From: Bifidobacterium asteroides
Lineage (GTDB): Bacteria > Actinomycetota > Actinomycetes > Actinomycetales > Bifidobacteriaceae
NCBI RefSeq assembly: GCF_003202755.1
Contig: NZ_QGLK01000001.1
Span: 124,001-188,000, forward strand
DNA: 64,000 bases
Direction of reading: 5' to 3'
The notes beneath the pieces were generated by a model. That model was not told where the DNA came from, searched no databases, and saw only the letters and a list, made by a program, of their open reading frames with translations. This document shows, in pieces, positions 1-64,000 of this stretch. The position numbers were made by a program, and so were the translations under genes. Numbering within the stretch: position 1 is the stretch's first letter; each line of letters starts with the position of its first letter.

Positions 1-81
1 CCGGGTGCTCACAGTAGGCGGATAGATCCGGCCCAGCTATCATTGTCGTTAGAGCCCTTCACGGAATCGAAGGAGCGTGGC

Positions 82-1263
82 ATGGCTAATCTGACTCTCT
101 ATCCGGCAACCCTGCAGTGGGCCGTTGAGGAGAGCGATGCCGATCCGGTGGCCCTGTCTCGGCGCCGGGGGCTTGGCCAGTTGCCGGATTGGCTGGAATC
201 CAAGGAGCCCGTGTCCGTATCCTTCAACAAGGTTGAGCAGCTCAGCAGGGCCCTGCATGTTCCTTTCGGCGCCTTGGTCAGGTCGGTCGTGCCCCAGCGT
301 CGCCTTGAGCCTCTGGTCCGGTACCGTACCGTAGGCAATACGTCTGTGCAGCCCAGCAAAAACCTGCAGGACACCATCGACCAGATGCGATTCAGGCAGG
401 AATGGGCCAGGGACGAATTGCTTGAGTCCGGCTTGGACGCCAACCCGCTGGTCGGTTCGGTACAGGATGCCGAGCATGACGATGCCCTGGCTGATGCGCT
501 TCGCTCCACCCTTGGACTGGATGGTCGCTCTGCCTGGGAGGGCGGCAATTCCAGCGACCGTTTCCGTCAGCTCAAGGAACGGGCATCCAATGCGGGCATC
601 ATGATCATGCTCAATTCCCAGGTGGGTTCCGTGAGTTCTCGAAAACTGGATCTTCAGGAATTCCGTGGATTCGTGCTGATCGACGACATGGCTCCGCTGG
701 TGTTCATCAACAGAAACGATTCCTTTGACGGCATGATCTTCACTTTGATTCATGAGGTGGGGCACGTACTGCTGGGCACTCAGGAGCTCTTCGACGGCAT
801 TGGCGGCCAAGGAGACCGCAAGGCCACGGAGCGCACGATAAACCGAGCAGTGGTAAAGGCCGTGATTGACGATGAACGCTTCCGGCGGCTCTGGCAGGAG
901 AAGTTGGACGGGGGCAAAGAGCCGGCCGATGCCGCGGAGTCCATAGCTGACGACTTCCATCTGAGTGCCTTGGCCATGGGGATACAAGCCCATCAGTTCG
1001 GCTTGACTGACGAGGATACGCTTGAGGAGCTGCGAGCACGAATGGATCGGCATCTTCAGGGCAAGGCCGCTCATCGTCAGGAGCGGGAAACCCGTGGTAA
1101 TGGCAACAGGACCAATGCCTCGAGGGTCGATACCGGTTTCGTCCGCTTGGTCAATGCCGCCATGGACGGGGGCAGACTGGCTCCGACTGAGGGCTTCGAC
1201 TTGGTGGGGGTGCGCTCCCCGCAGTCTTATCAGGGGTTGATTCGTGAAAAGAAGCTGATATGA
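82..1263 (+). CDS. ImmA/IrrE-family metallopeptidase with N-terminal XRE-like region
   Basis: A 393-residue protein. A zinc-peptidase motif, HEVGH at about residues 224-228, lies inside a segment typical of the ImmA/IrrE (COG2856, DUF955) family. The N-terminal ~75 residues resemble the helix-turn-helix part seen in long antitoxin-type members. I chose the ATG at 82 because GAAGGAG ends 6 nt before it; an upstream in-frame TTG at 43 has no such site. The stop overlaps the start of the next gene by 4 nt (ATGA), so the two are translationally coupled. Family knowledge: such proteins cleave or neutralise repressors or partner proteins, and pairs with DUF4411 have been predicted as toxin-antitoxin modules. 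Inference: this one is the antitoxin or regulator of the downstream PIN-like protein. The extra ~150 residues after the peptidase motif are not assigned. Confidence 0.82.
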   Translation: MANLTLYPATLQWAVEESDADPVALSRRRGLGQLPDWLESKEPVSVSFNKVEQLSRALHVPFGALVRSVVPQRRLEPLVRYRTVGNTSVQPSKNLQDTIDQMRFRQEWARDELLESGLDANPLVGSVQDAEHDDALADALRSTLGLDGRSAWEGGNSSDRFRQLKERASNAGIMIMLNSQVGSVSSRKLDLQEFRGFVLIDDMAPLVFINRNDSFDGMIFTLIHEVGHVLLGTQELFDGIGGQGDRKATERTINRAVVKAVIDDERFRRLWQEKLDGGKEPADAAESIADDFHLSALAMGIQAHQFGLTDEDTLEELRARMDRHLQGKAAHRQERETRGNGNRTNASRVDTGFVRLVNAAMDGGRLAPTEGFDLVGVRSPQSYQGLIREKKLI

Positions 1264-1853
1264 CCGCTACTCTTTACCTGCCTGATTCCAACATCTTCAT
1301 CGCCTCTTACCGGTTCAACCATCCTTTCGACTATAAGGAGTTCCACCCCTTCTGGCGATGGATGGAAAAGCTGGTTGAGGACAAGGCAATTGCCATGGTG
1401 GATGTCGTCTACGAAGAGCTGATCAACGAGCAAGCCGCTGATCCCGATATGCTGGATCTTTGGGTGCGTGCAGTGTTCAAAGGCCGCCAAATAAGCCATA
1501 AGGGTGACAAGTATGCGCAGGTCTATGCGAAAATTCAGGATTATCTGGTCACCTGCGGGAATTATACGGAAGAGTCACGCCAATGTTGGGAGCCAGAGAG
1601 CAAGGCGGATCCCTGGCTGATCGCCGTGGCCAAGGTCGAGGGGGCAGTCATAGTGACGGATGAGGCCCGGGTTCCGCTGCAACAGGGGCAGCATATGAAG
1701 AAAGAGCCCAAGATCCCTAATATCGCAGACCATTTTGGGGTGGAGAGCATGAGCCTGCGTCAGTTCTTCGATGCCAACGGAAGGTTGAAGAAAGCCCGGT
1801 ATGTTCCTAAGCCTCGTGATAAGAAGAGCGAAGATCCAATCGTATTGTTCTGA
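1260..1853 (+). CDS. DUF4411 family PIN-like protein (putative toxin)
   Basis: A 197-residue protein starting in the ATGA overlap with the peptidase gene. It has the acidic residues expected of a PIN-like nuclease fold: an Asp in the N-terminal LPDSNIFI strand (residue 9), a Glu in VVYEEL (about 48), an Asp in KADPWLIA (about 117) and an Asp in VTDEA (about 134). The spacing and the NIFI, DPWLIA and VTDEA blocks fit the DUF4411 family. Inference: a metal-dependent RNase toxin held in check by the upstream ImmA-like protein; nuclease activity is not shown by sequence alone. No third partner gene follows: the next gene, htpX, is an ordinary chromosomal gene about 70 nt away. Confidence 0.75.
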   Translation: MTATLYLPDSNIFIASYRFNHPFDYKEFHPFWRWMEKLVEDKAIAMVDVVYEELINEQAADPDMLDLWVRAVFKGRQISHKGDKYAQVYAKIQDYLVTCGNYTEESRQCWEPESKADPWLIAVAKVEGAVIVTDEARVPLQQGQHMKKEPKIPNIADHFGVESMSLRQFFDANGRLKKARYVPKPRDKKSEDPIVLF

Positions 1854-1925
1854 AATGGCGAGGGAACATCGGCAGTTTCATCTTTTCAGCGGTCGTTCAG
1901 CAAAAATTCAGCGGCATTGTCTACC

Positions 1926-2870
1926 ATGGAACCCATGAATGGCAAGCTGAAGGTTCACGGACATTTCAACGGCCTTAAAACGACGCTTTTGTTCGCCCTT
2001 ATGTGGGCCGTTATTATGCTCATCTGGTGGCTGACTGGCGGTCGCCAGGGGACGCTGGGCATCTATATCCTCATAGGCCTGGCCACCACTTTCGGGTCCT
2101 ACTGGTTCTCCGACAAGGTGGCGATCGCCTCCATGCATGCCCGGCCGGTCAGCGAGCAGGAGGCTCCCGACCTGTACCGGATTGTCCGAGAACTGTCGGG
2201 GAGGGCCGGCAAGCCCATGCCCCGTATTTACATCGCCCCGACCGACTCTCCCAACGCTTTCGCCACAGGCCGTAACGAGCGCCATGCTGCCGTCTGCTGC
2301 ACCCAGGGAATCCTGCGCATCCTCAACGAGCGCGAGATTCGTGGAGTGCTGGGCCACGAGCTCATGCACGTCTACAACCATGACATCCTGACCTCTGCTG
2401 TGGCTTCGGCCATGGCCACGGTCATCACCTACCTGGGTTACTCCCTCATGTATTTCGGTAGCGACAGCCGGGACAGGGATAACGATTCCGGCGTCTTCGG
2501 CCTCCTGGGTGTGCTGATCAGCTCGATTCTGGCCCCCTTGGGCGCATCCCTGATCCAGATGGCCATTTCCCGAACCCGCGAGTATGACGCCGACGAGGAC
2601 GGTAGTCGGCTGACTGGGGACCCGGCGGCTCTGGCATCGGCGCTGAACAAAATATCCTACGGGTCTCAGGCCGTGCCCATGCCTCAGACCGCTGGCACCC
2701 AGAGCGCCGCTGCCATGATGATCGAGAATCCCTTCTCGGTCAGGGGATTTAGCAGGCTCTTCTCCACCCATCCACCCACCGATGAGCGCATAGCCCGCCT
2801 AATGCAGATGAGTCAGGAGATGGGGCAGACCCAGGTGAATTCCGGGCATGGAGCTCAGGTGGGGTACTGA
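1926..2870 (+). CDS. htpX: Membrane zinc metalloprotease HtpX
   Basis: M48-family membrane protease for quality control of membrane proteins. Two hydrophobic segments near the N-terminus (about residues 19-38 and 43-60) precede a cytosolic domain with the HELMH zinc motif at about residues 144-148. A further hydrophobic region follows, and a downstream EYDADE supplies the third ligand. Length (about 314 aa) is normal for the family. The exact start is uncertain: an in-frame TTG at 1917 and ATGs at 1926 and 1935 are available, none with a strong ribosome binding site. It stands alone between the toxin-antitoxin-like pair and the two-component system. Confidence 0.92.
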   Translation: MEPMNGKLKVHGHFNGLKTTLLFALMWAVIMLIWWLTGGRQGTLGIYILIGLATTFGSYWFSDKVAIASMHARPVSEQEAPDLYRIVRELSGRAGKPMPRIYIAPTDSPNAFATGRNERHAAVCCTQGILRILNEREIRGVLGHELMHVYNHDILTSAVASAMATVITYLGYSLMYFGSDSRDRDNDSGVFGLLGVLISSILAPLGASLIQMAISRTREYDADEDGSRLTGDPAALASALNKISYGSQAVPMPQTAGTQSAAAMMIENPFSVRGFSRLFSTHPPTDERIARLMQMSQEMGQTQVNSGHGAQVGY

Positions 2871-2917
2871 GAGGTCGAGCAGTTTTGCGTCCCTGTCGAT
2901 AGGAGATGATGCCTGGG

Positions 2918-3577
2918 ATGACGGAGACCATCAATCTGGCCATCGTCGACGATCAGGAGCTGGTCAGAGCAGGACTGGTCTCGATACTGGCTGATGAAGA
3001 CGATATCAAGATTGTCGCGGATGCAGCCAGTGCCCGGCAGCTTCTGGCGCATCCTCATCTGAGAGATGTCGATGTGGCCCTAGTTGACTGCCGGATGCCT
3101 GACATTGACGGGATTCGCCTCATTGACATTTTGCGTAGTAGAGGACTGAAAGCCCGATGCATCGCACTGACGGCATTCGACGAGGATGAGAACCTTGTGG
3201 GAAGCATCAAGGCTGGAGCATATGGGCACCTGCTCAAAGATGCCGATGCAGAGGAGATCATCGGCACCGTGCATAGGGTCTATAGGGGTGAACGCGTCCT
3301 CGGGACTGCAGAGTCGGGTAGGCTGATGGACCTCATCAGCAGGGAAGGCGAACCGTCGCAGCCTGTCAAAGCAGCGGGAGGAGTCAACGTAGCCGACGAC
3401 TTCGATCGGACTGACCGTCAGATCATCGACATGATTGTGGCTGGCTCAACCAACAGGGAGATTGCCGATCATCTCTGCCTGTCCCTGGGCACGGTCAGAA
3501 ACCGCGTCAGTAGCATTTTCGACAAAACCGGCGTGCGCAATCGCACCGAGTTGGCCATGACCTTAAGGCGGTCATGA
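2918..3577 (+). CDS. NarL/LuxR-family response regulator
   Basis: Receiver domain over residues ~4-120, with the acidic pair of IVDDQE near the start and the phospho-acceptor Asp at about residue 57 in LVDCRMPD. A LuxR-type helix-turn-helix covers ~residues 150-215 (GSTNREIADHL...GTVRNRVSSIF). AGGAG at 2901-2905 is followed by in-frame ATGs at 2906, 2909 and 2918; I prefer 2918 because the first two sit too close to that site, but this is not certain. The stop overlaps the kinase start by ATGA. Inference: it activates the ABC transporter genes downstream through the paired palindromes at 4772-4802. Confidence 0.9.
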   Translation: MTETINLAIVDDQELVRAGLVSILADEDDIKIVADAASARQLLAHPHLRDVDVALVDCRMPDIDGIRLIDILRSRGLKARCIALTAFDEDENLVGSIKAGAYGHLLKDADAEEIIGTVHRVYRGERVLGTAESGRLMDLISREGEPSQPVKAAGGVNVADDFDRTDRQIIDMIVAGSTNREIADHLCLSLGTVRNRVSSIFDKTGVRNRTELAMTLRRS

Positions 3578-4773
3578 GCCTGTCAGAACCTGAGTCGTCT
3601 CAGGAGCGGAAACCAGGGTCCCTCCCATACGTGGGCCTGGTGGAGGTCGCTTCGTTCTGCTGCTCCTTCCTGTGGTCAAAATATGGCAATCCTCTCAACT
3701 TCTTCCTCTTCCAGACGGTCATGGTGTCGGCCTGGCTGGGTTATAGGCTGATTCGGCGACGTATTCCTGCCCTCATCTGTGGGGGCCTTCTCATCGCGGT
3801 TTGTCTGGCAGCCACTCTCTTCGACAATCCGCCGCAGATGTTTCTCACCACCATCGTGACCGTGGATGTTCTCTTCGCCTTTCCGGAGATCTGGACCTGG
3901 GTCGCAGTGGGAGGGGAAATAGGGGTCTACATTCTGCATATGGCATGGAGGGGAGAATGGCGACGGGCCTCCTGGGGCGATACGGTCCTGAACCTGGCTC
4001 TGATCGTCTTCTTCGCGGTGGCTTTCCTCTTTTACGCACGGGCCAGTCGTATGCTCATTGAAAAGAACCGGCAGCTCGCCAGGCAGTCGCTCACAATAGA
4101 GAGCCTGGCCCTAGCTAAGGAGCGGGCAGAGATGGCCTCGCAGATGCATGATTCGATTGGTCAGTACCTATCGGCCATGCACATGGAGCTTGAGGCGGCG
4201 CAAAGGACCCTGCACAAGGGTTCATCCATCGACCGGGCCCTCACCCATGTGATCAAGGCCGAAGATATCGATAAGAAGGCACTGGCTCAGGTACGTCAGC
4301 AGGCCAGGGCTTTGAACCCGGCTGCCTTTGGCGGGGAGCTGACCAAGGAGTCGATTGTCGGTCTGGCAGACTCCTTTGAATCCACAGGTCTGCATGTGAC
4401 CGCTACGGTGAATGGGAGCCTGGAGGGCCTGTCATCGCAGAATAAGGTCCTTATCTACCGGGCCTTGCAGGAGACTTTGACCAACGTGGTCCGTCACGCC
4501 CATGCCTCCTCCGCCTCGATTGTTATTGATCTGGCACCGAGAACCCTTCGCCTGTGTGTGACGGACGACGGGGTGGGTCCTGGCAAAGGGTCTGGTCGGT
4601 TTGTGCCGGGCTTCGGCCTGTCCTCCCTTGAGCAGAGGGTAAAGGACTTGGGCGGCTCCTTGCAGGTAGGACCGGCAGAGACAGCGGAGTCTTCCCGAGG
4701 TACCCGGGTAATACTCTCCCTCCCATTGACCGCGGATTCGCAGGTAACTTCTGCAGTGCAGCGGACGCAGTGA
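3574..4773 (+). CDS. NarL-type (HisKA_3) sensor histidine kinase
   Basis: A 399-residue membrane kinase. Five to six hydrophobic segments fill the first ~150 residues with little extracytoplasmic sequence, so the sensor is probably intramembrane. A HisKA_3 dimerisation helix carries the phospho-acceptor His at residue 192 (SQMHDSIGQYL). The ATPase domain has an N-box (LQETLTNVVRHAH), DDGVGPG and GFGLSSLEQRV. It starts in the ATGA overlap with its regulator, so the two are co-translated. Small sensor kinases with adjacent FtsX-type transporters commonly sense membrane-active antibiotics or peptides through the transporter; applying that here is inference. Confidence 0.9.
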   Translation: MSLSEPESSQERKPGSLPYVGLVEVASFCCSFLWSKYGNPLNFFLFQTVMVSAWLGYRLIRRRIPALICGGLLIAVCLAATLFDNPPQMFLTTIVTVDVLFAFPEIWTWVAVGGEIGVYILHMAWRGEWRRASWGDTVLNLALIVFFAVAFLFYARASRMLIEKNRQLARQSLTIESLALAKERAEMASQMHDSIGQYLSAMHMELEAAQRTLHKGSSIDRALTHVIKAEDIDKKALAQVRQQARALNPAAFGGELTKESIVGLADSFESTGLHVTATVNGSLEGLSSQNKVLIYRALQETLTNVVRHAHASSASIVIDLAPRTLRLCVTDDGVGPGKGSGRFVPGFGLSSLEQRVKDLGGSLQVGPAETAESSRGTRVILSLPLTADSQVTSAVQRTQ

Positions 4774-4802
4774 CATTTGTCCTCCTGATGGTGACATCTG
4801 TC
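4772..4802 (+). promoter_or_regulatory. Paired palindromes upstream of the ABC permease (candidate response-regulator sites)
   Basis: Two near-identical palindromes, GACATTTGTC at 4772-4781 and GACATCTGTC at 4793-4802, are centred 21 bp apart, two helical turns on the same DNA face. The second abuts the expected -35 position of a promoter whose -10-like TATAGC lies at 4827-4832, placing transcription initiation at or next to the permease ATG at 4841. This fits class II activation by the NarL-type regulator and a leaderless mRNA. Inference from geometry only. Confidence 0.5.
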
Positions 4803-4840
4803 GGTAGCATCTCCACTATCCGTCGATATAGCTTGGCCCT

Positions 4841-6829
4841 ATGCAATGGGCAGCAATAGGCGGTGAAAGGAAAGGACCCGGAACGGAAGGGGCTGAGGGG
4901 CGGAGTATTAGGATCGGGTACATCCGCCTGGTGAATTCCTTGTGGAGGGGAAACCGCGGCCTGCAAATCCTGAACATCCTGGCTGGAGCCTGTCCCATGG
5001 CCTTGATTCTCCTGGTTCTTGAGGCTATGGTCCGGGGAGGAGAGGGTGCCGATTCGACCACTCCGGTAGTCATGGTAGCCATCTTTCTGACGTCTTCAGC
5101 TTCCGTTTCCAAGACCATCAGCGACCATGCCTTCACTGCTCAATGGGACAGGCTCATGCGCATCCGTCTGCTGGGCGCCTCCCCCTGTCGGCTCCTGGGC
5201 TCGATACTGGCCGTCCAAGGTCTCATGGCTGCCTTCTCAGGCCTCATTGGCGTGGCTTTGGGCGAGCTGATGAAGCCTCTGGCAAGGCCTGCCATGGCAC
5301 GGCTGGACATGCTTTTGCCGGAGCATGGCATCCTGCCAAACCTCTCCTCCATTCTTATGACGGTCCTGCTTTCCGTTTTGTGCCAATGCCTGGGCGCCAT
5401 ATTGGCTGCAGTGAGGGTCATCCGAGCTCGGCCCGATTTGCAGTCCATGCCCCGCTCTTCCGGGAGACGGCACCGCGCCCTGTCTACTGCGGTCATGCTC
5501 CTGGTGGTCCTTGCGACTTGCTTGATGATCTACCTAAAGGGGACTGGAGCGGCCGCCGGTGGTATGGGCATCCTTTTGATTCCTCTCTTGGCATGGGCCT
5601 TGATAAGAGTGGGCAGACCCCTATTGAACCGAGCAGCGGGGGTCATCATGGCGGGTTACCCAAGAGGTCCTGTGGTCACCTTGGCTTTGCGCAATCAGGA
5701 GACCACTAGGGCGGCCTCGCTCTTCACGATGGTGGTCGTCGCCACTGCAGTTGCCTGCGGACTTTTCGGCTTCTTGGGATACAGCGATGCCAATGCGCGC
5801 GCCTCTCTGACCACGGCTCTGGCAGGAGGGTCTGTGATCAGCCCGGTCGGCAGTGACCGAGGGGCCCTGGATCATTGGGCTGCCTATGTTCGGTCGCGCG
5901 ATACTGATCCTCTTATTCTGGCTCCTGCCACCGTAGTGCCTATGGCAAAGGACGGTGCGGGATGCGACCGGCAAATACGCCGGGCCGCCTCCTACTATCG
6001 TGGTGCCTCACGCCTTCAAATAGATGGCGATCTAAGTCGGATTTTCCCGTCGGCAGCCCTGCATCCTGCGCGGGATAGTACAGGATTGGACGGGCTCGAT
6101 GGGGTGGTGGCTTCCAGTCCGGAGGTGGGTGCGGGTCTGTCCCTCGGCGCGCCGGTCTGTATTGATGATGGGAACGGACCAGCTCGACGGAGTCGGATTG
6201 CGGCTATAGCTGACCTGCCGGGTGGAATGGGTCAGTACTTCATCCCCTCGCATCTATCTACTTCTACCTCCCGAAATGCATGGAAGACCGGATATGAACG
6301 TTGGGGCGGGCGCACTCCACTGGCTCTGGTTTCGTCACAGGTGGGTGGCCGGGAGGTGCCGACAGGGGTCGTTGACCAGACGGCTGAAGCATGGGTGGCG
6401 AATCTGCCGACTGGCAAGATCTATGCACAGACCGGAGGGGAGGGGATGAAGGAAATGGCCGTCATCGTCTACCCGGTCTTGGTCATATGTGCCGTGGGCG
6501 TCCTGTCGCTGATCTTCACCATGGTTGAGGAGAGGCGTAGGACCAGGGCCGTGGCCGTCCTTCTTGATTTGGGAGTCTGGCGGTACGGATGCAGTGGGAC
6601 GTTAAGGTACCTGAGCGAAGTCTTGCCGGCCTTCCTGCTGGCCTGCGCCGGTTCGCTCCTGGTTGTCAACCTCTGCTCTCACCCGCAGTCAGTCGAACTC
6701 TATGGAGGTATCTCCTTTTACTGTCCCGCTGGGCAGCTGGGTCTGCTTCTGGCGGTGGTCCTGGCAATGGGGCTGGTGGCCCTGGTCGCCCACATGATTT
6801 CCTATGTTCGTCTGGTCTGTCAGGGATGA
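4841..6829 (+). CDS. FtsX-type ABC transporter permease
   Basis: A 662-residue membrane protein with the layout of the MacB/FtsX or antimicrobial-peptide transporter permeases. The first transmembrane helix is at ~residues 46-65 and more follow through about 290. A long extracytoplasmic domain covers ~320-520, and three helices close the C-terminus. The ATG at 4841 has no ribosome binding site, but a -10-like element ends about 9 nt upstream, so a leaderless start is plausible; otherwise the start lies a little downstream in the GC-rich 4880-4950 stretch. The ATPase gene follows after 132 nt. Expected role with it: export or removal of an amphipathic molecule, controlled by the upstream two-component system. 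The substrate cannot be read from sequence. Confidence 0.85.
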   Translation: MQWAAIGGERKGPGTEGAEGRSIRIGYIRLVNSLWRGNRGLQILNILAGACPMALILLVLEAMVRGGEGADSTTPVVMVAIFLTSSASVSKTISDHAFTAQWDRLMRIRLLGASPCRLLGSILAVQGLMAAFSGLIGVALGELMKPLARPAMARLDMLLPEHGILPNLSSILMTVLLSVLCQCLGAILAAVRVIRARPDLQSMPRSSGRRHRALSTAVMLLVVLATCLMIYLKGTGAAAGGMGILLIPLLAWALIRVGRPLLNRAAGVIMAGYPRGPVVTLALRNQETTRAASLFTMVVVATAVACGLFGFLGYSDANARASLTTALAGGSVISPVGSDRGALDHWAAYVRSRDTDPLILAPATVVPMAKDGAGCDRQIRRAASYYRGASRLQIDGDLSRIFPSAALHPARDSTGLDGLDGVVASSPEVGAGLSLGAPVCIDDGNGPARRSRIAAIADLPGGMGQYFIPSHLSTSTSRNAWKTGYERWGGRTPLALVSSQVGGREVPTGVVDQTAEAWVANLPTGKIYAQTGGEGMKEMAVIVYPVLVICAVGVLSLIFTMVEERRRTRAVAVLLDLGVWRYGCSGTLRYLSEVLPAFLLACAGSLLVVNLCSHPQSVELYGGISFYCPAGQLGLLLAVVLAMGLVALVAHMISYVRLVCQG

Positions 6830-6961
6830 GCAAAGCGGCCTGTGGTGGACTGGAAATAAGTGAGAGCGCCATGAAATGAGACGGAGTCTTACATTCGGCG
6901 GTTGTGAGCGGATGTTTTGAAAATTGCGTGTAAGAAGGCTGGGCGTGAGAAGGAGGGATGT

Positions 6962-7804
6962 ATGGAAACAGGACATGATGGATGGGATGCAAGTAAATCT
7001 CAGGTAACTGCCCAGGGTGTGGGCCCGGATGGTGGCGGTACGGTCTTGCGGGCCAGGTCCGTTTGCTACGACTACTCGGAAAATGGACGACGCAGGCATC
7101 GTCTGCTGGGAAAGTCGTATGACAGGAATGGGCCGGCACCTCAAATCGGGCCAGTCAATATAGAACTGCAAGATGGCTGTATTACGGCCCTGATTGGACC
7201 CTCGGGATGCGGGAAGTCCACTGTGCTCAAGCTGCTTGCCGGCATCCTGACCCCCTTGCGAGGTCAGATCTGGTATGAGCATCGGGATATTGCTCGGCAG
7301 CCGGATTTTCGCCGGGCAAGGCTTCGCAGGACCGAATTCGCCTTCATTTTTCAGGATTACATGCTGGTCGATTCTTTGACGGTCGCCGAGAATATCATCC
7401 TGCCGCGGTCCTTGAATGGTTCAGCCACCGATGATGGTGCTGTACGTCGGGCTCTGGCCTGTGTGGACCTGCCGACCGGTGTAATGAGGCGAAAGGTGGG
7501 CGAGCTGTCAGGAGGTCAACAGCAGCGGGTGGCCATCGCTCGGGCCATGATCATGGATGCGCAGGTTCTCTTCGCGGATGAGCCCACCGGCAATCTGGAT
7601 CCCAGAGCCCGTGAGGACACCCTTGATGCCATCCAAGCAGCCATGAGTGCGGGACTCAAGGCCAGCCTTCTGGTTACTCATGATGCCAGGGTGGCTTCCA
7701 GGGCCGACAGAATTCTGTATATGCGGGATGGGAGGATTTGCGGTTCCTATCCCCATATGGATCAAGAGGATATAGATCGGCTCCTTCTGTCCGGGTCGGA
7801 GTAG
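6962..7804 (+). CDS. ABC transporter ATP-binding protein
   Basis: A 280-residue ATPase of the LolD/MacB type: Walker A GPSGCGKST, Q-loop FIFQDYMLVDS, signature LSGGQQQRVAIARA, Walker B VLFADEPTGNLD and a switch His in LVTHDA. The ATG at 6962 is chosen over an upstream in-frame TTG at 6917 because AAGGAGGG lies just before it. The ~45-residue N-terminal extension, with a polar insert (YSENGRRRHR...), is longer than usual for this family. It partners the permease encoded immediately upstream. The gene ends 20 nt from the convergent nagA. Confidence 0.92.
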   Translation: METGHDGWDASKSQVTAQGVGPDGGGTVLRARSVCYDYSENGRRRHRLLGKSYDRNGPAPQIGPVNIELQDGCITALIGPSGCGKSTVLKLLAGILTPLRGQIWYEHRDIARQPDFRRARLRRTEFAFIFQDYMLVDSLTVAENIILPRSLNGSATDDGAVRRALACVDLPTGVMRRKVGELSGGQQQRVAIARAMIMDAQVLFADEPTGNLDPRAREDTLDAIQAAMSAGLKASLLVTHDARVASRADRILYMRDGRICGSYPHMDQEDIDRLLLSGSE

Positions 7805-7824
7805 GAGGAGCCGCTGAGGTCGAT

Positions 7825-9132
7825 TCAAAGCTGAATTCTGTGCCCGTTACAGACCACGGTTTTGACGGACCAGTCAGCCGGGTTCAGGAGGAGGAGGTCG
7901 GCCGCATAGCCGGGTGCCAGCAGACCCAGCGGAGCACCGGTGATCGGGTTGGAGCGGTCCAGTCCCAGGGCCCGGGCAGGTGTCAGAGTGGCGGCTTCCA
8001 CGGCCTGGGGGGCTGGCAGGCCGATGGCCTGGACAGCTCTGCCGACTGCCACATCCAGGGTCAGGGTTGAGCCGGCGATGGCTCCGTTGGAGGTCAGGCG
8101 GGCGTGGCCGCCCTTCACAGTTACATCCAGGGAACCCAGCTTGTAGGCGCCGTCCTCGCAGCCGGTGGCCTCCATGGCATCGGTGACCAGGGCTATCCGA
8201 TGGGGGAAGAGCCTGAAGGCCAGGTCGACGCAGGGGTCCTGCACATGGAAACCGTCGTTGATCAACTCGGCCGTAACCCGGCGGTCCTCCACGGCGGCTG
8301 GAATAGGGCCCGGCTGACGGTGGTGGATGCCGTTCATGGCGTTGAAAACATGAGTGAGTATGCGGGCGCCGGCATCGAATGAGCGGCGGGTCTGGTCATA
8401 GTCGGCATCGCAATGGCCAACCGCAGGCACCACACCGGACTCGGCCAGGCGGGATATGGCCTCGTAGCCATGGTCGCGCTCGGGGGCCAGGGTCACCTGG
8501 CGTATGCAACCGTCGGCAGCCTCCAGGAGATTGTCGAGAACCGCTGGCTCAGGATCGCGCAGGCACTTGGGATCGTGCGCGCCCTTACGGGAGAGTGCGA
8601 TGAAGGGCCCTTCCAAGTGGGCGCCCAGCACGTCGGGCCTGGAGTCCATGACCCTCTTGACTGAGCGCAGATTGGTGCACATCGTGTCGACCGGATTGGT
8701 GATCAGGCTGAGCACCTGCCTGGTTGTTCCATGGACCATATGGCAGGCCCTGGCTGTGCGAATGGCCTCGTCGCCGTCGTCAAATGAGTGAACCCAGCCG
8801 CCGTGGGAGTGGATGTCGATGAACCCGGGGGTGAGGATGAAGCCGGCTGCATCGATGAACTCAGCACCGTCCGCATTCACGTCATGGGTATCTGATCCAG
8901 GCTGGAAGGAGGGCGGCAGGCTGGGCAGGCCAGCGGCCCTCAGGGCGGATTCCAGGCTCTCTCTGCCTTGCCCGACCTGCTCAATCCTGCCATCCAGAGC
9001 CAAAATCCAGCTGTTTTCCCTGATTCCTCGAGCGTCTATCAGCCTTGCGCCAGTCAGGACAAGGGGATGGGCCGGTCCGTGGAGGGATGATTCAACCGCG
9101 AGCCCCGCCGACTCGTATGCTTCCTTGGACAT
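7825..9132 (-). CDS. nagA: N-acetylglucosamine-6-phosphate deacetylase
   Basis: A 435-residue amidohydrolase-fold enzyme converting GlcNAc-6-phosphate to glucosamine-6-phosphate plus acetate. Visible features are the metal-binding GFIDIHSHGG, HLEGPFI, VGHCDAD, HVFNAMN and the catalytic Asp in LVTDAMEATG. It is slightly longer than E. coli NagA because of an N-terminal segment and a polar insert around residues 75-95. Last gene of the minus-strand operon; it starts 14 nt after the nagB stop. Its product is the substrate of NagB, so the two steps feed amino sugars into fructose-6-phosphate and the bifid shunt. Confidence 0.95.
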   Translation of the reverse strand: MSKEAYESAGLAVESSLHGPAHPLVLTGARLIDARGIRENSWILALDGRIEQVGQGRESLESALRAAGLPSLPPSFQPGSDTHDVNADGAEFIDAAGFILTPGFIDIHSHGGWVHSFDDGDEAIRTARACHMVHGTTRQVLSLITNPVDTMCTNLRSVKRVMDSRPDVLGAHLEGPFIALSRKGAHDPKCLRDPEPAVLDNLLEAADGCIRQVTLAPERDHGYEAISRLAESGVVPAVGHCDADYDQTRRSFDAGARILTHVFNAMNGIHHRQPGPIPAAVEDRRVTAELINDGFHVQDPCVDLAFRLFPHRIALVTDAMEATGCEDGAYKLGSLDVTVKGGHARLTSNGAIAGSTLTLDVAVGRAVQAIGLPAPQAVEAATLTPARALGLDRSNPITGAPLGLLAPGYAADLLLLNPADWSVKTVVCNGHRIQL

Positions 9133-9146
9133 GTTTAGTTTGCCTT

Positions 9147-9935
9147 CTAGATGGACTGCCAGTCAGGCTTGTTGGCGTATGCCCACTTGTAGTAGTCGCG
9201 GTTGCGCAGGCGGGAGGCGGCGGCCTCGTCCACGATCACAGTGGCGTGGGGGTGCATCTGGAGGGCGGAGGCCGGGCAGAAGGACGATATGCCGCCTTCT
9301 ACGCTCTCGGCAACGGCTTCTGCCTTACCGGCACCAAAGGCCAGGAGAACCAGCTGGCGTGCCTTGAGGATGGTCCCGATGCCCTGGGTGATGCAGTGGG
9401 TGGGCACCTGATCCATGTCATTGTCGAAGAATCGGGCATTGTCGATGCGGGTCTGCTCGGTCAGTGTCTTGATGCGGGTGCCCGAAGCCAGGGAGGATCC
9501 AGGCTCATTGAAGCCAATGTGCCCGTCTGTGCCGATGCCCAGGATCTGCAGGTCGACTCCGCCGGCATCCTCGATTGCCTGGTCATATACCCGGCCAGCG
9601 TCCTTGATGGTGTCCAAGTTCCCATTGGGCACTCTCACCTTGGCGGGGTCCAGGCCCAGAGGCTCGACCACGGTCCGGTCGATGGTGGAACGGTAGGACT
9701 GGGGGTGGGCCGGATCCAGCCCCGCGTACTCATCCAGGGCGAAGCCACGCACCTGGGAGACGTCGATTCCCTCCTTGTGGACCAGATCAGCCAGCGCCTG
9801 GTATGCCGCCAGGGGGCTGGACCCCGTGGCCAGGCCCAGCACGCAGTCGGGCTTGCGCCGGATCAGGTCGGCTGTGCAGCGGGCGTAGATTTCGCCGGCT
9901 TCCTCTTGAGACTTGACGATGATGATTTCGGTCAT
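9147..9935 (-). CDS. nagB: Glucosamine-6-phosphate deaminase
   Basis: A 262-residue enzyme making fructose-6-phosphate and ammonia from glucosamine-6-phosphate. Recognisable blocks are GLATGSSPLAAYQAL (phosphate binding), FALDEYAGL (catalytic Asp region), GIGTDGHIGFNEPGS and the closing ATVIVDEAAAS. An AGGAAAGGAAAT ribosome binding site precedes the start, which overlaps the stop of the ROK kinase gene by ATGA, indicating coupled translation. Length is typical of bacterial NagB. Confidence 0.97.
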   Translation of the reverse strand: MTEIIIVKSQEEAGEIYARCTADLIRRKPDCVLGLATGSSPLAAYQALADLVHKEGIDVSQVRGFALDEYAGLDPAHPQSYRSTIDRTVVEPLGLDPAKVRVPNGNLDTIKDAGRVYDQAIEDAGGVDLQILGIGTDGHIGFNEPGSSLASGTRIKTLTEQTRIDNARFFDNDMDQVPTHCITQGIGTILKARQLVLLAFGAGKAEAVAESVEGGISSFCPASALQMHPHATVIVDEAAASRLRNRDYYKWAYANKPDWQSI

Positions 9936-11038
9936 GATGCGATTTCCTTTCCTATAAAGTCAGATGGGCGACTACCAGCGGCCATGCGTCCTGCCAGAGC
10001 GGCACCGATGGCTGCGATGGGCAGGTCGGCTGGGGCCAGGCGCAACCGGCCGGGCAGCTTCAGCGAGGCGATGAAGTGGCTGCAAGCCGCGCTCCTATTC
10101 AGATGCTCGGTGACCAGATCCAGTAGGGGCTGACCGGTTTTGCTCATGCCACCGCCCAAGATGATTACAGCTGGATCGATAGTCAGGGCCACGATCTGGA
10201 CAGCCAGGGCAATGCCATGGCCGATGATGTCCTGGACTTCCTGGGCGTGCTGGTTCCCCTTGCTTGCCTGGGCAATCAGGTCAGGCAGGGGATGGGCGAT
10301 TCCCGGCCAAAGTGCTTCCACTGCCGAACCTGAGGCCACGGTCTCCAGACAGCCACACTGTCCGCACTTGCAGGGGAACTGGTGGGCATCCACTGCGATG
10401 TGGCCAATTTCGCCGATTGCCCCGCTGGCTCCATGTTCGATCCGACCCTCACGGATGATGCCCGCAGCCAGACCAGTGCCTAGGTTGATGAAGGCCACTA
10501 CGTGGTCGTCCTGGTCGGGCAGGGCCCTGGGTCCGTCACGCCCAGGCTCTGATGCGGGTCGTCGGACCTGTTCCCGGGCAGCCTTGGAGTGCGGTGTGGT
10601 TTCAGGGGCTATCAGGATGTTGTCAGCCTGCGAGGCGGCTCCCAGAGCAGCGATGTTGACATCATTCTCGATGCGAACAGGCAGACCGGTTGTCTTGGCA
10701 ACGGCAGGACCCAGAGCCATGTGGCGGATGCCCAGGTTGACTGCGTCGTCCACTATTCCCCGGTTGGCATCCACACGCCCCGGGATGCCCATGCCTACGG
10801 TGACCGGACCCTGGTTTGGGCTCACCTGATCCAGCAGATGGCGGATAAGTGTCACTGTGTCGTCATGAACCGCTTGGTTGCCCTCGCGTGTGGGGATTCG
10901 ATGGCAGGCTAGCAGGTGCTTGCAGCGGTCTATGGCCACGCCCTCTATCTTGGTGCCGCCGATGTCAATTCCTAGGCTGATCGGACCGGCCTGGACGCTA
11001 TCTGTATCCGCCTCGGGATGCGGGGTCGATGCTGCCAT
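9932..11038 (-). CDS. ROK-family sugar kinase
   Basis: A 368-residue kinase. The phosphate-binding GIDIGGTKIEG lies near residue 25, followed by a second glycine-rich block (FINLGTGLAAG) and the ROK zinc motif (PCKCGQCGCLE). No N-terminal helix-turn-helix is present, so it is an enzyme rather than a repressor. I start it at the ATG at 11038, 5 nt after the preceding gene; the frame stays open to 11221 but that part reads antisense to the isomerase gene. A polar insertion around residues 145-185 is unusual. Because the upstream gene is a mannose-isomerase-like enzyme and the downstream ones are nagB and nagA, the likely substrates are fructose/mannose or GlcNAc; the family does not decide among them. 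Confidence 0.85.
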   Translation of the reverse strand: MAASTPHPEADTDSVQAGPISLGIDIGGTKIEGVAIDRCKHLLACHRIPTREGNQAVHDDTVTLIRHLLDQVSPNQGPVTVGMGIPGRVDANRGIVDDAVNLGIRHMALGPAVAKTTGLPVRIENDVNIAALGAASQADNILIAPETTPHSKAAREQVRRPASEPGRDGPRALPDQDDHVVAFINLGTGLAAGIIREGRIEHGASGAIGEIGHIAVDAHQFPCKCGQCGCLETVASGSAVEALWPGIAHPLPDLIAQASKGNQHAQEVQDIIGHGIALAVQIVALTIDPAVIILGGGMSKTGQPLLDLVTEHLNRSAACSHFIASLKLPGRLRLAPADLPIAAIGAALAGRMAAGSRPSDFIGKEIAS

Positions 11039-11043
11039 GGATT

Positions 11044-12348
11044 TCAGCGTGCCTGATCCTGGTCCGCCCGTCCCTGTCCGCAGGCCTTCTTGATGGCCGT
11101 AGCGATGGAGACCGCCGGGTCGTTGTAGGGGATCAGGGTTGATTGGAAGGCGTGATAGAGGTCGGACTTGCCGGGCCAGACCGTGCCGATGACTTGGTTG
11201 CCGGCATCCAGCTGATGCCACCAGGATCCGCCCTTGTGGTCAATCAGGTAGTGGTCTACGTAGCTGCAGAAGGTGGCATACCAGTCGGCGTAGGTGGCTT
11301 TGCCGGTGGCCGCGTAGAGGGTGGACGAGGTGTTCAGGGCCTCGGCCAGGGTCCAGTGCATGCGGTCGTGGACTACCGGGCGGCCTTGCCAGTCCGTGGT
11401 GTATACCAGGCCCTCGGCCCCGTCAGTGGCCCAGCCATCCTCCACAGCCCTGGCGAACAGGTGCTCGGCTGCCTCGATGTAGCGGCGACGGTCGGCCTCC
11501 TGATCGAACCTGCTTAGGGCGTACTGAGTGATCAGCCTGGACCATTCGATTCCGTGGCCCGGGGTTGCCCCGTAAGGCTTGAACTGATCGGCCTTGTTGT
11601 CCTGGTTGTAGTCCAGGTCGGCCTGCCAGTCGCTGTTGAAATGCTCAGGTATACGCCACTGGTTGTTCTCTGCCCAGCTGATGACCTGGTCGATGATGCG
11701 GCCGGCGCGCTCGCGGTAGTCCTCTTTACCGGTGGCATCGGCCACGGCCAGGAAGGCCTCGGTGCTGTGCATGTTGGCGTTGAGCCCCCGGTAGGGGTCC
11801 AGCCGTGTGAACTCGCTGTTCCAGGTGTCGACGGCAAGGCCCTTGTCGTCATCCCAGAAGTAGCGGTTGAAGATCTGCAGCGCCTGGTCCAGCAGAGCCT
11901 GCCCATCGGGGTCGCCGGCCAGCATGGCCGAGGAGGCAGCCAGGACTACGAAGGCGTGGGTGTAGCAGGACTTGCCGCTCTCGGGCTGGCCCTGCCAGGA
12001 GACCGAGGGGTACCAGCCGCCGTGTTTGTCGTCGTGCAGGTTGCCCTGGAGGGCCTGAACACCGCGATGGACCAGCTCTGATGCTCCCGGGTAGCCCAGG
12101 AGGCTGCCGATGGCGTAGACGTGGGTCATCCGGCAGGTGATCCAGGTCTGGATTCCCTGCTCGGGATCGATGCTGCCGTCGTCATTGAGCCAGCCGGCGC
12201 CGCCCTGCTCGGTGGGGAACCCACGCCCGAAGTCCAGGAAGCCATAAGTTTGTGAGGCCATGAAGATACGGTTGGCTTCGTTGCCCAGCAGGTATCGGGG
12301 ATTTATGGCGGACGATGAGACTCCCGAATGGTTCGGTGTCGTGGTCAT
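11044..12348 (-). CDS. YihS-like aldose-ketose isomerase (mannose isomerase type, AGE superfamily)
   Basis: A 434-residue (alpha/alpha)6-barrel protein of the N-acylglucosamine 2-epimerase superfamily. By recalled comparison it matches E. coli YihS along its length: TWITCRMTHVYAIGSLLG, RGLNANMHSTEAFL, IPEHFNSDWQ, the YNQDN block, GATPGHGIEWSRL and GSWWHQLDAGN. YihS-type enzymes interconvert mannose and fructose (and sulfoquinovose and its ketose), so the common label 'epimerase' would mislead. RBS AAAGGAG lies 8 nt before the start. First gene of the four-gene operon. Inference: mannose to fructose, then phosphorylation by the next gene's kinase. No other sulfoquinovose genes are present. Confidence 0.85.
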   Translation of the reverse strand: MTTTPNHSGVSSSAINPRYLLGNEANRIFMASQTYGFLDFGRGFPTEQGGAGWLNDDGSIDPEQGIQTWITCRMTHVYAIGSLLGYPGASELVHRGVQALQGNLHDDKHGGWYPSVSWQGQPESGKSCYTHAFVVLAASSAMLAGDPDGQALLDQALQIFNRYFWDDDKGLAVDTWNSEFTRLDPYRGLNANMHSTEAFLAVADATGKEDYRERAGRIIDQVISWAENNQWRIPEHFNSDWQADLDYNQDNKADQFKPYGATPGHGIEWSRLITQYALSRFDQEADRRRYIEAAEHLFARAVEDGWATDGAEGLVYTTDWQGRPVVHDRMHWTLAEALNTSSTLYAATGKATYADWYATFCSYVDHYLIDHKGGSWWHQLDAGNQVIGTVWPGKSDLYHAFQSTLIPYNDPAVSIATAIKKACGQGRADQDQAR

Positions 12349-12405
12349 GGCGATCGCTCCTTTGCTCAGCGAGGGGATGCAGCTGTTTCTGGTATCTGTT
12401 CATAG

Positions 12406-12425
12406 CCTAACACGTAATTGTTAGG
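12406..12425. promoter_or_regulatory. Inverted-repeat operator between the amino-sugar operon and its ROK repressor
   Basis: Perfect 7-bp arms CCTAACA (12406-12412) and TGTTAGG (12419-12425) with a 6-nt spacer lie in the divergent intergenic region, about 58 nt upstream of the isomerase start. TTAGG/CCTAA-type palindromes are usual targets of bifidobacterial NagC/ROK repressors; assignment to the adjacent repressor is inference. Confidence 0.6.
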
Positions 12426-12568
12426 AAACTGAACTTTTTACTGGTTGCCCCAGTGGTCTTGCTCACGATGCTAGTGCGCAATCATGAAAACAAACAGCTT
12501 TGTTGCCGCAATGGCGAGGTCTGGACCTGACCGAGCAAGGAAGTTTACAATATAAGGAGCAAGTATGG

Positions 12569-13765
12569 ATGGGCATGATTACGGGGTTCAAGGCCCAATC
12601 CCCATGGCGGGTCCCCGTACCCGCATTATCTATCGTCAGGCGAATCATGACCAGCAATACCGGCAACCTGTCCAAGGCGCTGCCCAAGTCGGTGCGGCAT
12701 CACAACCGAGCCGTCCTGCTCAGGCTGCTCTACCCCGATGTCAGTATGACCAGAGCTGATCTGGCCCGCGCCTCAGGGTTGACCAGGGTCGCCATATCAG
12801 ACATCGTGGCCGAGCTGCTGGGCGAGCATCTGATCATGGAGGTGGGTTATAGCAAATCCACTGGGCCGGGCAAGCGGGGACGGCTGCTGCGCATCAATCC
12901 TGACGGGCGCAGTATCTTGGCCCTGGACCTTTCTACGCCCTACGTCTTCAGGGGGGCGGTACTCAACCTGACCGGACAGGTGGTGGCGCGTGAGGAGATC
13001 CCTCTGACCGCTGACGGCAAGGTCCCCCTGGACTTGGTGGGGGAGTTGACTGATTCATTGATCCAGCGGGCAGCCCATCCCATCATGGGCATCGGCGTAT
13101 CCAGTCCCGGCATCGTCAGCGCCGAAGGCGTGGTGGATGATGCCACCAACCTGGGCTGGGTTCAGACCGACCTTCGCGGCTATCTGCATGAGAAGACAGG
13201 CCTGGAGGTGACGGTCAACAACGACGCCAACAACGAGGTACTGGCCGAGCAGCAGTTTGGCTCAGGCCAGTCCGACCTATTGCTGGTCCATCTGGGCGAC
13301 GGAGTTGGGGCAGGGTTGCTGGTTTCCGGCGAGCTTGTGACCGGCTGCAATCGTGCGGCCGGCGAGATCGGCCATGTGGTGGTGGATCCCACCGGTCCTC
13401 AGTGCCGTTGCGGTAAGCGCGGTTGCCTGGAGTCGCTGATTAGCGTTCCCAAGCTGACTGCTGCGATGGACCGGGATCCCGACAATCTGGCCAGCATTTT
13501 GCGCCGTGCTGGCGAACTGCTTGGTCGTGTTCTGACCATGCCTGCCGGCCTTATGGACATTCCTCGCGTGGCTGTCTTGGGCGACTCCAGAGTGGTCAAC
13601 CGCATCTTCCTGAGCGCCATGGAGAAGACCATGAACGATGCCCTGGCCACTGATTTCCGTCGGCCTTTGGTAGTTGACCGTTCGGCTCTGGGTGAGGATG
13701 CAGCCTTGCTTGGAGCCTGCTCCACAGTGGTGGCCGATCTGATCGAGCCCGACGGCACTGTCTGA
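12569..13765 (+). CDS. ROK-family transcriptional repressor (NagC/XylR type)
   Basis: An N-terminal winged helix-turn-helix (SMTRADLARASGLTRVAISDIVAEL) is followed by a sugar-kinase-like ROK domain with a zinc motif (CRCGKRGCLE) and GDGVGAG. The start at 12569 follows AAGGAG by 9 nt. A second candidate ATG at 12647, giving MTSNTGNL..., matches the usual N-terminus of such repressors better but has only a weak ribosome binding site. It is transcribed away from the isomerase-kinase-nagB-nagA operon, with an inverted repeat in between. Likely role: repress that operon until an amino-sugar or mannose-derived effector binds. Confidence 0.9.
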   Translation: MGMITGFKAQSPWRVPVPALSIVRRIMTSNTGNLSKALPKSVRHHNRAVLLRLLYPDVSMTRADLARASGLTRVAISDIVAELLGEHLIMEVGYSKSTGPGKRGRLLRINPDGRSILALDLSTPYVFRGAVLNLTGQVVAREEIPLTADGKVPLDLVGELTDSLIQRAAHPIMGIGVSSPGIVSAEGVVDDATNLGWVQTDLRGYLHEKTGLEVTVNNDANNEVLAEQQFGSGQSDLLLVHLGDGVGAGLLVSGELVTGCNRAAGEIGHVVVDPTGPQCRCGKRGCLESLISVPKLTAAMDRDPDNLASILRRAGELLGRVLTMPAGLMDIPRVAVLGDSRVVNRIFLSAMEKTMNDALATDFRRPLVVDRSALGEDAALLGACSTVVADLIEPDGTV

Positions 13766-13888
13766 AAGTGGATTGAATACCTATCTCGCAACTGTGCCCA
13801 GAGCTGGTGATTCGCGCACATCGCCGAGACCTGCTACCATGGTGACTCGCATGCGGTTGGCCGAGGTCTGAGTCCGGTAGTCGCATTT

Positions 13889-13959
13889 GCGGGCGTAGTT
13901 CATTGGTAGAATGGAAGCTTCCCAAGCTTCAGAGGCGGGTCCGATTCCCGTCGCCCGCT
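13889..13959 (+). tRNA. tRNA-Gly (CCC)
   Basis: A 71-nt cloverleaf: acceptor GCGGGCG pairs with CGCCCGC, the anticodon stem GAAGC/GCTTC encloses the loop TTCCCAA (anticodon CCC), and the T-arm reads GCGGGTCCGATTCCCGT. Discriminator base T; CCA is not encoded. An AT-rich patch follows directly, but I found no direct repeat of the tRNA 3' end that would mark an attachment site. Confidence 0.95.
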
Positions 13960-14062
13960 CTCGCTAGGAACATTGGAATGCCAAAGAGGGCGATGGCTTA
14001 TAGCTTCCTATTTATAAATAAACTTAAACGTTCTAGCTATATCAATCATGAAAGGATTGAAA

Positions 14063-14521
14063 ATGGTTGCATTAGAGACCGCTGCAGTATCTCTTACACA
14101 ACTAGTTGCAAAGTCTGTCGGTGATGGAATTCTTTCAAAGGTGAAAGCGATTAAACTGCAAAAAGATCAGAATGCAATGGCTAATGCATATGATGCAATT
14201 ATCAACGATTTAGTGCAGGATCGGGCTGAAGCTATAAGGATAGCCCAAGCGTACAAGACAGAGGTTGATAGGATTGAAATCAGCGATGATGACATCAACC
14301 ATTTGCATAATACTATAGAAAAGCTGATTAGGATTTTCGGAAAATCTGATGCTGAATTTACGGAGACGGCCGATCAAATAAATGCACTTATCTCGGTGGA
14401 CACACTCAAAGCTATACAGCTTCTAGGCTTCAACTACAAAGAAGCAATTGGAGAGCCGCTAACAAGAATATGCGCTGACGCAATTCAAAAAGGCTTATCT
14501 GGGAAAATTGCAATTAATTAA
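14063..14521 (+). CDS. Unknown helical protein in AT-rich patch
   Basis: A 152-residue, mostly helical and acidic protein that I do not recognise. An N-terminal amphipathic helix (ALETAAVSLTQLVAKSVGDG) is followed by charged helices, an ISDDDINHLHNTIEKLI segment and a C-terminal hydrophobic stretch. No catalytic motif or membrane helix is evident. GAAAGGA lies 5 nt before the ATG at 14063. Its base composition (many AAA, ATT, GAT codons) is clearly more AT-rich than the neighbours, and it lies 100 nt after tRNA-Gly, a frequent integration site. This suggests acquisition by transfer, although no integrase is present. Confidence 0.7.
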   Translation: MVALETAAVSLTQLVAKSVGDGILSKVKAIKLQKDQNAMANAYDAIINDLVQDRAEAIRIAQAYKTEVDRIEISDDDINHLHNTIEKLIRIFGKSDAEFTETADQINALISVDTLKAIQLLGFNYKEAIGEPLTRICADAIQKGLSGKIAIN

Positions 14522-15172
14522 CAACTAGTTCTATCGATATCTTTAGGGGAAAAGAGTCTTATCAATTCGTTTTGCCAGATGAATTCGTAGCTCACGACAT
14601 ATATAAATGCAATGCAGACCCGTTGAGTCGATCTTCAAGTTCATCCGTATTACGCTTGACACTTAGCGACTTGTGCAGTAGTTTCCGAAGTCCGGGCCAT
14701 TCTGGGAATTGTAATGCGTTAATGGACACGAATGATTCTTGCCAACTGTATATAACTGTTCGGCGACATTCGGGAAGAAATGACCCTCTGCATCTGCAAA
14801 TATTTAGGTGAGGTTCCGGATATTCAAAATATGACGCAATAGCGATGGCCGGGATTGCATGATTTAAGAATATTAGAAGCTGCTATGATTCCGACTTTTA
14901 CAGGCTGATCTATAGCTTTTCCGGTTTGTGGCTCCGCTCCTTACCGTTGTAGCTTTCGTCGTTTTACTTGTCCTCTTTCTTCTAAAGGAGTTTGGCATAA
15001 ATGCCATTTCCTCAGACCCCATATAGGTCGCAAAACTCGTAGCGAAAGGATTTCTTTTGCAAAATCAGTACCTGACAATATTCCTGGAAATTCTGGAGTG
15101 TCGAAGCACGGTGCCTTAGGTCGGGCAGTGGAAGATGAGGGGGTACAGGGAAGTATGGAAAGGACGGCCATC
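14522..15172. other. AT-rich stretch without a credible gene
   Basis: About 650 bp of lower GC than the flanks. Short open frames exist on both strands (for example 14572-14811 plus and 14941-15174 minus), but none has a convincing ribosome binding site or recognisable product. It is probably the decayed remainder of the segment inserted behind tRNA-Gly. Confidence 0.4.
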
Positions 15173-15406
15173 ATGGCTGATTATCACGTGCAATACGACG
15201 GGGATCGCGATCTGTGGACAGTCAAGCGGGCCGGGGCCTCACGCGTCTCCCGCACCTTCGCCACCAAGGCGGAGGCCACCAAGCAGGCCAAGGTCTTTGC
15301 GGACCGGTCTGGCGGCGGCGAGGTCAACATCCATAACAAGGGCGGCAACAAAATCCGCGACAAGCGCACCATAGGCAAGAAGGATCCCCGAGACATCAAG
15401 GGCTGA
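15173..15406 (+). CDS. DUF2188 domain protein
   Basis: A 77-residue small basic protein: YHVQYDGDRDLWTVKRAGA, then RTFATKAEATKQAKVFAD and EVNIHNKGGNKIRDKRTIG. This is the compact DUF2188 fold, whose members pair a W.V strand with a helix of T.K.EA.... type and end in a basic strand; the function is unknown. I start at the ATG at 15173 (GGAAAGGA upstream) because the domain begins there; the longer frame from 15098 adds only non-conserved residues. Monocistronic. Confidence 0.75.
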   Translation: MADYHVQYDGDRDLWTVKRAGASRVSRTFATKAEATKQAKVFADRSGGGEVNIHNKGGNKIRDKRTIGKKDPRDIKG

Positions 15407-15606
15407 ACGAGAACTTAGCTCTGGGATTTCTCGCCGCCATCGGGGCTGTGCTGGCGCCAAGCGTCGTGGTGATGGGTAACTATGCCTAACTATGCCCATC
15501 TATCAGCCCGGCAGGATGTTGGGATGGTGAAGCATTGGCCGCCCTCGCTGGTCTGTATGTGTCCGCTCCCATAGACTGAAACCAACCGCGAAAGGTGGCG
15601 AGGTCA

Positions 15607-16416
15607 ATGGCCGATGGATTCAACCAGCTGGATCAGCGGCTGGCGAACAGCGGGTATGATGAGGGTCTGCCAGCCTCCTACCCTCCTCACCCGGATATTG
15701 ATGAGCGCCCTATTCAGATAGCCCATGCCAACATCTGGAGTCGGTTTGCGGCGGTTACGGGGCTGGTCTCGGCCCTGGCGGGCGCGGCCTTGCTGGCCCA
15801 TGCCATAGCCCCCTCCAGGCTGGGTGTCATAGGCCAGGTGGGTATTTCGGCTTGGGTGGGTGTCTCCGTGGCCTTTGCCTTGTTGACCATAATCCTGGTC
15901 GTCATAGCCCGTCACTCCGGACCAGTCCCGAACCGGCCATCGGTGGGCTCGGCGGGCATTATTCTTTTGATTTGCGGAATGCTCTTGACAGTGGCAGGCC
16001 TGCTTATTGCCAACTCTTCCCCCAAGGGCATCATCAAGGCTCCTGCGCGTGACGAAGCGCCCATCAGCTCGCCCCAGGCCATGACCGGCGGTATTGATAA
16101 GGCTGCTGGCCAGTGCGCTTCAGGTTGGCATGACATCGGCTTGGACGGGTATGTGGGCATCTCCCAAGCCCGGTATTGCACGGATACGACCATGGCCTAC
16201 GTGGTCTTCGACAACGATTCAGCGGCCTCCTTGGCCAAAGGGCCTATCCGCGCTCGCGTGCCTGACCTGATCTCCCGCTATGGAGGCGGGTTGCAGCCCC
16301 AGGATCTATGGTTGCTGACCGGCAAGCGTTGGATGGTGATTGGTAGCAAGGCCCAAGTGACCGGACTGCAGGGCCAGTGGGGTGGCCAGGCCGAGCCGCT
16401 CATGAGTCAGCATTGA
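15607..16416 (+). CDS. Membrane protein of unknown function
   Basis: A 269-residue protein with a proline-rich cytoplasmic N-terminus (~45 residues), three hydrophobic helices (about 50-70, 80-102 and 115-135) and a ~130-residue soluble C-terminal part that would face outside. The soluble part has two cysteines about 20 residues apart (QCASGW and RYCTD) that could form a disulfide. GAAAGGTGG precedes the ATG at 15607. No family recognised. It is followed 22 nt later by the esterase gene, so the two may be cotranscribed. Confidence 0.75.
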   Translation: MADGFNQLDQRLANSGYDEGLPASYPPHPDIDERPIQIAHANIWSRFAAVTGLVSALAGAALLAHAIAPSRLGVIGQVGISAWVGVSVAFALLTIILVVIARHSGPVPNRPSVGSAGIILLICGMLLTVAGLLIANSSPKGIIKAPARDEAPISSPQAMTGGIDKAAGQCASGWHDIGLDGYVGISQARYCTDTTMAYVVFDNDSAASLAKGPIRARVPDLISRYGGGLQPQDLWLLTGKRWMVIGSKAQVTGLQGQWGGQAEPLMSQH

Positions 16417-16438
16417 ATGACCGGGCCGGTCGACTATC

Positions 16439-17203
16439 GTGGCAGATATGGATCAAGCACAAAAGGATAACGGCGGATTGGTGGGTCGGCCCTCCACGGT
16501 GGTGCCCGGACGTTTTGGGCAGGAGCTCACGGTCGAGCAGGTCCGTTGGTCCCGCAAGCAGGGCACAGCCAACCCCTCGCGGCCCATTTTTGTACTCATG
16601 CACGGTTGGGGCTCCAATGAGGAGGACATGGCTGAACTGATGCGCTACGTGGCTCCTTACAACGACTACGCCTCCTTGCGGGCACCCATGGTGGTGCCTG
16701 GCAGCGAGCGCGGCATGTTCGGCCCGGGCTACACCTGGTTCCACGATATGCGCCCCGAGCAGGAGGATCTGGATCGGGATGGCTATGCAGCAGCTCGGGC
16801 TGTGGACGCCTGGGTTTCAGCCAACATCCCTGAGGACCGACCTGTGGTGGCCATGGGCTTCTCCCAGGGAGCCATGCTGGCTGTTCATCTGCTTCGGGTC
16901 AACCCTGAGCGCTACCGAGCCTCCATATGCCTATCCGGGTTCCTGGCCCCAGGCCTGGTGCCTGGCACTGCTCCCGCGGATGAGCGTCTGGCTGGCTTGA
17001 ATAAGCCGGTCTTCCTGGGATTCGGTTCGGATGATACCACGGTGCCCAAGTACGAATTCCGGGCCCTGGCCGCCTGGCTGGATGAGCACGTATGGCTGCA
17101 CACCACCGAGTACGATCACCTGGACCATGCCGTGGACATGCGCGAGATGAACGACCTTCGTCAGTGGCTGGGCGAAATCGATGTGACCTCGGGCCTTATG
17201 TAG
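16439..17203 (+). CDS. Alpha/beta-hydrolase, carboxylesterase/phospholipase type
   Basis: A 254-residue serine hydrolase of the YpfH/carboxylesterase group. It shows an oxyanion-hole region (LMHGWGSNEEDM), the nucleophile elbow GFSQGA, an acid in GSDDTTVP and the final His in DHLDHAVD. No signal peptide, so a cytosolic short-chain esterase or lysophospholipase is likely; the substrate is not evident. Start GTG at 16439 or ATG at 16448; neither has a strong ribosome binding site. It converges with the antiporter gene, 6 nt apart. Confidence 0.85.
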   Translation: MADMDQAQKDNGGLVGRPSTVVPGRFGQELTVEQVRWSRKQGTANPSRPIFVLMHGWGSNEEDMAELMRYVAPYNDYASLRAPMVVPGSERGMFGPGYTWFHDMRPEQEDLDRDGYAAARAVDAWVSANIPEDRPVVAMGFSQGAMLAVHLLRVNPERYRASICLSGFLAPGLVPGTAPADERLAGLNKPVFLGFGSDDTTVPKYEFRALAAWLDEHVWLHTTEYDHLDHAVDMREMNDLRQWLGEIDVTSGLM

Positions 17204-17209
17204 ATCGGA

Positions 17210-19441
17210 TCAGAGGGCCGAGTCGGCGTCGACCTGCATGACGTAGACGTTGCGGCGCATCTTCCTGGCCGTCGTGCGTGAGATCTCCCCGGATTCGACC
17301 ATGTCCTGGATCTGGCTCAGCTCGATGGCGTAGCCCTCGCGCTTGGCCTCCTCCACCTGATCCCTGACGGCAGGTATCCCTGCGTATTCGGTCTTTCCCT
17401 CCGCCGAGGATTCAATCATCTGGTGGTTGATGATGGTGTTCAGCAGGTCCTCGGTCTTGAAGCGGCCCTTGCCCAGCTCGGAGTAGAGCTTTTCAATCAG
17501 GAAGTGGTTCATCTCTGCCTGCAGGTGGCGCCCGGCAACGAAGACCTGGTCCTTGTCGATCGGCTGGGTCAGGTGCTTCAGGCGGTGGAACTGGCTGTGC
17601 AACAGCCCTCTGAGTCGTCTGCGAGCCGTGTAGGCCCTCCAGCGCAGCTCCCCGCCCCTGTCCAAGTGGAAGAGGGATCCGGATATGGTGGACAGGATCC
17701 TGCGGGCGGCCTGTTCCTGGCTGCGCAGATTCAGCAGTTCCTCCTGGTCGTCTCCGCGCTCGCTGCGCCGGTCGATCAGCTGGGCATCGGCATCCCTGTC
17801 GGCTACGGTCTCGGCCTCGGTGCTGGTCTCGGCCTCGGTCTGGTTTCCGGTGGCAGACTGCGTTGATGCAGGCGTCTGTTCTATGCCTGCGTCTTCGCTT
17901 CTGAGCCGCTCCTCCAGCTGATCCTGGGCTTCTTCGATCCGGCTCAGCCGCTCCTCCATATAATCCTGTTCCCACTCCATAGTCTGCACCTGCAGGTCCT
18001 GGAAGTCCTTGGGGGAGTACTGGCCGATTTCTGACTTGAGCTTGGCGATGCGGTGATTGTACTGCTTGATTACCTGCTGGACGGCCAGCCGGTTCTCGTC
18101 TGTAATCCTGCTGGAGAGTTCCCGGACCGTGCCCCTGAGCACCTTGATGGATTTCTCGACCTGCTGGGCCGGTACCTCGCTGCTCTGTGAAGGAGCCAGC
18201 AGGGGCAGGGCGAAGTTGGCCAGCACCAGGGTGACGATGATGACCCCGGCGGCCACGAAGATCAGCTCGCTGCGCATGGGGAAAGCCGACCCGTCGTCGG
18301 TCATATAGGGGATGGTCAGCGCCAGGGAGAGGGTGATGGTTCCCTTGGGGCCACCGAAGGTCATGACGGCCGCCGACCTCAGGAGTTTGGATGTGATCCG
18401 TGGTCTGCTGCCGGTTTCATGGTCCTTGGTGAAGATCAAAACGCTGGCCGTCCAGAGGAAGCGCAGTACGATCACGGTCAGGCAGACCAGAGTAATGGTG
18501 GCAACCAGCATCCAGTTGCTGACCCGCCGGTCTCGCCAGCTGGTGCCCATGGCTGCCGGCAACAGCATGCCCAGAAGGACGAAGACCGCACCGTTGAGGC
18601 TGAAAGAGAGCACCTTCCAGACGCTGGATGAGACGATGTTGGCCTTGGAGGTATTGGGTCCCACTCCCGTGTGGTCGAAGCGGATCAGCAGTCCGGTGGA
18701 GACCACGGCCAGGATTCCGGACACATGCAGGATGTTCTGCCCGACCATGTATATCAGGAAGGGCAGGAAGAGCTCCAGCAGGATCCTGGTAGTGGTGGTT
18801 TCCCAGCCCAGGCGGCGGGCCGACTCAAAGAGCCAGTTGATCACAAAGCCCATGATCAGGCCGAAGCCAATGCCACCTACGAATTCAACGAAGAACTCGC
18901 CCAGGGCCTGGGGCAGGGAGAAGGAGCCGGTCACGGTGGCCAGGATGGCGAACTGGAAGCCGATGACGCCAGTGGCGTCGTTGAAGAGCGATTCGCCTGC
19001 AAGGATCGAATGTTCGTCCGGTGTAAGGTCGGCGCTCTCGCCTAAGGAGGAAACGGCCACGGCATCGGTGGGTCCCAGGGCGGCGCCCAGGGCCATGGCT
19101 GCGGCAAGGGGGAACATGGGCCAGGCGGCATGCAGGATGACGCCCACCATGAGCATGGTCAAAGCAGCCAGACCAATGGCCAGGGAAAGGGATGATCGCA
19201 GTCCCTTGAGCAACTCCACCTTGTTGATGGTGTGAGCCTCGTAGTAGAGCAGGGGCGCGATGAAGAGGACCATGAACAGCTGGGGATCCAGCCGCATCCG
19301 CGGGAAAATGGGCAACAGGGCCATGACTGCGCCCAGGACGATCTGGACCAGGGGGGTGGAGATCCGGGGAATGAACCTGGAAATAAAGGAAGAGACGAGG
19401 ACGGCAGCAAGTATGCATAGAATGAGGATGAATGTTTCCAC
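17210..19441 (-). CDS. CPA1-family Na+/H+ antiporter (NhaP type) with long cytosolic tail
   Basis: About 743 residues. Roughly twelve transmembrane helices occupy residues 1-410, including the transport motifs GPTDAVAVSSL and GESLFNDATGVI and the conserved FGGPKGTITLSLAL helix. A ~330-residue charged cytosolic tail follows, with coiled-coil character (EEAQDQLEERLRSED) and an acidic insert rich in EAET repeats. The tail ends in helical segments resembling those of plant/bacterial NhaP relatives. I start at the GTG at 19441, preceded by AAAGGAAG; the in-frame GTG at 19459 lacks a site. Role: proton-driven sodium (or potassium) efflux and pH homeostasis. It is transcribed away from the P-type ATPase. 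Confidence 0.9.
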   Translation of the reverse strand: METFILILCILAAVLVSSFISRFIPRISTPLVQIVLGAVMALLPIFPRMRLDPQLFMVLFIAPLLYYEAHTINKVELLKGLRSSLSLAIGLAALTMLMVGVILHAAWPMFPLAAAMALGAALGPTDAVAVSSLGESADLTPDEHSILAGESLFNDATGVIGFQFAILATVTGSFSLPQALGEFFVEFVGGIGFGLIMGFVINWLFESARRLGWETTTTRILLELFLPFLIYMVGQNILHVSGILAVVSTGLLIRFDHTGVGPNTSKANIVSSSVWKVLSFSLNGAVFVLLGMLLPAAMGTSWRDRRVSNWMLVATITLVCLTVIVLRFLWTASVLIFTKDHETGSRPRITSKLLRSAAVMTFGGPKGTITLSLALTIPYMTDDGSAFPMRSELIFVAAGVIIVTLVLANFALPLLAPSQSSEVPAQQVEKSIKVLRGTVRELSSRITDENRLAVQQVIKQYNHRIAKLKSEIGQYSPKDFQDLQVQTMEWEQDYMEERLSRIEEAQDQLEERLRSEDAGIEQTPASTQSATGNQTEAETSTEAETVADRDADAQLIDRRSERGDDQEELLNLRSQEQAARRILSTISGSLFHLDRGGELRWRAYTARRRLRGLLHSQFHRLKHLTQPIDKDQVFVAGRHLQAEMNHFLIEKLYSELGKGRFKTEDLLNTIINHQMIESSAEGKTEYAGIPAVRDQVEEAKREGYAIELSQIQDMVESGEISRTTARKMRRNVYVMQVDADSAL

Positions 19442-19847
19442 GGGCTTCCTTTCCGCCACGCAATCCCGGGCGGGCTGCTGCAGGCCCGACTAGCAGGGTT
19501 CGTTCGACCAATGAAGGAATCTCCGAGTGCAGGGTCGCATGAGGATCGACGTCGCATCGTCCATTATACGGAATGGCGATATCCAGGAACAGCACTAATG
19601 GACAATGTGCGCTAAGTTGACACCTCAAGTAAAAATGGTGGAAAGACTGTGCTCGCGATAGGCGAACATTTGTGAAAATCCGGCCCGGGGACCCCTCGTA
19701 AGTGCATGAAAGGCCGGCTTAATCGGTATACTCGTGAAGACCGGGAAGGCTCCGAACCTCCTAGAGGTGCACCGCTTGCGGCGGCTGATCATGGAGCCCC
19801 ATCTCTTGACCCCGGGGACTTGCGCGCACGCTATTGTTTCCCCGATG

Positions 19848-19873
19848 CTTTTGGACATCCCCCGGTCCAAAAG
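19848..19873 (+). promoter_or_regulatory. Perfect 9-bp hairpin upstream of the P-type ATPase
   Basis: CTTTTGGAC (19848-19856) and its exact complement GTCCAAAAG (19865-19873) flank an 8-nt loop. The 3' arm is followed by GAAG, the probable ribosome binding site of the short leader ORF at 19883. It could be an operator or an RNA hairpin masking that site; there is no U-tract, so it is not a canonical terminator. Confidence 0.45.
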
Positions 19874-19882
19874 GAAGATTGC

Positions 19883-19948
19883 ATGAACGTCTGCAGAGGG
19901 TCGCATGCGGGGACAAATGACCGATCCGGTTTGGAAAGGCCAGGTTGA
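19883..19948 (+). CDS. Possible 21-codon leader peptide before the P-type ATPase
   Basis: ATG at 19883 follows AGGAAG by about 7 nt; the frame runs 21 codons and its TGA ends 3 nt before the ATPase ATG. The ATPase ribosome binding site (GGAAAGG) lies inside it, so translation of the leader would influence ATPase initiation. No poly-proline or attenuator motif is visible. Inference only: it may be a cis-acting regulatory uORF. Confidence 0.35.
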   Translation: MNVCRGSHAGTNDRSGLERPG

Positions 19949-19951
19949 CCG

Positions 19952-22750
19952 ATGACATCATCCATGACATCTACAAACATTAAGAATCAGAACGCAGCGG
20001 CAGCAGGGACTGACATGCGTTTCGACGACACCGACTGGCACAGCCTGGAGACCTCGGCTGTGCTGGAGACCCTGCACACCGGGGACCAGGGTTTGGATAC
20101 GCAGGAGAGCGCACGCCGACTGGAGCTCTTCGGGCCTAACAGCTTGGCCGAGGCCCAGGCCAAACCCCGTTGGAAGCTCTTCCTGGAGCAATTCGCCGGC
20201 CCCCTGATCGCCGTCCTGATGGTCTGCGGCATCATCACCATTTTTCTGCAGCACTATGTGGACGCTGCAGCCATTTTCCTGGTCCTTTTTCTCAATGCCA
20301 TCATCGGCTATGTGCAGGAGTCCAAGGCTGACAAGGCCGTAGAGGCCCTGACCACTCTATCTACCCCCACCACACGAGTGGTGCGTCAGGGCCGGATGGA
20401 GCAGATTGACGCCGACCAGCTGGTGCCAGGCGACCTGGTCCTCCTGGAGAGCGGCGACAGGATCCCCGCTGACCTGAGGCTGATCGAGGCCCTCCACCTG
20501 CGCATCGACGAGGCCATGCTGACGGGCGAGAGCGAGGATGCCAAGAAGAATACGGACCCCGTGGACCGCGATGCAGCCCTGGGCGACAGGCGCTGCATGG
20601 CCTTCTCGGGCACCATGGTCACCAGCGGCCGTGGACGAGGGCTGGTGGTGGCCACTGGTTCCGACACCGAGCTGGGCGAGATCAACGATCTGGTCCACGT
20701 GGCCAAGGGCCGCACGCCCCTGCAGCGGATCATCCACCGTACCGAGGTGGGCATCGCCGTCGCCGTCATCCTGGTGGCCATCTTCGTCTTCATCGGCGGA
20801 GCCATCCTCAATGGCGACGCCACAGGGGCCTTCCTGTCCGCAGTCTCCCTGGTGGTGGCCTCCATGCCCGAGGCCCTGCCCATCGTGCTGACCGTGGCCA
20901 TGGCCTTGGGTGTCTCGAGGATGGCCGAATACCATGCCATCGTCCGTTCGCTGCCGGCCGTTGAAACCCTGGGCTCCATCACCGTCATCGGCTCGGACAA
21001 GACCGGCACGCTGACCCAGAACCGTATGACCGTGGAACAGTTCACCCTGGGCGGCGGCCAGCCCGTCCCCGTCGAGGGCCTGGACCTGGGCAAAGTGGCT
21101 GTATCCGACGACGACCGCATGCGCGGTCTGGCCGCACTTGCCCGGGCCGGGGCTCTGACCAATGAGGCCCATCGGCAGCCGAATGAACAAGGCGGCATCG
21201 AATACAGCGGCGACGCGGTCGATATGGCCATGGCCCGCCTGGCCGACCAGACCGGAGCCGTGACCACCGAAGACTTGGAGGCTCCTATCGTCATGGAGAC
21301 CCCCTACGAGCCGGAGCTGCTCCACTCCATGACCATCCGCCGCAGCTCTGACGGCACCCTGACCCAATACGTCAAGGGCGCCCCGGACGCGGTCATGGCC
21401 ATGAGCCGAACCATGCTGGACCCGGATGGCCAGGTTGTTCCCCTGGACACCCAGGCCGTCCACAAGTCCTACGAAGCCATGGGTTCCCAGGGGCTACGTG
21501 TCATAGGCGTGGCCAGCAGGGTCCTTTCCCCTGACCAGGATCCCGCTTCCCGCCGTCGACCAGACGATTTGACATTCCTGGGGCTTGAGGGCATGCTCGA
21601 CCCGCCTCGACCCGGCGTGCGCGAGGCCATCGCCGACTGCGCCGGGGCCGGCATCCGTGTGGTCATGATCACCGGCGACCACCCGGTGACCGCAGCCGCC
21701 ATAGGCCGCCGACTGGGCCTTGAGCACACCGACCAGGCGTTGACCGGCAGCGAGATGCTGGAGATGAGCGACGAGGTCCTCCGGGCCCGTCTGCGCGAGA
21801 CCTCCATCGCCGCCCGCGTCTCCCCCCAGGACAAGCTGCGCATTGTGGAGGCCCTGCAGGATGAGGGCCATGTGGTGGCCGTGACCGGCGACGGCGTCAA
21901 TGATGCCCCGGCCCTGAAAGCTGCTTCGGTAGGCATCGCCATGGGCCGTTCCGGCACCGACGTGGCCCGGGAGGCCAGCGATGTGGTTCTGACCGACGAC
22001 AACTTCGTTACCATCACCCAGGCCGTGCGCCAGGGGAGGGTCATCTTCAAGGCCATCCGCGGGTCCGCCTACTTCCTCCTGTCCACGGCTGCAGCCGCCA
22101 TGATTGCCGTGGGGGTCAATGTGATCTCCGAGGAGCCCCTGCTCTTCCTGCCCCTGCAGATGCTCTGGATCAACTTCGTGACCAACGGTGTCCAGGATAT
22201 TGCCCTGGGATTCGAACCAGGCAACGGGGATGAACTGGAGTCGTCCCCACGTTCGTCTGGAGAGGGCCTGCTCTCGCGGGTGCTCTGGGCGCGACTTGCC
22301 GTCTGCGGGCTCTGGATGGCCACCTGCATCCTGGTCCTCTTCCGCCTCAACATCAACGCGGGAATGGATCTGGCCCACGCCCGGACCATCGCCCTGACCC
22401 TGCTGGTCCTCTTCAACTTCTTCGTCGCCATGTCGGCCAGGTCCGAGAACAGGTTGATCTTCCAACTCAATCCCTTGGACAACACCTTCCTTCTGGTGGC
22501 CTCGTTCGTGGCCCTGGGCATCCATGCGGGGGCCATGTATCTGGCTCCGGTTGCAGGCGTACTGGGCATGGCCCCCTTGAGCGCAAGCCAGTGGCTCATC
22601 TGCCTGGTGATTGGGCTGACGGTCCTGATCTTCAGCGAGGGCGACAAGATGGTTCGTGCCTTCCTGGCCAAGCGTGGCATCGACACGTCGGGGCGGCCCA
22701 AGGGCCATCTGCACCATGTGCGCCGGCGCATCGCGGGCATGATCAACTGA
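19952..22750 (+). CDS. P-type cation-transporting ATPase (P2-like, PacL/PMA type)
   Basis: A 932-residue pump with the full P-type architecture: N-terminal cation-ATPase domain, TGES actuator loop near residue 190, PEALP in transmembrane helix 4 near 305, phosphorylation site DKTGTLTQNRMT (Asp 349), the nucleotide-binding KGAPD, and the hinge GDGVNDAPALKAA. A six-helix C-terminal membrane part includes NFVTNGVQDIALGFE. PEALP instead of PEGLP, together with the M6 sequence, makes a calcium, sodium or potassium pump possible; the ion is not fixed by sequence. It is preceded by a hairpin and a short ORF that may control translation. Confidence 0.92.
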   Translation: MTSSMTSTNIKNQNAAAAGTDMRFDDTDWHSLETSAVLETLHTGDQGLDTQESARRLELFGPNSLAEAQAKPRWKLFLEQFAGPLIAVLMVCGIITIFLQHYVDAAAIFLVLFLNAIIGYVQESKADKAVEALTTLSTPTTRVVRQGRMEQIDADQLVPGDLVLLESGDRIPADLRLIEALHLRIDEAMLTGESEDAKKNTDPVDRDAALGDRRCMAFSGTMVTSGRGRGLVVATGSDTELGEINDLVHVAKGRTPLQRIIHRTEVGIAVAVILVAIFVFIGGAILNGDATGAFLSAVSLVVASMPEALPIVLTVAMALGVSRMAEYHAIVRSLPAVETLGSITVIGSDKTGTLTQNRMTVEQFTLGGGQPVPVEGLDLGKVAVSDDDRMRGLAALARAGALTNEAHRQPNEQGGIEYSGDAVDMAMARLADQTGAVTTEDLEAPIVMETPYEPELLHSMTIRRSSDGTLTQYVKGAPDAVMAMSRTMLDPDGQVVPLDTQAVHKSYEAMGSQGLRVIGVASRVLSPDQDPASRRRPDDLTFLGLEGMLDPPRPGVREAIADCAGAGIRVVMITGDHPVTAAAIGRRLGLEHTDQALTGSEMLEMSDEVLRARLRETSIAARVSPQDKLRIVEALQDEGHVVAVTGDGVNDAPALKAASVGIAMGRSGTDVAREASDVVLTDDNFVTITQAVRQGRVIFKAIRGSAYFLLSTAAAAMIAVGVNVISEEPLLFLPLQMLWINFVTNGVQDIALGFEPGNGDELESSPRSSGEGLLSRVLWARLAVCGLWMATCILVLFRLNINAGMDLAHARTIALTLLVLFNFFVAMSARSENRLIFQLNPLDNTFLLVASFVALGIHAGAMYLAPVAGVLGMAPLSASQWLICLVIGLTVLIFSEGDKMVRAFLAKRGIDTSGRPKGHLHHVRRRIAGMIN

Positions 22751-22809
22751 ACCGACCTGTCGGGCTGGACTGTCAGACTGAACCCGTGCAAGAACGGTGG
22801 AAGGCGCCC

Positions 22810-23232
22810 ATGGAGGAGGCCCTGCGGCTGGCCGGCATAGCAGGAGACCGGGGGGATGTGCCCGTGGGCGCCCTGGTCTTGGATGCCTCGGACCGGGTCA
22901 TCGGCCGGAGCTTCAACCAGCGGCAGGCCCTGGGCCGTCCCCTGGCCCACGCCGAGATGGAGGCCATCAGGAAATCCGACGCGGGCTGGGATTTGGCAGG
23001 GTGCACCATGGTCGTCACTCTGGAGCCCTGCCCCATGTGTGCTGGAGCCCTGATGGCCTGCCATTTCAGCAGGGTGGTCTTCGGTGCCTGGGATCCCAAG
23101 ATGGGTGCCTGCGGGTCGGTCTGGGATCTGCCCCGTGACCCGCACACCGGAACAAAGGTCGAGGTGCTGGGCGGTGTGTGTGAACAGACATGCGCAGGAA
23201 TTCTTGCCGATTTCTTCGCCCAGCACCGTTAG
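22810..23232 (+). CDS. tadA: tRNA adenosine(34) deaminase TadA
   Basis: A 140-residue zinc deaminase making inosine at the wobble position of tRNA-Arg(ACG). Motifs: HAEMEA (catalytic Glu and zinc His) and EPCPMCAGAL (two zinc cysteines). The ATG at 22810 is preceded by GGAAGG; an in-frame GTG at 22786 would add eight residues and cannot be excluded. It converges closely with the TSUP permease gene. Confidence 0.93.
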   Translation: MEEALRLAGIAGDRGDVPVGALVLDASDRVIGRSFNQRQALGRPLAHAEMEAIRKSDAGWDLAGCTMVVTLEPCPMCAGALMACHFSRVVFGAWDPKMGACGSVWDLPRDPHTGTKVEVLGGVCEQTCAGILADFFAQHR

Positions 23233-23248
23233 GGCTGAGTCCTGTTTT

Positions 23249-24076
23249 TCAGCTGCGGTTGCGATTGGTCCTGTACCGCTGGAAAGCCGGAGTGACCTGG
23301 AGGGCCGCCCAGATGCACCGCAGGACGATCAGGCAGAGGTAGGCGGCGAACAGATTGGCGCCTACTCGCGCGCTGACCCCTGAAGCCGCCCAGGTGCCCA
23401 AAGGCGTTGTCAAGGCGGCCACGATTCCCAGAAGCAGCCCCTGACCGGCGTGGACCAGGTGGTGTCGCAGGTTGGTGAACGTTCCTGACAAGGAACTGGG
23501 CAGGATGGCCAGCAGGGAGGTTCCCCTGGCGATCAGGTCGCTAGCCCCTAGCAGGGCCAGGGCTGGCACTGCGATGGCTCCGCCGCCAACGCCCAGCAAC
23601 CCCGACAGGGTTCCGATCAGGATGCCGACCAGCAGAATGATCAAGGCCACCGCCGGGCTCAGCTGGATGCTGCTCTCCCTGGAGGGCGTGGACAGCAGCT
23701 GCTGGGCAATGACTGCCATCAGGAAGCCTACGTAGAGCCACCTGAGCATCACCTCTGGAAGCCGGTCCAGCAGCCAGGTGCCGATCTGCGCCCCAATGAC
23801 CGTGCCCACGGCCAGCAGCAGGGCGGCCAGCCAGTCCACATGCCCGCCCAAGGCGTAGGAGGCCACCCCTGCCAGCGACATGGGGATCATGGAGGCCAAT
23901 GAGGTGGCCGAGGCCTGTCGTTGTTGCAGTCCGGTCCACACCAGGGCAGGCACGATGATCGATCCGCCTCCGATGCCGAACATCCCCGACAGGAATCCGC
24001 TGATCACGCCCACCAGGACCAGGATGGCCAGGGTCCGCCGGTCCATCCTTCCGGCTCCGCTCTGCTCTTTCTGCAT
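23249..24076 (-). CDS. TSUP (TauE/SafE) family membrane transporter
   Basis: About 275 residues with eight hydrophobic helices and the two repeated glycine-rich signatures of the family, GMFGIGGGSIIVPAL near the N-terminus and GLLGVGGGAIAVPAL in the second half. Family members move small anions such as sulfite or sulfonates; the substrate is unknown here. Start uncertain: the frame is open to 24187, but the upstream part is arginine-rich and unlike the family. ATGs at 24076 and 24046 are the best candidates. Confidence 0.87.
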   Translation of the reverse strand: MQKEQSGAGRMDRRTLAILVLVGVISGFLSGMFGIGGGSIIVPALVWTGLQQRQASATSLASMIPMSLAGVASYALGGHVDWLAALLLAVGTVIGAQIGTWLLDRLPEVMLRWLYVGFLMAVIAQQLLSTPSRESSIQLSPAVALIILLVGILIGTLSGLLGVGGGAIAVPALALLGASDLIARGTSLLAILPSSLSGTFTNLRHHLVHAGQGLLLGIVAALTTPLGTWAASGVSARVGANLFAAYLCLIVLRCIWAALQVTPAFQRYRTNRNRS

Positions 24077-24298
24077 GGGTTCCAGCCTAGGTCGACGTTT
24101 TCTTCGGGATGACAGGATGTCCGCGTATGCGGCCAAGTCCTCCAAGGTGCAGGAATCCGGGCGTATTCCAGTCCTTATGTCCATCATGCGACCGTTGCCT
24201 CGGTTCCCTTCTGCCGTCTCGGCATACTGCTTGGTATCCCCCGGGCCGGTCCCCGGAGGTGCGTTGCCTAATCAAGAGAACAAAGAGGGTGTGTTTCG

Positions 24299-25273
24299 AT
24301 GCGTTATACGGTCATCGGTGCCGGAGCCATGGGCTATCGGCTGGGCGTGCTGCTGCAGGAGCAGGCCGGCCTGCAGGTGGATTTCGTGGATACCTGGATG
24401 CCCAATATTGACAAGGTTCATGACCAGGGAGGCGTCTATGTTTCCCGCGATCATGAGAATCGGCATTTGGTGCCCGTCAACATTTACACCCCCGAGGACT
24501 ACAAGGGCGACCCCGACGTCTGGATCGTCATGCTCAAGCAGATGCAGCTTGAGGGGGTCCTGGAGCGTTGCGCACCGCTCTTCCGCGACCATCAGGTGGT
24601 CTTCTCGGCCATGAACGGCTGGGGTCACTTCGACAAGCTGCTCAAGTACTTCCCCAAGGAGCGCATCTACGGCGGCACGGCCATGATCGGCACAGTCCTC
24701 AATGGGCCGGGCGACGTGGACTTCATCGGCAAGTCCGGGGGCGGTTCCATGCACCTGTGTGCCATGACCGAGCAGACCACCGACCTGGAGCGCCGGATGG
24801 CCGACGACTTCAAGGCCGCCAACCTCAACCCCATCCTGACCGAGAACTTCGAGGGCACCTGCCTGGCCAAGATCATCTTCAACTCGGTGGTCAACACCAT
24901 CTGCACCATGTACCAGATCACCATGGGCCAGTTCATCTCCTACCCGGGGGCCAAGGACATGTCCCGCCAGCTGATCGACGAGGCCTATGACGCCTGCGAG
25001 CGGGCCGGCAAGCAGTTGATTCAGACCCGCCAGGAGACCCTGGACGAGGTGGACTATGTCAGCCGCGTGGGCAACCCGCTCCACTACCCCTCCATGTACC
25101 AGGACATGTCCAAGGGCCGTCCGACCGAGGTGGACTACATCAACGGCTACCTGGCGCGCCTGGGCCGCGAGCATGACTACGTCTGCCGGACCCAGGAGTT
25201 CCTGACCCACGGTGTCCACCTGGCCGAGCTGGCCTTCCGCGTCCACCATGAGGAGCAGTCCGATCAGGGGTGA
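24299..25273 (+). CDS. Ketopantoate reductase family protein (PanE/ApbA)
   Basis: A 324-residue NAD(P)H-dependent dehydrogenase: an N-terminal Rossmann motif VIGAGAMGYRLG, then the family core LAKIIFNSVVNTICTMYQITMG with the catalytic Lys, and a C-terminal helical domain including YPSMYQDMSKGRPTEVDYING. These are the defining ketopantoate-reductase blocks. Whether it reduces ketopantoate (coenzyme A synthesis) or another 2-oxoacid is open, because no other pan genes are nearby. CAAAGAGGG precedes the start. Confidence 0.88.
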   Translation: MRYTVIGAGAMGYRLGVLLQEQAGLQVDFVDTWMPNIDKVHDQGGVYVSRDHENRHLVPVNIYTPEDYKGDPDVWIVMLKQMQLEGVLERCAPLFRDHQVVFSAMNGWGHFDKLLKYFPKERIYGGTAMIGTVLNGPGDVDFIGKSGGGSMHLCAMTEQTTDLERRMADDFKAANLNPILTENFEGTCLAKIIFNSVVNTICTMYQITMGQFISYPGAKDMSRQLIDEAYDACERAGKQLIQTRQETLDEVDYVSRVGNPLHYPSMYQDMSKGRPTEVDYINGYLARLGREHDYVCRTQEFLTHGVHLAELAFRVHHEEQSDQG

Positions 25274-25305
25274 TGCCAAGGGGCTACTGAGCAGATTTCC
25301 ATGAA

Positions 25306-25321
25306 TTACTTTCCCAAGTAA
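25306..25321. promoter_or_regulatory. ROK-type palindrome upstream of alpha-galactosidase
   Basis: TTACTT-TCCC-AAGTAA, perfect 6-bp arms, about 100 nt before the alpha-galactosidase start. The same AATTACTTTC core recurs at 29028-29037 between the ROK repressor and the transporter operon. This suggests one repressor controls both; inference from motif sharing. Confidence 0.55.
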
Positions 25322-25423
25322 GAAAAACACGCACTTCCAGACAAGTTAGCCGCAGGTCCCTAGCATGGAGCCTGATTTATCAGTGTCGGCGACCGACATC
25401 GCCGGGCTTATGGCGGAGGTGTC

Positions 25424-27676
25424 ATGGAGGATCATCGCGGCGGCCCAAGGACGGGGTCTTATCAGAGCAAATCGAATCTGGGGGTTCCCCTCAGGTTGGT
25501 TTACATGGAGCAGTCCGGGCTGGCCCTTGCCGTCCTCTTCCCGGGGAAGGGTCTGCCGCGGATAGTTCACTGGGGCGATCCAGTGGCCGATCCGCAGGCC
25601 CTTCTGGGAACCTACGACGCTCTGGCCCCGCAGCGGGTCTCAGGAGGACTGGACCTGACGGCCTGGCCCAGCATCCTTCCGACCCAGTCCGAGGCTTGGA
25701 CCGGACAGCGCCGACTGCGCATCTGCCGCGGCGGTGTTGAGGTCTTTTGCAGCTTCCAGGTGGAATCAGTCGATCTGGGTGCAGAACCGATCCGGTCTGA
25801 CGACTCTGCTGTCCCGACGCTGAAGGTCCGGGCCTGTGACCGGGACCAGGGCGTGGGGCTGACCTGGCGTTGCCAGATGCTTCCGTCCGGCCTCGTCAGG
25901 CAGCGTGCGGACCTGTTCAACCTGGACACGGTCAGAGATCTGGATGTCAACGGCCTGGAGCTGGCTTTTCCTTTGCCGGCCGAGGCAACCGAGATTCTGA
26001 CCACCACCGGTCACCACCTGCGCGAGCGCAGTCCACAACGTCAGCCCTTGACCGTAGGCCGTCTGGAGCGTCCAAGCCTGGTGGGCCGGCCGGATTTTGA
26101 TTCCTCCCTGGTCATGTGTGCGGGTCGACCCGGGTTCGGATTCGAACATGATGAGGTATACACAGTCCACTTGGGCTGGAGCGGCAATGGTCTGCTCAGC
26201 GCCGAGAGGATTCCTTCGGCTCCCGCATCGCTGGGCGGTGGCGAGATTCTGATGGCCGGGGAGATCACGCTTCCTCCCGCTGGCGGGCATGCCGACCAGC
26301 CGGCGTATTCCACGCCCTGGCTCTATGGTTCCCGGGGCAAAGGGCTGGACCAGGCGGCCCACAGGTATCATGCTTTCCTGAGGTCCCTCCATCCTGGGTT
26401 GGCCTCACGTCCCAGGCCTGTCACCCTTAACACCTGGGAGGCGGTCTACTTCGACCAGTCCTATGACAAGCTGGCTGCCCTGGCCGAGCAGGCGGCCCGT
26501 ATAGGCGTGGAGCGCTTTGTCGTTGATGACGGATGGTTCCAGGGCAGGCGTTCGGATGAGGCCGGGCTGGGGGACTGGTCCATCGATCGGCAGGTATGGC
26601 CCGAGGGGCCTAAGAGCCTGGAAGCCCTGGCTGCCAGGGTGCATCAGCTGGGAATGGAATTCGGCCTCTGGTTCGAGCCCGAGATGATCAGTCCGGACTC
26701 AAACGTCTTCCGCGATCATCCTGACTGGGCCCTGTCCCCGGGGCCTTCCCGGCTGCCTGTCGAAGGCCGCAACCAGCAGGTCATGGATCTGACCAATCCC
26801 GATGCCTATGCCCATGTGTTCGATGCCATGGACTCGCTCATTGCGCTTATGGGCATCGACTACATCAAATGGGACCATAATCGTTATGTGACCGAGGCCT
26901 GCTCGCCCCGGTCAGGACGTCCTGCCGTGCATGCGCAGACCGAGGCGGTCTATGGAATCATGCGTGACCTGAAAACCAGGCATCCCGGCTTGGAGATTGA
27001 GTCCTGCGCTTCAGGGGGCGCCCGCATCGATCTGGGCGTATTGCAATATGCCGACAGGGTCTGGGTCTCGGACTGCGTTGATCCGGTCGAGCGGGCCGAC
27101 ATCCAGAGGTACACATCCCTGCTGGTGCCGCCGGAGATGATGGGTGAGCATGTGGGTGATTCCCCGTCTCATACCACAGGCCGCGCCACCTCGCTCGGTC
27201 TGCGTGCGGCCATGGCTTTCTTCGGACATATGGGCGTGGAGTGGAACCTGCTCGCTGTACCCCAGGATCAGCGGGATGAGCTGGGGCGGTGGATCGATCT
27301 GTATAAGCAGTGGCGGCGGATGCTGCACACCGGTCATGTGGTACATGGCGACGTACCCGACCCGGCAGTCCGCTTGGACGGGGTGGTCTCTGCCGACGGC
27401 TCGCAGGCGCTCTACCGCTTCACCCAGTTGACTTCTTCGGCCAATTACCCCCCGCAGCCCCTGGCGCTTCCCGGCCTGGACCCCAGTGCTGATTACCGGA
27501 TCAGGCCCTTGGATGTCTGCCGTGACCTGGATCGGATTGGCAACGGACAAAGCCCTCTGGCCTGGTGGCGTCCCCAAGGGGCGGTCCTCCCGGGTGCGGC
27601 CTTGGGCGCTCAAGGAATCCGGCCGCCGGTCATTCACCCGGCGGAGGCAGTGATCTTTGAGGCGAGCCGTATCTGA
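25424..27676 (+). CDS. Alpha-galactosidase, GH36
   Basis: A 750-residue retaining glycosidase releasing terminal alpha-galactose from raffinose-type sugars and melibiose. An N-terminal beta-sandwich domain is followed by the (beta/alpha)8 barrel. The nucleophile is Asp 484 in YIKWDHNR and the acid/base is Asp 550 in WVSDCVDP; RFVVDDGWFQGR and GLWFEPEMISPDS are family blocks. No signal peptide, so it is intracellular and depends on sugar import. GGAGGTG precedes the ATG at 25424; an internal ATG at 25505 sits closer to the conserved domain. It converges with the ROK repressor gene that probably controls it. Confidence 0.95.
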   Translation: MEDHRGGPRTGSYQSKSNLGVPLRLVYMEQSGLALAVLFPGKGLPRIVHWGDPVADPQALLGTYDALAPQRVSGGLDLTAWPSILPTQSEAWTGQRRLRICRGGVEVFCSFQVESVDLGAEPIRSDDSAVPTLKVRACDRDQGVGLTWRCQMLPSGLVRQRADLFNLDTVRDLDVNGLELAFPLPAEATEILTTTGHHLRERSPQRQPLTVGRLERPSLVGRPDFDSSLVMCAGRPGFGFEHDEVYTVHLGWSGNGLLSAERIPSAPASLGGGEILMAGEITLPPAGGHADQPAYSTPWLYGSRGKGLDQAAHRYHAFLRSLHPGLASRPRPVTLNTWEAVYFDQSYDKLAALAEQAARIGVERFVVDDGWFQGRRSDEAGLGDWSIDRQVWPEGPKSLEALAARVHQLGMEFGLWFEPEMISPDSNVFRDHPDWALSPGPSRLPVEGRNQQVMDLTNPDAYAHVFDAMDSLIALMGIDYIKWDHNRYVTEACSPRSGRPAVHAQTEAVYGIMRDLKTRHPGLEIESCASGGARIDLGVLQYADRVWVSDCVDPVERADIQRYTSLLVPPEMMGEHVGDSPSHTTGRATSLGLRAAMAFFGHMGVEWNLLAVPQDQRDELGRWIDLYKQWRRMLHTGHVVHGDVPDPAVRLDGVVSADGSQALYRFTQLTSSANYPPQPLALPGLDPSADYRIRPLDVCRDLDRIGNGQSPLAWWRPQGAVLPGAALGAQGIRPPVIHPAEAVIFEASRI

Positions 27677-27698
27677 ATCCGTCGAGCCGTTTCCCGAT

Positions 27699-28982
27699 TC
27701 ATTCGGGCTTATCGGCCTCTTCGGGACCCTGCAGATACCGGGCGATTGCTCTGGCTGCGGGGGCTTGGGCCCAACGGAGCCAGTCGCCGTCGATGATCTT
27801 CACGGGGACCTCGACCATCTGGCTATGACGGAATGAGGCCGTGCCCTTGCGTACGGATTCGATGCATCTCTTCATCAGATAGGAAGTCTCTCCACCCACC
27901 AGAACCTTGTCAGGCAGGGCCACGTTGGCCACCAAGGCGATCAGAACCCCTAGCCGATAACCGGTCAGATTGAGCAGGGTCTCCGCCTGCGGCATGTCCT
28001 CCTCCAGGTCTTTGACCAACTTCTCGAGGCTGGCGGCCTGCCCGATGGCATGCGAGTACTGCTCAGCCAGGGAGCCTGTAGTCAGGCACTGGGCGCAGCC
28101 ACGATGGCCCAGATAGCAGACCGGCCCATCCGGATCCACCAGCTGATGGCCGATCAGCCCAAACCCTTCATCCGGCGAGGAGACGGGCATGCCGTGCTCG
28201 CTTAAGGCATAGCCAATGCCGGATCCCATGGTGATCAGAGCGAACCGGTCCAGCCCAATGCCCTCGCCAAACCATCCTTCGTACAGGGCCAGGGCGTCGA
28301 GATCATTGAAGACCAGACAAGGCAGATCACATGTGCTCTCCATCTCGCTTGCAAGATTAACGGGTTCGCTCCAATGCAGGAAGGGGGCATAGGTGACGAC
28401 CCTGTCTCCCTCCGCTCGTCCGCCCAGGGAGATGGCCAGGCCGGAGGGGCTGGGCAGTCCGGCCTGGTTGATCTCGCGCATGCAATCTTGGGTTAGGTCT
28501 GACAGCATCCTTACGACCTGGCCCGGGTCTCGTTGTCGAATGTGATGACTGTGAGACCGGCCGACTGGTCGACAGGCCAGGTCCGTCGCCGTGGCCAGCG
28601 CGGTGCCACCGTGAAGATTGATGCCAATGAAGGTCTTGGCTTCCCGGCGGATGACCAGGGCCTGCTGCGGTCTGCCTACGCTACTGGAACTATGCTTGCG
28701 GCCATCCTGTCTTCCTGGGTCCTTGTCTGTCTGCAGCAGTGTGCCTGCTTCTTTGATGACCCCGCGGTGGGTCAGATCGTTGGTAATGCGTGATACTGCG
28801 CCCTGGGTCAGGTTGAATCGACGCGCCAGAGCCACTCTGGAGATCGGACCGTGCTGGAGGATCTCGACGGCGATGCGGTGGGTGTATTTGGAGGCCGTGA
28901 ACCAGGCCGGGAATGGCCGTGCTTCCCCTAAGCGGTCATCATCCCCGTGTTGGTTTGATCTCATGTTGTCTCTGTCGGCCAC
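27699..28982 (-). CDS. ROK-family transcriptional repressor of the alpha-galactoside locus
   Basis: 427 residues. A winged helix-turn-helix (GPISRVALARRFNLTQGAVSRITNDL) is followed by a ROK domain with the zinc motif CYLGHRGCAQC and a degenerate kinase active site. GTG start at 28982 with AGGAGG upstream. It is divergent from the solute-binding-protein operon and convergent with alpha-galactosidase, placing it at the centre of the locus. Expected effector: a galactoside or its breakdown product. An arginine/serine-rich insert around residue 90-110 is unusual. Confidence 0.9.
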   Translation of the reverse strand: MADRDNMRSNQHGDDDRLGEARPFPAWFTASKYTHRIAVEILQHGPISRVALARRFNLTQGAVSRITNDLTHRGVIKEAGTLLQTDKDPGRQDGRKHSSSSVGRPQQALVIRREAKTFIGINLHGGTALATATDLACRPVGRSHSHHIRQRDPGQVVRMLSDLTQDCMREINQAGLPSPSGLAISLGGRAEGDRVVTYAPFLHWSEPVNLASEMESTCDLPCLVFNDLDALALYEGWFGEGIGLDRFALITMGSGIGYALSEHGMPVSSPDEGFGLIGHQLVDPDGPVCYLGHRGCAQCLTTGSLAEQYSHAIGQAASLEKLVKDLEEDMPQAETLLNLTGYRLGVLIALVANVALPDKVLVGGETSYLMKRCIESVRKGTASFRHSQMVEVPVKIIDGDWLRWAQAPAARAIARYLQGPEEADKPE

Positions 28983-29029
28983 GGCGCCTCCTCACGGACA
29001 AACCCCATACACTGAACAGCCTATCCTAA

Positions 29030-29045
29030 TTACTTTCTTAACGAA
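29030..29045. promoter_or_regulatory. Imperfect ROK-type palindrome between repressor and transporter operon
   Basis: TTACTT-TCTT-AACGAA, 10 of 12 arm positions matching the site at 25306-25321, centred in the divergent promoter region. It would let the repressor control both its own gene and the ABC transporter. Inference. Confidence 0.5.
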
Positions 29046-29147
29046 AGGAACTCGCCGGAGCTGGGAATGAAATATCTCGGTCCCCTATGCTGGTCCGCAG
29101 AATCATCTAGGTCATTGTTGCCCGTGTGGATGGTAAAGGAGCCAAAT

Positions 29148-30446
29148 ATGAAGGATATCGGCAGTAGGGAAGGATCCGGGCTTGGCCGAGTATCGGCCTG
29201 GGTCCGCAGCGGAGTCGCCTCACTTCTGGCTCTGTTGACCGTCGTGGCCATGGCGGGCTGCGGTTCCGCGGATTCAGGCCTGGTCACTCTGGACTTCTTC
29301 CAGTTCAAGTTCGAGGCCGCCGACCAGTTCAAGGCCATGGTGGCACAATTCGAGAAGGAGAATCCTGGCATCAGGGTGAACATCAACAATTCGGCCGATG
29401 CCCAGACGGATTTGCGTACCCGTCTGGTCAAAAACCGGGTGCCCGATGTCATCACATTCAACGGCGATATCAGCTTCGGCATGTTCGCGGCATCCGGGGT
29501 CTTCCATGATTTCACTGACGATCCCCTGGTCAAGGAGCTCAATCCGGGCATGGTGTCGATAGCCAGGAATCTGGTCCAGACCAAGGATCCTTCGGCCAAG
29601 CGCCTGTATGGCCTGCCCTTTGCCGGCAACGCCAGCGGATACATATACAATAAGACACTTTGGCGAAAAGCAGGGGTAGATCCTGACAATCCACCGCGTA
29701 CCTGGTCGGAGTTCACAGCCGTCATGGACAAGTTCAAGGACCAGGGCATCGAACCTGTGCAGGGCACCCTCTCCGATTCCTGGACCGCCCAGGCCCCCTT
29801 GGCGTCGCTGGCGGGGACTCTGGTCCCCGAGAGCAAGTACAGGGATCTTCTGGCTGGGAAAACCGATTTCAAGACCCTGTGGACACAGCCGGCTCGGCGC
29901 GAGGTCGAGCTCTTCAGCCATTCCACTGGCGACAAGGGCGTTACCTACCAGCAGGGCACTCAGAACATGGCCAAGGGCAAGGTGGCGATCCTTCCCCTGG
30001 GAACATACGCTATACCGCAAATCAGGATGATCGATCCGGATGTGGACCTCGGATTCGCCCAGATGCCGGCGAATGATTCCCCCTCCCGGCAGATACTGAC
30101 GGCTGGCGACGATGTCATGCTGACCATGGGCGCCACCACCAGGCATCCCAAGGAGGCCATGCGGCTGATCCGCTATCTGATGCAGCCCGAGCAGCTGCGC
30201 ACGTATGCAAAGGCCCAGACGGCCTTCACACCGACCAGAAAGGTGGAGGCAGGCGATCCGGCCCTGAACGGGGTTCTTCCCTTCTTCCAGCAGAACCGAC
30301 TGGCCGACTTCTGCGACCATTACATCCCCTCTTCCATCAATATCGGCGGCTATCTGCAGACCATGGTCACCAAGGGGGACGTGGATGGCTTCATCGGTTC
30401 CATGCAGAACGAATGGGACAAGGTCCAAGCAAGGAACTTCCAATGA
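29148..30446 (+). CDS. Extracellular sugar-binding lipoprotein of an ABC transporter
   Basis: 432 residues. The N-terminus has an arginine-containing positive region, a hydrophobic stretch and a lipobox (VAMAGC, Cys 38), so the mature protein is lipid-anchored outside. The rest is a family 1 solute-binding protein for oligosaccharides ([48 protein letters not shown]). AAAGGAG lies 7 nt before the ATG at 29148; the upstream in-frame ATG at 29067 would spoil the signal peptide. It overlaps the first permease gene by 4 nt. Substrate inferred from neighbours: alpha-galactosides or alpha-glucosides. Confidence 0.92.
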
Positions 30447-31405
30447 TGAAAGGTCAGGACTCAGACATGGCACAATCCAAGGTCGTCGGCATCCGTACTG
30501 CTGACGCAACAGCCAAGGCCAGAAAGCGGCCTTCAAGGTTCTCCAATCGCAAGGTGGACCGCGCCTTCTACTGGATGGCGGTCCCGGCCTCCCTGATTTT
30601 CGCGCTCTTCCTCTATGTGCCCTTCCTCCAAGGTGTGGCCTACTCCTTCACGAATTCCCAGGGATACGGGCGCTATTCATGGATCGGCTTCAAGAATTAC
30701 GGCGCCCTCTTCCGTGACAGCCGTGTGGGCCACGCTTACCTGTTCACTCTGCTGATTGCTATCCTGATCACCCTGCTGGTCAACTTCATTGCCCTGTTCA
30801 TCTCGGTGGCGCTGAATGGAAAGATCGCCTTCAAGAACGGGTTCCGGGTCATCTATTTCATTCCCTACACGCTCTCGGTTCTGGTCATCGGCTATGTCTT
30901 CAAATACATCTTTATGACGCCCCTGCCGGCTCTAGGCAAGGCCCTGGGCATCGGCTGGCTCTCCCAGTCCCTGCTGACCAGCGAGCACTATGCATGGATT
31001 CCCATCGTCTTCCTCTCGGTCTGGCAGGCGGTGGCCTACTCAACTTTGATCTATCTGGCTGGTCTGCAGACCATCGATTCGGAGGTCTATGAGGCCGCCT
31101 CCATCGATGGCGCCAACGAGTGGCAGAAATTCTGGAGGATCACCTTCCCCTTGATCGGCCCATTCTTCACCATCAATCTGGTGCTGACCCTGAAGAATGC
31201 CTTCAACACCTTCGATCAGGTGGTGGCTCTGACCGCAGGAGGACCAGATTCCAAGACCGAAACAGTCACCTACCTCATCTACAAGGGTGGCCTTACCGGA
31301 GGCGAGTACGCCTATCAGACGGCCAATGCGGTCATGTTCTTCATCGTCCTGGCTGTGATCGCGTTCATCCAGCTGGGCATTTCCAGAAGAGGGGAGAAGA
31401 TCTGA
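30443..31405 (+). CDS. Sugar ABC transporter permease, MalF type
   Basis: 320 residues with six transmembrane helices and the EAA loop ([27 protein letters not shown]) that docks the ATPase. It starts at the ATG overlapping the stop of the binding-protein gene (30443). No ATPase gene is in this operon, so a shared MsmK-type ATPase encoded elsewhere probably energises it, as is usual in bifidobacteria. Confidence 0.93.
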
Positions 31406-31406
31406 G

Positions 31407-32306
31407 ATGGCACAGACAGCGCTTATGCAACCGCAGACACCGGCACAATCATCAGAAAGAGGGGGAAGGCGGCATTTGGGATTCCCGGGGTCGCGCCTCA
31501 AGAGGGTCAACTGGTGGCTGACGGCCACCGTGGCTGTGCTCTCCCTGACGATTCTTGTGCCGCTCTACTTCACCGTGGTCACGGCTCTGAAGACCCCTGC
31601 GGAGGCCGGAACCTTCAGCCTGCCTTCTTCCTGGCAGTGGCACAATTTCGCCGATGCCTGGAACAAGGTCAACTATCCCAAGGCTGCACTGAATTCGGCC
31701 ATCGTCACGGTCTGCGCAGTGGCACTCACCCTGCTGACCAATACCTTCGTGGCCTATGCCGTGGCCAGGAATATGGACAAGCGCTTCTTCCGCTTCCTCT
31801 ACTACTTCTTCATCGCGGCCATGTTCGTCCCCTTCCCCGTGGTCATGCTTCCCATCGCCAAGCAGTTCGGCAGCTGGCACTTGGACAACGTACCCGGTCT
31901 GATCCTGCTTTACGTGGTGTTGGGCCTGGGCACCAACCTCTTCATCGCCACGGGATTCATCCGATCCATCCCCACCGCTCTTGAGGAGGCCGCCCGCCTG
32001 GATGGCGCAGGCACCTGGAGGATATTCTGGACCATCATCTTCCCCCTGATGGGTCCGATCAATGCGACCATCGCCATCACCACGGCCCTCTGGGCCTGGA
32101 ACGATTTCCTCATGCCGCTGATCGTCCTGACGGATCAGACCAGCCAGACCATCCCTCTGGCGCAGTATGTCTTCAGCTCCCAGTTCGCCACCAACTACCC
32201 GATGGCCTTCTCCAGCTACCTGATGGCCCTGGCGCCCATTCTGATCGTCTACCTGTTCGCACAGAAGTGGGTCATCAGCGGCGTCATGAGAGGAGCTGTC
32301 AAGTAG
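31407..32306 (+). CDS. Sugar ABC transporter permease, MalG type
   Basis: 299 residues, six transmembrane helices, EAA loop ALEEAARLDGAGTWRIFWTIIFPLMGP. It starts one base after the preceding stop and completes the heterodimeric membrane channel with the MalF-type partner. The N-terminal ~35 residues are a polar, glycine/arginine-rich cytosolic tail. Confidence 0.93.
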   Translation: MAQTALMQPQTPAQSSERGGRRHLGFPGSRLKRVNWWLTATVAVLSLTILVPLYFTVVTALKTPAEAGTFSLPSSWQWHNFADAWNKVNYPKAALNSAIVTVCAVALTLLTNTFVAYAVARNMDKRFFRFLYYFFIAAMFVPFPVVMLPIAKQFGSWHLDNVPGLILLYVVLGLGTNLFIATGFIRSIPTALEEAARLDGAGTWRIFWTIIFPLMGPINATIAITTALWAWNDFLMPLIVLTDQTSQTIPLAQYVFSSQFATNYPMAFSSYLMALAPILIVYLFAQKWVISGVMRGAVK

Positions 32307-32393
32307 CCCCGCCAGGACAGGCAGTTAGGTCAGCCTATAGTGGAGGTCACAGAACAAGGAAGTCCCAGGAACCCAATCTTCGTGAGGAGGACC

Positions 32394-34304
32394 ATGACCC
32401 GGAAAGAACGCATGCAGCTGCCCGATCGGGTACGGACCAACGGAGCCACCCCCAATCCCTGGTGGGCCAACGCGGTGGTCTATCAGATCTATCCGCGGTC
32501 CTTCCAGGACACCAACGGTGATGGCTACGGCGACCTGCCGGGCATCACGCAGCGGCTGGACTACCTGGCCGACCTGGGCGTGGACGTGATCTGGCTCAGT
32601 CCGGTCTACAAGTCCCCCCAGGACGACAACGGCTATGACATCGCCGATTACCGGGACATCGATCCCATCTTCGGCACCATGGACGACATGGATGAGCTTC
32701 TGGACCAGGCCCACAAGCGGGGAATCAAGGTGGTCATGGACCTGGTGGTCAATCACACCTCGGACGAGCATGCCTGGTTCCAGGCCTCCCGCAACAAGGA
32801 GGACCCGCACGCCGACTGGTACTGGTGGCGGCCCGCCAAGGCGGGCCACGAACCCGGCACCCCTGGCGCAGAGCCCAACCAATGGGGGTCCTACTTTGGA
32901 GGCTCCGCCTGGCAGTATGATCCGCAGCGCGGCGAATATTACCTGCACCTGTTCTCCAGGAAGCAGCCCGACCTCAACTGGGAGAACCCCCAGGTCCGGC
33001 AGGCCGTCTTCGACATGATGAACTGGTGGATGGACCGGGGCATCGACGGATTCCGCATGGATGTGATCGTCATGATCTCCAAGACCGTCGACTCCGAGGG
33101 CCGCCTGCCCGGCGAGGACGGATCGGCCATTGCTGACGGTCCCGTGGGGCCTGAGGGGTACTCGTCCTCGGTGCCCTTCTGCGTGGACGGCCCCAGGCTG
33201 GATGAGTTCCTCCAAGAGATGCGCAGCCAGGTCTTCCAGGGTCGGCAGGGTTACCTGACCGTGGGGGAGGCTCCCAGTCTGGCGCCTGCCCGCAGCGGGC
33301 AGATCACCGACCCGGCCAACCACGAGCTGGACATGCTCTTCCTCTTCACCCAGACCGAGGTTGACACGGGGGACAGCAAGTGGGACATCCGCCCCTTCCA
33401 GGTTCCCCGGCTCAAGGCGGCCATGGACGAGCAGCAGCAGGCTGTGGCCAAGGCCGGATGGGCCAGCCTCTACTTCGACAACCACGACCAGCCCAGGATC
33501 GTCTCCCGCTGGGGCGACACCTCCAGTGAGGAGCTGCGCTCGCGTTCGGCCAAGGCCCTGGGGCTCCTCCTGCACATGCACCGGGGGACCCCCTACATCT
33601 ATCAGGGCGAGGAGCTGGGCATGACCAATGCCGGCTTCACCAGCCTCGACCAGTACCAGGATCTGGAGTCCATCAACCTCTACCACCAGCGTGTCGACCA
33701 GGCGCACGAGCAGGATCCGGAGTCCATGATGGCCGCCCTGGCCTATATGAGCCGCGACAACGCCCGCACCCCCATGCAGTGGGACTCCACCAAGTTCGCC
33801 GGCTTCACGGCTCCATACGCCCCCAAGGAGCCCTGGCTGGCCGTCAATCCCAATAGGGACAAGGTCAACGCCAAGACCGAGCTGCGTGACCCGGACTCGG
33901 TCCTGGCCTTCTACCGGGAGCTGATCCGCCTGCGTCATACCAATCCGGTCGTGGCGGCCGGCGGCTTCACCCTTCTGGATCCGGATGCGGACCAGATTTA
34001 CTCATTCACCCGTTCCCTGGACCAGGCACCGGAGCCCAAGTCGGGACCCGAGGCTGCCAGCGTTCTGGATGCCCTGCCCTGTCAGCGCCTTCTGGTTGTG
34101 GTCAATCTGAGCAGCCGCCCGGCCTCACTGCCGCCTGAAACCGCCGCACTTCTGGGCCTGGACCAAACCGGATTCACTTCCATGGCCTTCGGAGCGGTGG
34201 ACCCCGATCGGATCCTCATATCCACCTACAGACCGGAGCAAACCGCCAGCTCCCTGCTGACCGGCCGCCTCTCCCCCTGGGAGGGCTTCGTCTACCGACT
34301 CTGA
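32394..34304 (+). CDS. Alpha-glucosidase / oligo-1,6-glucosidase, GH13
   Basis: 636-residue intracellular GH13 enzyme of the oligo-1,6-glucosidase/alpha-glucosidase group. Motifs: DLVVNHTSDEH (region I), DGFRMD with nucleophile Asp 223, TVGEAPS with acid/base Glu 292, and FDNHDQPR. QPDLNWENPQVRQAV is typical of the subgroup. The start at 32394 follows GAGGAGG; the frame upstream to 32340 contains a TATAGT -10-like element at 32336-32341, so the gene may also have its own promoter. After alpha-galactosidase action on raffinose-type sugars, or on isomalto-oligosaccharides, it would release glucose. Confidence 0.93.
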   Translation: MTRKERMQLPDRVRTNGATPNPWWANAVVYQIYPRSFQDTNGDGYGDLPGITQRLDYLADLGVDVIWLSPVYKSPQDDNGYDIADYRDIDPIFGTMDDMDELLDQAHKRGIKVVMDLVVNHTSDEHAWFQASRNKEDPHADWYWWRPAKAGHEPGTPGAEPNQWGSYFGGSAWQYDPQRGEYYLHLFSRKQPDLNWENPQVRQAVFDMMNWWMDRGIDGFRMDVIVMISKTVDSEGRLPGEDGSAIADGPVGPEGYSSSVPFCVDGPRLDEFLQEMRSQVFQGRQGYLTVGEAPSLAPARSGQITDPANHELDMLFLFTQTEVDTGDSKWDIRPFQVPRLKAAMDEQQQAVAKAGWASLYFDNHDQPRIVSRWGDTSSEELRSRSAKALGLLLHMHRGTPYIYQGEELGMTNAGFTSLDQYQDLESINLYHQRVDQAHEQDPESMMAALAYMSRDNARTPMQWDSTKFAGFTAPYAPKEPWLAVNPNRDKVNAKTELRDPDSVLAFYRELIRLRHTNPVVAAGGFTLLDPDADQIYSFTRSLDQAPEPKSGPEAASVLDALPCQRLLVVVNLSSRPASLPPETAALLGLDQTGFTSMAFGAVDPDRILISTYRPEQTASSLLTGRLSPWEGFVYRL

Positions 34305-34466
34305 GGAAAACCCCGCCGTCGGCACGCTTTCCAGGCTAGAGTGGAAGTCAGCGATGCCCTGATGGGCCTGTGCGGACCGGTCGGGTCCGCGGGTCCCGGG
34401 GCGATGGGTTCGCGCTGTGGTCAATCCCGACGATTCCGGCGCGGACGGGAAAAGAAAGCGGGTTGC

Positions 34467-36932
34467 ATGTCTCGTCTGATCATCGTCTCCAACCGTTTGC
34501 CCATGTCCTTGCAGGCACAGGAGGACGGCTCTTACACCTTGCGCCAGAACGTGGGGGGACTGGCCACGGCCATCGGCCCCTACCACCGTTCCCATAAGGA
34601 CAGCCTCTGGATCGGCTGGAGCGGCATCGATCCGCAAAAGTACTCGGAAAAGGAGCTGGACCGCATCCGTCAGGCCTACCGGGAGAGCCGGTGCATTCCT
34701 ATCTTCCTGAGCAAGGAGGAGCTGAATGGATACTATGCCGGGTTCTCCAACAACACCCTCTGGCCGCTCTTCCATGACTTCTCGCATGAGGCCGTCTTCC
34801 GCCAGGAGGACTGGGAGATGTACCGCAAGGTCAACATGCGCTTCGCACAGGTGGTGGAGCCGCTCATCCGCAAGGGCGACACCATCTGGGTCCAGGACTA
34901 CCACCTGATGCTCCTGCCCAAGATGTTGCGCGAACGCTACCCCGATGCCTCCATCGGCTGGTTCCTGCACGTACCCTTCCCCAGCGCCGAGATCTTCCGC
35001 TCCCTGCCTTGGAGCCGCGAGATACTGGAGGGCGTCCTGGGCGCAAACCTGATCGGCTTCCATACCGTGGACTTCTCCGCCAGCTTCCTGGCCTCGCTGC
35101 ACAGGCTGCTGCCCGAACTGCCGGTCAACCGGGACGGCGTGGTCGAAATGCCTGACGGCCACCGAGCAGCCATCGACGCCTTCCCCATCGGCATCGACTA
35201 CAACCTCTACCGGCGTACCGCCCACTCCGGCCTGGCCCGGGCCATGCGTCGGGGAATCGACGAGGTCTGTGGCAAGTCCCCCCGTCATCGCTACCGCACC
35301 TCGGTGACTGCCGAGGGCGTGGCGGCCAACGAAGCCGCCACATCGGACGCCAACTGGTGGAGCCACTACATGGAGAAGGACATCCCCGAGTCCACGCTGG
35401 CCAAGCAGGCGGCTTCCTCGGTGGGCAGCCGCTCCAACAAGGTCATCGTTTCGGTGGACCGGCTGGACTACACCAAGGGTCTGCCCGAGCGGCTTCAGGC
35501 CTTCGGCCGCATGCTGGACAAGTACCCTGAGTGGGTGGGCCATGTCACCTACTACCTGCTGGCCACCCCCTCGCGCGAGGTCGTCGAGTCCTATCAGCGG
35601 CTCAAGGCCCAGGTGGACCAGTTGGTGGGGGAGATCAACGGCCGCTACTCCCTGTTGGCCTGGACCCCCATCCATTACATCACCCGCTCCCTGTCCATCA
35701 AGCCGGTCTGCGGCATCTACACGGCTGGAGACGTAGCCCTGGTCACCCCCCTGCGCGATGGGATGAACCTGGTGGCCAAGGAATACCTGGCCTGCCATGA
35801 CGGACGCGACGGCACCCTGGTCCTGTCGGACATGTGCGGGGCTGCCGACGAGCTGACCGATGCCTTCATCGTCAATCCTTACGACATCGACATGGTCTGC
35901 GAGGCCCTGCACAACGCTCTGGAGATCACCCCCGATGAGTCCAAGCGTCGCAACATCCGCATGCAGGCCCGACTCAAGGTGCGCACTGCAGCCAACTGGT
36001 GCACCTCGTTCCTCGACTCCCTGCGGCAGGTATCCACTCCGGGCATGACAGACAGGAGGCTGCGTATGGATCACCACAACGCCATCGTTCGTCAGTGGGA
36101 CGGCGCCCATCGTCGTCTGGTCCTGTGCGACTATGACGGGACGCTGACCCCGCTGGTTCGCCGTCCTGAGCGGGCCAAGCCCACCCAGGCCCTCCGCCGT
36201 TTACTGACCCAGGTGGGCAGCAATCCCGATGTGGACTTCCTGCTGGTCTCCGGCCGCAGCCATCAGATCATGCAGGACTGGTTCGGCGACCTGCCGGTGG
36301 GGCTGATTGCCGAGCACGGCGCTTGGAACCGCAACCTGCCCGGCAGCGACTCGGACGAGTGGCAGCGGGCGCAAGGCCTGCCCGACTCCGATACCTGGCA
36401 GAAGGTGATCCGGCCCATCATGGATGAGTCGGCCACCAGGGTCCCCAACTCCTTTGTGGAAAGCAAGTCCGATGCGGTGGCCTGGCACTACCGGATGAGC
36501 GATGCCCAGGTGGCCGACCATGAGCGTCAGGATCTGCTCCGTCGTCTGCGCGGCGTAGTAGTCGGCCTAGGACTGATGATCATGGAGAATTCCAAGGTCG
36601 TCGAGGTCACCCCCGTAGCCACCAGCAAGGGCCAGGCCATCCTGCCCTTCGTCAACAGCGATGACTACGACTTCATGATGGCTCTGGGCGACGATGAAAC
36701 CGACGAGACCATGTTCGCCGTGATGCCTGACAAGGGCTGGACCATCAAGGTCGGGCCCGGCCAGACCAAGGCCCGGCTGCGGGTCAACGATCCGACCGCG
36801 GTCACTCTGCTGCTGGCCGACCTGGGTGCCGGTGTGGCCCGTGACTCCAATGAGCCCGTGGCATCCCACGACTTCCGCGACGACCATACCGTGGTCGACG
36901 AGGCACATGCCCAGCTCACTGACGACAAGTAA
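34467..36932 (+). CDS. otsAB: Fused trehalose-6-phosphate synthase / trehalose-6-phosphate phosphatase
   Basis: An 821-residue bifunctional protein. Residues ~1-500 form a GT20 synthase (SNRLPMSL and the N-terminal glycine loop [43 protein letters not shown]) making trehalose-6-phosphate from UDP-glucose and glucose-6-phosphate. Residues ~550-800 form a HAD phosphatase (DYDGTLTPL with nucleophile Asp 555, [16 protein letters not shown]). The fusion channels both steps of trehalose synthesis into one chain. Start at 34467 because homology begins there. Between the two halves is a short linker, about residues 505-530. A TAGAGT -10-like element lies at 34337-34342. Confidence 0.94.
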
Positions 36933-37389
36933 GGCAGGTCACCGCCAACCGCTACCGGTGGCAGCTAGTGAATGCCGGCAAGTTTACGAGTGGCTGGTGG
37001 CGATCACCAACCACCGGCGGCAGCCTGGAATGACTATGGTCGGTCTGGTGCGACCGTTGCCTTCTGTCGCCTGTTCTGTCTGTCGGTGGCGACTGGCGAG
37101 GGGTGCCGGTAACTATTGGCCACAGACGGACTTTTGCTCATCATGCCGACTTGTTTGTCCAGCTTGATCGCATTGGCGAACCAATCTGTCTGTTGGCACG
37201 CCGATCCGTCTGCTGCTGGTGACTCACCTGGTTATCGGCCTGGTTGTTTCAATCCTCTCTCATACTTGTCTGGTCCTCGGGTGCCCAAACGTCCGATTGC
37301 TCACATGTTTTGGTTTTCTGGCATGTTTGGGTGTCCACCATGTTGACGGCTGACCCCATTGGTCGGGCCCGGCCGACCATACTTGGAGC
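36933..37389. other. Intergenic region with hairpin and T/G-rich low-complexity sequence
   Basis: 457 bp without a credible ORF. GTGGCTGGTG (36990-36999) and CACCAACCAC (37005-37014) form a 10-bp hairpin with one mismatch and a 5-nt loop, possibly a terminator for the trehalose gene although no U-tract follows. From ~37030 to 37330 the plus strand is T/G/C-rich with recurring CTGTCTGT-like words. Nothing further recognised. Confidence 0.35.
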
Positions 37390-38655
37390 ATGGATACTTC
37401 AACAATCACCGCCTGTCTTGAGGCTGATCATGCCGCCGACCTGCGCACCGCCGCCCAACGTCTGAAAGGTGTTGCCCGCCATACCCTTATTGAGGAATCC
37501 GATGACCTGGGTGCTCGGATAGGCCATCGCGTTCTGCTCAAGCCGGAGAATCTGCAGCTGACCGGATCCTTCAAGATTCGCGGAGCTTATAACAAGGTGG
37601 CCTCGCTGAATCAGGACGAGCTGGACCGCGGCATCGTCACCGCTTCCGCTGGCAATCATGCCCAGGGGGTGGCTTTTGCCGCACGCAGTCGTGGCGCGAA
37701 GGCCACCATCGTCATGCCCCGAATCACGCCGCCGCTCAAGGTCGATGCCACTCGGGCCTATGGTGCCGAGGTTGTCCTGCAGGGTGAGGTCTTCGATGAA
37801 AGCTCTGATTACGCCCTGGGGTTGGCACGTGATCGCGGCATGACCTTCGTCCCGCCTTTTGACGACTACGAGGTCGTCTGTGGTCAGGGGACCATCGCCA
37901 TGGAAATTCTTCAGGATGTGCCCGATGTCACCGATATCGTGGTTCCCCTGGGTGGGGGCGGGCTGGGCGCCGGCGTGGCGCTCGCCGTAAAGACCTTCAA
38001 GCCTGAGGTCAGAGTCATCGGAGCCACCCCGGTCGGATCTCCGGCCTGGCGTGAATCTCTGACAGCTGGTCATGTGGTCGCAGCAGATCAGATGCGTACG
38101 GCTGCCGAGGGCGTAGCCGTCAGACGTCCCGGCGATCTGAACTATGCTCTGCTCAGCCGCTATATGGATGATCTGGTCCAGGTGACCGAAAGCGATATCT
38201 CCGAAATGATCCTATTCATGCTGGAGAAGCACAAACTGGTGGTCGAGGCGGCTGGCGCCGTCTCCCTGGCAGCACTGGGTCAGTTGGATCTACAATCCGA
38301 TGTCTTCCGATCGGCCCCGGGTCCGCATGTGATCGTCCCCATCATCTCGGGTGGCAATATCGATACGGTCACCATGGGTGCAGTCATCCAGCGGGGGATG
38401 ATCTCCCGCGGGCGCATCATGCAGTTCGGGGTGGAGTTGCCCGATGTCCCCGGCCAGCTGGTCAAGGTGGCCACGGTCCTGGCTGACCTGCGTGCCAATG
38501 TGATCGAGCTCAACCACGACCAGTTCAAATCCTCTGGCCACTATGACAACGGCGTGCTCTTGGAGGTAACTGTGGAGACCAACGGCCCCGATCACATCAC
38601 CCAGATTCTGGACACCTTGCGCAGCCACGGCTTCCAGGTCCATCAGAACTACTGA
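37390..38655 (+). CDS. ilvA: Threonine ammonia-lyase (threonine deaminase) with ACT domain
   Basis: 421-residue PLP enzyme converting threonine to 2-oxobutyrate, the first step of isoleucine synthesis. PLP lysine at residue 62 in GSFKIRGAYNK; SAGNHAQGVAFAA and the phosphate-binding GGGGLGAGVALA follow. The C-terminal ~80 residues (VELPDVPGQLVKVATVLADLRANVIELNHDQ) form a single ACT domain. The single-ACT length fits the shorter actinobacterial type. No Ile-biosynthesis neighbours in view. Confidence 0.94.
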   Translation: MDTSTITACLEADHAADLRTAAQRLKGVARHTLIEESDDLGARIGHRVLLKPENLQLTGSFKIRGAYNKVASLNQDELDRGIVTASAGNHAQGVAFAARSRGAKATIVMPRITPPLKVDATRAYGAEVVLQGEVFDESSDYALGLARDRGMTFVPPFDDYEVVCGQGTIAMEILQDVPDVTDIVVPLGGGGLGAGVALAVKTFKPEVRVIGATPVGSPAWRESLTAGHVVAADQMRTAAEGVAVRRPGDLNYALLSRYMDDLVQVTESDISEMILFMLEKHKLVVEAAGAVSLAALGQLDLQSDVFRSAPGPHVIVPIISGGNIDTVTMGAVIQRGMISRGRIMQFGVELPDVPGQLVKVATVLADLRANVIELNHDQFKSSGHYDNGVLLEVTVETNGPDHITQILDTLRSHGFQVHQNY

Positions 38656-38849
38656 GCACTATGTTCCGATTGGATCCGGTGCCTGTGCCTGGCATCCGAT
38701 GTTCGGGGACAATGATGGACGATGATTATCGCCGGGAGAACAGTCAGAATGGTCGACGCCTTTGCTGGGCTTGGCTGATGGGCCCTGCTGGTTCTTAAAG
38801 GGCCAATCTATGGCGATTCTTGTGCTGCTTTGCGTCTCATCACAGTCGG

Positions 38850-38864
38850 AGTCCCTCTCTTGAT
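38850..38864 (+). repeat. 15-bp direct repeat, left end of plasmid relic
   Basis: AGTCCCTCTCTTGAT, identical to 43115-43129. It lies within the 3' part of the repA remnant. Confidence 0.7.
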
Positions 38865-39186
38865 GCTCTCATGAGGCCTGCCCTCTGCGCCGGCATCGGT
38901 CAGGGCCGCGACCCAGAGAGCGGCCGCATGCTTCAGCGACTGCTTGAATCTGGTGACGAGGTTTCGTGTTTTGGCGTAGTTCGAGCCCATTTGGTTCTGG
39001 AGCGAATTCCGTACCCCGGCCTGTGGAGGGGAGCATGATGACGCGGCTGGTCTTGTGCTTCTTCTGGCGCGCGACTTGGGTGCTAATCCGCACCATGAGC
39101 AGCCTGGCCTTCTTCCCGTACGGCCAGATGTGGGTGGTGCCCTTCCCCGGGGTCGTCACGGTCTGCGGGTGGAGGACGTAGGTATA
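38850..39186 (-). pseudogene. repA plasmid replication initiator remnant, truncated and frameshifted
   Basis: Read on the minus strand from 39186, the frame gives TTPGKGTTHIWPYGKKARLL followed by MVRISTQVARQ, the hallmark of the actinobacterial plasmid RepA C-terminal family (..WPYGKKARLL...STQ..). Near 38990-39010 the frame is lost: coding sense continues one base out of register as QNQMGSNYAKTRNLVTRF and KQSLKHAAALWVAALTD, fitting a single-base indel. The N-terminal portion expected of a full RepA (roughly 80 or more residues) is absent, cut off where the ABC ATPase gene ends. The 3' end runs into the 15-bp repeat. Not functional. Confidence 0.65.
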
Positions 39187-39858
39187 TCAGCCTATCTCGA
39201 TAATCGACGAACAGATTTGCTTTATTTCTTCATTGTGCGTTGAGATGATGACGGCGGCACCTTGTTGGGCAAGTTCGCACAGTATACGTATTACGACGTT
39301 AGCGTTGTCTTGATCCAGCGCAGATGTCGGCTCGTCTGCAAGAATGACACTCGGCTGTTTGAGCAGGAGCCTTGCGAGGGCGATTCTCTGTTGTTCCCCG
39401 CCCGATAGGGTGTAAATCTTTTTCTTCTGTGAGCCATTCATCCCGACGATGTCAAGTACGCTGTCGATTCGTTCGTCCCGTTCCTTGCGATGCTCGCGCT
39501 TCTTCATTTTGAGGGGAATCTGCAGGTTACGCGATACGTTCCACTGTTCGACAAGACCATAGTTCTGGAATAGAAATCCTATGTTTTCGCGAAGACACAC
39601 TCGCTGTCCCTTCCTGCTCTTATGTAAGTAACCGGAACGGAATGTCCCTTCGTTGTAAGTGACCGATCCTTCATCGAAGTCCTCCAACAAGCCGACGCAG
39701 TTGAGCAGGGTCGTCTTGCCTGCACCGGACGGCCCGCTCACTGCGATTATGGAACCAGGTCCAGCGTCGAAGGACAGTCTCGACCATAAGGTGTGTTCTG
39801 CAAATCTCTTGGTAAGTCCTTCGACTTTCAATGTCGGCTGCATGCCTGCGTCTGTCAT
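39187..39858 (-). CDS. Bacteriocin-type ABC transporter ATP-binding protein (lactococcin 972 group)
   Basis: 223 residues: Walker A GPSGAGKTT, Q-loop FLFQNYGLVEQW, signature LSGGEQQRIALARLLL, Walker B VILADEPTSALD and switch His in ISTHNEE. The sequence style (GFLFQNYGLVE, NAN..V..I) matches the ATPases found beside lactococcin-972-like peptide genes. The start at 39858 is chosen because GGAGGGAG lies 6 nt upstream; the frame is open to 39996 without support. It follows the membrane partner by 25 nt. Inference: exports, or protects against, a secreted peptide whose gene is now broken. Confidence 0.85.
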   Translation of the reverse strand: MTDAGMQPTLKVEGLTKRFAEHTLWSRLSFDAGPGSIIAVSGPSGAGKTTLLNCVGLLEDFDEGSVTYNEGTFRSGYLHKSRKGQRVCLRENIGFLFQNYGLVEQWNVSRNLQIPLKMKKREHRKERDERIDSVLDIVGMNGSQKKKIYTLSGGEQQRIALARLLLKQPSVILADEPTSALDQDNANVVIRILCELAQQGAAVIISTHNEEIKQICSSIIEIG

Positions 39859-39883
39859 ATGCATCTCCCTCCGCACCGCGGAT

Positions 39884-41971
39884 TCACGGGCGTTTGATGT
39901 CGTCGGCACGGAACCTTGATTCGTATGCCGATACGGTAATGGCCATGATGAGGCTGGATCCGGCGAAGAGCAATGTTCCAGCCACCAGATCCGCAACCTT
40001 GTTCATCGAGCCGATCATGCCGACTGCCATGAGGGTCAGCAGTACCCCGGTATTCTGCATGATAAGGAAGCCTCCATGTCTTCTGAAAAACCCGTATCCA
40101 TGGATGAATTGGACGAAGGAGAGCCTGCGTCGTCTTGCGCAATACGCGGCCGAGCACACAAGGATGGCCATCATGGCAGCGGCCAGACCGAACGATATGG
40201 CTATAATGTCCCCGCGTTGCTCGTTCCTGGATAATGACAACGTATACGCCACCGAGTCTTTGGCGTTGTCAATACCCTGGAAGTATCCAGAGATTCCATA
40301 ATGGTCCAGCTTGCTTTGCAAGAGTTCCGGATCAGAGAACAATACACTATCGCTTGATGTGTATGACAGGTATACCATGGGGCTGATCAACCCTGACGAT
40401 GGGGATGTGACGGCTACCACTGGATCTTTCAAAGACAGCTTCTGCTGATCTTCCGCAGGCATGAACTGGGTCCCCGAGAAGAGAGATATGTCTTGGCCCG
40501 AACGTGTGCGGACCAGGACGCCGTGAGGGTTGCAGGAATATGGTTTCTGTTTCCGGGTAACACCCAGTTGGCACTGTGTCTTGAAATATTCGGCGTATTT
40601 CTTCAACAAGGCTCCGGGGTCCCCTTTATATGATGAAGGCACCAGGAGTGTGAAAGCCCCGATATCTCTTTCAGACACTCTAACCGGTTTCCCATCAAGT
40701 CCGGCAATGGGTTGTTTGTCAAGATAGTTCGGGCTCACTATCATCGAATCGGATCCGTCCGGTTCGTAAGGATCATTGTTCCCATCAGCGGGACGAACGG
40801 AGTCACCGTTATACCCGACCAACATCGCCTTCCCTCTACTGTCAAGATCCTCGATCACTTTCATCAGGGGAGGCGCTGCCCGGAGCATATCCTCCTGTGT
40901 GATGTTGATTTTGATTGAAAACCTCAGGACATATTGATCCGAGATGCGAGACCACTGTGCCAAGGACCGGCTGGTGCTCTGTACCGCGCTGATTCTATTC
41001 AGAGAACCGCTGATGGTGCCAAAGAGAACAGCCACCACCATGAACTGGGCAAAACCCGCGATGATGCCATCACGGAGTTCGTTACCCTCTCCGTTGAGAA
41101 CGGCGGGTATTCGATCGCGGAATGTACTGGCACCACCTAAAGCCAACGCCAGGAAGACAAGATATGCTGTCAATACAGCCACGGCGATAAACAGCGCTCG
41201 AAGGAGTCGCCAAATCTGGTGGAAGTTATTGATAAACCAGAGGAAAGGTAATCCCACTAAGGTAATTGTCACCAATCCCACGGCGAGTGTGGCGAGCAGT
41301 GACACCAGCTCGCCGACGAGTATCCTTCCGCTGGTATAACCGTGCATCGCCTTGATCGCGTGTATCTTCCTGTTCCTGGACAGGGAATACGCGGTGGAAA
41401 CCACCAATGTGATGGCGATGATAACGACTCCCGCCCAAAGGCCACCCTTCCCTAACGCGTATATCATCGCAGCTATCCAGAAGCCTCGTGACCAGAGGCT
41501 TTGTGATTCGTCAACCACTATCCGGGAACGTGACAAAGCCTTGGCGAGCTGTTCCATATGCGACCTATCCGCATTGGTCGCATAGCTTCCGCGCAAGTCC
41601 TGGGTGGTAATCTCTTCAAAAGAAACTACTTTCGTTGACTGGTCACGCGTTGAAAAGGAAGGATAATCGTACCCTCCATTTCGTTGAAAAGACTTTTGGT
41701 CACCCACAAAGGCCACGAGAACACGAGACTTCATTGAATCACGAAATGAAGGTTGGATTTTGAAGACATTAATCCCTAAATTTCTTGATGCTTGAGCAAT
41801 CGCACGCACAGCATCCGCCTTCGTCGCGGTATCAACCCTCTCGACGGTGAAAGAGGTACCGGTACCAGCTGGAAGCTCCTGGTCGATAGTGATAAGCATC
41901 TCGAATGTCACCACCATGGTGAGAATCAAGGAAGCCCAAATCGTCAACCGTTGAATCCAGTGAATTCGCAA
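39884..41971 (-). CDS. Bacteriocin-associated seven-TM membrane protein (immunity/export type)
   Basis: 695 residues. One N-terminal transmembrane helix is followed by a ~150-residue outside domain, a block of helices (about 165-310), a second ~230-residue outside domain (about 320-550) and three C-terminal helices. This is the layout of the DUF1430 / 'bacteriocin-associated integral membrane protein' family encoded with lactococcin-972-like peptides. The start is a TTG at 41971 preceded by GTGAGGTGA. Codon use is AT-richer than in chromosomal neighbours. Partner of the ATPase at 39187-39858; together they form an FtsX/MacB-like exporter or immunity complex. Confidence 0.82.
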   Translation of the reverse strand: MRIHWIQRLTIWASLILTMVVTFEMLITIDQELPAGTGTSFTVERVDTATKADAVRAIAQASRNLGINVFKIQPSFRDSMKSRVLVAFVGDQKSFQRNGGYDYPSFSTRDQSTKVVSFEEITTQDLRGSYATNADRSHMEQLAKALSRSRIVVDESQSLWSRGFWIAAMIYALGKGGLWAGVVIIAITLVVSTAYSLSRNRKIHAIKAMHGYTSGRILVGELVSLLATLAVGLVTITLVGLPFLWFINNFHQIWRLLRALFIAVAVLTAYLVFLALALGGASTFRDRIPAVLNGEGNELRDGIIAGFAQFMVVAVLFGTISGSLNRISAVQSTSRSLAQWSRISDQYVLRFSIKINITQEDMLRAAPPLMKVIEDLDSRGKAMLVGYNGDSVRPADGNNDPYEPDGSDSMIVSPNYLDKQPIAGLDGKPVRVSERDIGAFTLLVPSSYKGDPGALLKKYAEYFKTQCQLGVTRKQKPYSCNPHGVLVRTRSGQDISLFSGTQFMPAEDQQKLSLKDPVVAVTSPSSGLISPMVYLSYTSSDSVLFSDPELLQSKLDHYGISGYFQGIDNAKDSVAYTLSLSRNEQRGDIIAISFGLAAAMMAILVCSAAYCARRRRLSFVQFIHGYGFFRRHGGFLIMQNTGVLLTLMAVGMIGSMNKVADLVAGTLLFAGSSLIMAITVSAYESRFRADDIKRP

Positions 41972-41977
41972 ATCACC

Positions 41978-42067
41978 TCACCCACTCAAAACAAAGAGCA
42001 GACACATGCCGGCCGACAAGGCAGGAGCTGCCATTCATGAAGCAATAACTTTCCCAAACTTCCTCAT
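41978..42067 (-). pseudogene. Broken secreted-peptide (bacteriocin precursor) gene: signal-peptide stub
   Basis: On the minus strand AAAGGAG lies a few bases before ATG at 42067. The frame reads MRKFGKVIAS, meets TGA (42035-42037), then continues MAAPALSAGMCLLFVLSG to a second TGA at 41978-41980. Read through the first stop, this is a typical signal peptide: basic start, hydrophobic core, small residues. It sits exactly where the lactococcin-972-like precursor should be, immediately upstream of the membrane protein. No mature peptide region follows. Inference: the bacteriocin has been deleted and only its start remains. Confidence 0.5.
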
Positions 42068-42314
42068 AGTCTTCTCCTTTGAAAGCAAATATGAGGCGAA
42101 AACGTTCCACCGCTGACTATTCTACTCCATAAACACAGCTAACTCATTCCGGCCTCTCACACATTGAGACTGCTCTCATGTCACTGACACCGATGTGGAA
42201 ATCCGAACTGGTACGATGACGCCACCACTCCTGGAACAATACCCCTGCCGGAATTCGAACAACACATAAAAGACCAGTTTGCTTGGTTACACTCACACCA
42301 TGAGCATGGGATGT

Positions 42315-42905
42315 TTAGTGGATGCAGTGCGGAATCATGTAGAGGATTCCGCTGGTGATGACACTGGTGGGGATGCCGGCGGTCAGCCATTTGCGGATCT
42401 GATGTCAGTCGAGTCGGATGCTCATTCGTCCGATCTGCTCGCTGGCCTGTCGATTGAGTGAGGCCAGGGCCTCGTCGAGGTGCCGTGGACGTTGTGGGCG
42501 AGCGAGTCGAGCCTGCTTTTCTGCTTGCTCTGCAGGCTTAAGAGCTGCTCGTTCACGTGCCGCTGCTAGTCGTACATTTTCCTGAGCTGTGTTTCGTCCC
42601 TGCTGGCCGTTTGCTCCACGCTCTCCTCGAATGCCTTGTAGCCAGAGAGGATGACCTTCCTTGAGGCTTCGTTCTGCCTGTCGCCTGAGTCCTCTAATCG
42701 CTGCAAGCTGGTCAACAGCATCTGGTTGGCCTGTTCCATCGTGGAGGTTATCGTCTCCAACTACTCCCTGAGGTTCACCTGGCGGCTGGTGACGAGCTGT
42801 ATCTGCGCGCCCTGGTAGTTCCTGAGCTCCTCGAGTACATGCCTCGTCTCGCGCCGTTGCGCGCTCAGGTCCTCCTCGTTGCTCTGGTTTGGGTTCTCGT
42901 CCATG
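42315..42905 (-). pseudogene. Broken plasmid mobilisation-type coiled-coil protein with C-terminal membrane anchor
   Basis: Start ATG at 42905 with GAGGAG upstream. The frame gives MDENPNQSNEEDLSAQRRET and a long charged coiled coil, interrupted by two in-frame TAG codons (42761-42763 and 42566-42568), each explicable as a Gln CAG changed to TAG. A frameshift near 42480 and a TGA at 42405-42407 follow, before a hydrophobic tail IRKWLTAGIPTSVITSGILY ending at 42315. A coiled coil with a C-terminal membrane helix resembles accessory mobilisation proteins of small plasmids. A second overlapping fragment upstream (GIGETPIEKLHEQIKSVAGE) may be the tail of a relaxase-type gene. Family assignment tentative. 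Confidence 0.5.
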
Positions 42906-43114
42906 TCTCCTCGTTTCGTCCGGCAGCGATTGTAGTTCCCCGGCCACGCTCTTAATCTGTTCGTGCAGCTTCTCGATGGGCGTCTCCCCAATGCCCGTGA
43001 GGCGAAGTTATCCACGGTCAAAATCAAAAATTCAAGTTTTCTTGTATAGGTATATAGGGGGACCTCTCGTTAGCCTCACTGCGAGTATGGTTAAGAGGGT
43101 TTTGCTGCATTCAA

Positions 43115-43129
43115 AGTCCCTCTCTTGAT
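43115..43129 (+). repeat. 15-bp direct repeat, right end of plasmid relic
   Basis: AGTCCCTCTCTTGAT, identical to 38850-38864. The bases just inside it encode, on the minus strand, the short tail LNAAKPS and a stop that completes the repA frame when the two copies are joined. Confidence 0.7.
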
Positions 43130-43295
43130 TTGGCCTGATTGTGGCTTGTCTGGGCGTGATTGCTGTCTGCGCTGGTTGATGCACTTGGGGTGTGTTGATG
43201 ATGGCGGTTTCGTGATTGCTGGTGGGTCTGATGCTTGGGTGGTTACGTTTGGTGGGCTGTGATTGCATGGATGTGGTGGGCTGTTTTTGGGTCGT

Positions 43296-43334
43296 TTACG
43301 ATACATAAGAAATAAACTAGGCTACGTATCGTAA
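43296..43334. promoter_or_regulatory. Spaced inverted repeat TTACGATAC / GTATCGTAA
   Basis: Perfect 9-bp arms at 43296-43304 and 43326-43334 with a 21-nt AT-rich spacer, and a third near-copy TTACGACAC at about 43376-43384. It has the look of a TetR-type operator around a promoter, but no regulator or gene start lies next to it; it may be a leftover of a lost gene. Confidence 0.4.
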
Positions 43335-43409
43335 TCAGTGGCGGAACGCCAGAATTAATCCACTATTTTGCTTGTTACGACACATAGCCTGGTTCAGATA
43401 TCCGAAACT

Positions 43410-43781
43410 CTATCCCCGCTTATTATGATTATTGGCAGCACTGTTTGCATAAATTCCAATAACGGCAGTTGCTCCAAGCATTATTACCAGCAACACCCAA
43501 AGTATGACCAAACAAGTGGGATCAAATGCGCTGACACCCTTAGTGAAAATACAACTAAACGCCAAGTCTATCGACATCAATGCCATAATTACGGCTTCCG
43601 ATAGGAACAACCAAGAATACTTGGCGTGAATATACCCCCAGGTTTCATCAGATGACATTATGGCTTTAGTCCTGAATCCGACTTGCCCGTTTCTGCGTAA
43701 ATTACCCAGCTTCGCCTTTCGGTACAGCCACACAAAGTAAATTGCCAAAACCATCATCAATACACAAAGTGCTGCTACCAT
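43410..43781 (-). CDS. SdpI-domain small membrane protein
   Basis: 123 residues, three hydrophobic helices. The segment NGQVGFRTKAIMSSDETWGY followed by a helix matches the C-terminal SdpI domain, known from the Bacillus SdpI immunity protein against the SdpC toxin. Here the domain is a separate protein, encoded 45 nt after the DUF1648 protein, as though an SdpI has been split into its two halves. AT-rich composition. Inference: immunity to a membrane-active peptide or toxin. Confidence 0.75.
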   Translation of the reverse strand: MVAALCVLMMVLAIYFVWLYRKAKLGNLRRNGQVGFRTKAIMSSDETWGYIHAKYSWLFLSEAVIMALMSIDLAFSCIFTKGVSAFDPTCLVILWVLLVIMLGATAVIGIYANSAANNHNKRG

Positions 43782-43826
43782 TGAATTTCGCTTTTTTTTG
43801 AAAACTATTGCTAATGGATCCGATTT

Positions 43827-44480
43827 TTAATTGTTGGATATGACAAACGCTGTTGCAACACCGATAAGTAATAAAAAGATGGCAATCAAGGCAAACATAA
43901 GAGCTATGAAGCCAGTCATCGATATCAGTGCTGCGACAACAAGACCTGCGACTCCAACAAAAAGAAGATCAGAAACCCATATGATTTTTACTGTCCGAAT
44001 CGACAGTTTCATAAGGCAATCTCCATTGCCGGGTTCTTGCAGAAGGGTCCTTTTTGATGGAACTGTTGTGATGGCTGACAGTACAAGAAGCACCGAAAAA
44101 GCAACAATAAATTGATTCACTGGATTTCTAAAAGCTGGTGATTGATGCTCCATTGAACTACTAAGTATCACCATTGCAGCGTACCCTGAAACGGCAGTGG
44201 CCACAGGAAGATAAACATCAATAGAGTCAATTGCTCGTCCAACACTTTGTTTAATCACGAGTACAGATCGAGCAATGAGAACAATGAGCACCACACACAC
44301 AATGACTGCAGGGAAAATCGGAACGGTATATTTTTCCCCCCAAGAATCAGCCTTCCCAAGAGCATTCCAGTGCGTTGGCACTACATCAGGCAGTGCATAA
44401 TAGTTACTACCAAGTACGATAGCCATCACCAAAGCAAGAATGAACGAAAACATTACGGACGGCGACAGCAACTTTTTCAT
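43827..44480 (-). CDS. DUF1648 membrane protein (N-terminal half of SdpI-like proteins)
   Basis: 217 residues with about six hydrophobic segments. After the first helix comes the DUF1648 signature PDVVPTHWNALGKADSWGEK, which in SdpI-type proteins precedes the SdpI domain. The ATG at 44480 nearly overlaps the stop of the tiny ORF upstream (TGATATG), with GGAAG as ribosome binding site, indicating coupled translation. Strongly AT-rich compared with the chromosome. Likely works with the SdpI-domain protein downstream; function inferred from family only. Confidence 0.75.
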   Translation of the reverse strand: MKKLLSPSVMFSFILALVMAIVLGSNYYALPDVVPTHWNALGKADSWGEKYTVPIFPAVIVCVVLIVLIARSVLVIKQSVGRAIDSIDVYLPVATAVSGYAAMVILSSSMEHQSPAFRNPVNQFIVAFSVLLVLSAITTVPSKRTLLQEPGNGDCLMKLSIRTVKIIWVSDLLFVGVAGLVVAALISMTGFIALMFALIAIFLLLIGVATAFVISNN

Positions 44481-44481
44481 A

Positions 44482-44622
44482 TCATAACTTCCACGTTAAT
44501 GACTGGGAATATGGATGTCCATAATTCAACAGCGTTAAACCACCGTCACCCTTTCGGGAACGCAAAATAAAGGTACAGACTCCGTCCACTAACTCTTCGT
44601 TTTCCTTAGTTACAGTACCCAT
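44482..44622 (-). CDS. Small ORF heading the SdpI-like operon
   Basis: 46 codons from ATG at 44622 (AGGGGG about 9 nt upstream); the stop abuts the DUF1648 gene start. The peptide begins acidic (MGTVTKENEELVDG) and ends with an aromatic, Gly/Leu-rich tail (GGLTLLNYGHPYSQSLTWKL). Not recognised. It could be a regulatory peptide, the toxin or antimicrobial counterpart of the immunity-like genes, or a gene fragment; an in-frame ATG at 44688 would lengthen it. Confidence 0.4.
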   Translation of the reverse strand: MGTVTKENEELVDGVCTFILRSRKGDGGLTLLNYGHPYSQSLTWKL

Positions 44623-44681
44623 AATCAACAACCCCCTAGTCGATATACGTTCATCAAATGCAATCGCAAAATGTGATGCGA

Positions 44682-44707
44682 TTGACAAATATTGTAGTAC
44701 TTGTCAA
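44682..44707. promoter_or_regulatory. TTGACAA / TTGTCAA inverted repeat before the SdpI-like operon
   Basis: Perfect 7-bp arms (44682-44688 and 44701-44707) with a 12-nt AT-rich spacer, about 60 nt upstream of the small ORF start. On the minus strand TTGACA can serve as a -35 element, so this is either an operator overlapping the operon promoter or part of it. Confidence 0.45.
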
Positions 44708-45111
44708 GCGATAATCGGTCGTTTTCCGCTGGCGAGAGGCGCCGGTTCTTTCTCCGATGAATTTGGACTCGTGATCATGTCTTTCAAGCGAGTTTGAGCT
44801 CGGCTATTACACGTTTAATCTACTTGGTGACTATCTGAGGGCTAGATTCTATATCGGAAGCGTCGGAGCTCTGTTGGGACAGTGCGCTTCAGGCTTATGG
44901 CTCTACTAAAAGTATGCTATCGGGCATGAAAAGACTCCGATGGGATGTATGGCTGGAAGTCAGCGGAGTGCCCCCTGATCATTATGGCGTGGCTAGGGTG
45001 TTTTGGAGCAAAGAATCGACTCTGTCGGTGCTGCGAATGGGTGGATGGATAGGACGGGGGTGAGTTGGAAGCAGAGGGGCAGGGGAGCACGGTTATTCCT
45101 GTTCGAATTTC

Positions 45112-45460
45112 ATGGGCCCTATCGGTATCTTGTCCCAGTACTCGGCGGTGCTGATAAGGGCATGTCCAGGGCATCTTAGCTTTGCTCGGGCGGGAAGACT
45201 TTGGCTTCCGGAGTCGATTCGCTGTCCTTCTTCTGGGGCAGGGGTTTGCTACCTGATGCAGAGTATCCGCGTGATAGGGGTGCCGGGGTCCCAAAGCGAC
45301 GCTGACAGGGGACCGGTACAGTCGGAGTCTGTCTGTAGTGAGACGGAAGACGGCGCAAGGATTGCAATAGTAGGCCCCGCAGGTTCTTGCAGAGCCCATC
45401 AGAAATCTGCAGATCGCAGATCTGTTCCAGCGATTGCGCGGAGCAGTCAGCGAATCATTC
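45112..45460 (-). pseudogene. Possible decayed coding sequence
   Basis: On the minus strand, coding-like pieces occur in successive frames: PQKKDSESTPEAKVFPPEQS then stop, and after a shift LISTAEYWDKIPIGPMKFEQ plus E and a stop at about 45112. No intact ORF or start. The product is not recognised. The rest of 44708-45111 shows nothing I can support. Confidence 0.25.
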
Positions 45461-46210
45461 CTGTCCGGCAATAGTTTTGTCGACGAGTTTGGGCAACGCT
45501 TCTTCGATAGGTTCATGGATGAGTCGGGTTGCCAGAGAATCATACTGGGTTGAACCCATGTTCATGATGGTGATTGGCACACCTGCTTGGGCTGCCACTG
45601 GCACCAGTGAGGCCGCCGGATACACCTCCAAGGTGGAGCCGATCACCCAGAATTGATCAGCCTGGCTGGCTAGCCTCATGCTCTTTTCCATGGCTCCCTC
45701 GGGCAGGGCCTGACCGAAATAAACCACATCAGTCTTGATGATGCCATTGCAAGGCATGTTGCCTTGGTAGGGCATGTGCTTGTGGCAGTGTGGATCAGGT
45801 TCCTGATCGAGCTTGGCCATGATGTCGGCCGTCCGATATGCCTGACCGCACTTCATGCAATGGGAGCTGCCGATGGTCCCGTGAAGGTTGACGATGACAT
45901 CCTCGGAGTTGCCGGCTTTCTCGTGGAGGGCATCGAAGTTCTGCGTAGCCAGCAGGTTCAGCATGCCTGCCTGCTCCAGCCTGGCCAGTGCCTTGTGCGC
46001 TACTCCGGGCTGGGCCTTCCAGACTGGTGACTCCTTCTGCCACCGCCATGAATACTCCCGCTGCTTCTTGTCGCTCATGAACAGGTCCAGGTCATAAACG
46101 TTCATCTGATCAGGATGCTTGGTCCAAACCCCGTCAGGCCCGCGGAAATCCGGTATGCCGGCGGAAGTCGAGATTCCCGCCCCGGTCAGTACTGCAATTG
46201 TTGTGCTCAT
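45455..46210 (-). CDS. cobB: Sir2-family NAD-dependent protein deacylase
   Basis: 251 residues. NAD-binding GAGISTSAGIPDFRG (residues 10-24), TQNFDALHEKAG, catalytic His 110 in NLHGTIG, zinc cysteines at 118, 121, 142 and 154, and a late GSTLEVYPAASLV block. Length and motifs are those of bacterial class III/II-like sirtuins. Role: removes acyl groups from lysines of metabolic enzymes such as acetyl-CoA synthetase. It stands alone, facing away from the rRNA operon. Confidence 0.93.
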   Translation of the reverse strand: MSTTIAVLTGAGISTSAGIPDFRGPDGVWTKHPDQMNVYDLDLFMSDKKQREYSWRWQKESPVWKAQPGVAHKALARLEQAGMLNLLATQNFDALHEKAGNSEDVIVNLHGTIGSSHCMKCGQAYRTADIMAKLDQEPDPHCHKHMPYQGNMPCNGIIKTDVVYFGQALPEGAMEKSMRLASQADQFWVIGSTLEVYPAASLVPVAAQAGVPITIMNMGSTQYDSLATRLIHEPIEEALPKLVDKTIAGQE

Positions 46211-46860
46211 ACACCCGTCTTACCATCCGTCAACAGAATCCATGACTCGCAGACCAACATAGTGCGCGAACATACATCTATATCAACATTCATATTCGTA
46301 GGCTGTGGATGACTGGCGGTCGAGAACGGAAGGTGAACTCCGCATTGGATACAGCCGACTATGAGCAGAGTTCAAAAGGACTATGAAGGGACTAAGCCGA
46401 CGCGCCAATAGCGCTGGAACCCGATCGTCACTTTGTGAATAAAATGTGTGCATGAAGCCGTGGCAGTGCGCTGAAGTCCAATCTTCGCGACGTCTAAAGT
46501 TAAAAGGGGACATGTAGCGACACGCCGTATGAGGGCTTGTTATATCTTGTTTTGAGGGTCTTTTCGGAGGGGCCGGGTTGCGTTTTGGCCGGCTCGTGGT
46601 AAGTTTATCTCTTGCTGCTCAACACGGCGGTTCTTCTTCCGGGAGGAAGATGAGCGCTTGTTGGTGTGGTGGTGGTTTGAGAACTCAAGAGCGTGTTTGT
46701 GCTACTTATAGCTTTTTGATTGCCAGTCCGATGCCTTCCTCTGTTGTGGGGTTTCGTGGGAGCGTGTAATTGGTGTCGGGGTTTTTCGTGGGTTGGTTTC
46801 CTCCTTATGGAAGCTGGCCCGTCAATTATTGATGTGGGCTGTTTCGGCCTTCTTCATGGT
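46211..46860 (+). promoter_or_regulatory. rRNA operon leader with antitermination element
   Basis: 650 bp between the Sir2 gene and 16S. The sequence GGTGGTTTGAGAACT with AAGAGCGTGTT after it (about 46671-46697) is the actinobacterial boxA-type antitermination element; the same TGGTGGTTTGAGAACT recurs in the spacer at 48610-48625. Promoters must lie upstream, but I cannot fix their -35/-10 boxes with confidence. Confidence 0.6.
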
Positions 46861-51858
<4,998 letters not shown>

Positions 51859-52031
51859 CAACACCCACCCCCTGGAGGGGTGGCGGCATCAACCCTTACT
51901 GCGGATACGACCTGCGGCAATATGCACGGACGGCCACAGGCGATCGAAGCACACGGAACACGCGTCCACCATCCGGTCCCCAAACCGCCAGGAAACCCCG
52001 ACCCCCCACGGGATCGGAAGAATTGAAGATT

Positions 52032-52148
52032 CGCGGCGGTCATGGCCTGGGGGAGACGCCCGGTCCCATTCCGAACCCGGAAGCTAAGACCCAGCACGGC
52101 AATGGTACTGCACCCGGAAGAGTGTGGGAGAGTAGCACACCGCCGCCA
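52032..52148 (+). rRNA. rrf: 5S ribosomal RNA
   Basis: About 117 nt. GCGGCGGT near 52034 pairs with ACCGCCGC at 52140-52147; CCCGGTCCCATTCCGAACCC and GAAGCTAAG are the conserved loop blocks. Third gene of the operon, about 170 nt after 23S. Confidence 0.95.
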
Positions 52149-52164
52149 CAACACATAAATATTG

Positions 52165-52208
52165 GAGGTATCTTCAGGAAAATGTTCCTGAAGATACCTC
52201 CTTTCTTA
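52165..52208 (+). terminator. rRNA operon terminator
   Basis: A perfect 17-bp stem (52165-52181 with 52186-52202) with the 4-nt loop AATG, followed by TTTCTT. It lies directly after 5S and is a strong intrinsic terminator. Confidence 0.92.
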
Positions 52209-52450
52209 TACCAGACTCAGACCCAGTCTTGAGGATTCCAGCTTCAATGCACAAAGATACATGCCAAGCAATGGAATACGGTTAATCGGAATATAGAAGG
52301 TTGCCTTTTACTTGGGCAGTCTGTGATTTGATCTTCGAGAGCATTGTTGCCGAAACTGTCTCATACTTACCGCCTGTTGTTTGTGGCCCAGGACACCTAA
52401 AATAAAAATAGCCGAATCAGGCGCGTAAACACATATGTGAAAGAAAGCGG

Positions 52451-53116
52451 ATGAGTATGGGTAAAAGAATCATTCTTGTAGGAGCTACCGGCAGAGTGGG
52501 TGCACTGACTCTCGAGGATCTGGTCAAAGCCGACCATGAGGTGGTGGCCTGCGCACGAGGAGTCTCGAAGATTCCCGCCAGCCAGCAGGTGGAGACTATG
52601 ACCCTGGACCTGCATGACCCGCTCTCCCAGATAACCGACGCATTCCTTAAGATGCATGCGGACGCTGTTGTTTTCACTGCGGGCTCGCGAGGTAAAGACA
52701 TCAACCAGATTGACGCTTTGGGAGCCATGAAGACCATAGAGGCCGCTAAAGCAGTCGGCATCACCAGATACGTCATGCTGGGGGCCATGTATGCAGCCGA
52801 CTGGCTGCGCTGGGAACAGCCTCAGGTCAAGCCTGCCATTGACTCCCTCGCCGATTACTACGTGACCAAGAACATGGCCGATCAGTATCTGATCAATTCC
52901 GGACTGGACTACACCATTATTGAGCCAGGCAGCCTGACCGAGCAGGACGGCACAGGAGCCATCCAGGTAGAGCCAGACGGGCCCGGACCCATACCAATCC
53001 CCGATGTGGCACAATGCCTGGCCGGTTGCGTCGACCTGCCACAGACCAAAGGTAGGATCTACAACATCATCGGAGGCAGCACGCCTATCAGGGAGGCCTT
53101 GACCGCAAAGCGGTGA
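52451..53116 (+). CDS. NAD(P)-binding Rossmann-fold protein (SDR-like, YwnB type)
   Basis: 221 residues of the atypical short-chain dehydrogenase/NAD(P)H-binding group. Nucleotide motif VGATGRVGA near the N-terminus, VVFTAGS after strand 4, YVMLGAMYAADW, and a C-terminal YTIIEPGSLTE block. The catalytic Tyr-xxx-Lys is seen as YYVTKNMAD. The substrate is unknown; such proteins often reduce or sense NADPH. ATG at 52451 (or 52457). The preceding 250 bp after the rRNA terminator hold no other feature. Confidence 0.85.
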   Translation: MSMGKRIILVGATGRVGALTLEDLVKADHEVVACARGVSKIPASQQVETMTLDLHDPLSQITDAFLKMHADAVVFTAGSRGKDINQIDALGAMKTIEAAKAVGITRYVMLGAMYAADWLRWEQPQVKPAIDSLADYYVTKNMADQYLINSGLDYTIIEPGSLTEQDGTGAIQVEPDGPGPIPIPDVAQCLAGCVDLPQTKGRIYNIIGGSTPIREALTAKR

Positions 53117-53304
53117 CCCGAAACCCACCCAATTCCTCAACAGCAGCTTTTGATACCAACCATGGCGTGTCTGCATAGCAACGGTAATGGTACCTTGGGT
53201 GCAATGCTTGTTGCCGTTGATTGTGCGCTGGCATGCTGGGTTTCTGTGATTTTCATAGAGACGGGGATGGCTTGGAGACAGGGCGGATCTTAGGGAGGTC
53301 ATCG

Positions 53305-54057
53305 ATGAACATTACCAATTTTCGGGATCTGGGAGGTATAGGGACCATTCATGGCCGTCTGGTACGTCCTCATAAGTTCATCCGCTCCGGGCAATTAGTG
53401 GGTCTGGACGAAGAAACTAAGAGGGAACTGGTCGACCGCTACCAGGTGACTCAGGTCGTGGACTTCCGTCGGCCTTTCGAGATACAGGAGAGTCCAGACG
53501 ATCGGCTTGAAGGTGTGACCTTTACCAACATTGATCTGCTGGAGCAAAGCGGCACCAACAGCGCCAGCCTGGACGATTTTGCCTCGCTGGGTTTGGCGAA
53601 TCAGGTCAACGGGCACATGCTGAATGTCTACCATGACCTGGTTATGAGTCCTGCAGCCCAGCAGGGGTATGGGAGGTTCTTACGCATCGTCGTGGACAAC
53701 ACCCAGGGGGCCACTCTCTTCCACTGCTTTGCCGGCAAAGACCGGACTGGGTTCGCCGCGGCGCTGGTGCTCTGGCTGCTGGAGGTGGACGACGCCCAGA
53801 TATTCGCGGACTATCTGAAGACCAACCAAGAGAGGGTTGCGGCCAACAATCAACTGCTGGACCAATTCCGTGCCAGAGGCTTCGACCAGGATTCACTGGA
53901 CGCCCTGCAGATTGCGCTCTGCGTCAAGAAGGAATACCTGGCGCATGCCCAAGAAACCATGGTCGAGGCCTACGGGGATGTCTTCGCCTATGCGCGTCAG
54001 GCTTTGGGGTTCGGGCCGGACCAGGTGGAGACCCTGCGCAGCAACCTGCTGGAGTAA
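53305..54057 (+). CDS. Tyrosine/serine protein phosphatase family protein
   Basis: 250 residues. N-terminal FRDLGG block, then the P-loop HCFAGKDRTG with catalytic Cys 141 and Arg 147, and Asp in VVDFRRPFEI. This is the bacterial dual-specificity Y_phosphatase3 family, related to MptpB-type enzymes that act on phosphotyrosine or phosphoinositides. AGGGAGG lies 7 nt before the ATG at 53305; the longer frame from 53221 lacks support. The aldo/keto reductase gene follows 68 nt later. Confidence 0.9.
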   Translation: MNITNFRDLGGIGTIHGRLVRPHKFIRSGQLVGLDEETKRELVDRYQVTQVVDFRRPFEIQESPDDRLEGVTFTNIDLLEQSGTNSASLDDFASLGLANQVNGHMLNVYHDLVMSPAAQQGYGRFLRIVVDNTQGATLFHCFAGKDRTGFAAALVLWLLEVDDAQIFADYLKTNQERVAANNQLLDQFRARGFDQDSLDALQIALCVKKEYLAHAQETMVEAYGDVFAYARQALGFGPDQVETLRSNLLE

Positions 54058-54125
54058 CCGTACAAGGCTGGAGGTAGCTGGTACGGGTAGACTCGAGCCT
54101 AGACGTCAATCAAGAGGAGGACATT

Positions 54126-55064
54126 GTGCGATACATGAATTTAGGACGGTCAGGATTCCGGACCTCCCGTGTGGCCCTGGGGGTCATGCGGATCGATCAG
54201 AAGAGCCGCGAGGAGGCGCGGACCATTGTGGAGACGGCCATGAATGCGGGCGTGGACTTCTTCGACACAGCGGACTGCTATCATGCCGGGGCTAGCAGCC
54301 GAGCCCTGGGACAGGCTCTGAAGGATCTGAGTGTAGACCGTGACAGCGTGGGCATCCAGACCAAGTTCGGCATTTTCCGCAACCCGGACAGCGACCAGAT
54401 CACTCGCTATGACTTCTCCAAGGATCACCTGCTGAAGGCATTGGATCAGGAGCTGGTCAACCTGCAGACCGACCATGTCGACTTCGTGCTGCTGCATCGT
54501 CCCGACACCTTGGTCGACTTGGACGATCTGGCTGAGGCCTTCAATGAATTGCAGTCCAGCGGGAAGGTTCGGCACTTCGGCGTCAGCAACGTCAACCCCA
54601 TGCAGGTGGAGCTGTTGCAGAGCGCTGTAAGCCAGCGGCTGGAGGTCAACCAGCTGCAGTTCGGCCTGGGACACACCGGCATGGTCGACCAGGAGATCCA
54701 TGTCAATATGGGCGATGATCCCAGCTTGGACCATGATGGCGGTCTTCTGGCCTATTCGCGGCTGAAGTCCATGACCATTCAGGCCTGGAGCCCCTTCCAG
54801 ACCGGATACTTTGATGGTGTCTTTCTGGACAATCCCCGCTATCCCGAACTCAATGCCGAGCTGGACAAGCTGGCCAAGCAGCATGGAGTGACCAAGAGTG
54901 CAATCGCAGTGGCTTGGATTCTGCGGCATCCCGCTGGCATACAGGTGCTCCTGGGATCCATGAACCCTGAGCGCATCACCCAGATGGCCGCTGGCGCGGA
55001 TGTAGATCTGACCGCCCAGGAATGGTACGACCTCTACCTGAGCGCCGGTCACGACCTGCCCTGA
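54126..55064 (+). CDS. Aldo/keto reductase
   Basis: 312 residues, (alpha/beta)8 barrel, NADPH-dependent. Catalytic tetrad Asp 47, Tyr 52 (FFDTADCYHAG), Lys 80 (QTKFG) and His 124 (VLLHRPD). Resembles the YdhF/oxidoreductase branch. GTG start with GAGGAGG 6 nt before. The substrate is not determinable. Confidence 0.92.
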   Translation: MRYMNLGRSGFRTSRVALGVMRIDQKSREEARTIVETAMNAGVDFFDTADCYHAGASSRALGQALKDLSVDRDSVGIQTKFGIFRNPDSDQITRYDFSKDHLLKALDQELVNLQTDHVDFVLLHRPDTLVDLDDLAEAFNELQSSGKVRHFGVSNVNPMQVELLQSAVSQRLEVNQLQFGLGHTGMVDQEIHVNMGDDPSLDHDGGLLAYSRLKSMTIQAWSPFQTGYFDGVFLDNPRYPELNAELDKLAKQHGVTKSAIAVAWILRHPAGIQVLLGSMNPERITQMAAGADVDLTAQEWYDLYLSAGHDLP

Positions 55065-55261
55065 TCCATGCCGTAGGGTCACTCACGTCCGTCCGGTTTT
55101 TAACGCTTCGAACTATGAAGGATTGCGCCCTGCCAGTCTGATCTTGCATCATCGGTTTGCGCCATCTGGCAGGACCTGTCTTATCGGGCATTGGGTGCCA
55201 TTAGTGCAAAAAGATGCGCAGAAGGATAATGAGACCGGTTCCGAGGTAGTCGTACACTGTC

Positions 55262-55513
55262 ATGCATTATTTCACCCCACGACGTTGCGCTGCTACGTCC
55301 AAGATCATGTATCACGATCGGGCCAAAGCCCAGCAGGCCGCCGACCGCAGCATGGTCGAACGCAACCTTCTTCTGTGGGTCTACCGCTGTGATTACTGCG
55401 GAAGCTGGCATCTGACCAGCCACGAGCCGGGCTCCTACCAGCGTATGAGGGCGGTCTCACGAGCTTCGAAACCACACAGCCGCAAACGTGGGTACAAGCC
55501 TCGTCGCAGGTGA
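55262..55513 (+). CDS. Small basic protein with zinc-ribbon-like CxxC
   Basis: 83 residues, strongly basic at the C-terminus (SRKRGYKPRRR). An early Cys (TPRRCAAT) and CDYCGSWHLTS suggest a small metal-binding knuckle and nucleic-acid contact. No known function; I have the impression it is conserved in bifidobacteria. No clear ribosome binding site before the ATG. The flanking stretches 55065-55261 and 55514-55724 hold nothing else I can support. Confidence 0.6.
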   Translation: MHYFTPRRCAATSKIMYHDRAKAQQAADRSMVERNLLLWVYRCDYCGSWHLTSHEPGSYQRMRAVSRASKPHSRKRGYKPRRR

Positions 55514-55724
55514 GGCAGTCATTGCCTCTGCAGCTCATGCATTCTTGGTGATTGCCAAGTTGATTCTGATTGATTCCAAAGACCCCAAGCAGCAAAATTG
55601 GATTCCACTGATCTCGCTGTTGGGGCCGATTGGATTTTGTCTATTCACCTAAGGCTGGTGAACTACGCAGGTGAACTTGTCTGGTGGCCATTATGGTTCA
55701 CTGGCTGGCAGGGATTTCGATGCC

Positions 55725-56543
55725 CTAGCAGGCTGGGTCGAAGCCCTGTCGGCGGATCGAATCCAGCATTGGCTCATGACCGGAGGCGGGATTGCGAACC
55801 TTGTCAGCCATAATGGCACTGAATGAGCGGTGGGGAGCGTCCATGTGCCGGATGTCGCGATAGTAGCGGGTGACCGTCTGGTCGAAGTCAGCCAGGGCAT
55901 CCTTCATATTCGCATCGTCGTCGGCCCTCTGATAGGTGTTGGTGAAAATTTGCGCCTGACGAGGCATCCTAGGCTTGGGATCTGGATTCTGGGCTGGATG
56001 GCCGATGGCAAGACCCAGCACCGGATAGACCAGTTTGGGCAGCTTGAGCAAATCAATCAATCTGTTTGTGTCATTGATGACGCTGCCCAGAATGACTGCT
56101 CCCAGGCCCAGCGCGTTGGCTGCGGTCTCCATGGCGTGCAGGGCCAGGACCGCATCGTTCTGTGACTGCAGGAAGACATAGCCGGAGTTGAGCAGGGTGG
56201 TATCCGGATCCAGATCATCGGCGAATCGTCGGACCAGATCGGCATTGCGGCGCTGGTCCGCCAGGAAGATGTAGAGCAACGGGGCTTCGGCGACATAGCG
56301 CTGATGGGCCATGTCGGCGATGGCAAGTGCCTCATCATGATTCGTTACCCTGATGGCCGACCATTCATGGAAGTACCGGCTGGTCGCTGCATGCTGGGCC
56401 GCCTGCTCTAGCAGGGCGATGGTCTGGTCGTCAACCGGTTCGTCTGTGAATCCACGGATGGAGCGTCGCTCAAGCAGAGTCCGTATGGTGGGATTATCGG
56501 CCGGATTCGTGGCCGGGTTTTTCTGTGAATTTGTTAAGGTCAT
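55725..56543 (-). CDS. Nitroreductase family protein (NfsA/FRP-like)
   Basis: About 272 residues, FMN-dependent. N-terminal TIRTLLERRSIRGFTDEPVD binds the FMN phosphate, then QAAQHAATSRYFHEWSAIRV, a central SQNDAVLALHAMETAANALG dimer helix and GAVILGSVIND. Typical role: NAD(P)H-dependent reduction of nitro compounds or quinones. ATG at 56543 used; an in-frame TTG at 56573 would add ten residues. Confidence 0.88.
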   Translation of the reverse strand: MTLTNSQKNPATNPADNPTIRTLLERRSIRGFTDEPVDDQTIALLEQAAQHAATSRYFHEWSAIRVTNHDEALAIADMAHQRYVAEAPLLYIFLADQRRNADLVRRFADDLDPDTTLLNSGYVFLQSQNDAVLALHAMETAANALGLGAVILGSVINDTNRLIDLLKLPKLVYPVLGLAIGHPAQNPDPKPRMPRQAQIFTNTYQRADDDANMKDALADFDQTVTRYYRDIRHMDAPHRSFSAIMADKVRNPASGHEPMLDSIRRQGFDPAC

Positions 56544-56649
56544 TTTGACATTCTTGCCGTCAATGCCTGCCAATGCAAGACCTTGTCGTTAAAATCACGC
56601 AATCAGCGTTATTGAGCACTGCCTGGTTGCCAGTTAGCATCCTATGCTT

Positions 56650-57015
56650 TCAGCGCTGGTGGCGGCGATCAATCAGAGCCTGGGAACCACGCTCGGACAG
56701 GCCGGAGACCAGGGCGGTGACGGCTGCCGACAGAACGCCGAAGAGGAGACCGACGGTAGCGCTCTCCTGATCCTCTTCGGGGTTGTCAACGCCTCCGTTG
56801 CGCTTGCGGACCAGTCCGCTCCAGAAAGACTGGAAGAGCTTGCCCGCCAGGAGTGCGGCGATGCTGGGAAGCGCAAACTTGACCAGCTTGTCTGCCAACG
56901 ATTCTGGGTCCGATTCAATCGAGTTGCGCATGTCATTCACCTTGTCATCCACCTGATGAAGCATGCCGACCACTTGGTCGGCCATCCTGCCAGGTTCCCG
57001 TCCTGAGTCCGTCAT
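56650..57015 (-). CDS. DUF4235 domain protein
   Basis: About 121 residues. The C-terminal ~80 residues (KFALPSIAALLAGKLFQSFW..., then TVGLLFGVLSAAVTALVSGL) are two amphipathic/hydrophobic helices characteristic of DUF4235, common in actinobacteria and of unknown function. A charged N-terminal helix precedes them. The start at 57015 is tentative (57045 also possible). Confidence 0.65.
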   Translation of the reverse strand: MTDSGREPGRMADQVVGMLHQVDDKVNDMRNSIESDPESLADKLVKFALPSIAALLAGKLFQSFWSGLVRKRNGGVDNPEEDQESATVGLLFGVLSAAVTALVSGLSERGSQALIDRRHQR

Positions 57016-57281
57016 AGGTCCATTATCCCACACGCAAGGGGTCATCAGTCGCTCGCATTGGGGATAGACGTTGACAACTGCCCGATCCTGCTGCTGCGAT
57101 TTCTCCGGCGCTATCGGGCTTATGCAATCGTGGCGACACCTCGCCTAATTCACTAATCAGCAAAGTTGGTTCATGGGTCAGCGGCTGCTCTGTGGAGGCG
57201 CATTCGCCCTGAGCTGGTTCCCTCCTGGCCAGGGATAGGGCCTTAAAGAGGGTTGGGCCTCTGCAGTGATAAGGTCAAGTC

Positions 57282-57983
57282 ATGCTTAACGCAGACGAGA
57301 ATGTGGGCAAGGATGCCTCAGAGCCGGGTTCAGTGGTTTTGCTGCGCCATGGTCAAACAGCTTGGAGCGTATCAGGTCAGTACACGGGTAGGACGAACAT
57401 ACCGCTGACTGAACAGGGAATGATCCAGGCTCGACAGGCTGGTGTCCGTCTTAGGCAATCCTTCCCACATGGATTCGAAAAGGATTGTGTATATGTGAGT
57501 CCGCTTAAGCGCGCCTTGCAGACTGCACAGCAGGCTGGCTTCGATCAGCCACTCCCTATGCCTGAAATAATGGAGTGGGATTATGGTCACGCCGAGGGCC
57601 AGATTCGTCAGGACCTCAGTAAGGAGCTAGGCCGTGACTGGGATGTATGGTCTGACGGGCCTGCTGCCGTGATGAACCTGCCAAAGGCTGATCGGGATGA
57701 AGTGCTTCCAGGCGGTGACCATGTGCAGGTACATGTCACCTCTGGAGAATCCCTTCAGGAGGTCGCTGAGCGTGTCGATAAGGCGATCGCGGCTATAGCG
57801 CCGCAAGTTCTTGATGGCAAGGATGTGATTCTCATAGCCCATGCACATGTGCTGCGGATCCTGGCTATGCGATGGCTTGGGCTTGATCCCATAGATGCGA
57901 GATTGCTGCGCATGTATACGGCACACTTCGGAGTCCTTGGTTTCTATAAAGGTGATCGGGTCTTGAAGCAGTGGAATTGCTGA
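57282..57983 (+). CDS. Histidine phosphatase family protein (phosphoglycerate mutase-like)
   Basis: 233 residues. LLRHGQTAWS carries the phospho-accepting His, with a following Arg and Glu (MEWDYGHAEG) and the second catalytic His in LIAHAHVLRI. This is a cofactor-type mutase/phosphatase fold; the lack of downstream glycolytic context and the mid-chain differences favour a broad phosphatase over glycolytic GpmA. Stand-alone gene; 57016-57281 upstream shows no other feature. Confidence 0.87.
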   Translation: MLNADENVGKDASEPGSVVLLRHGQTAWSVSGQYTGRTNIPLTEQGMIQARQAGVRLRQSFPHGFEKDCVYVSPLKRALQTAQQAGFDQPLPMPEIMEWDYGHAEGQIRQDLSKELGRDWDVWSDGPAAVMNLPKADRDEVLPGGDHVQVHVTSGESLQEVAERVDKAIAAIAPQVLDGKDVILIAHAHVLRILAMRWLGLDPIDARLLRMYTAHFGVLGFYKGDRVLKQWNC

Positions 57984-58011
57984 ATCGGTGCCAGGCGAAT
58001 TCTGCTGATGG

Positions 58012-58143
58012 GTGATCGTTGCGGTATTCAGGTACGGCTTGATTTACAGCAAGAATATGCAGGACAAGTACATCAAAACCATTAAGGGTATCAACTTCTT
58101 TGCCAATCTCAGGGCTGTTATCGATGGGATGCAGAAATACTAA
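58012..58143 (+). pseudogene. Short coding-like fragment, product unknown
   Basis: A 43-codon open frame, GTG at 58012 to TAA at 58143, encoding VIVAVFRYGLIYSKNMQDKY then IKTIKGINFFANLRAVIDGM. It looks like the C-terminal end of a real protein, with mixed hydrophobic and basic residues, but no start region or family is recognisable. A genuine small protein is the alternative. Confidence 0.3.
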
Positions 58144-58228
58144 GACGAACTCTGCATTGAGGTGAGCTTTTATCCCTTGGGGGGAGGGGGCATCAGGTCA
58201 ACAGGCGCTGACTCGCCGCATGGATGTT

Positions 58229-59233
58229 TCAACGCTTGAGCGTACCGGTGGACGATCTGAGGATCAATGTGGGAGCAATAAGCTCATGCCGGTTTTCCGG
58301 CGTGTTTCCCTCAATAAGCTGCAGGGTCTTCTTGGCAAGTGAAACTGCCATATCATAGGGTTTCTGCCGAATGGTGGTCAGCCCGATGTCCTCTGCGAAT
58401 CTGCTGTCGTCGTATCCGATCACGGACATGTCCGAGGGAACGGCGATACCGAACCGTTGCAGCTGGAAAATCAGCGGTATTGCCAGAGCATCCTCCTGAC
58501 AGGCGATTGCGGTGGGCCTGGTCTTCATGCTTTCCAGTTTTGCCAGTACGGCACTGGTGGGGTTTTCGGTTGCCGGAGCTGCCAGAACCATTGGTTTGAT
58601 ACCGACTGCCTTGCAGGCACTCAAAAATCCCTCCAATCTGGCTTGAACGCTGAAGCGAAGGGAAGCAACAGGAGTTGAACGAATGTATGCAATACCTTTG
58701 TGCCCAAGAGCTATCAGATGATTGGCCGAAACCATGCCGCCAGTGAAATCGTCATTGCGCACCGAAGCCATGAAGCCGTTCTCCTCGGTAACGTTAAGGC
58801 TGAGGATCGGCACGTTGATACTCGTAAGGCGGGAGACCTCGGAGGCCTCAATGTCGAAGGATGTGACGATGACTGCATCGACGTTGCGCTTCACCGGCAA
58901 TGCTTCGAAGAATTCTCTTCGTGCCTGGCCGCTGGTGATCTGGCAGATGGAGATGTCGTAGCCGTTGCGTGAAAAGACCTCGTTGAATCCTTCCAGGATG
59001 GTCGAGTTGAACCAAGTGTTCAAGTGGCCGCTGATGAGAACCGCCACACGTAGGGACTGGCCTGACTTGAGAGCTGTCGCGGAGCGCGAAATCGAAAAAT
59101 TCAATTTTTGCGCAATTGACAGGACCCTGGAACGTGTGCGCTCGGAAACCAGTTCTGGTCGGGTGAACGATCGGGAAACGGTGGACACGGAAACATTCGC
59201 TTGTCTGGCCACGTCTTGGATTGTGGGTTCCAT
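58229..59233 (-). CDS. LacI-family transcriptional regulator
   Basis: 334 residues. The N-terminal LacI helix-turn-helix (TIQDVARQANVSVSTVSRSF) and hinge helix are followed by a periplasmic-binding-protein-like sensor domain (VIVTSFDIEASEVSRL, VIGYDDSRFAEDIGLTTIRQ). GAGGAGTT precedes the ATG. It is divergent from the DUF624 gene; together with the GH13 enzyme beyond, it probably controls sugar use. AGCGCGCT at ~59312-59319 is a small palindrome that may be an operator. Confidence 0.93.
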   Translation of the reverse strand: MEPTIQDVARQANVSVSTVSRSFTRPELVSERTRSRVLSIAQKLNFSISRSATALKSGQSLRVAVLISGHLNTWFNSTILEGFNEVFSRNGYDISICQITSGQARREFFEALPVKRNVDAVIVTSFDIEASEVSRLTSINVPILSLNVTEENGFMASVRNDDFTGGMVSANHLIALGHKGIAYIRSTPVASLRFSVQARLEGFLSACKAVGIKPMVLAAPATENPTSAVLAKLESMKTRPTAIACQEDALAIPLIFQLQRFGIAVPSDMSVIGYDDSRFAEDIGLTTIRQKPYDMAVSLAKKTLQLIEGNTPENRHELIAPTLILRSSTGTLKR

Positions 59234-59555
59234 GGATAACTCCTCGTCAATGCTGAGCCAAGACCAGCGCCTGCAATAGGATGCCGCAACGGTACTCAGA
59301 TATCTGATGATAGCGCGCTTGATTAAAATACGGTCAGCCCAGCATATGCTTCAGCAGCCGCAAGAGCCAGCAACACGCTGGAAACGACATAGGGGTAGTC
59401 AACGCTCTGGTCTTCTGTCTGATCAGCCAGAAAGACATCATCAGCGGATGACAGAATCTACGGCAGTTTGCAGTGGGTTATCATGGAAAACGGCAACACG
59501 GTATGAAACGAGTGTCGTTGCTGGTTTCCTGCCCTTTCCCGGCTTGGGGGTTCCA

Positions 59556-60182
59556 TTGAATTATCTTTCTCCTGATTCAGGTTTTATGAAAGGCCTCGCA
59601 GATCTCATTGACGCGATATGGATCAACATCCTCATGGTGGTCACGTCAATTCCCCTGATATCCATCGGGGCTGCTCTGACCGCTGGCCATGATGCCGCCA
59701 GGAGGAGTCTAGAGGGGCAAGGGCATGTGACATCGAACTATTTTCGTGCTTTCCGTTCAAACTTCGTCAAGGCAACTATGCTATGGCTTGTTTTCGGGCC
59801 CTTGCTCCTGCTGTTGGTTTACGCTTGGGTGGTTCTCCAAATCACGCCGCTGCTGATCGTCAAGTTTGGTTTCAGTATTTTGTGGGTGTTGGGGTTCGAG
59901 TGGGTTTGGGCCTTGCAGTCGCGTTTTGAAAACACCATTGGCCACACCCTGTTCAACGCATGGGTATTTGCCTTGGCCAACCTCGGGCGAACTTTGATCA
60001 TGGTGTTTTTTGACGCACTATATCTTGCTTTACTGGTCCTATCGTGGTTCTATATGCCCCAAGGCCTTTTTTTGCTGCTGCTTTTCGGCTACGGGACTCT
60101 GATTATGGTGCATACGCCCCTGCTTAATGGCGCCTTCAAGCATTTTGTTGCAAATGCCTCAATGTCGCAGACCACTCACTGA
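59556..60182 (+). CDS. DUF624 (YesL-like) membrane protein
   Basis: About 208 residues, five to six hydrophobic helices. The N-terminal LNYLSPDSGFMKGLADLIDA and WINILMVVTSIPLISIGAAL match DUF624, whose genes accompany LacI regulators and sugar ABC transporters. The start is a TTG at 59556 (GGGGG upstream) where family similarity begins; the frame is open to 59307, but that part is not family-like. Function unknown; the permease genes expected beside it are missing here. Confidence 0.8.
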   Translation: MNYLSPDSGFMKGLADLIDAIWINILMVVTSIPLISIGAALTAGHDAARRSLEGQGHVTSNYFRAFRSNFVKATMLWLVFGPLLLLLVYAWVVLQITPLLIVKFGFSILWVLGFEWVWALQSRFENTIGHTLFNAWVFALANLGRTLIMVFFDALYLALLVLSWFYMPQGLFLLLLFGYGTLIMVHTPLLNGAFKHFVANASMSQTTH

Positions 60183-60291
60183 GGTGGCCTGGCAATATTG
60201 TGATGAGTGGTCATGGTTGCTTCTCGGGATGCTGCTGGAGCCGCGGGTATTTCGGAGGGTAACAGATGCTCTGACGCATGCCAGATTCTTC

Positions 60292-60335
60292 AACAGGGTC
60301 CTGCAGCAATCCACATATTGCCGCAGGACCCTGTT
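60292..60335. terminator. Hairpin between convergent DUF624 and GH13 genes
   Basis: AACAGGGTCCTGC pairs perfectly with GCAGGACCCTGTT, extended after one mismatch by GCAAT/ATTGC around a 6-nt loop. At 44 nt with a 13+5 bp stem between convergent genes, it is a probable bidirectional terminator; U-tracts are weak. Confidence 0.7.
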
Positions 60336-60365
60336 GCTTGCCTTGGATTCAGCGTCCTTCAGCAG

Positions 60366-62138
60366 TTATTCCTCCATTGCGTCAACAACCCAGGCGGTTG
60401 TGTCTTGGGGAAGCAGGCCATCGTCGGTAAGACTGTCTGATACGAGTATGGTCCGACCCTGTGGAAGGGAGGCCGGTGTCTGTGAAAAATTGGTCAGACA
60501 GGTCAGCTTCGCGGGCTTGGAATCCACAAGTGCCTCGCGTGTGTAGGAAATCCGACCCTCTGTGGCAGTCAGGGCTGTGACTTTCACGTTGCCTGTGGGG
60601 GTCAGCAGTGTGGCCCGTAGACTGAGGGCTTTCCGATAAAGGGAGAGCATCGAGGTCTCGTCGCTTTCCTCCTTATCTACGGCAAAGTCCTTGAACCAAA
60701 GGGGCTGTGGCAGGTGAGGGTCTCTTGCTGGACCTCCATCCTTGGCGTGCGAGGGGGAGAATCCGAAGGATGCCCCTTCTCCAAAGGCGGGATTCCATTT
60801 TGCGGGGGCAGGGGTGTCTCCGGCGACCCAGGGCAGGGGGACCCGGCATCCATCGCGGCCTTTTTCAGTGTATTTGCCGCGGGTTCGATGCGCAGTCGGA
60901 TCCTCCAGACGGTCCCAGGGAATATTAGGAACCTCGAACAGGCCAAGCTCCTCACCCTGATAGATGTACACGGAGCCGGGCAGGGCGGTTTCCAGGGCGA
61001 ATCCAGCGCGTGCCCTGCGCGTGCCCTTGGCCCGGTCCTCGAAATACGTCTGCCCATCTCGAAGAAGCCAGTCCTTGTCGAGTTGATGATAAGAGGAGCT
61101 GTCCACCTGAGGCAGGGCGTATCTGGTGGCCTGTCTGACCACATCGTGGTTGCTCATCACCCATGTTGTGGTCGACCCGGAATCCTCGGCGGATTGCAGA
61201 CCTTCGGCAATGGCGGTGTACAAGGCCTGGCAGTCCCAATTAGCCTTGGCGAACTCGAAGTTGAAGACCTGTCCTAGTTCGTTCTCGGATGCGTATAGAT
61301 GCTGGTGCTCAGGTACGACCCAGGCTTCTCCGACTGCGAAGCGATGAGGTTCAAATTCGTTGAAGACCTTTCGCCATTCCTTATAAATATCATGTACTTC
61401 AGGTCTGTCCCATAGTGGATGCTCGCTGCTGTGGTATGCGGACTGTTCCTGAACGGGCCATTTGTCCAGCTCGGACAGGGGACGGCTGTCCAGATCCTTG
61501 GCCAGACCATGGGCCACGTCGATGCGGAAGCCGTCTGTGCCGTGATTGGACCAGAAGCGGAATATGTCCTTAAAGGCTTCGTGAACCTGCTCGTTCTTCC
61601 AGTTCAAATCAGGCTGCTCTTTGGCGAATATATGCAAGTACCATTCGCCATCGTCAACCTGTTCCCAGGCCGGCCCTCCGAACAAGGACATCCAGCCATT
61701 TGGCGGTAGTTCGCCGTTCGAGCCTCTGCCCCGTCGGAAGATGTATTTGTCTCGCTCTGGGGAGCCAGGGGCCGACCGCAGGGCATCCTGGAACCACTGG
61801 TGCTTGTTTGACGTGTGGTTGGGCACGATGTCCACGATGACCTTGAGACCCATTTCGTGGGCCTTTCCGGCCATTTCGTCGAAATCATCCATGCTTCCCA
61901 GACGCGGGTCGACGTTCCGGTAATCCATGACATCATAACCGCCGTCGGCCAATTCCGATGGGTAGAAGGGCGACAGCCAGATGGCATCTACGCCCAGATC
62001 TCGAAGATATTCCATTTTTTCGGTAACGCCTCGGATGTCGCCAATGCCGTCTCCGTTGACATCCTTGAAACTGCGTGGATATATCTGATATACAACCGCC
62101 TGTTTCCACCAATCGTCGTTCACGTTGTTATCGGTCAT
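60366..62138 (-). CDS. Alpha-glucosidase, GH13 (subfamily 30-like)
   Basis: 590-residue intracellular GH13 enzyme. DIVPNHTSNKH, DGFRIDVAHGLAK with nucleophile Asp, AVGEAWV with acid/base Glu, and MSNHDVVR; the LPPNGWMSLFGGPAWEQ loop and QPDLNWKNEQV are typical of actinobacterial alpha-glucosidases of subfamily 30. AAGGAGGAG precedes the ATG at 62138; the upstream frame to 62213 is unsupported. Role: glucose release from maltose, sucrose or related alpha-glucosides. Probably under the nearby LacI regulator, although no operator is certain. Confidence 0.92.
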   Translation of the reverse strand: MTDNNVNDDWWKQAVVYQIYPRSFKDVNGDGIGDIRGVTEKMEYLRDLGVDAIWLSPFYPSELADGGYDVMDYRNVDPRLGSMDDFDEMAGKAHEMGLKVIVDIVPNHTSNKHQWFQDALRSAPGSPERDKYIFRRGRGSNGELPPNGWMSLFGGPAWEQVDDGEWYLHIFAKEQPDLNWKNEQVHEAFKDIFRFWSNHGTDGFRIDVAHGLAKDLDSRPLSELDKWPVQEQSAYHSSEHPLWDRPEVHDIYKEWRKVFNEFEPHRFAVGEAWVVPEHQHLYASENELGQVFNFEFAKANWDCQALYTAIAEGLQSAEDSGSTTTWVMSNHDVVRQATRYALPQVDSSSYHQLDKDWLLRDGQTYFEDRAKGTRRARAGFALETALPGSVYIYQGEELGLFEVPNIPWDRLEDPTAHRTRGKYTEKGRDGCRVPLPWVAGDTPAPAKWNPAFGEGASFGFSPSHAKDGGPARDPHLPQPLWFKDFAVDKEESDETSMLSLYRKALSLRATLLTPTGNVKVTALTATEGRISYTREALVDSKPAKLTCLTNFSQTPASLPQGRTILVSDSLTDDGLLPQDTTAWVVDAMEE

Positions 62139-62353
62139 ACGTATCTCCTCCTTGAAACAGGCCGTCTTATTGATCAGCAGTTGTATGACAACGATAGCAA
62201 TACCATTGGTCAACCGTGTCCCTCCATTCTATTCTAGAATCACATACATTGAGTCCAGGTCGTGAAGACAAATAATTGCATACGTTTTCATCGCATTGAC
62301 CATTGTTGTGCTCGACAATTTCGAAGAACCGGGAATAATATTTGCCATAAGAA

Positions 62354-62374
62354 GTTGAGTGATGTAGGCTCAAG
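62354..62374. promoter_or_regulatory. HAIR element (HspR operator) upstream of dnaK
   Basis: GTTGAGT-N7-GCTCAAG matches the HspR-associated inverted repeat CTTGAGT-N7-ACTCAAG in 12 of 14 arm positions, about 140 nt before dnaK. Established knowledge: HspR represses dnaK operons in actinobacteria by binding this site and is titrated by DnaK. Confidence 0.85.
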
Positions 62375-62515
62375 TTTCGGAGTGGTCATGATGGCTGCTT
62401 GCCCGGGCTGACGGGAGTCGGCCATCGGGACCACGAACGAAGCGCGAGCGGAGAACGTGAACGATGAGGTGCAGGGTCAGGCCCTACGCCCGATTTCATC
62501 AGGAGGTAAATGAGT

Positions 62516-64000
<1,485 letters not shown>

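Follow-up and report, generated by a model that had tools for sequence, protein, structure and literature searches.

Plasmids have been suspected in the chromosomes of bifidobacteria before. In Bifidobacterium longum 35B, a putative chromosome-integrated plasmid was inferred from a separate contig with a coverage ratio of 1.0 (PMC4537262). Two further systems form the background of the present locus, namely the iteron plasmids with a RepA_C-type initiator (PF04796) and the operons of the lactococcin 972 type (PF09683, TIGR01654, TIGR03608), in which the genes for a bacteriocin, a membrane protein and an ATP-binding protein are found together. Here we analyze a locus in which elements of both meet, within a 64-kb stretch of the chromosome of Bifidobacterium asteroides, a member of a honeybee-gut lineage (hereafter the window; all coordinates refer to it). 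Judged by titles and the beginnings of abstracts, none of the papers listed in a literature search deals with this locus.

We propose that positions 38842-45329 represent a decayed RepA/iteron plasmid that entered the chromosome of a B. asteroides group ancestor, in the simplest case a single time, and we assign this reading a probability of about 0.88. As far as sequence comparison can tell, the plasmid identity is demonstrated by the split replication gene, the common core at both ends, the uninterrupted relative, the same site in 10 genomes and the empty spacers in other genomes.

Results

A replication gene is split between the two ends of the insert

Searching 27 genus genomes with the left junction revealed related arrangements in several relatives. 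One of these relatives, B. asteroides VRA_9sq_n (G009), has in addition a plasmid-like contig 9 (NZ_WKKW01000009.1, 12,570 bp; G009:C9), which encodes an uninterrupted 378-aa RepA followed by 22-bp iterons, together with a ParA-type ATPase and an AbiEii-type gene, and the contig ends share a 44-bp overlap made of 22-bp iterons. These features are as would be expected of a circular iteron plasmid, the free state being read from the contig ends and not from reads.

Comparison with this RepA identifies the remnants in the window. At the left end of the insert, 39016-39192 matches RepA residues 54-112 (88% amino acid identity) and 38835-39008 matches residues 248-305 (72%), and between 39010 and 39022 about 411 bp of the C9 repA are missing. 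No counterpart of residues 1-53 or of about 113-247 was found in the window. The C-terminal tail lies 6 kb away at the right end, in a segment aligning with C9 over 44898-45334, where 45217-45333 matches residues 299-337 (54%, E 2.2e-6), accompanied near 44902 by one degenerate iteron, TTTAGTAGAG. In the junction alignment, an identical 12-bp core, ACAGTCGGAGTC, stands at each of the two borders, 38842 and 45329, and the uninterrupted repA of G009:C9 holds a single copy that reads ACAAGCGGAGTC and departs from the window core at 2 of 12 positions (10/12 identical). Thus, a direct repeat is present at both junctions and once in the gene of the putative free form. A 12-bp repeat means little by itself; the core carries weight because it is located exactly where the repA homology breaks at both ends. 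Since the body and the tail of repA meet at the core, the element is delimited as 38842-45329 (Table 1). It is situated between the convergent genes ilvA (37390-38655, plus strand) and cobB (45455-46210, minus strand). We also considered an attachment site in a tRNA or other RNA gene and rejected it: the sole tRNA gene (13889) and the rRNA operon (beginning at 46863) are both away from the junctions.

Table 1. Features of the integrated element and its flanks (window coordinates).
Feature	Position	Strand	Remarks
Left flank	38775..38841	+	Terminator-like hairpin copy (about 38775-38804) and inverted arm (about 38805-38841); downstream of ilvA
Left junction core ACAGTCGGAGTC	38842..38853	+	Stretch identical between both junctions is exactly 12 bp
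repA remnant (middle and C-terminal parts)	38842..39183	-	Two pieces, frame broken
Left 15-bp copy	38850..38864	+	Within repA remnant, no boundary
ABC transporter ATP-binding protein, lactococcin-972 type	39187..39858	-	ABC_tran; TIGR03608
Bacteriocin-associated integral membrane protein, permease	39884..41971	-	695 aa; TIGR01654
Lactococcin-972-like bacteriocin gene stub	41975..42067	-	Signal-peptide start, then stops; remainder missing
Broken mobilization (MobB-like) coiled-coil gene	42405..43027	-	Several frames; 187-aa homolog in G022
Plasmid segment upstream of repA	43114..43297	-	Common to G009:C9; contains second 15-bp copy
SdpI/YfhL membrane protein	43410..43781	-	PF13630, 40.1 bits
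DUF1648 membrane protein, SdpI-related	43827..44480	-	PF07853, 45.3 bits
repA C-terminal tail and one degenerate iteron	44898..45329	-	76% DNA identity to G009:C9
Right junction core ACAGTCGGAGTC	45318..45329	+	Same junction comparison
Right flank	45330..45412	+	Inverted arm and second terminator-like hairpin copy; precedes cobB

The original prediction looked to RepA_C models to recognize the remnant. The window fragments have no Pfam match, and neither the repA remnant nor the Mob-like ORFs match Pfam or NCBIfam above cut-off; the RepA of the uninterrupted relative reaches 25.7 bits against Pfam RepA_C (PF04796), narrowly under the curated cut-off of 26. Likewise, blastn and tblastn searches of the window fragments directly against plasmid records gave no matches, and such records were reached only via the uninterrupted relative, whose RepA matches 145 of them in tblastn (best E 3e-17 and identity about 22-28% among the matches listed; annotated RepA in 18 of the best 20 of the 145). 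RepA homology of the window is therefore established through the C9 RepA to which its fragments are linked, and iterons accompany repA in both, as an array after the gene in C9 and as one degenerate copy in the window. With its repA split, deleted and frameshifted, the window copy would not be expected to replicate autonomously. The dN/dS of the repA remnant exceeded 1 in three of three comparisons, a value resting on 138 bp only. Separately, an intact chromosomal RepA of 388 aa is found in B. indicum (G013) and a similar one in G014; we considered this locus as a second integration, and inspection of its ORF list brought no recombinase to attention.

The insert occupies one site in ten genomes

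The comparison set consisted of 27 genus genomes within 189 family genomes, drawn from a one-genome-per-species collection. Ten of the 27 are carriers (G000, which is the window genome, G003, G004, G007, G009, G010, G011, G018, G019 and G022), and in all ten, ilvA and the left flank lie at the opposite end from the right arm. The core is recognizable in nine of ten left ends, being deleted in G004 (Bifidobacterium apousia W8102), and in 9/9 right ends aligned, that of G011 lying beyond the stretch compared; in most of these ends the core has one or more substitutions. G009 holds both the chromosomal fossil and the plasmid-like contig C9. Most of the repA remnant is gone in G003, G009, G010, G011 and G019, where 38856 joins 39140 (39133 in G003).

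A match to ilvA was found in 22 genomes, 12 of which are non-carriers. Nine of these 12 have cobB directly beside ilvA with no insert, and the other three (G005, G006 and G016) have ilvA and no cobB within the stretch compared. In the closest empty relatives, G008, G020 and G025, the ilvA-cobB spacer measures about 200-220 bp and contains a single short hairpin without the roughly 40-bp inverted arms of the carriers. The original prediction proposed looking in related genomes for an empty site in which a single repeat copy joins the chromosomal flanks. These three close relatives have empty spacers, but rejoining the flanks at a single core would not reproduce them, as the arms are missing, and at least one further step is therefore required.

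In a tree of the upstream DNA (up to 17 kb), the carrier G010 is the nearest neighbor of G025 (support 100) and G020 falls within the clade of the carriers G018 and G004 (support 96, the G020-G004 pairing itself having only 61), while G008 is placed without support (37), so that loss and an originally empty site both fit. By eye, the G020 and G025 spacers are closely similar though the two genomes are not tree neighbors, which favors replacement by recombination. The simplest account would be a single integration, with the insert later lost or an empty allele taking its place.

The flanks form a long inverted repeat

The left flank is common to the carriers and pairs with the right flank at 45330-45400. 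Joined around one core, the two flanks fold into a hairpin that has arms of about 70 bp and carries the core at the tip (204 nt; minimum free energy, -106 kcal/mol, calculated with RNA parameters and without a shuffle control). Its outer part consists of a short hairpin (about 25 bp) that occurs once in the empty spacers and twice, in the same orientation, in carriers, and the inner roughly 40 bp of the flanks constitute an inverted repeat that is absent from the empty spacers of G008, G020 and G025. Such a hairpin site would be unusual here, since the three close inverted repeats of at least 18 bp listed for the window have arms of only 19-20 nt. The right arm is present at full length in 10 of the 189 family genomes, each time at this locus; further matches comprise the left arm of G004 itself (E 0.0011), 42 bp at 79% in G036 (E 0.0018) and numerous weaker hits with E values as high as 1, which we took as chance. 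It has no match in 72,556 plasmid records, a strict site pattern was not found in viral contigs, and C9, which does contain the core, shows no significant similarity to the flank arms. A search of the 27 genus genomes for the dyad CGTCTCAYYACAG-n11-CTGTAGTGAGACG with up to three mismatches yielded 12 matches in nine genomes, all at insert ends, with no empty dyad among them.

These flanks invite the explanation that integration was site-specific, a recombinase having joined the repA core to the chromosomal dyad, such that integration and excision would switch replication off and on. The position of the core in the spacer of the inverted repeat made by the two flanks, the use of a single site in 10 genomes and the presence of a serine resolvase gene in the G007 insert are consistent with it. 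The candidate enzyme would be a recombinase of the host (XerC/D-like), of a co-resident element or of a module since lost. We nevertheless consider this explanation unlikely: no recombinase was found among the nine window ORFs and five C9 ORFs scanned against Pfam, the dyad matches are confined to insert ends, no further full-length right arm turned up in the family genomes, and all copies are explicable by one event. In its most specific form, the repA core would be a true attachment site whose counterpart is the tip of a long hairpin in the chromosome, and a borrowed recombinase would provide a lysogeny-like switch, which we regard as improbable. If it were true, integration would shut plasmid replication off and excision would restore an intact initiator, in a plasmid without its own integrase. 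Excision would also bring back a palindrome of about 150 bp, and its instability could account for empty spacers that have the short hairpin only. A site-specific switch without a resident integrase is possible, with little positive evidence.

Alternatively, the insert may have been mobilized or remodeled as a transposon-like unit, bounded by the 40-bp arms as terminal inverted repeats and by a duplicated hairpin of about 25 bp, with no Campbell-type crossover at the core. This would agree with one hairpin and no arms in the empty spacers and with two direct hairpin copies enclosing inverted arms in the carriers. However, there is no transposase among the nine window ORFs scanned, the arm at full length is restricted to this locus across the family genomes and absent from the plasmid records, and the plasmid relative has the core without a significant arm match; we therefore view this alternative as quite doubtful. 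It is very unlikely that the insert is an integrative mobilizable or conjugative element instead of a plasmid: its chromosomal location, the short direct repeats at its ends and the MobB-like relic would suit such an element, but no integrase gene was found among the 9 window and 5 C9 ORFs scanned, and the ends are halves of a replication gene with an iteron relic at the right end. Returning to an integrated plasmid, the lack of a recombinase among the scanned ORFs means that the plasmid probably integrated through a rare event at short homology or with the help of an enzyme whose gene lies elsewhere. The arms may predate the plasmid, may have arrived with it, or may have disappeared on excision.

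A 15-bp repeat in the window is coincidental

The original prediction placed the plasmid between two copies of a 15-bp word, AGTCCCTCTCTTGAT, at 38850-38864 and 43115-43129, and inferred that joining them restores the repA frame. Several of its observations stand. Both copies are present, a minus-strand RepA remnant matching residues 54-112 and 248-305 begins immediately inward of the left copy, the block contains a mobilization-like gene (the coiled-coil gene, in pieces, whose G022 homolog matches plasmid records), and the block is AT-richer, with 53.0% G+C versus 59.5% outside the element, a value equally low or lower in 24 of 299 windows of equal size.

The role of the repeat as a boundary does not hold. 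Twelve exact direct repeats of at least 15 bp occur in the 64-kb window, five of them with this spacing or closer, against means of 3.1 and 0.32, respectively, in 60 first-order Markov sequences, 30% of which contain at least one repeat at a spacing this close; the expectation of 0.10 for this 15-bp word (up to two mismatches) refers to a word picked after the fact. More specifically, the identity of the copies is absent from relatives that keep the segments. The left copy is replaced by CCCTTTCTTGAT in G007 and G018 and by CCGCCTTTCTC(G/A)AT in G022 and C9, and G004, which matches over part of the stretch, reads CTTTCTTGAT. At the right copy, all six genomes or contigs with the full-length segment differ, reading AGTCCATCTCTTGAATTTGG in C9, G004 and G011, GGTCCATCTCTTGAATTTGG in G018 and G022, and AGTCCATCTCTTGGATTTGG in G010; the G019 alignment shares AGTCCC and then ends, and the segment has no match in G003, G007 and G009. 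As the relatives all lack the 15-bp word, the identity of the two copies most likely arose in the window genome after integration.

The proposed right end at 43129 has to be moved to 45329, as the repA tail and the core (45.2-45.33 kb) lie outside the block. Nor is the frame restored as HESIKRGT-LNAAKPS: the intact homolog reads LRLYRSPVSV... after SIEKGG, and this tail is located at 45217-45333 of the window. What survives is the idea that a crossover close to the 3' end of repA brought the plasmid into the chromosome, without the 15-bp boundaries and the LNAAKPS C-terminus. That the plasmid spans 38850-43129 is scarcely credible, despite an exact repeat with its left copy inside repA, because the second copy falls in a segment located upstream of repA in C9 and because, in our view, the uninterrupted RepA of G009:C9 already refutes it.

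A bacteriocin-type transporter is maintained in the decayed insert

A lactococcin-972-type operon occupies the place of the first 53 repA codons, beside the repA upstream region, and is absent from G004 and C9. The best match of the ATP-binding protein is TIGR03608 (E 1.6e-67; 227 bits, under the cut-off of 254.85), and the sole match of the permease is TIGR01654 (E 1.1e-23; 83.6 bits, under the cut-off of 189.35), so neither transporter protein reaches its curated cut-off. The start given for the ATP-binding protein is tentative, its listed ORF extending to 39996. In the bacteriocin stub, 31 residues match the 97-aa precursor of G010 (52%, E 4e-5), a peptide that scores 42.7 bits against Pfam Lactococcin_972 (PF09683; cut-off 22); no PF09683 precursor was found in the window. 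The bacteriocin gene is intact in two of the nine operon carriers (G010 and G011), a stub in G000, G007 and G018, stop-interrupted in G003 and G009, and not recognizable in G019 and G022.

The transporter genes are open in 9/9 genomes, with no stops and no frame-breaking gaps. Across the 36 pairs of these genomes, median dN/dS was 0.10 for the ATP-binding protein and 0.27 for the permease (ilvA, 0.04), showing, by this codon-level measure, that both genes are under purifying selection. Their dS is below that of ilvA in 34/36 and 36/36 pairs, respectively, to which base composition may contribute in part; for cobB, dS is lower in only 7 of 28 pairs. The low dS relative to ilvA suggests that the transporter has probably passed between species at a time later than the divergence of the flanking genes. 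By analogy with its family, its present role is most likely protection against, or export of, lactococcin-972-like peptides of neighboring strains.

The remaining genes are the mobilization relic and two membrane protein genes. The 187-aa G022 homolog of the former has matches in 104 plasmid records (E limit 0.01), of which 93 are typed mobilizable (best E 3e-6 and identity 31-34% among the matches listed); none of the 104 covers 80% of the protein, and the gene has no Pfam match above cut-off. Since coiled coils may match by composition, the MobB label is fair and not firm. The segment with the two SdpI-related genes (43298-44712) has 41.8% G+C and is matched in two of the 27 genus genomes, its own and G017 (168 bp, 67%), with no match in any other carrier.

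Discussion

Judged by the sequences of its relatives, which document it well, the locus is an integrated plasmid in decay whose replicon type is known. We envisage that a crossover took place within the 12-bp stretch in the 3' part of repA, between ilvA and cobB. Because the crossover fell inside repA, the gene was split, leaving the body at the left end of the insert and the C-terminal tail at the right, and the split gene would have been unable to drive replication from the chromosome. After integration, repA, the mobilization gene and the iterons decayed by the deletions and frameshifts now visible, and the bacteriocin gene was lost in seven of nine genomes while the transporter pair was kept open. 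The low synonymous divergence and the nested empty alleles suggest that the locus has later moved between species through homologous recombination in the flanks.

The case documents the passage from plasmid to chromosomal island by way of a relative whose repA is uninterrupted and of genomes that have reached different stages of decay. It suggests a route in which a crossover in the initiator gene disables replication, the backbone genes decay and a bacteriocin-type transporter is kept, here apparently swapped between species of a bee-gut symbiont. In addition, the insertion site is an inverted repeat, with no integrase visible among the ORFs scanned.

Among known systems, the closest are the RepA_C-type iteron plasmids as represented by G009:C9, with which the window shares a homologous RepA and the same order of upstream region, repA and iterons; unlike C9, the window copy is chromosomal, split at the core and internally deleted, with one degenerate iteron instead of an array. 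The present locus and the putative case in B. longum 35B (PMC4537262) both concern plasmid DNA at single copy with the chromosome, whereas here both junctions, the split gene and the empty spacers are visible, and in 10 genomes. Finally, the cargo resembles lactococcin 972-type operons in keeping the bacteriocin, membrane protein and ATP-binding protein genes together, and differs from them in that the peptide gene of the window is a stub, the transporter scores fall below the NCBIfam cut-offs and the operon resides in an integrated plasmid.

A second chromosomal RepA locus and the ilvA spacer

Bifidobacterium indicum DSM 20214 carries an intact 388-aa RepA homologue on its chromosome, at another locus than the island, and this protein is 60% identical across the alignment to the RepA of the G009 plasmid-like contig. 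The locus is a second chromosomal copy of the G009-type replicon family. An adjoining 112-aa protein appears regulator-like by eye. At the ilvA-cobB spacers (L068, L062 and L067), the hairpin of the close relative G008, which has an empty spacer, resembles on inspection a mix of the left and right hairpin copies of the carriers; it could be a trace of excision via recombination between the two copies.

Variable cargo

Cargo at the ilvA insertion site varies from genome to genome. The G007 island copy holds additional genes for a Mutator-family transposase, an ABC exporter and a serine resolvase, and an Amidase_6 protein and a DUF4062 protein are encoded in that of G010. In the window, an AT-rich patch that is missing from the other carriers encodes SdpI/YfhL and DUF1648 membrane proteins, both SdpI-related.

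Coordinates of the loci discussed
Feature	Locus	Positions
RepA homologue	B. indicum (L120)	9968-11134
Island copy	G007 (L014)	7505-14125
Island copy	G010 (L020)	
SdpI-related pair	window	43410-44480
AbiEii-type gene and 341-aa ORF	G009 plasmid-like contig (L050)	738-2623

Judged by their family, the SdpI-related proteins may provide immunity against an SdpC-kind toxin. The G009 plasmid-like contig encodes an AbiEii-type nucleotidyltransferase; in a Pfam search of this gene and its adjoining ORF, AbiEii was the sole match and the ORF had none. The two are perhaps a type IV toxin-antitoxin pair.
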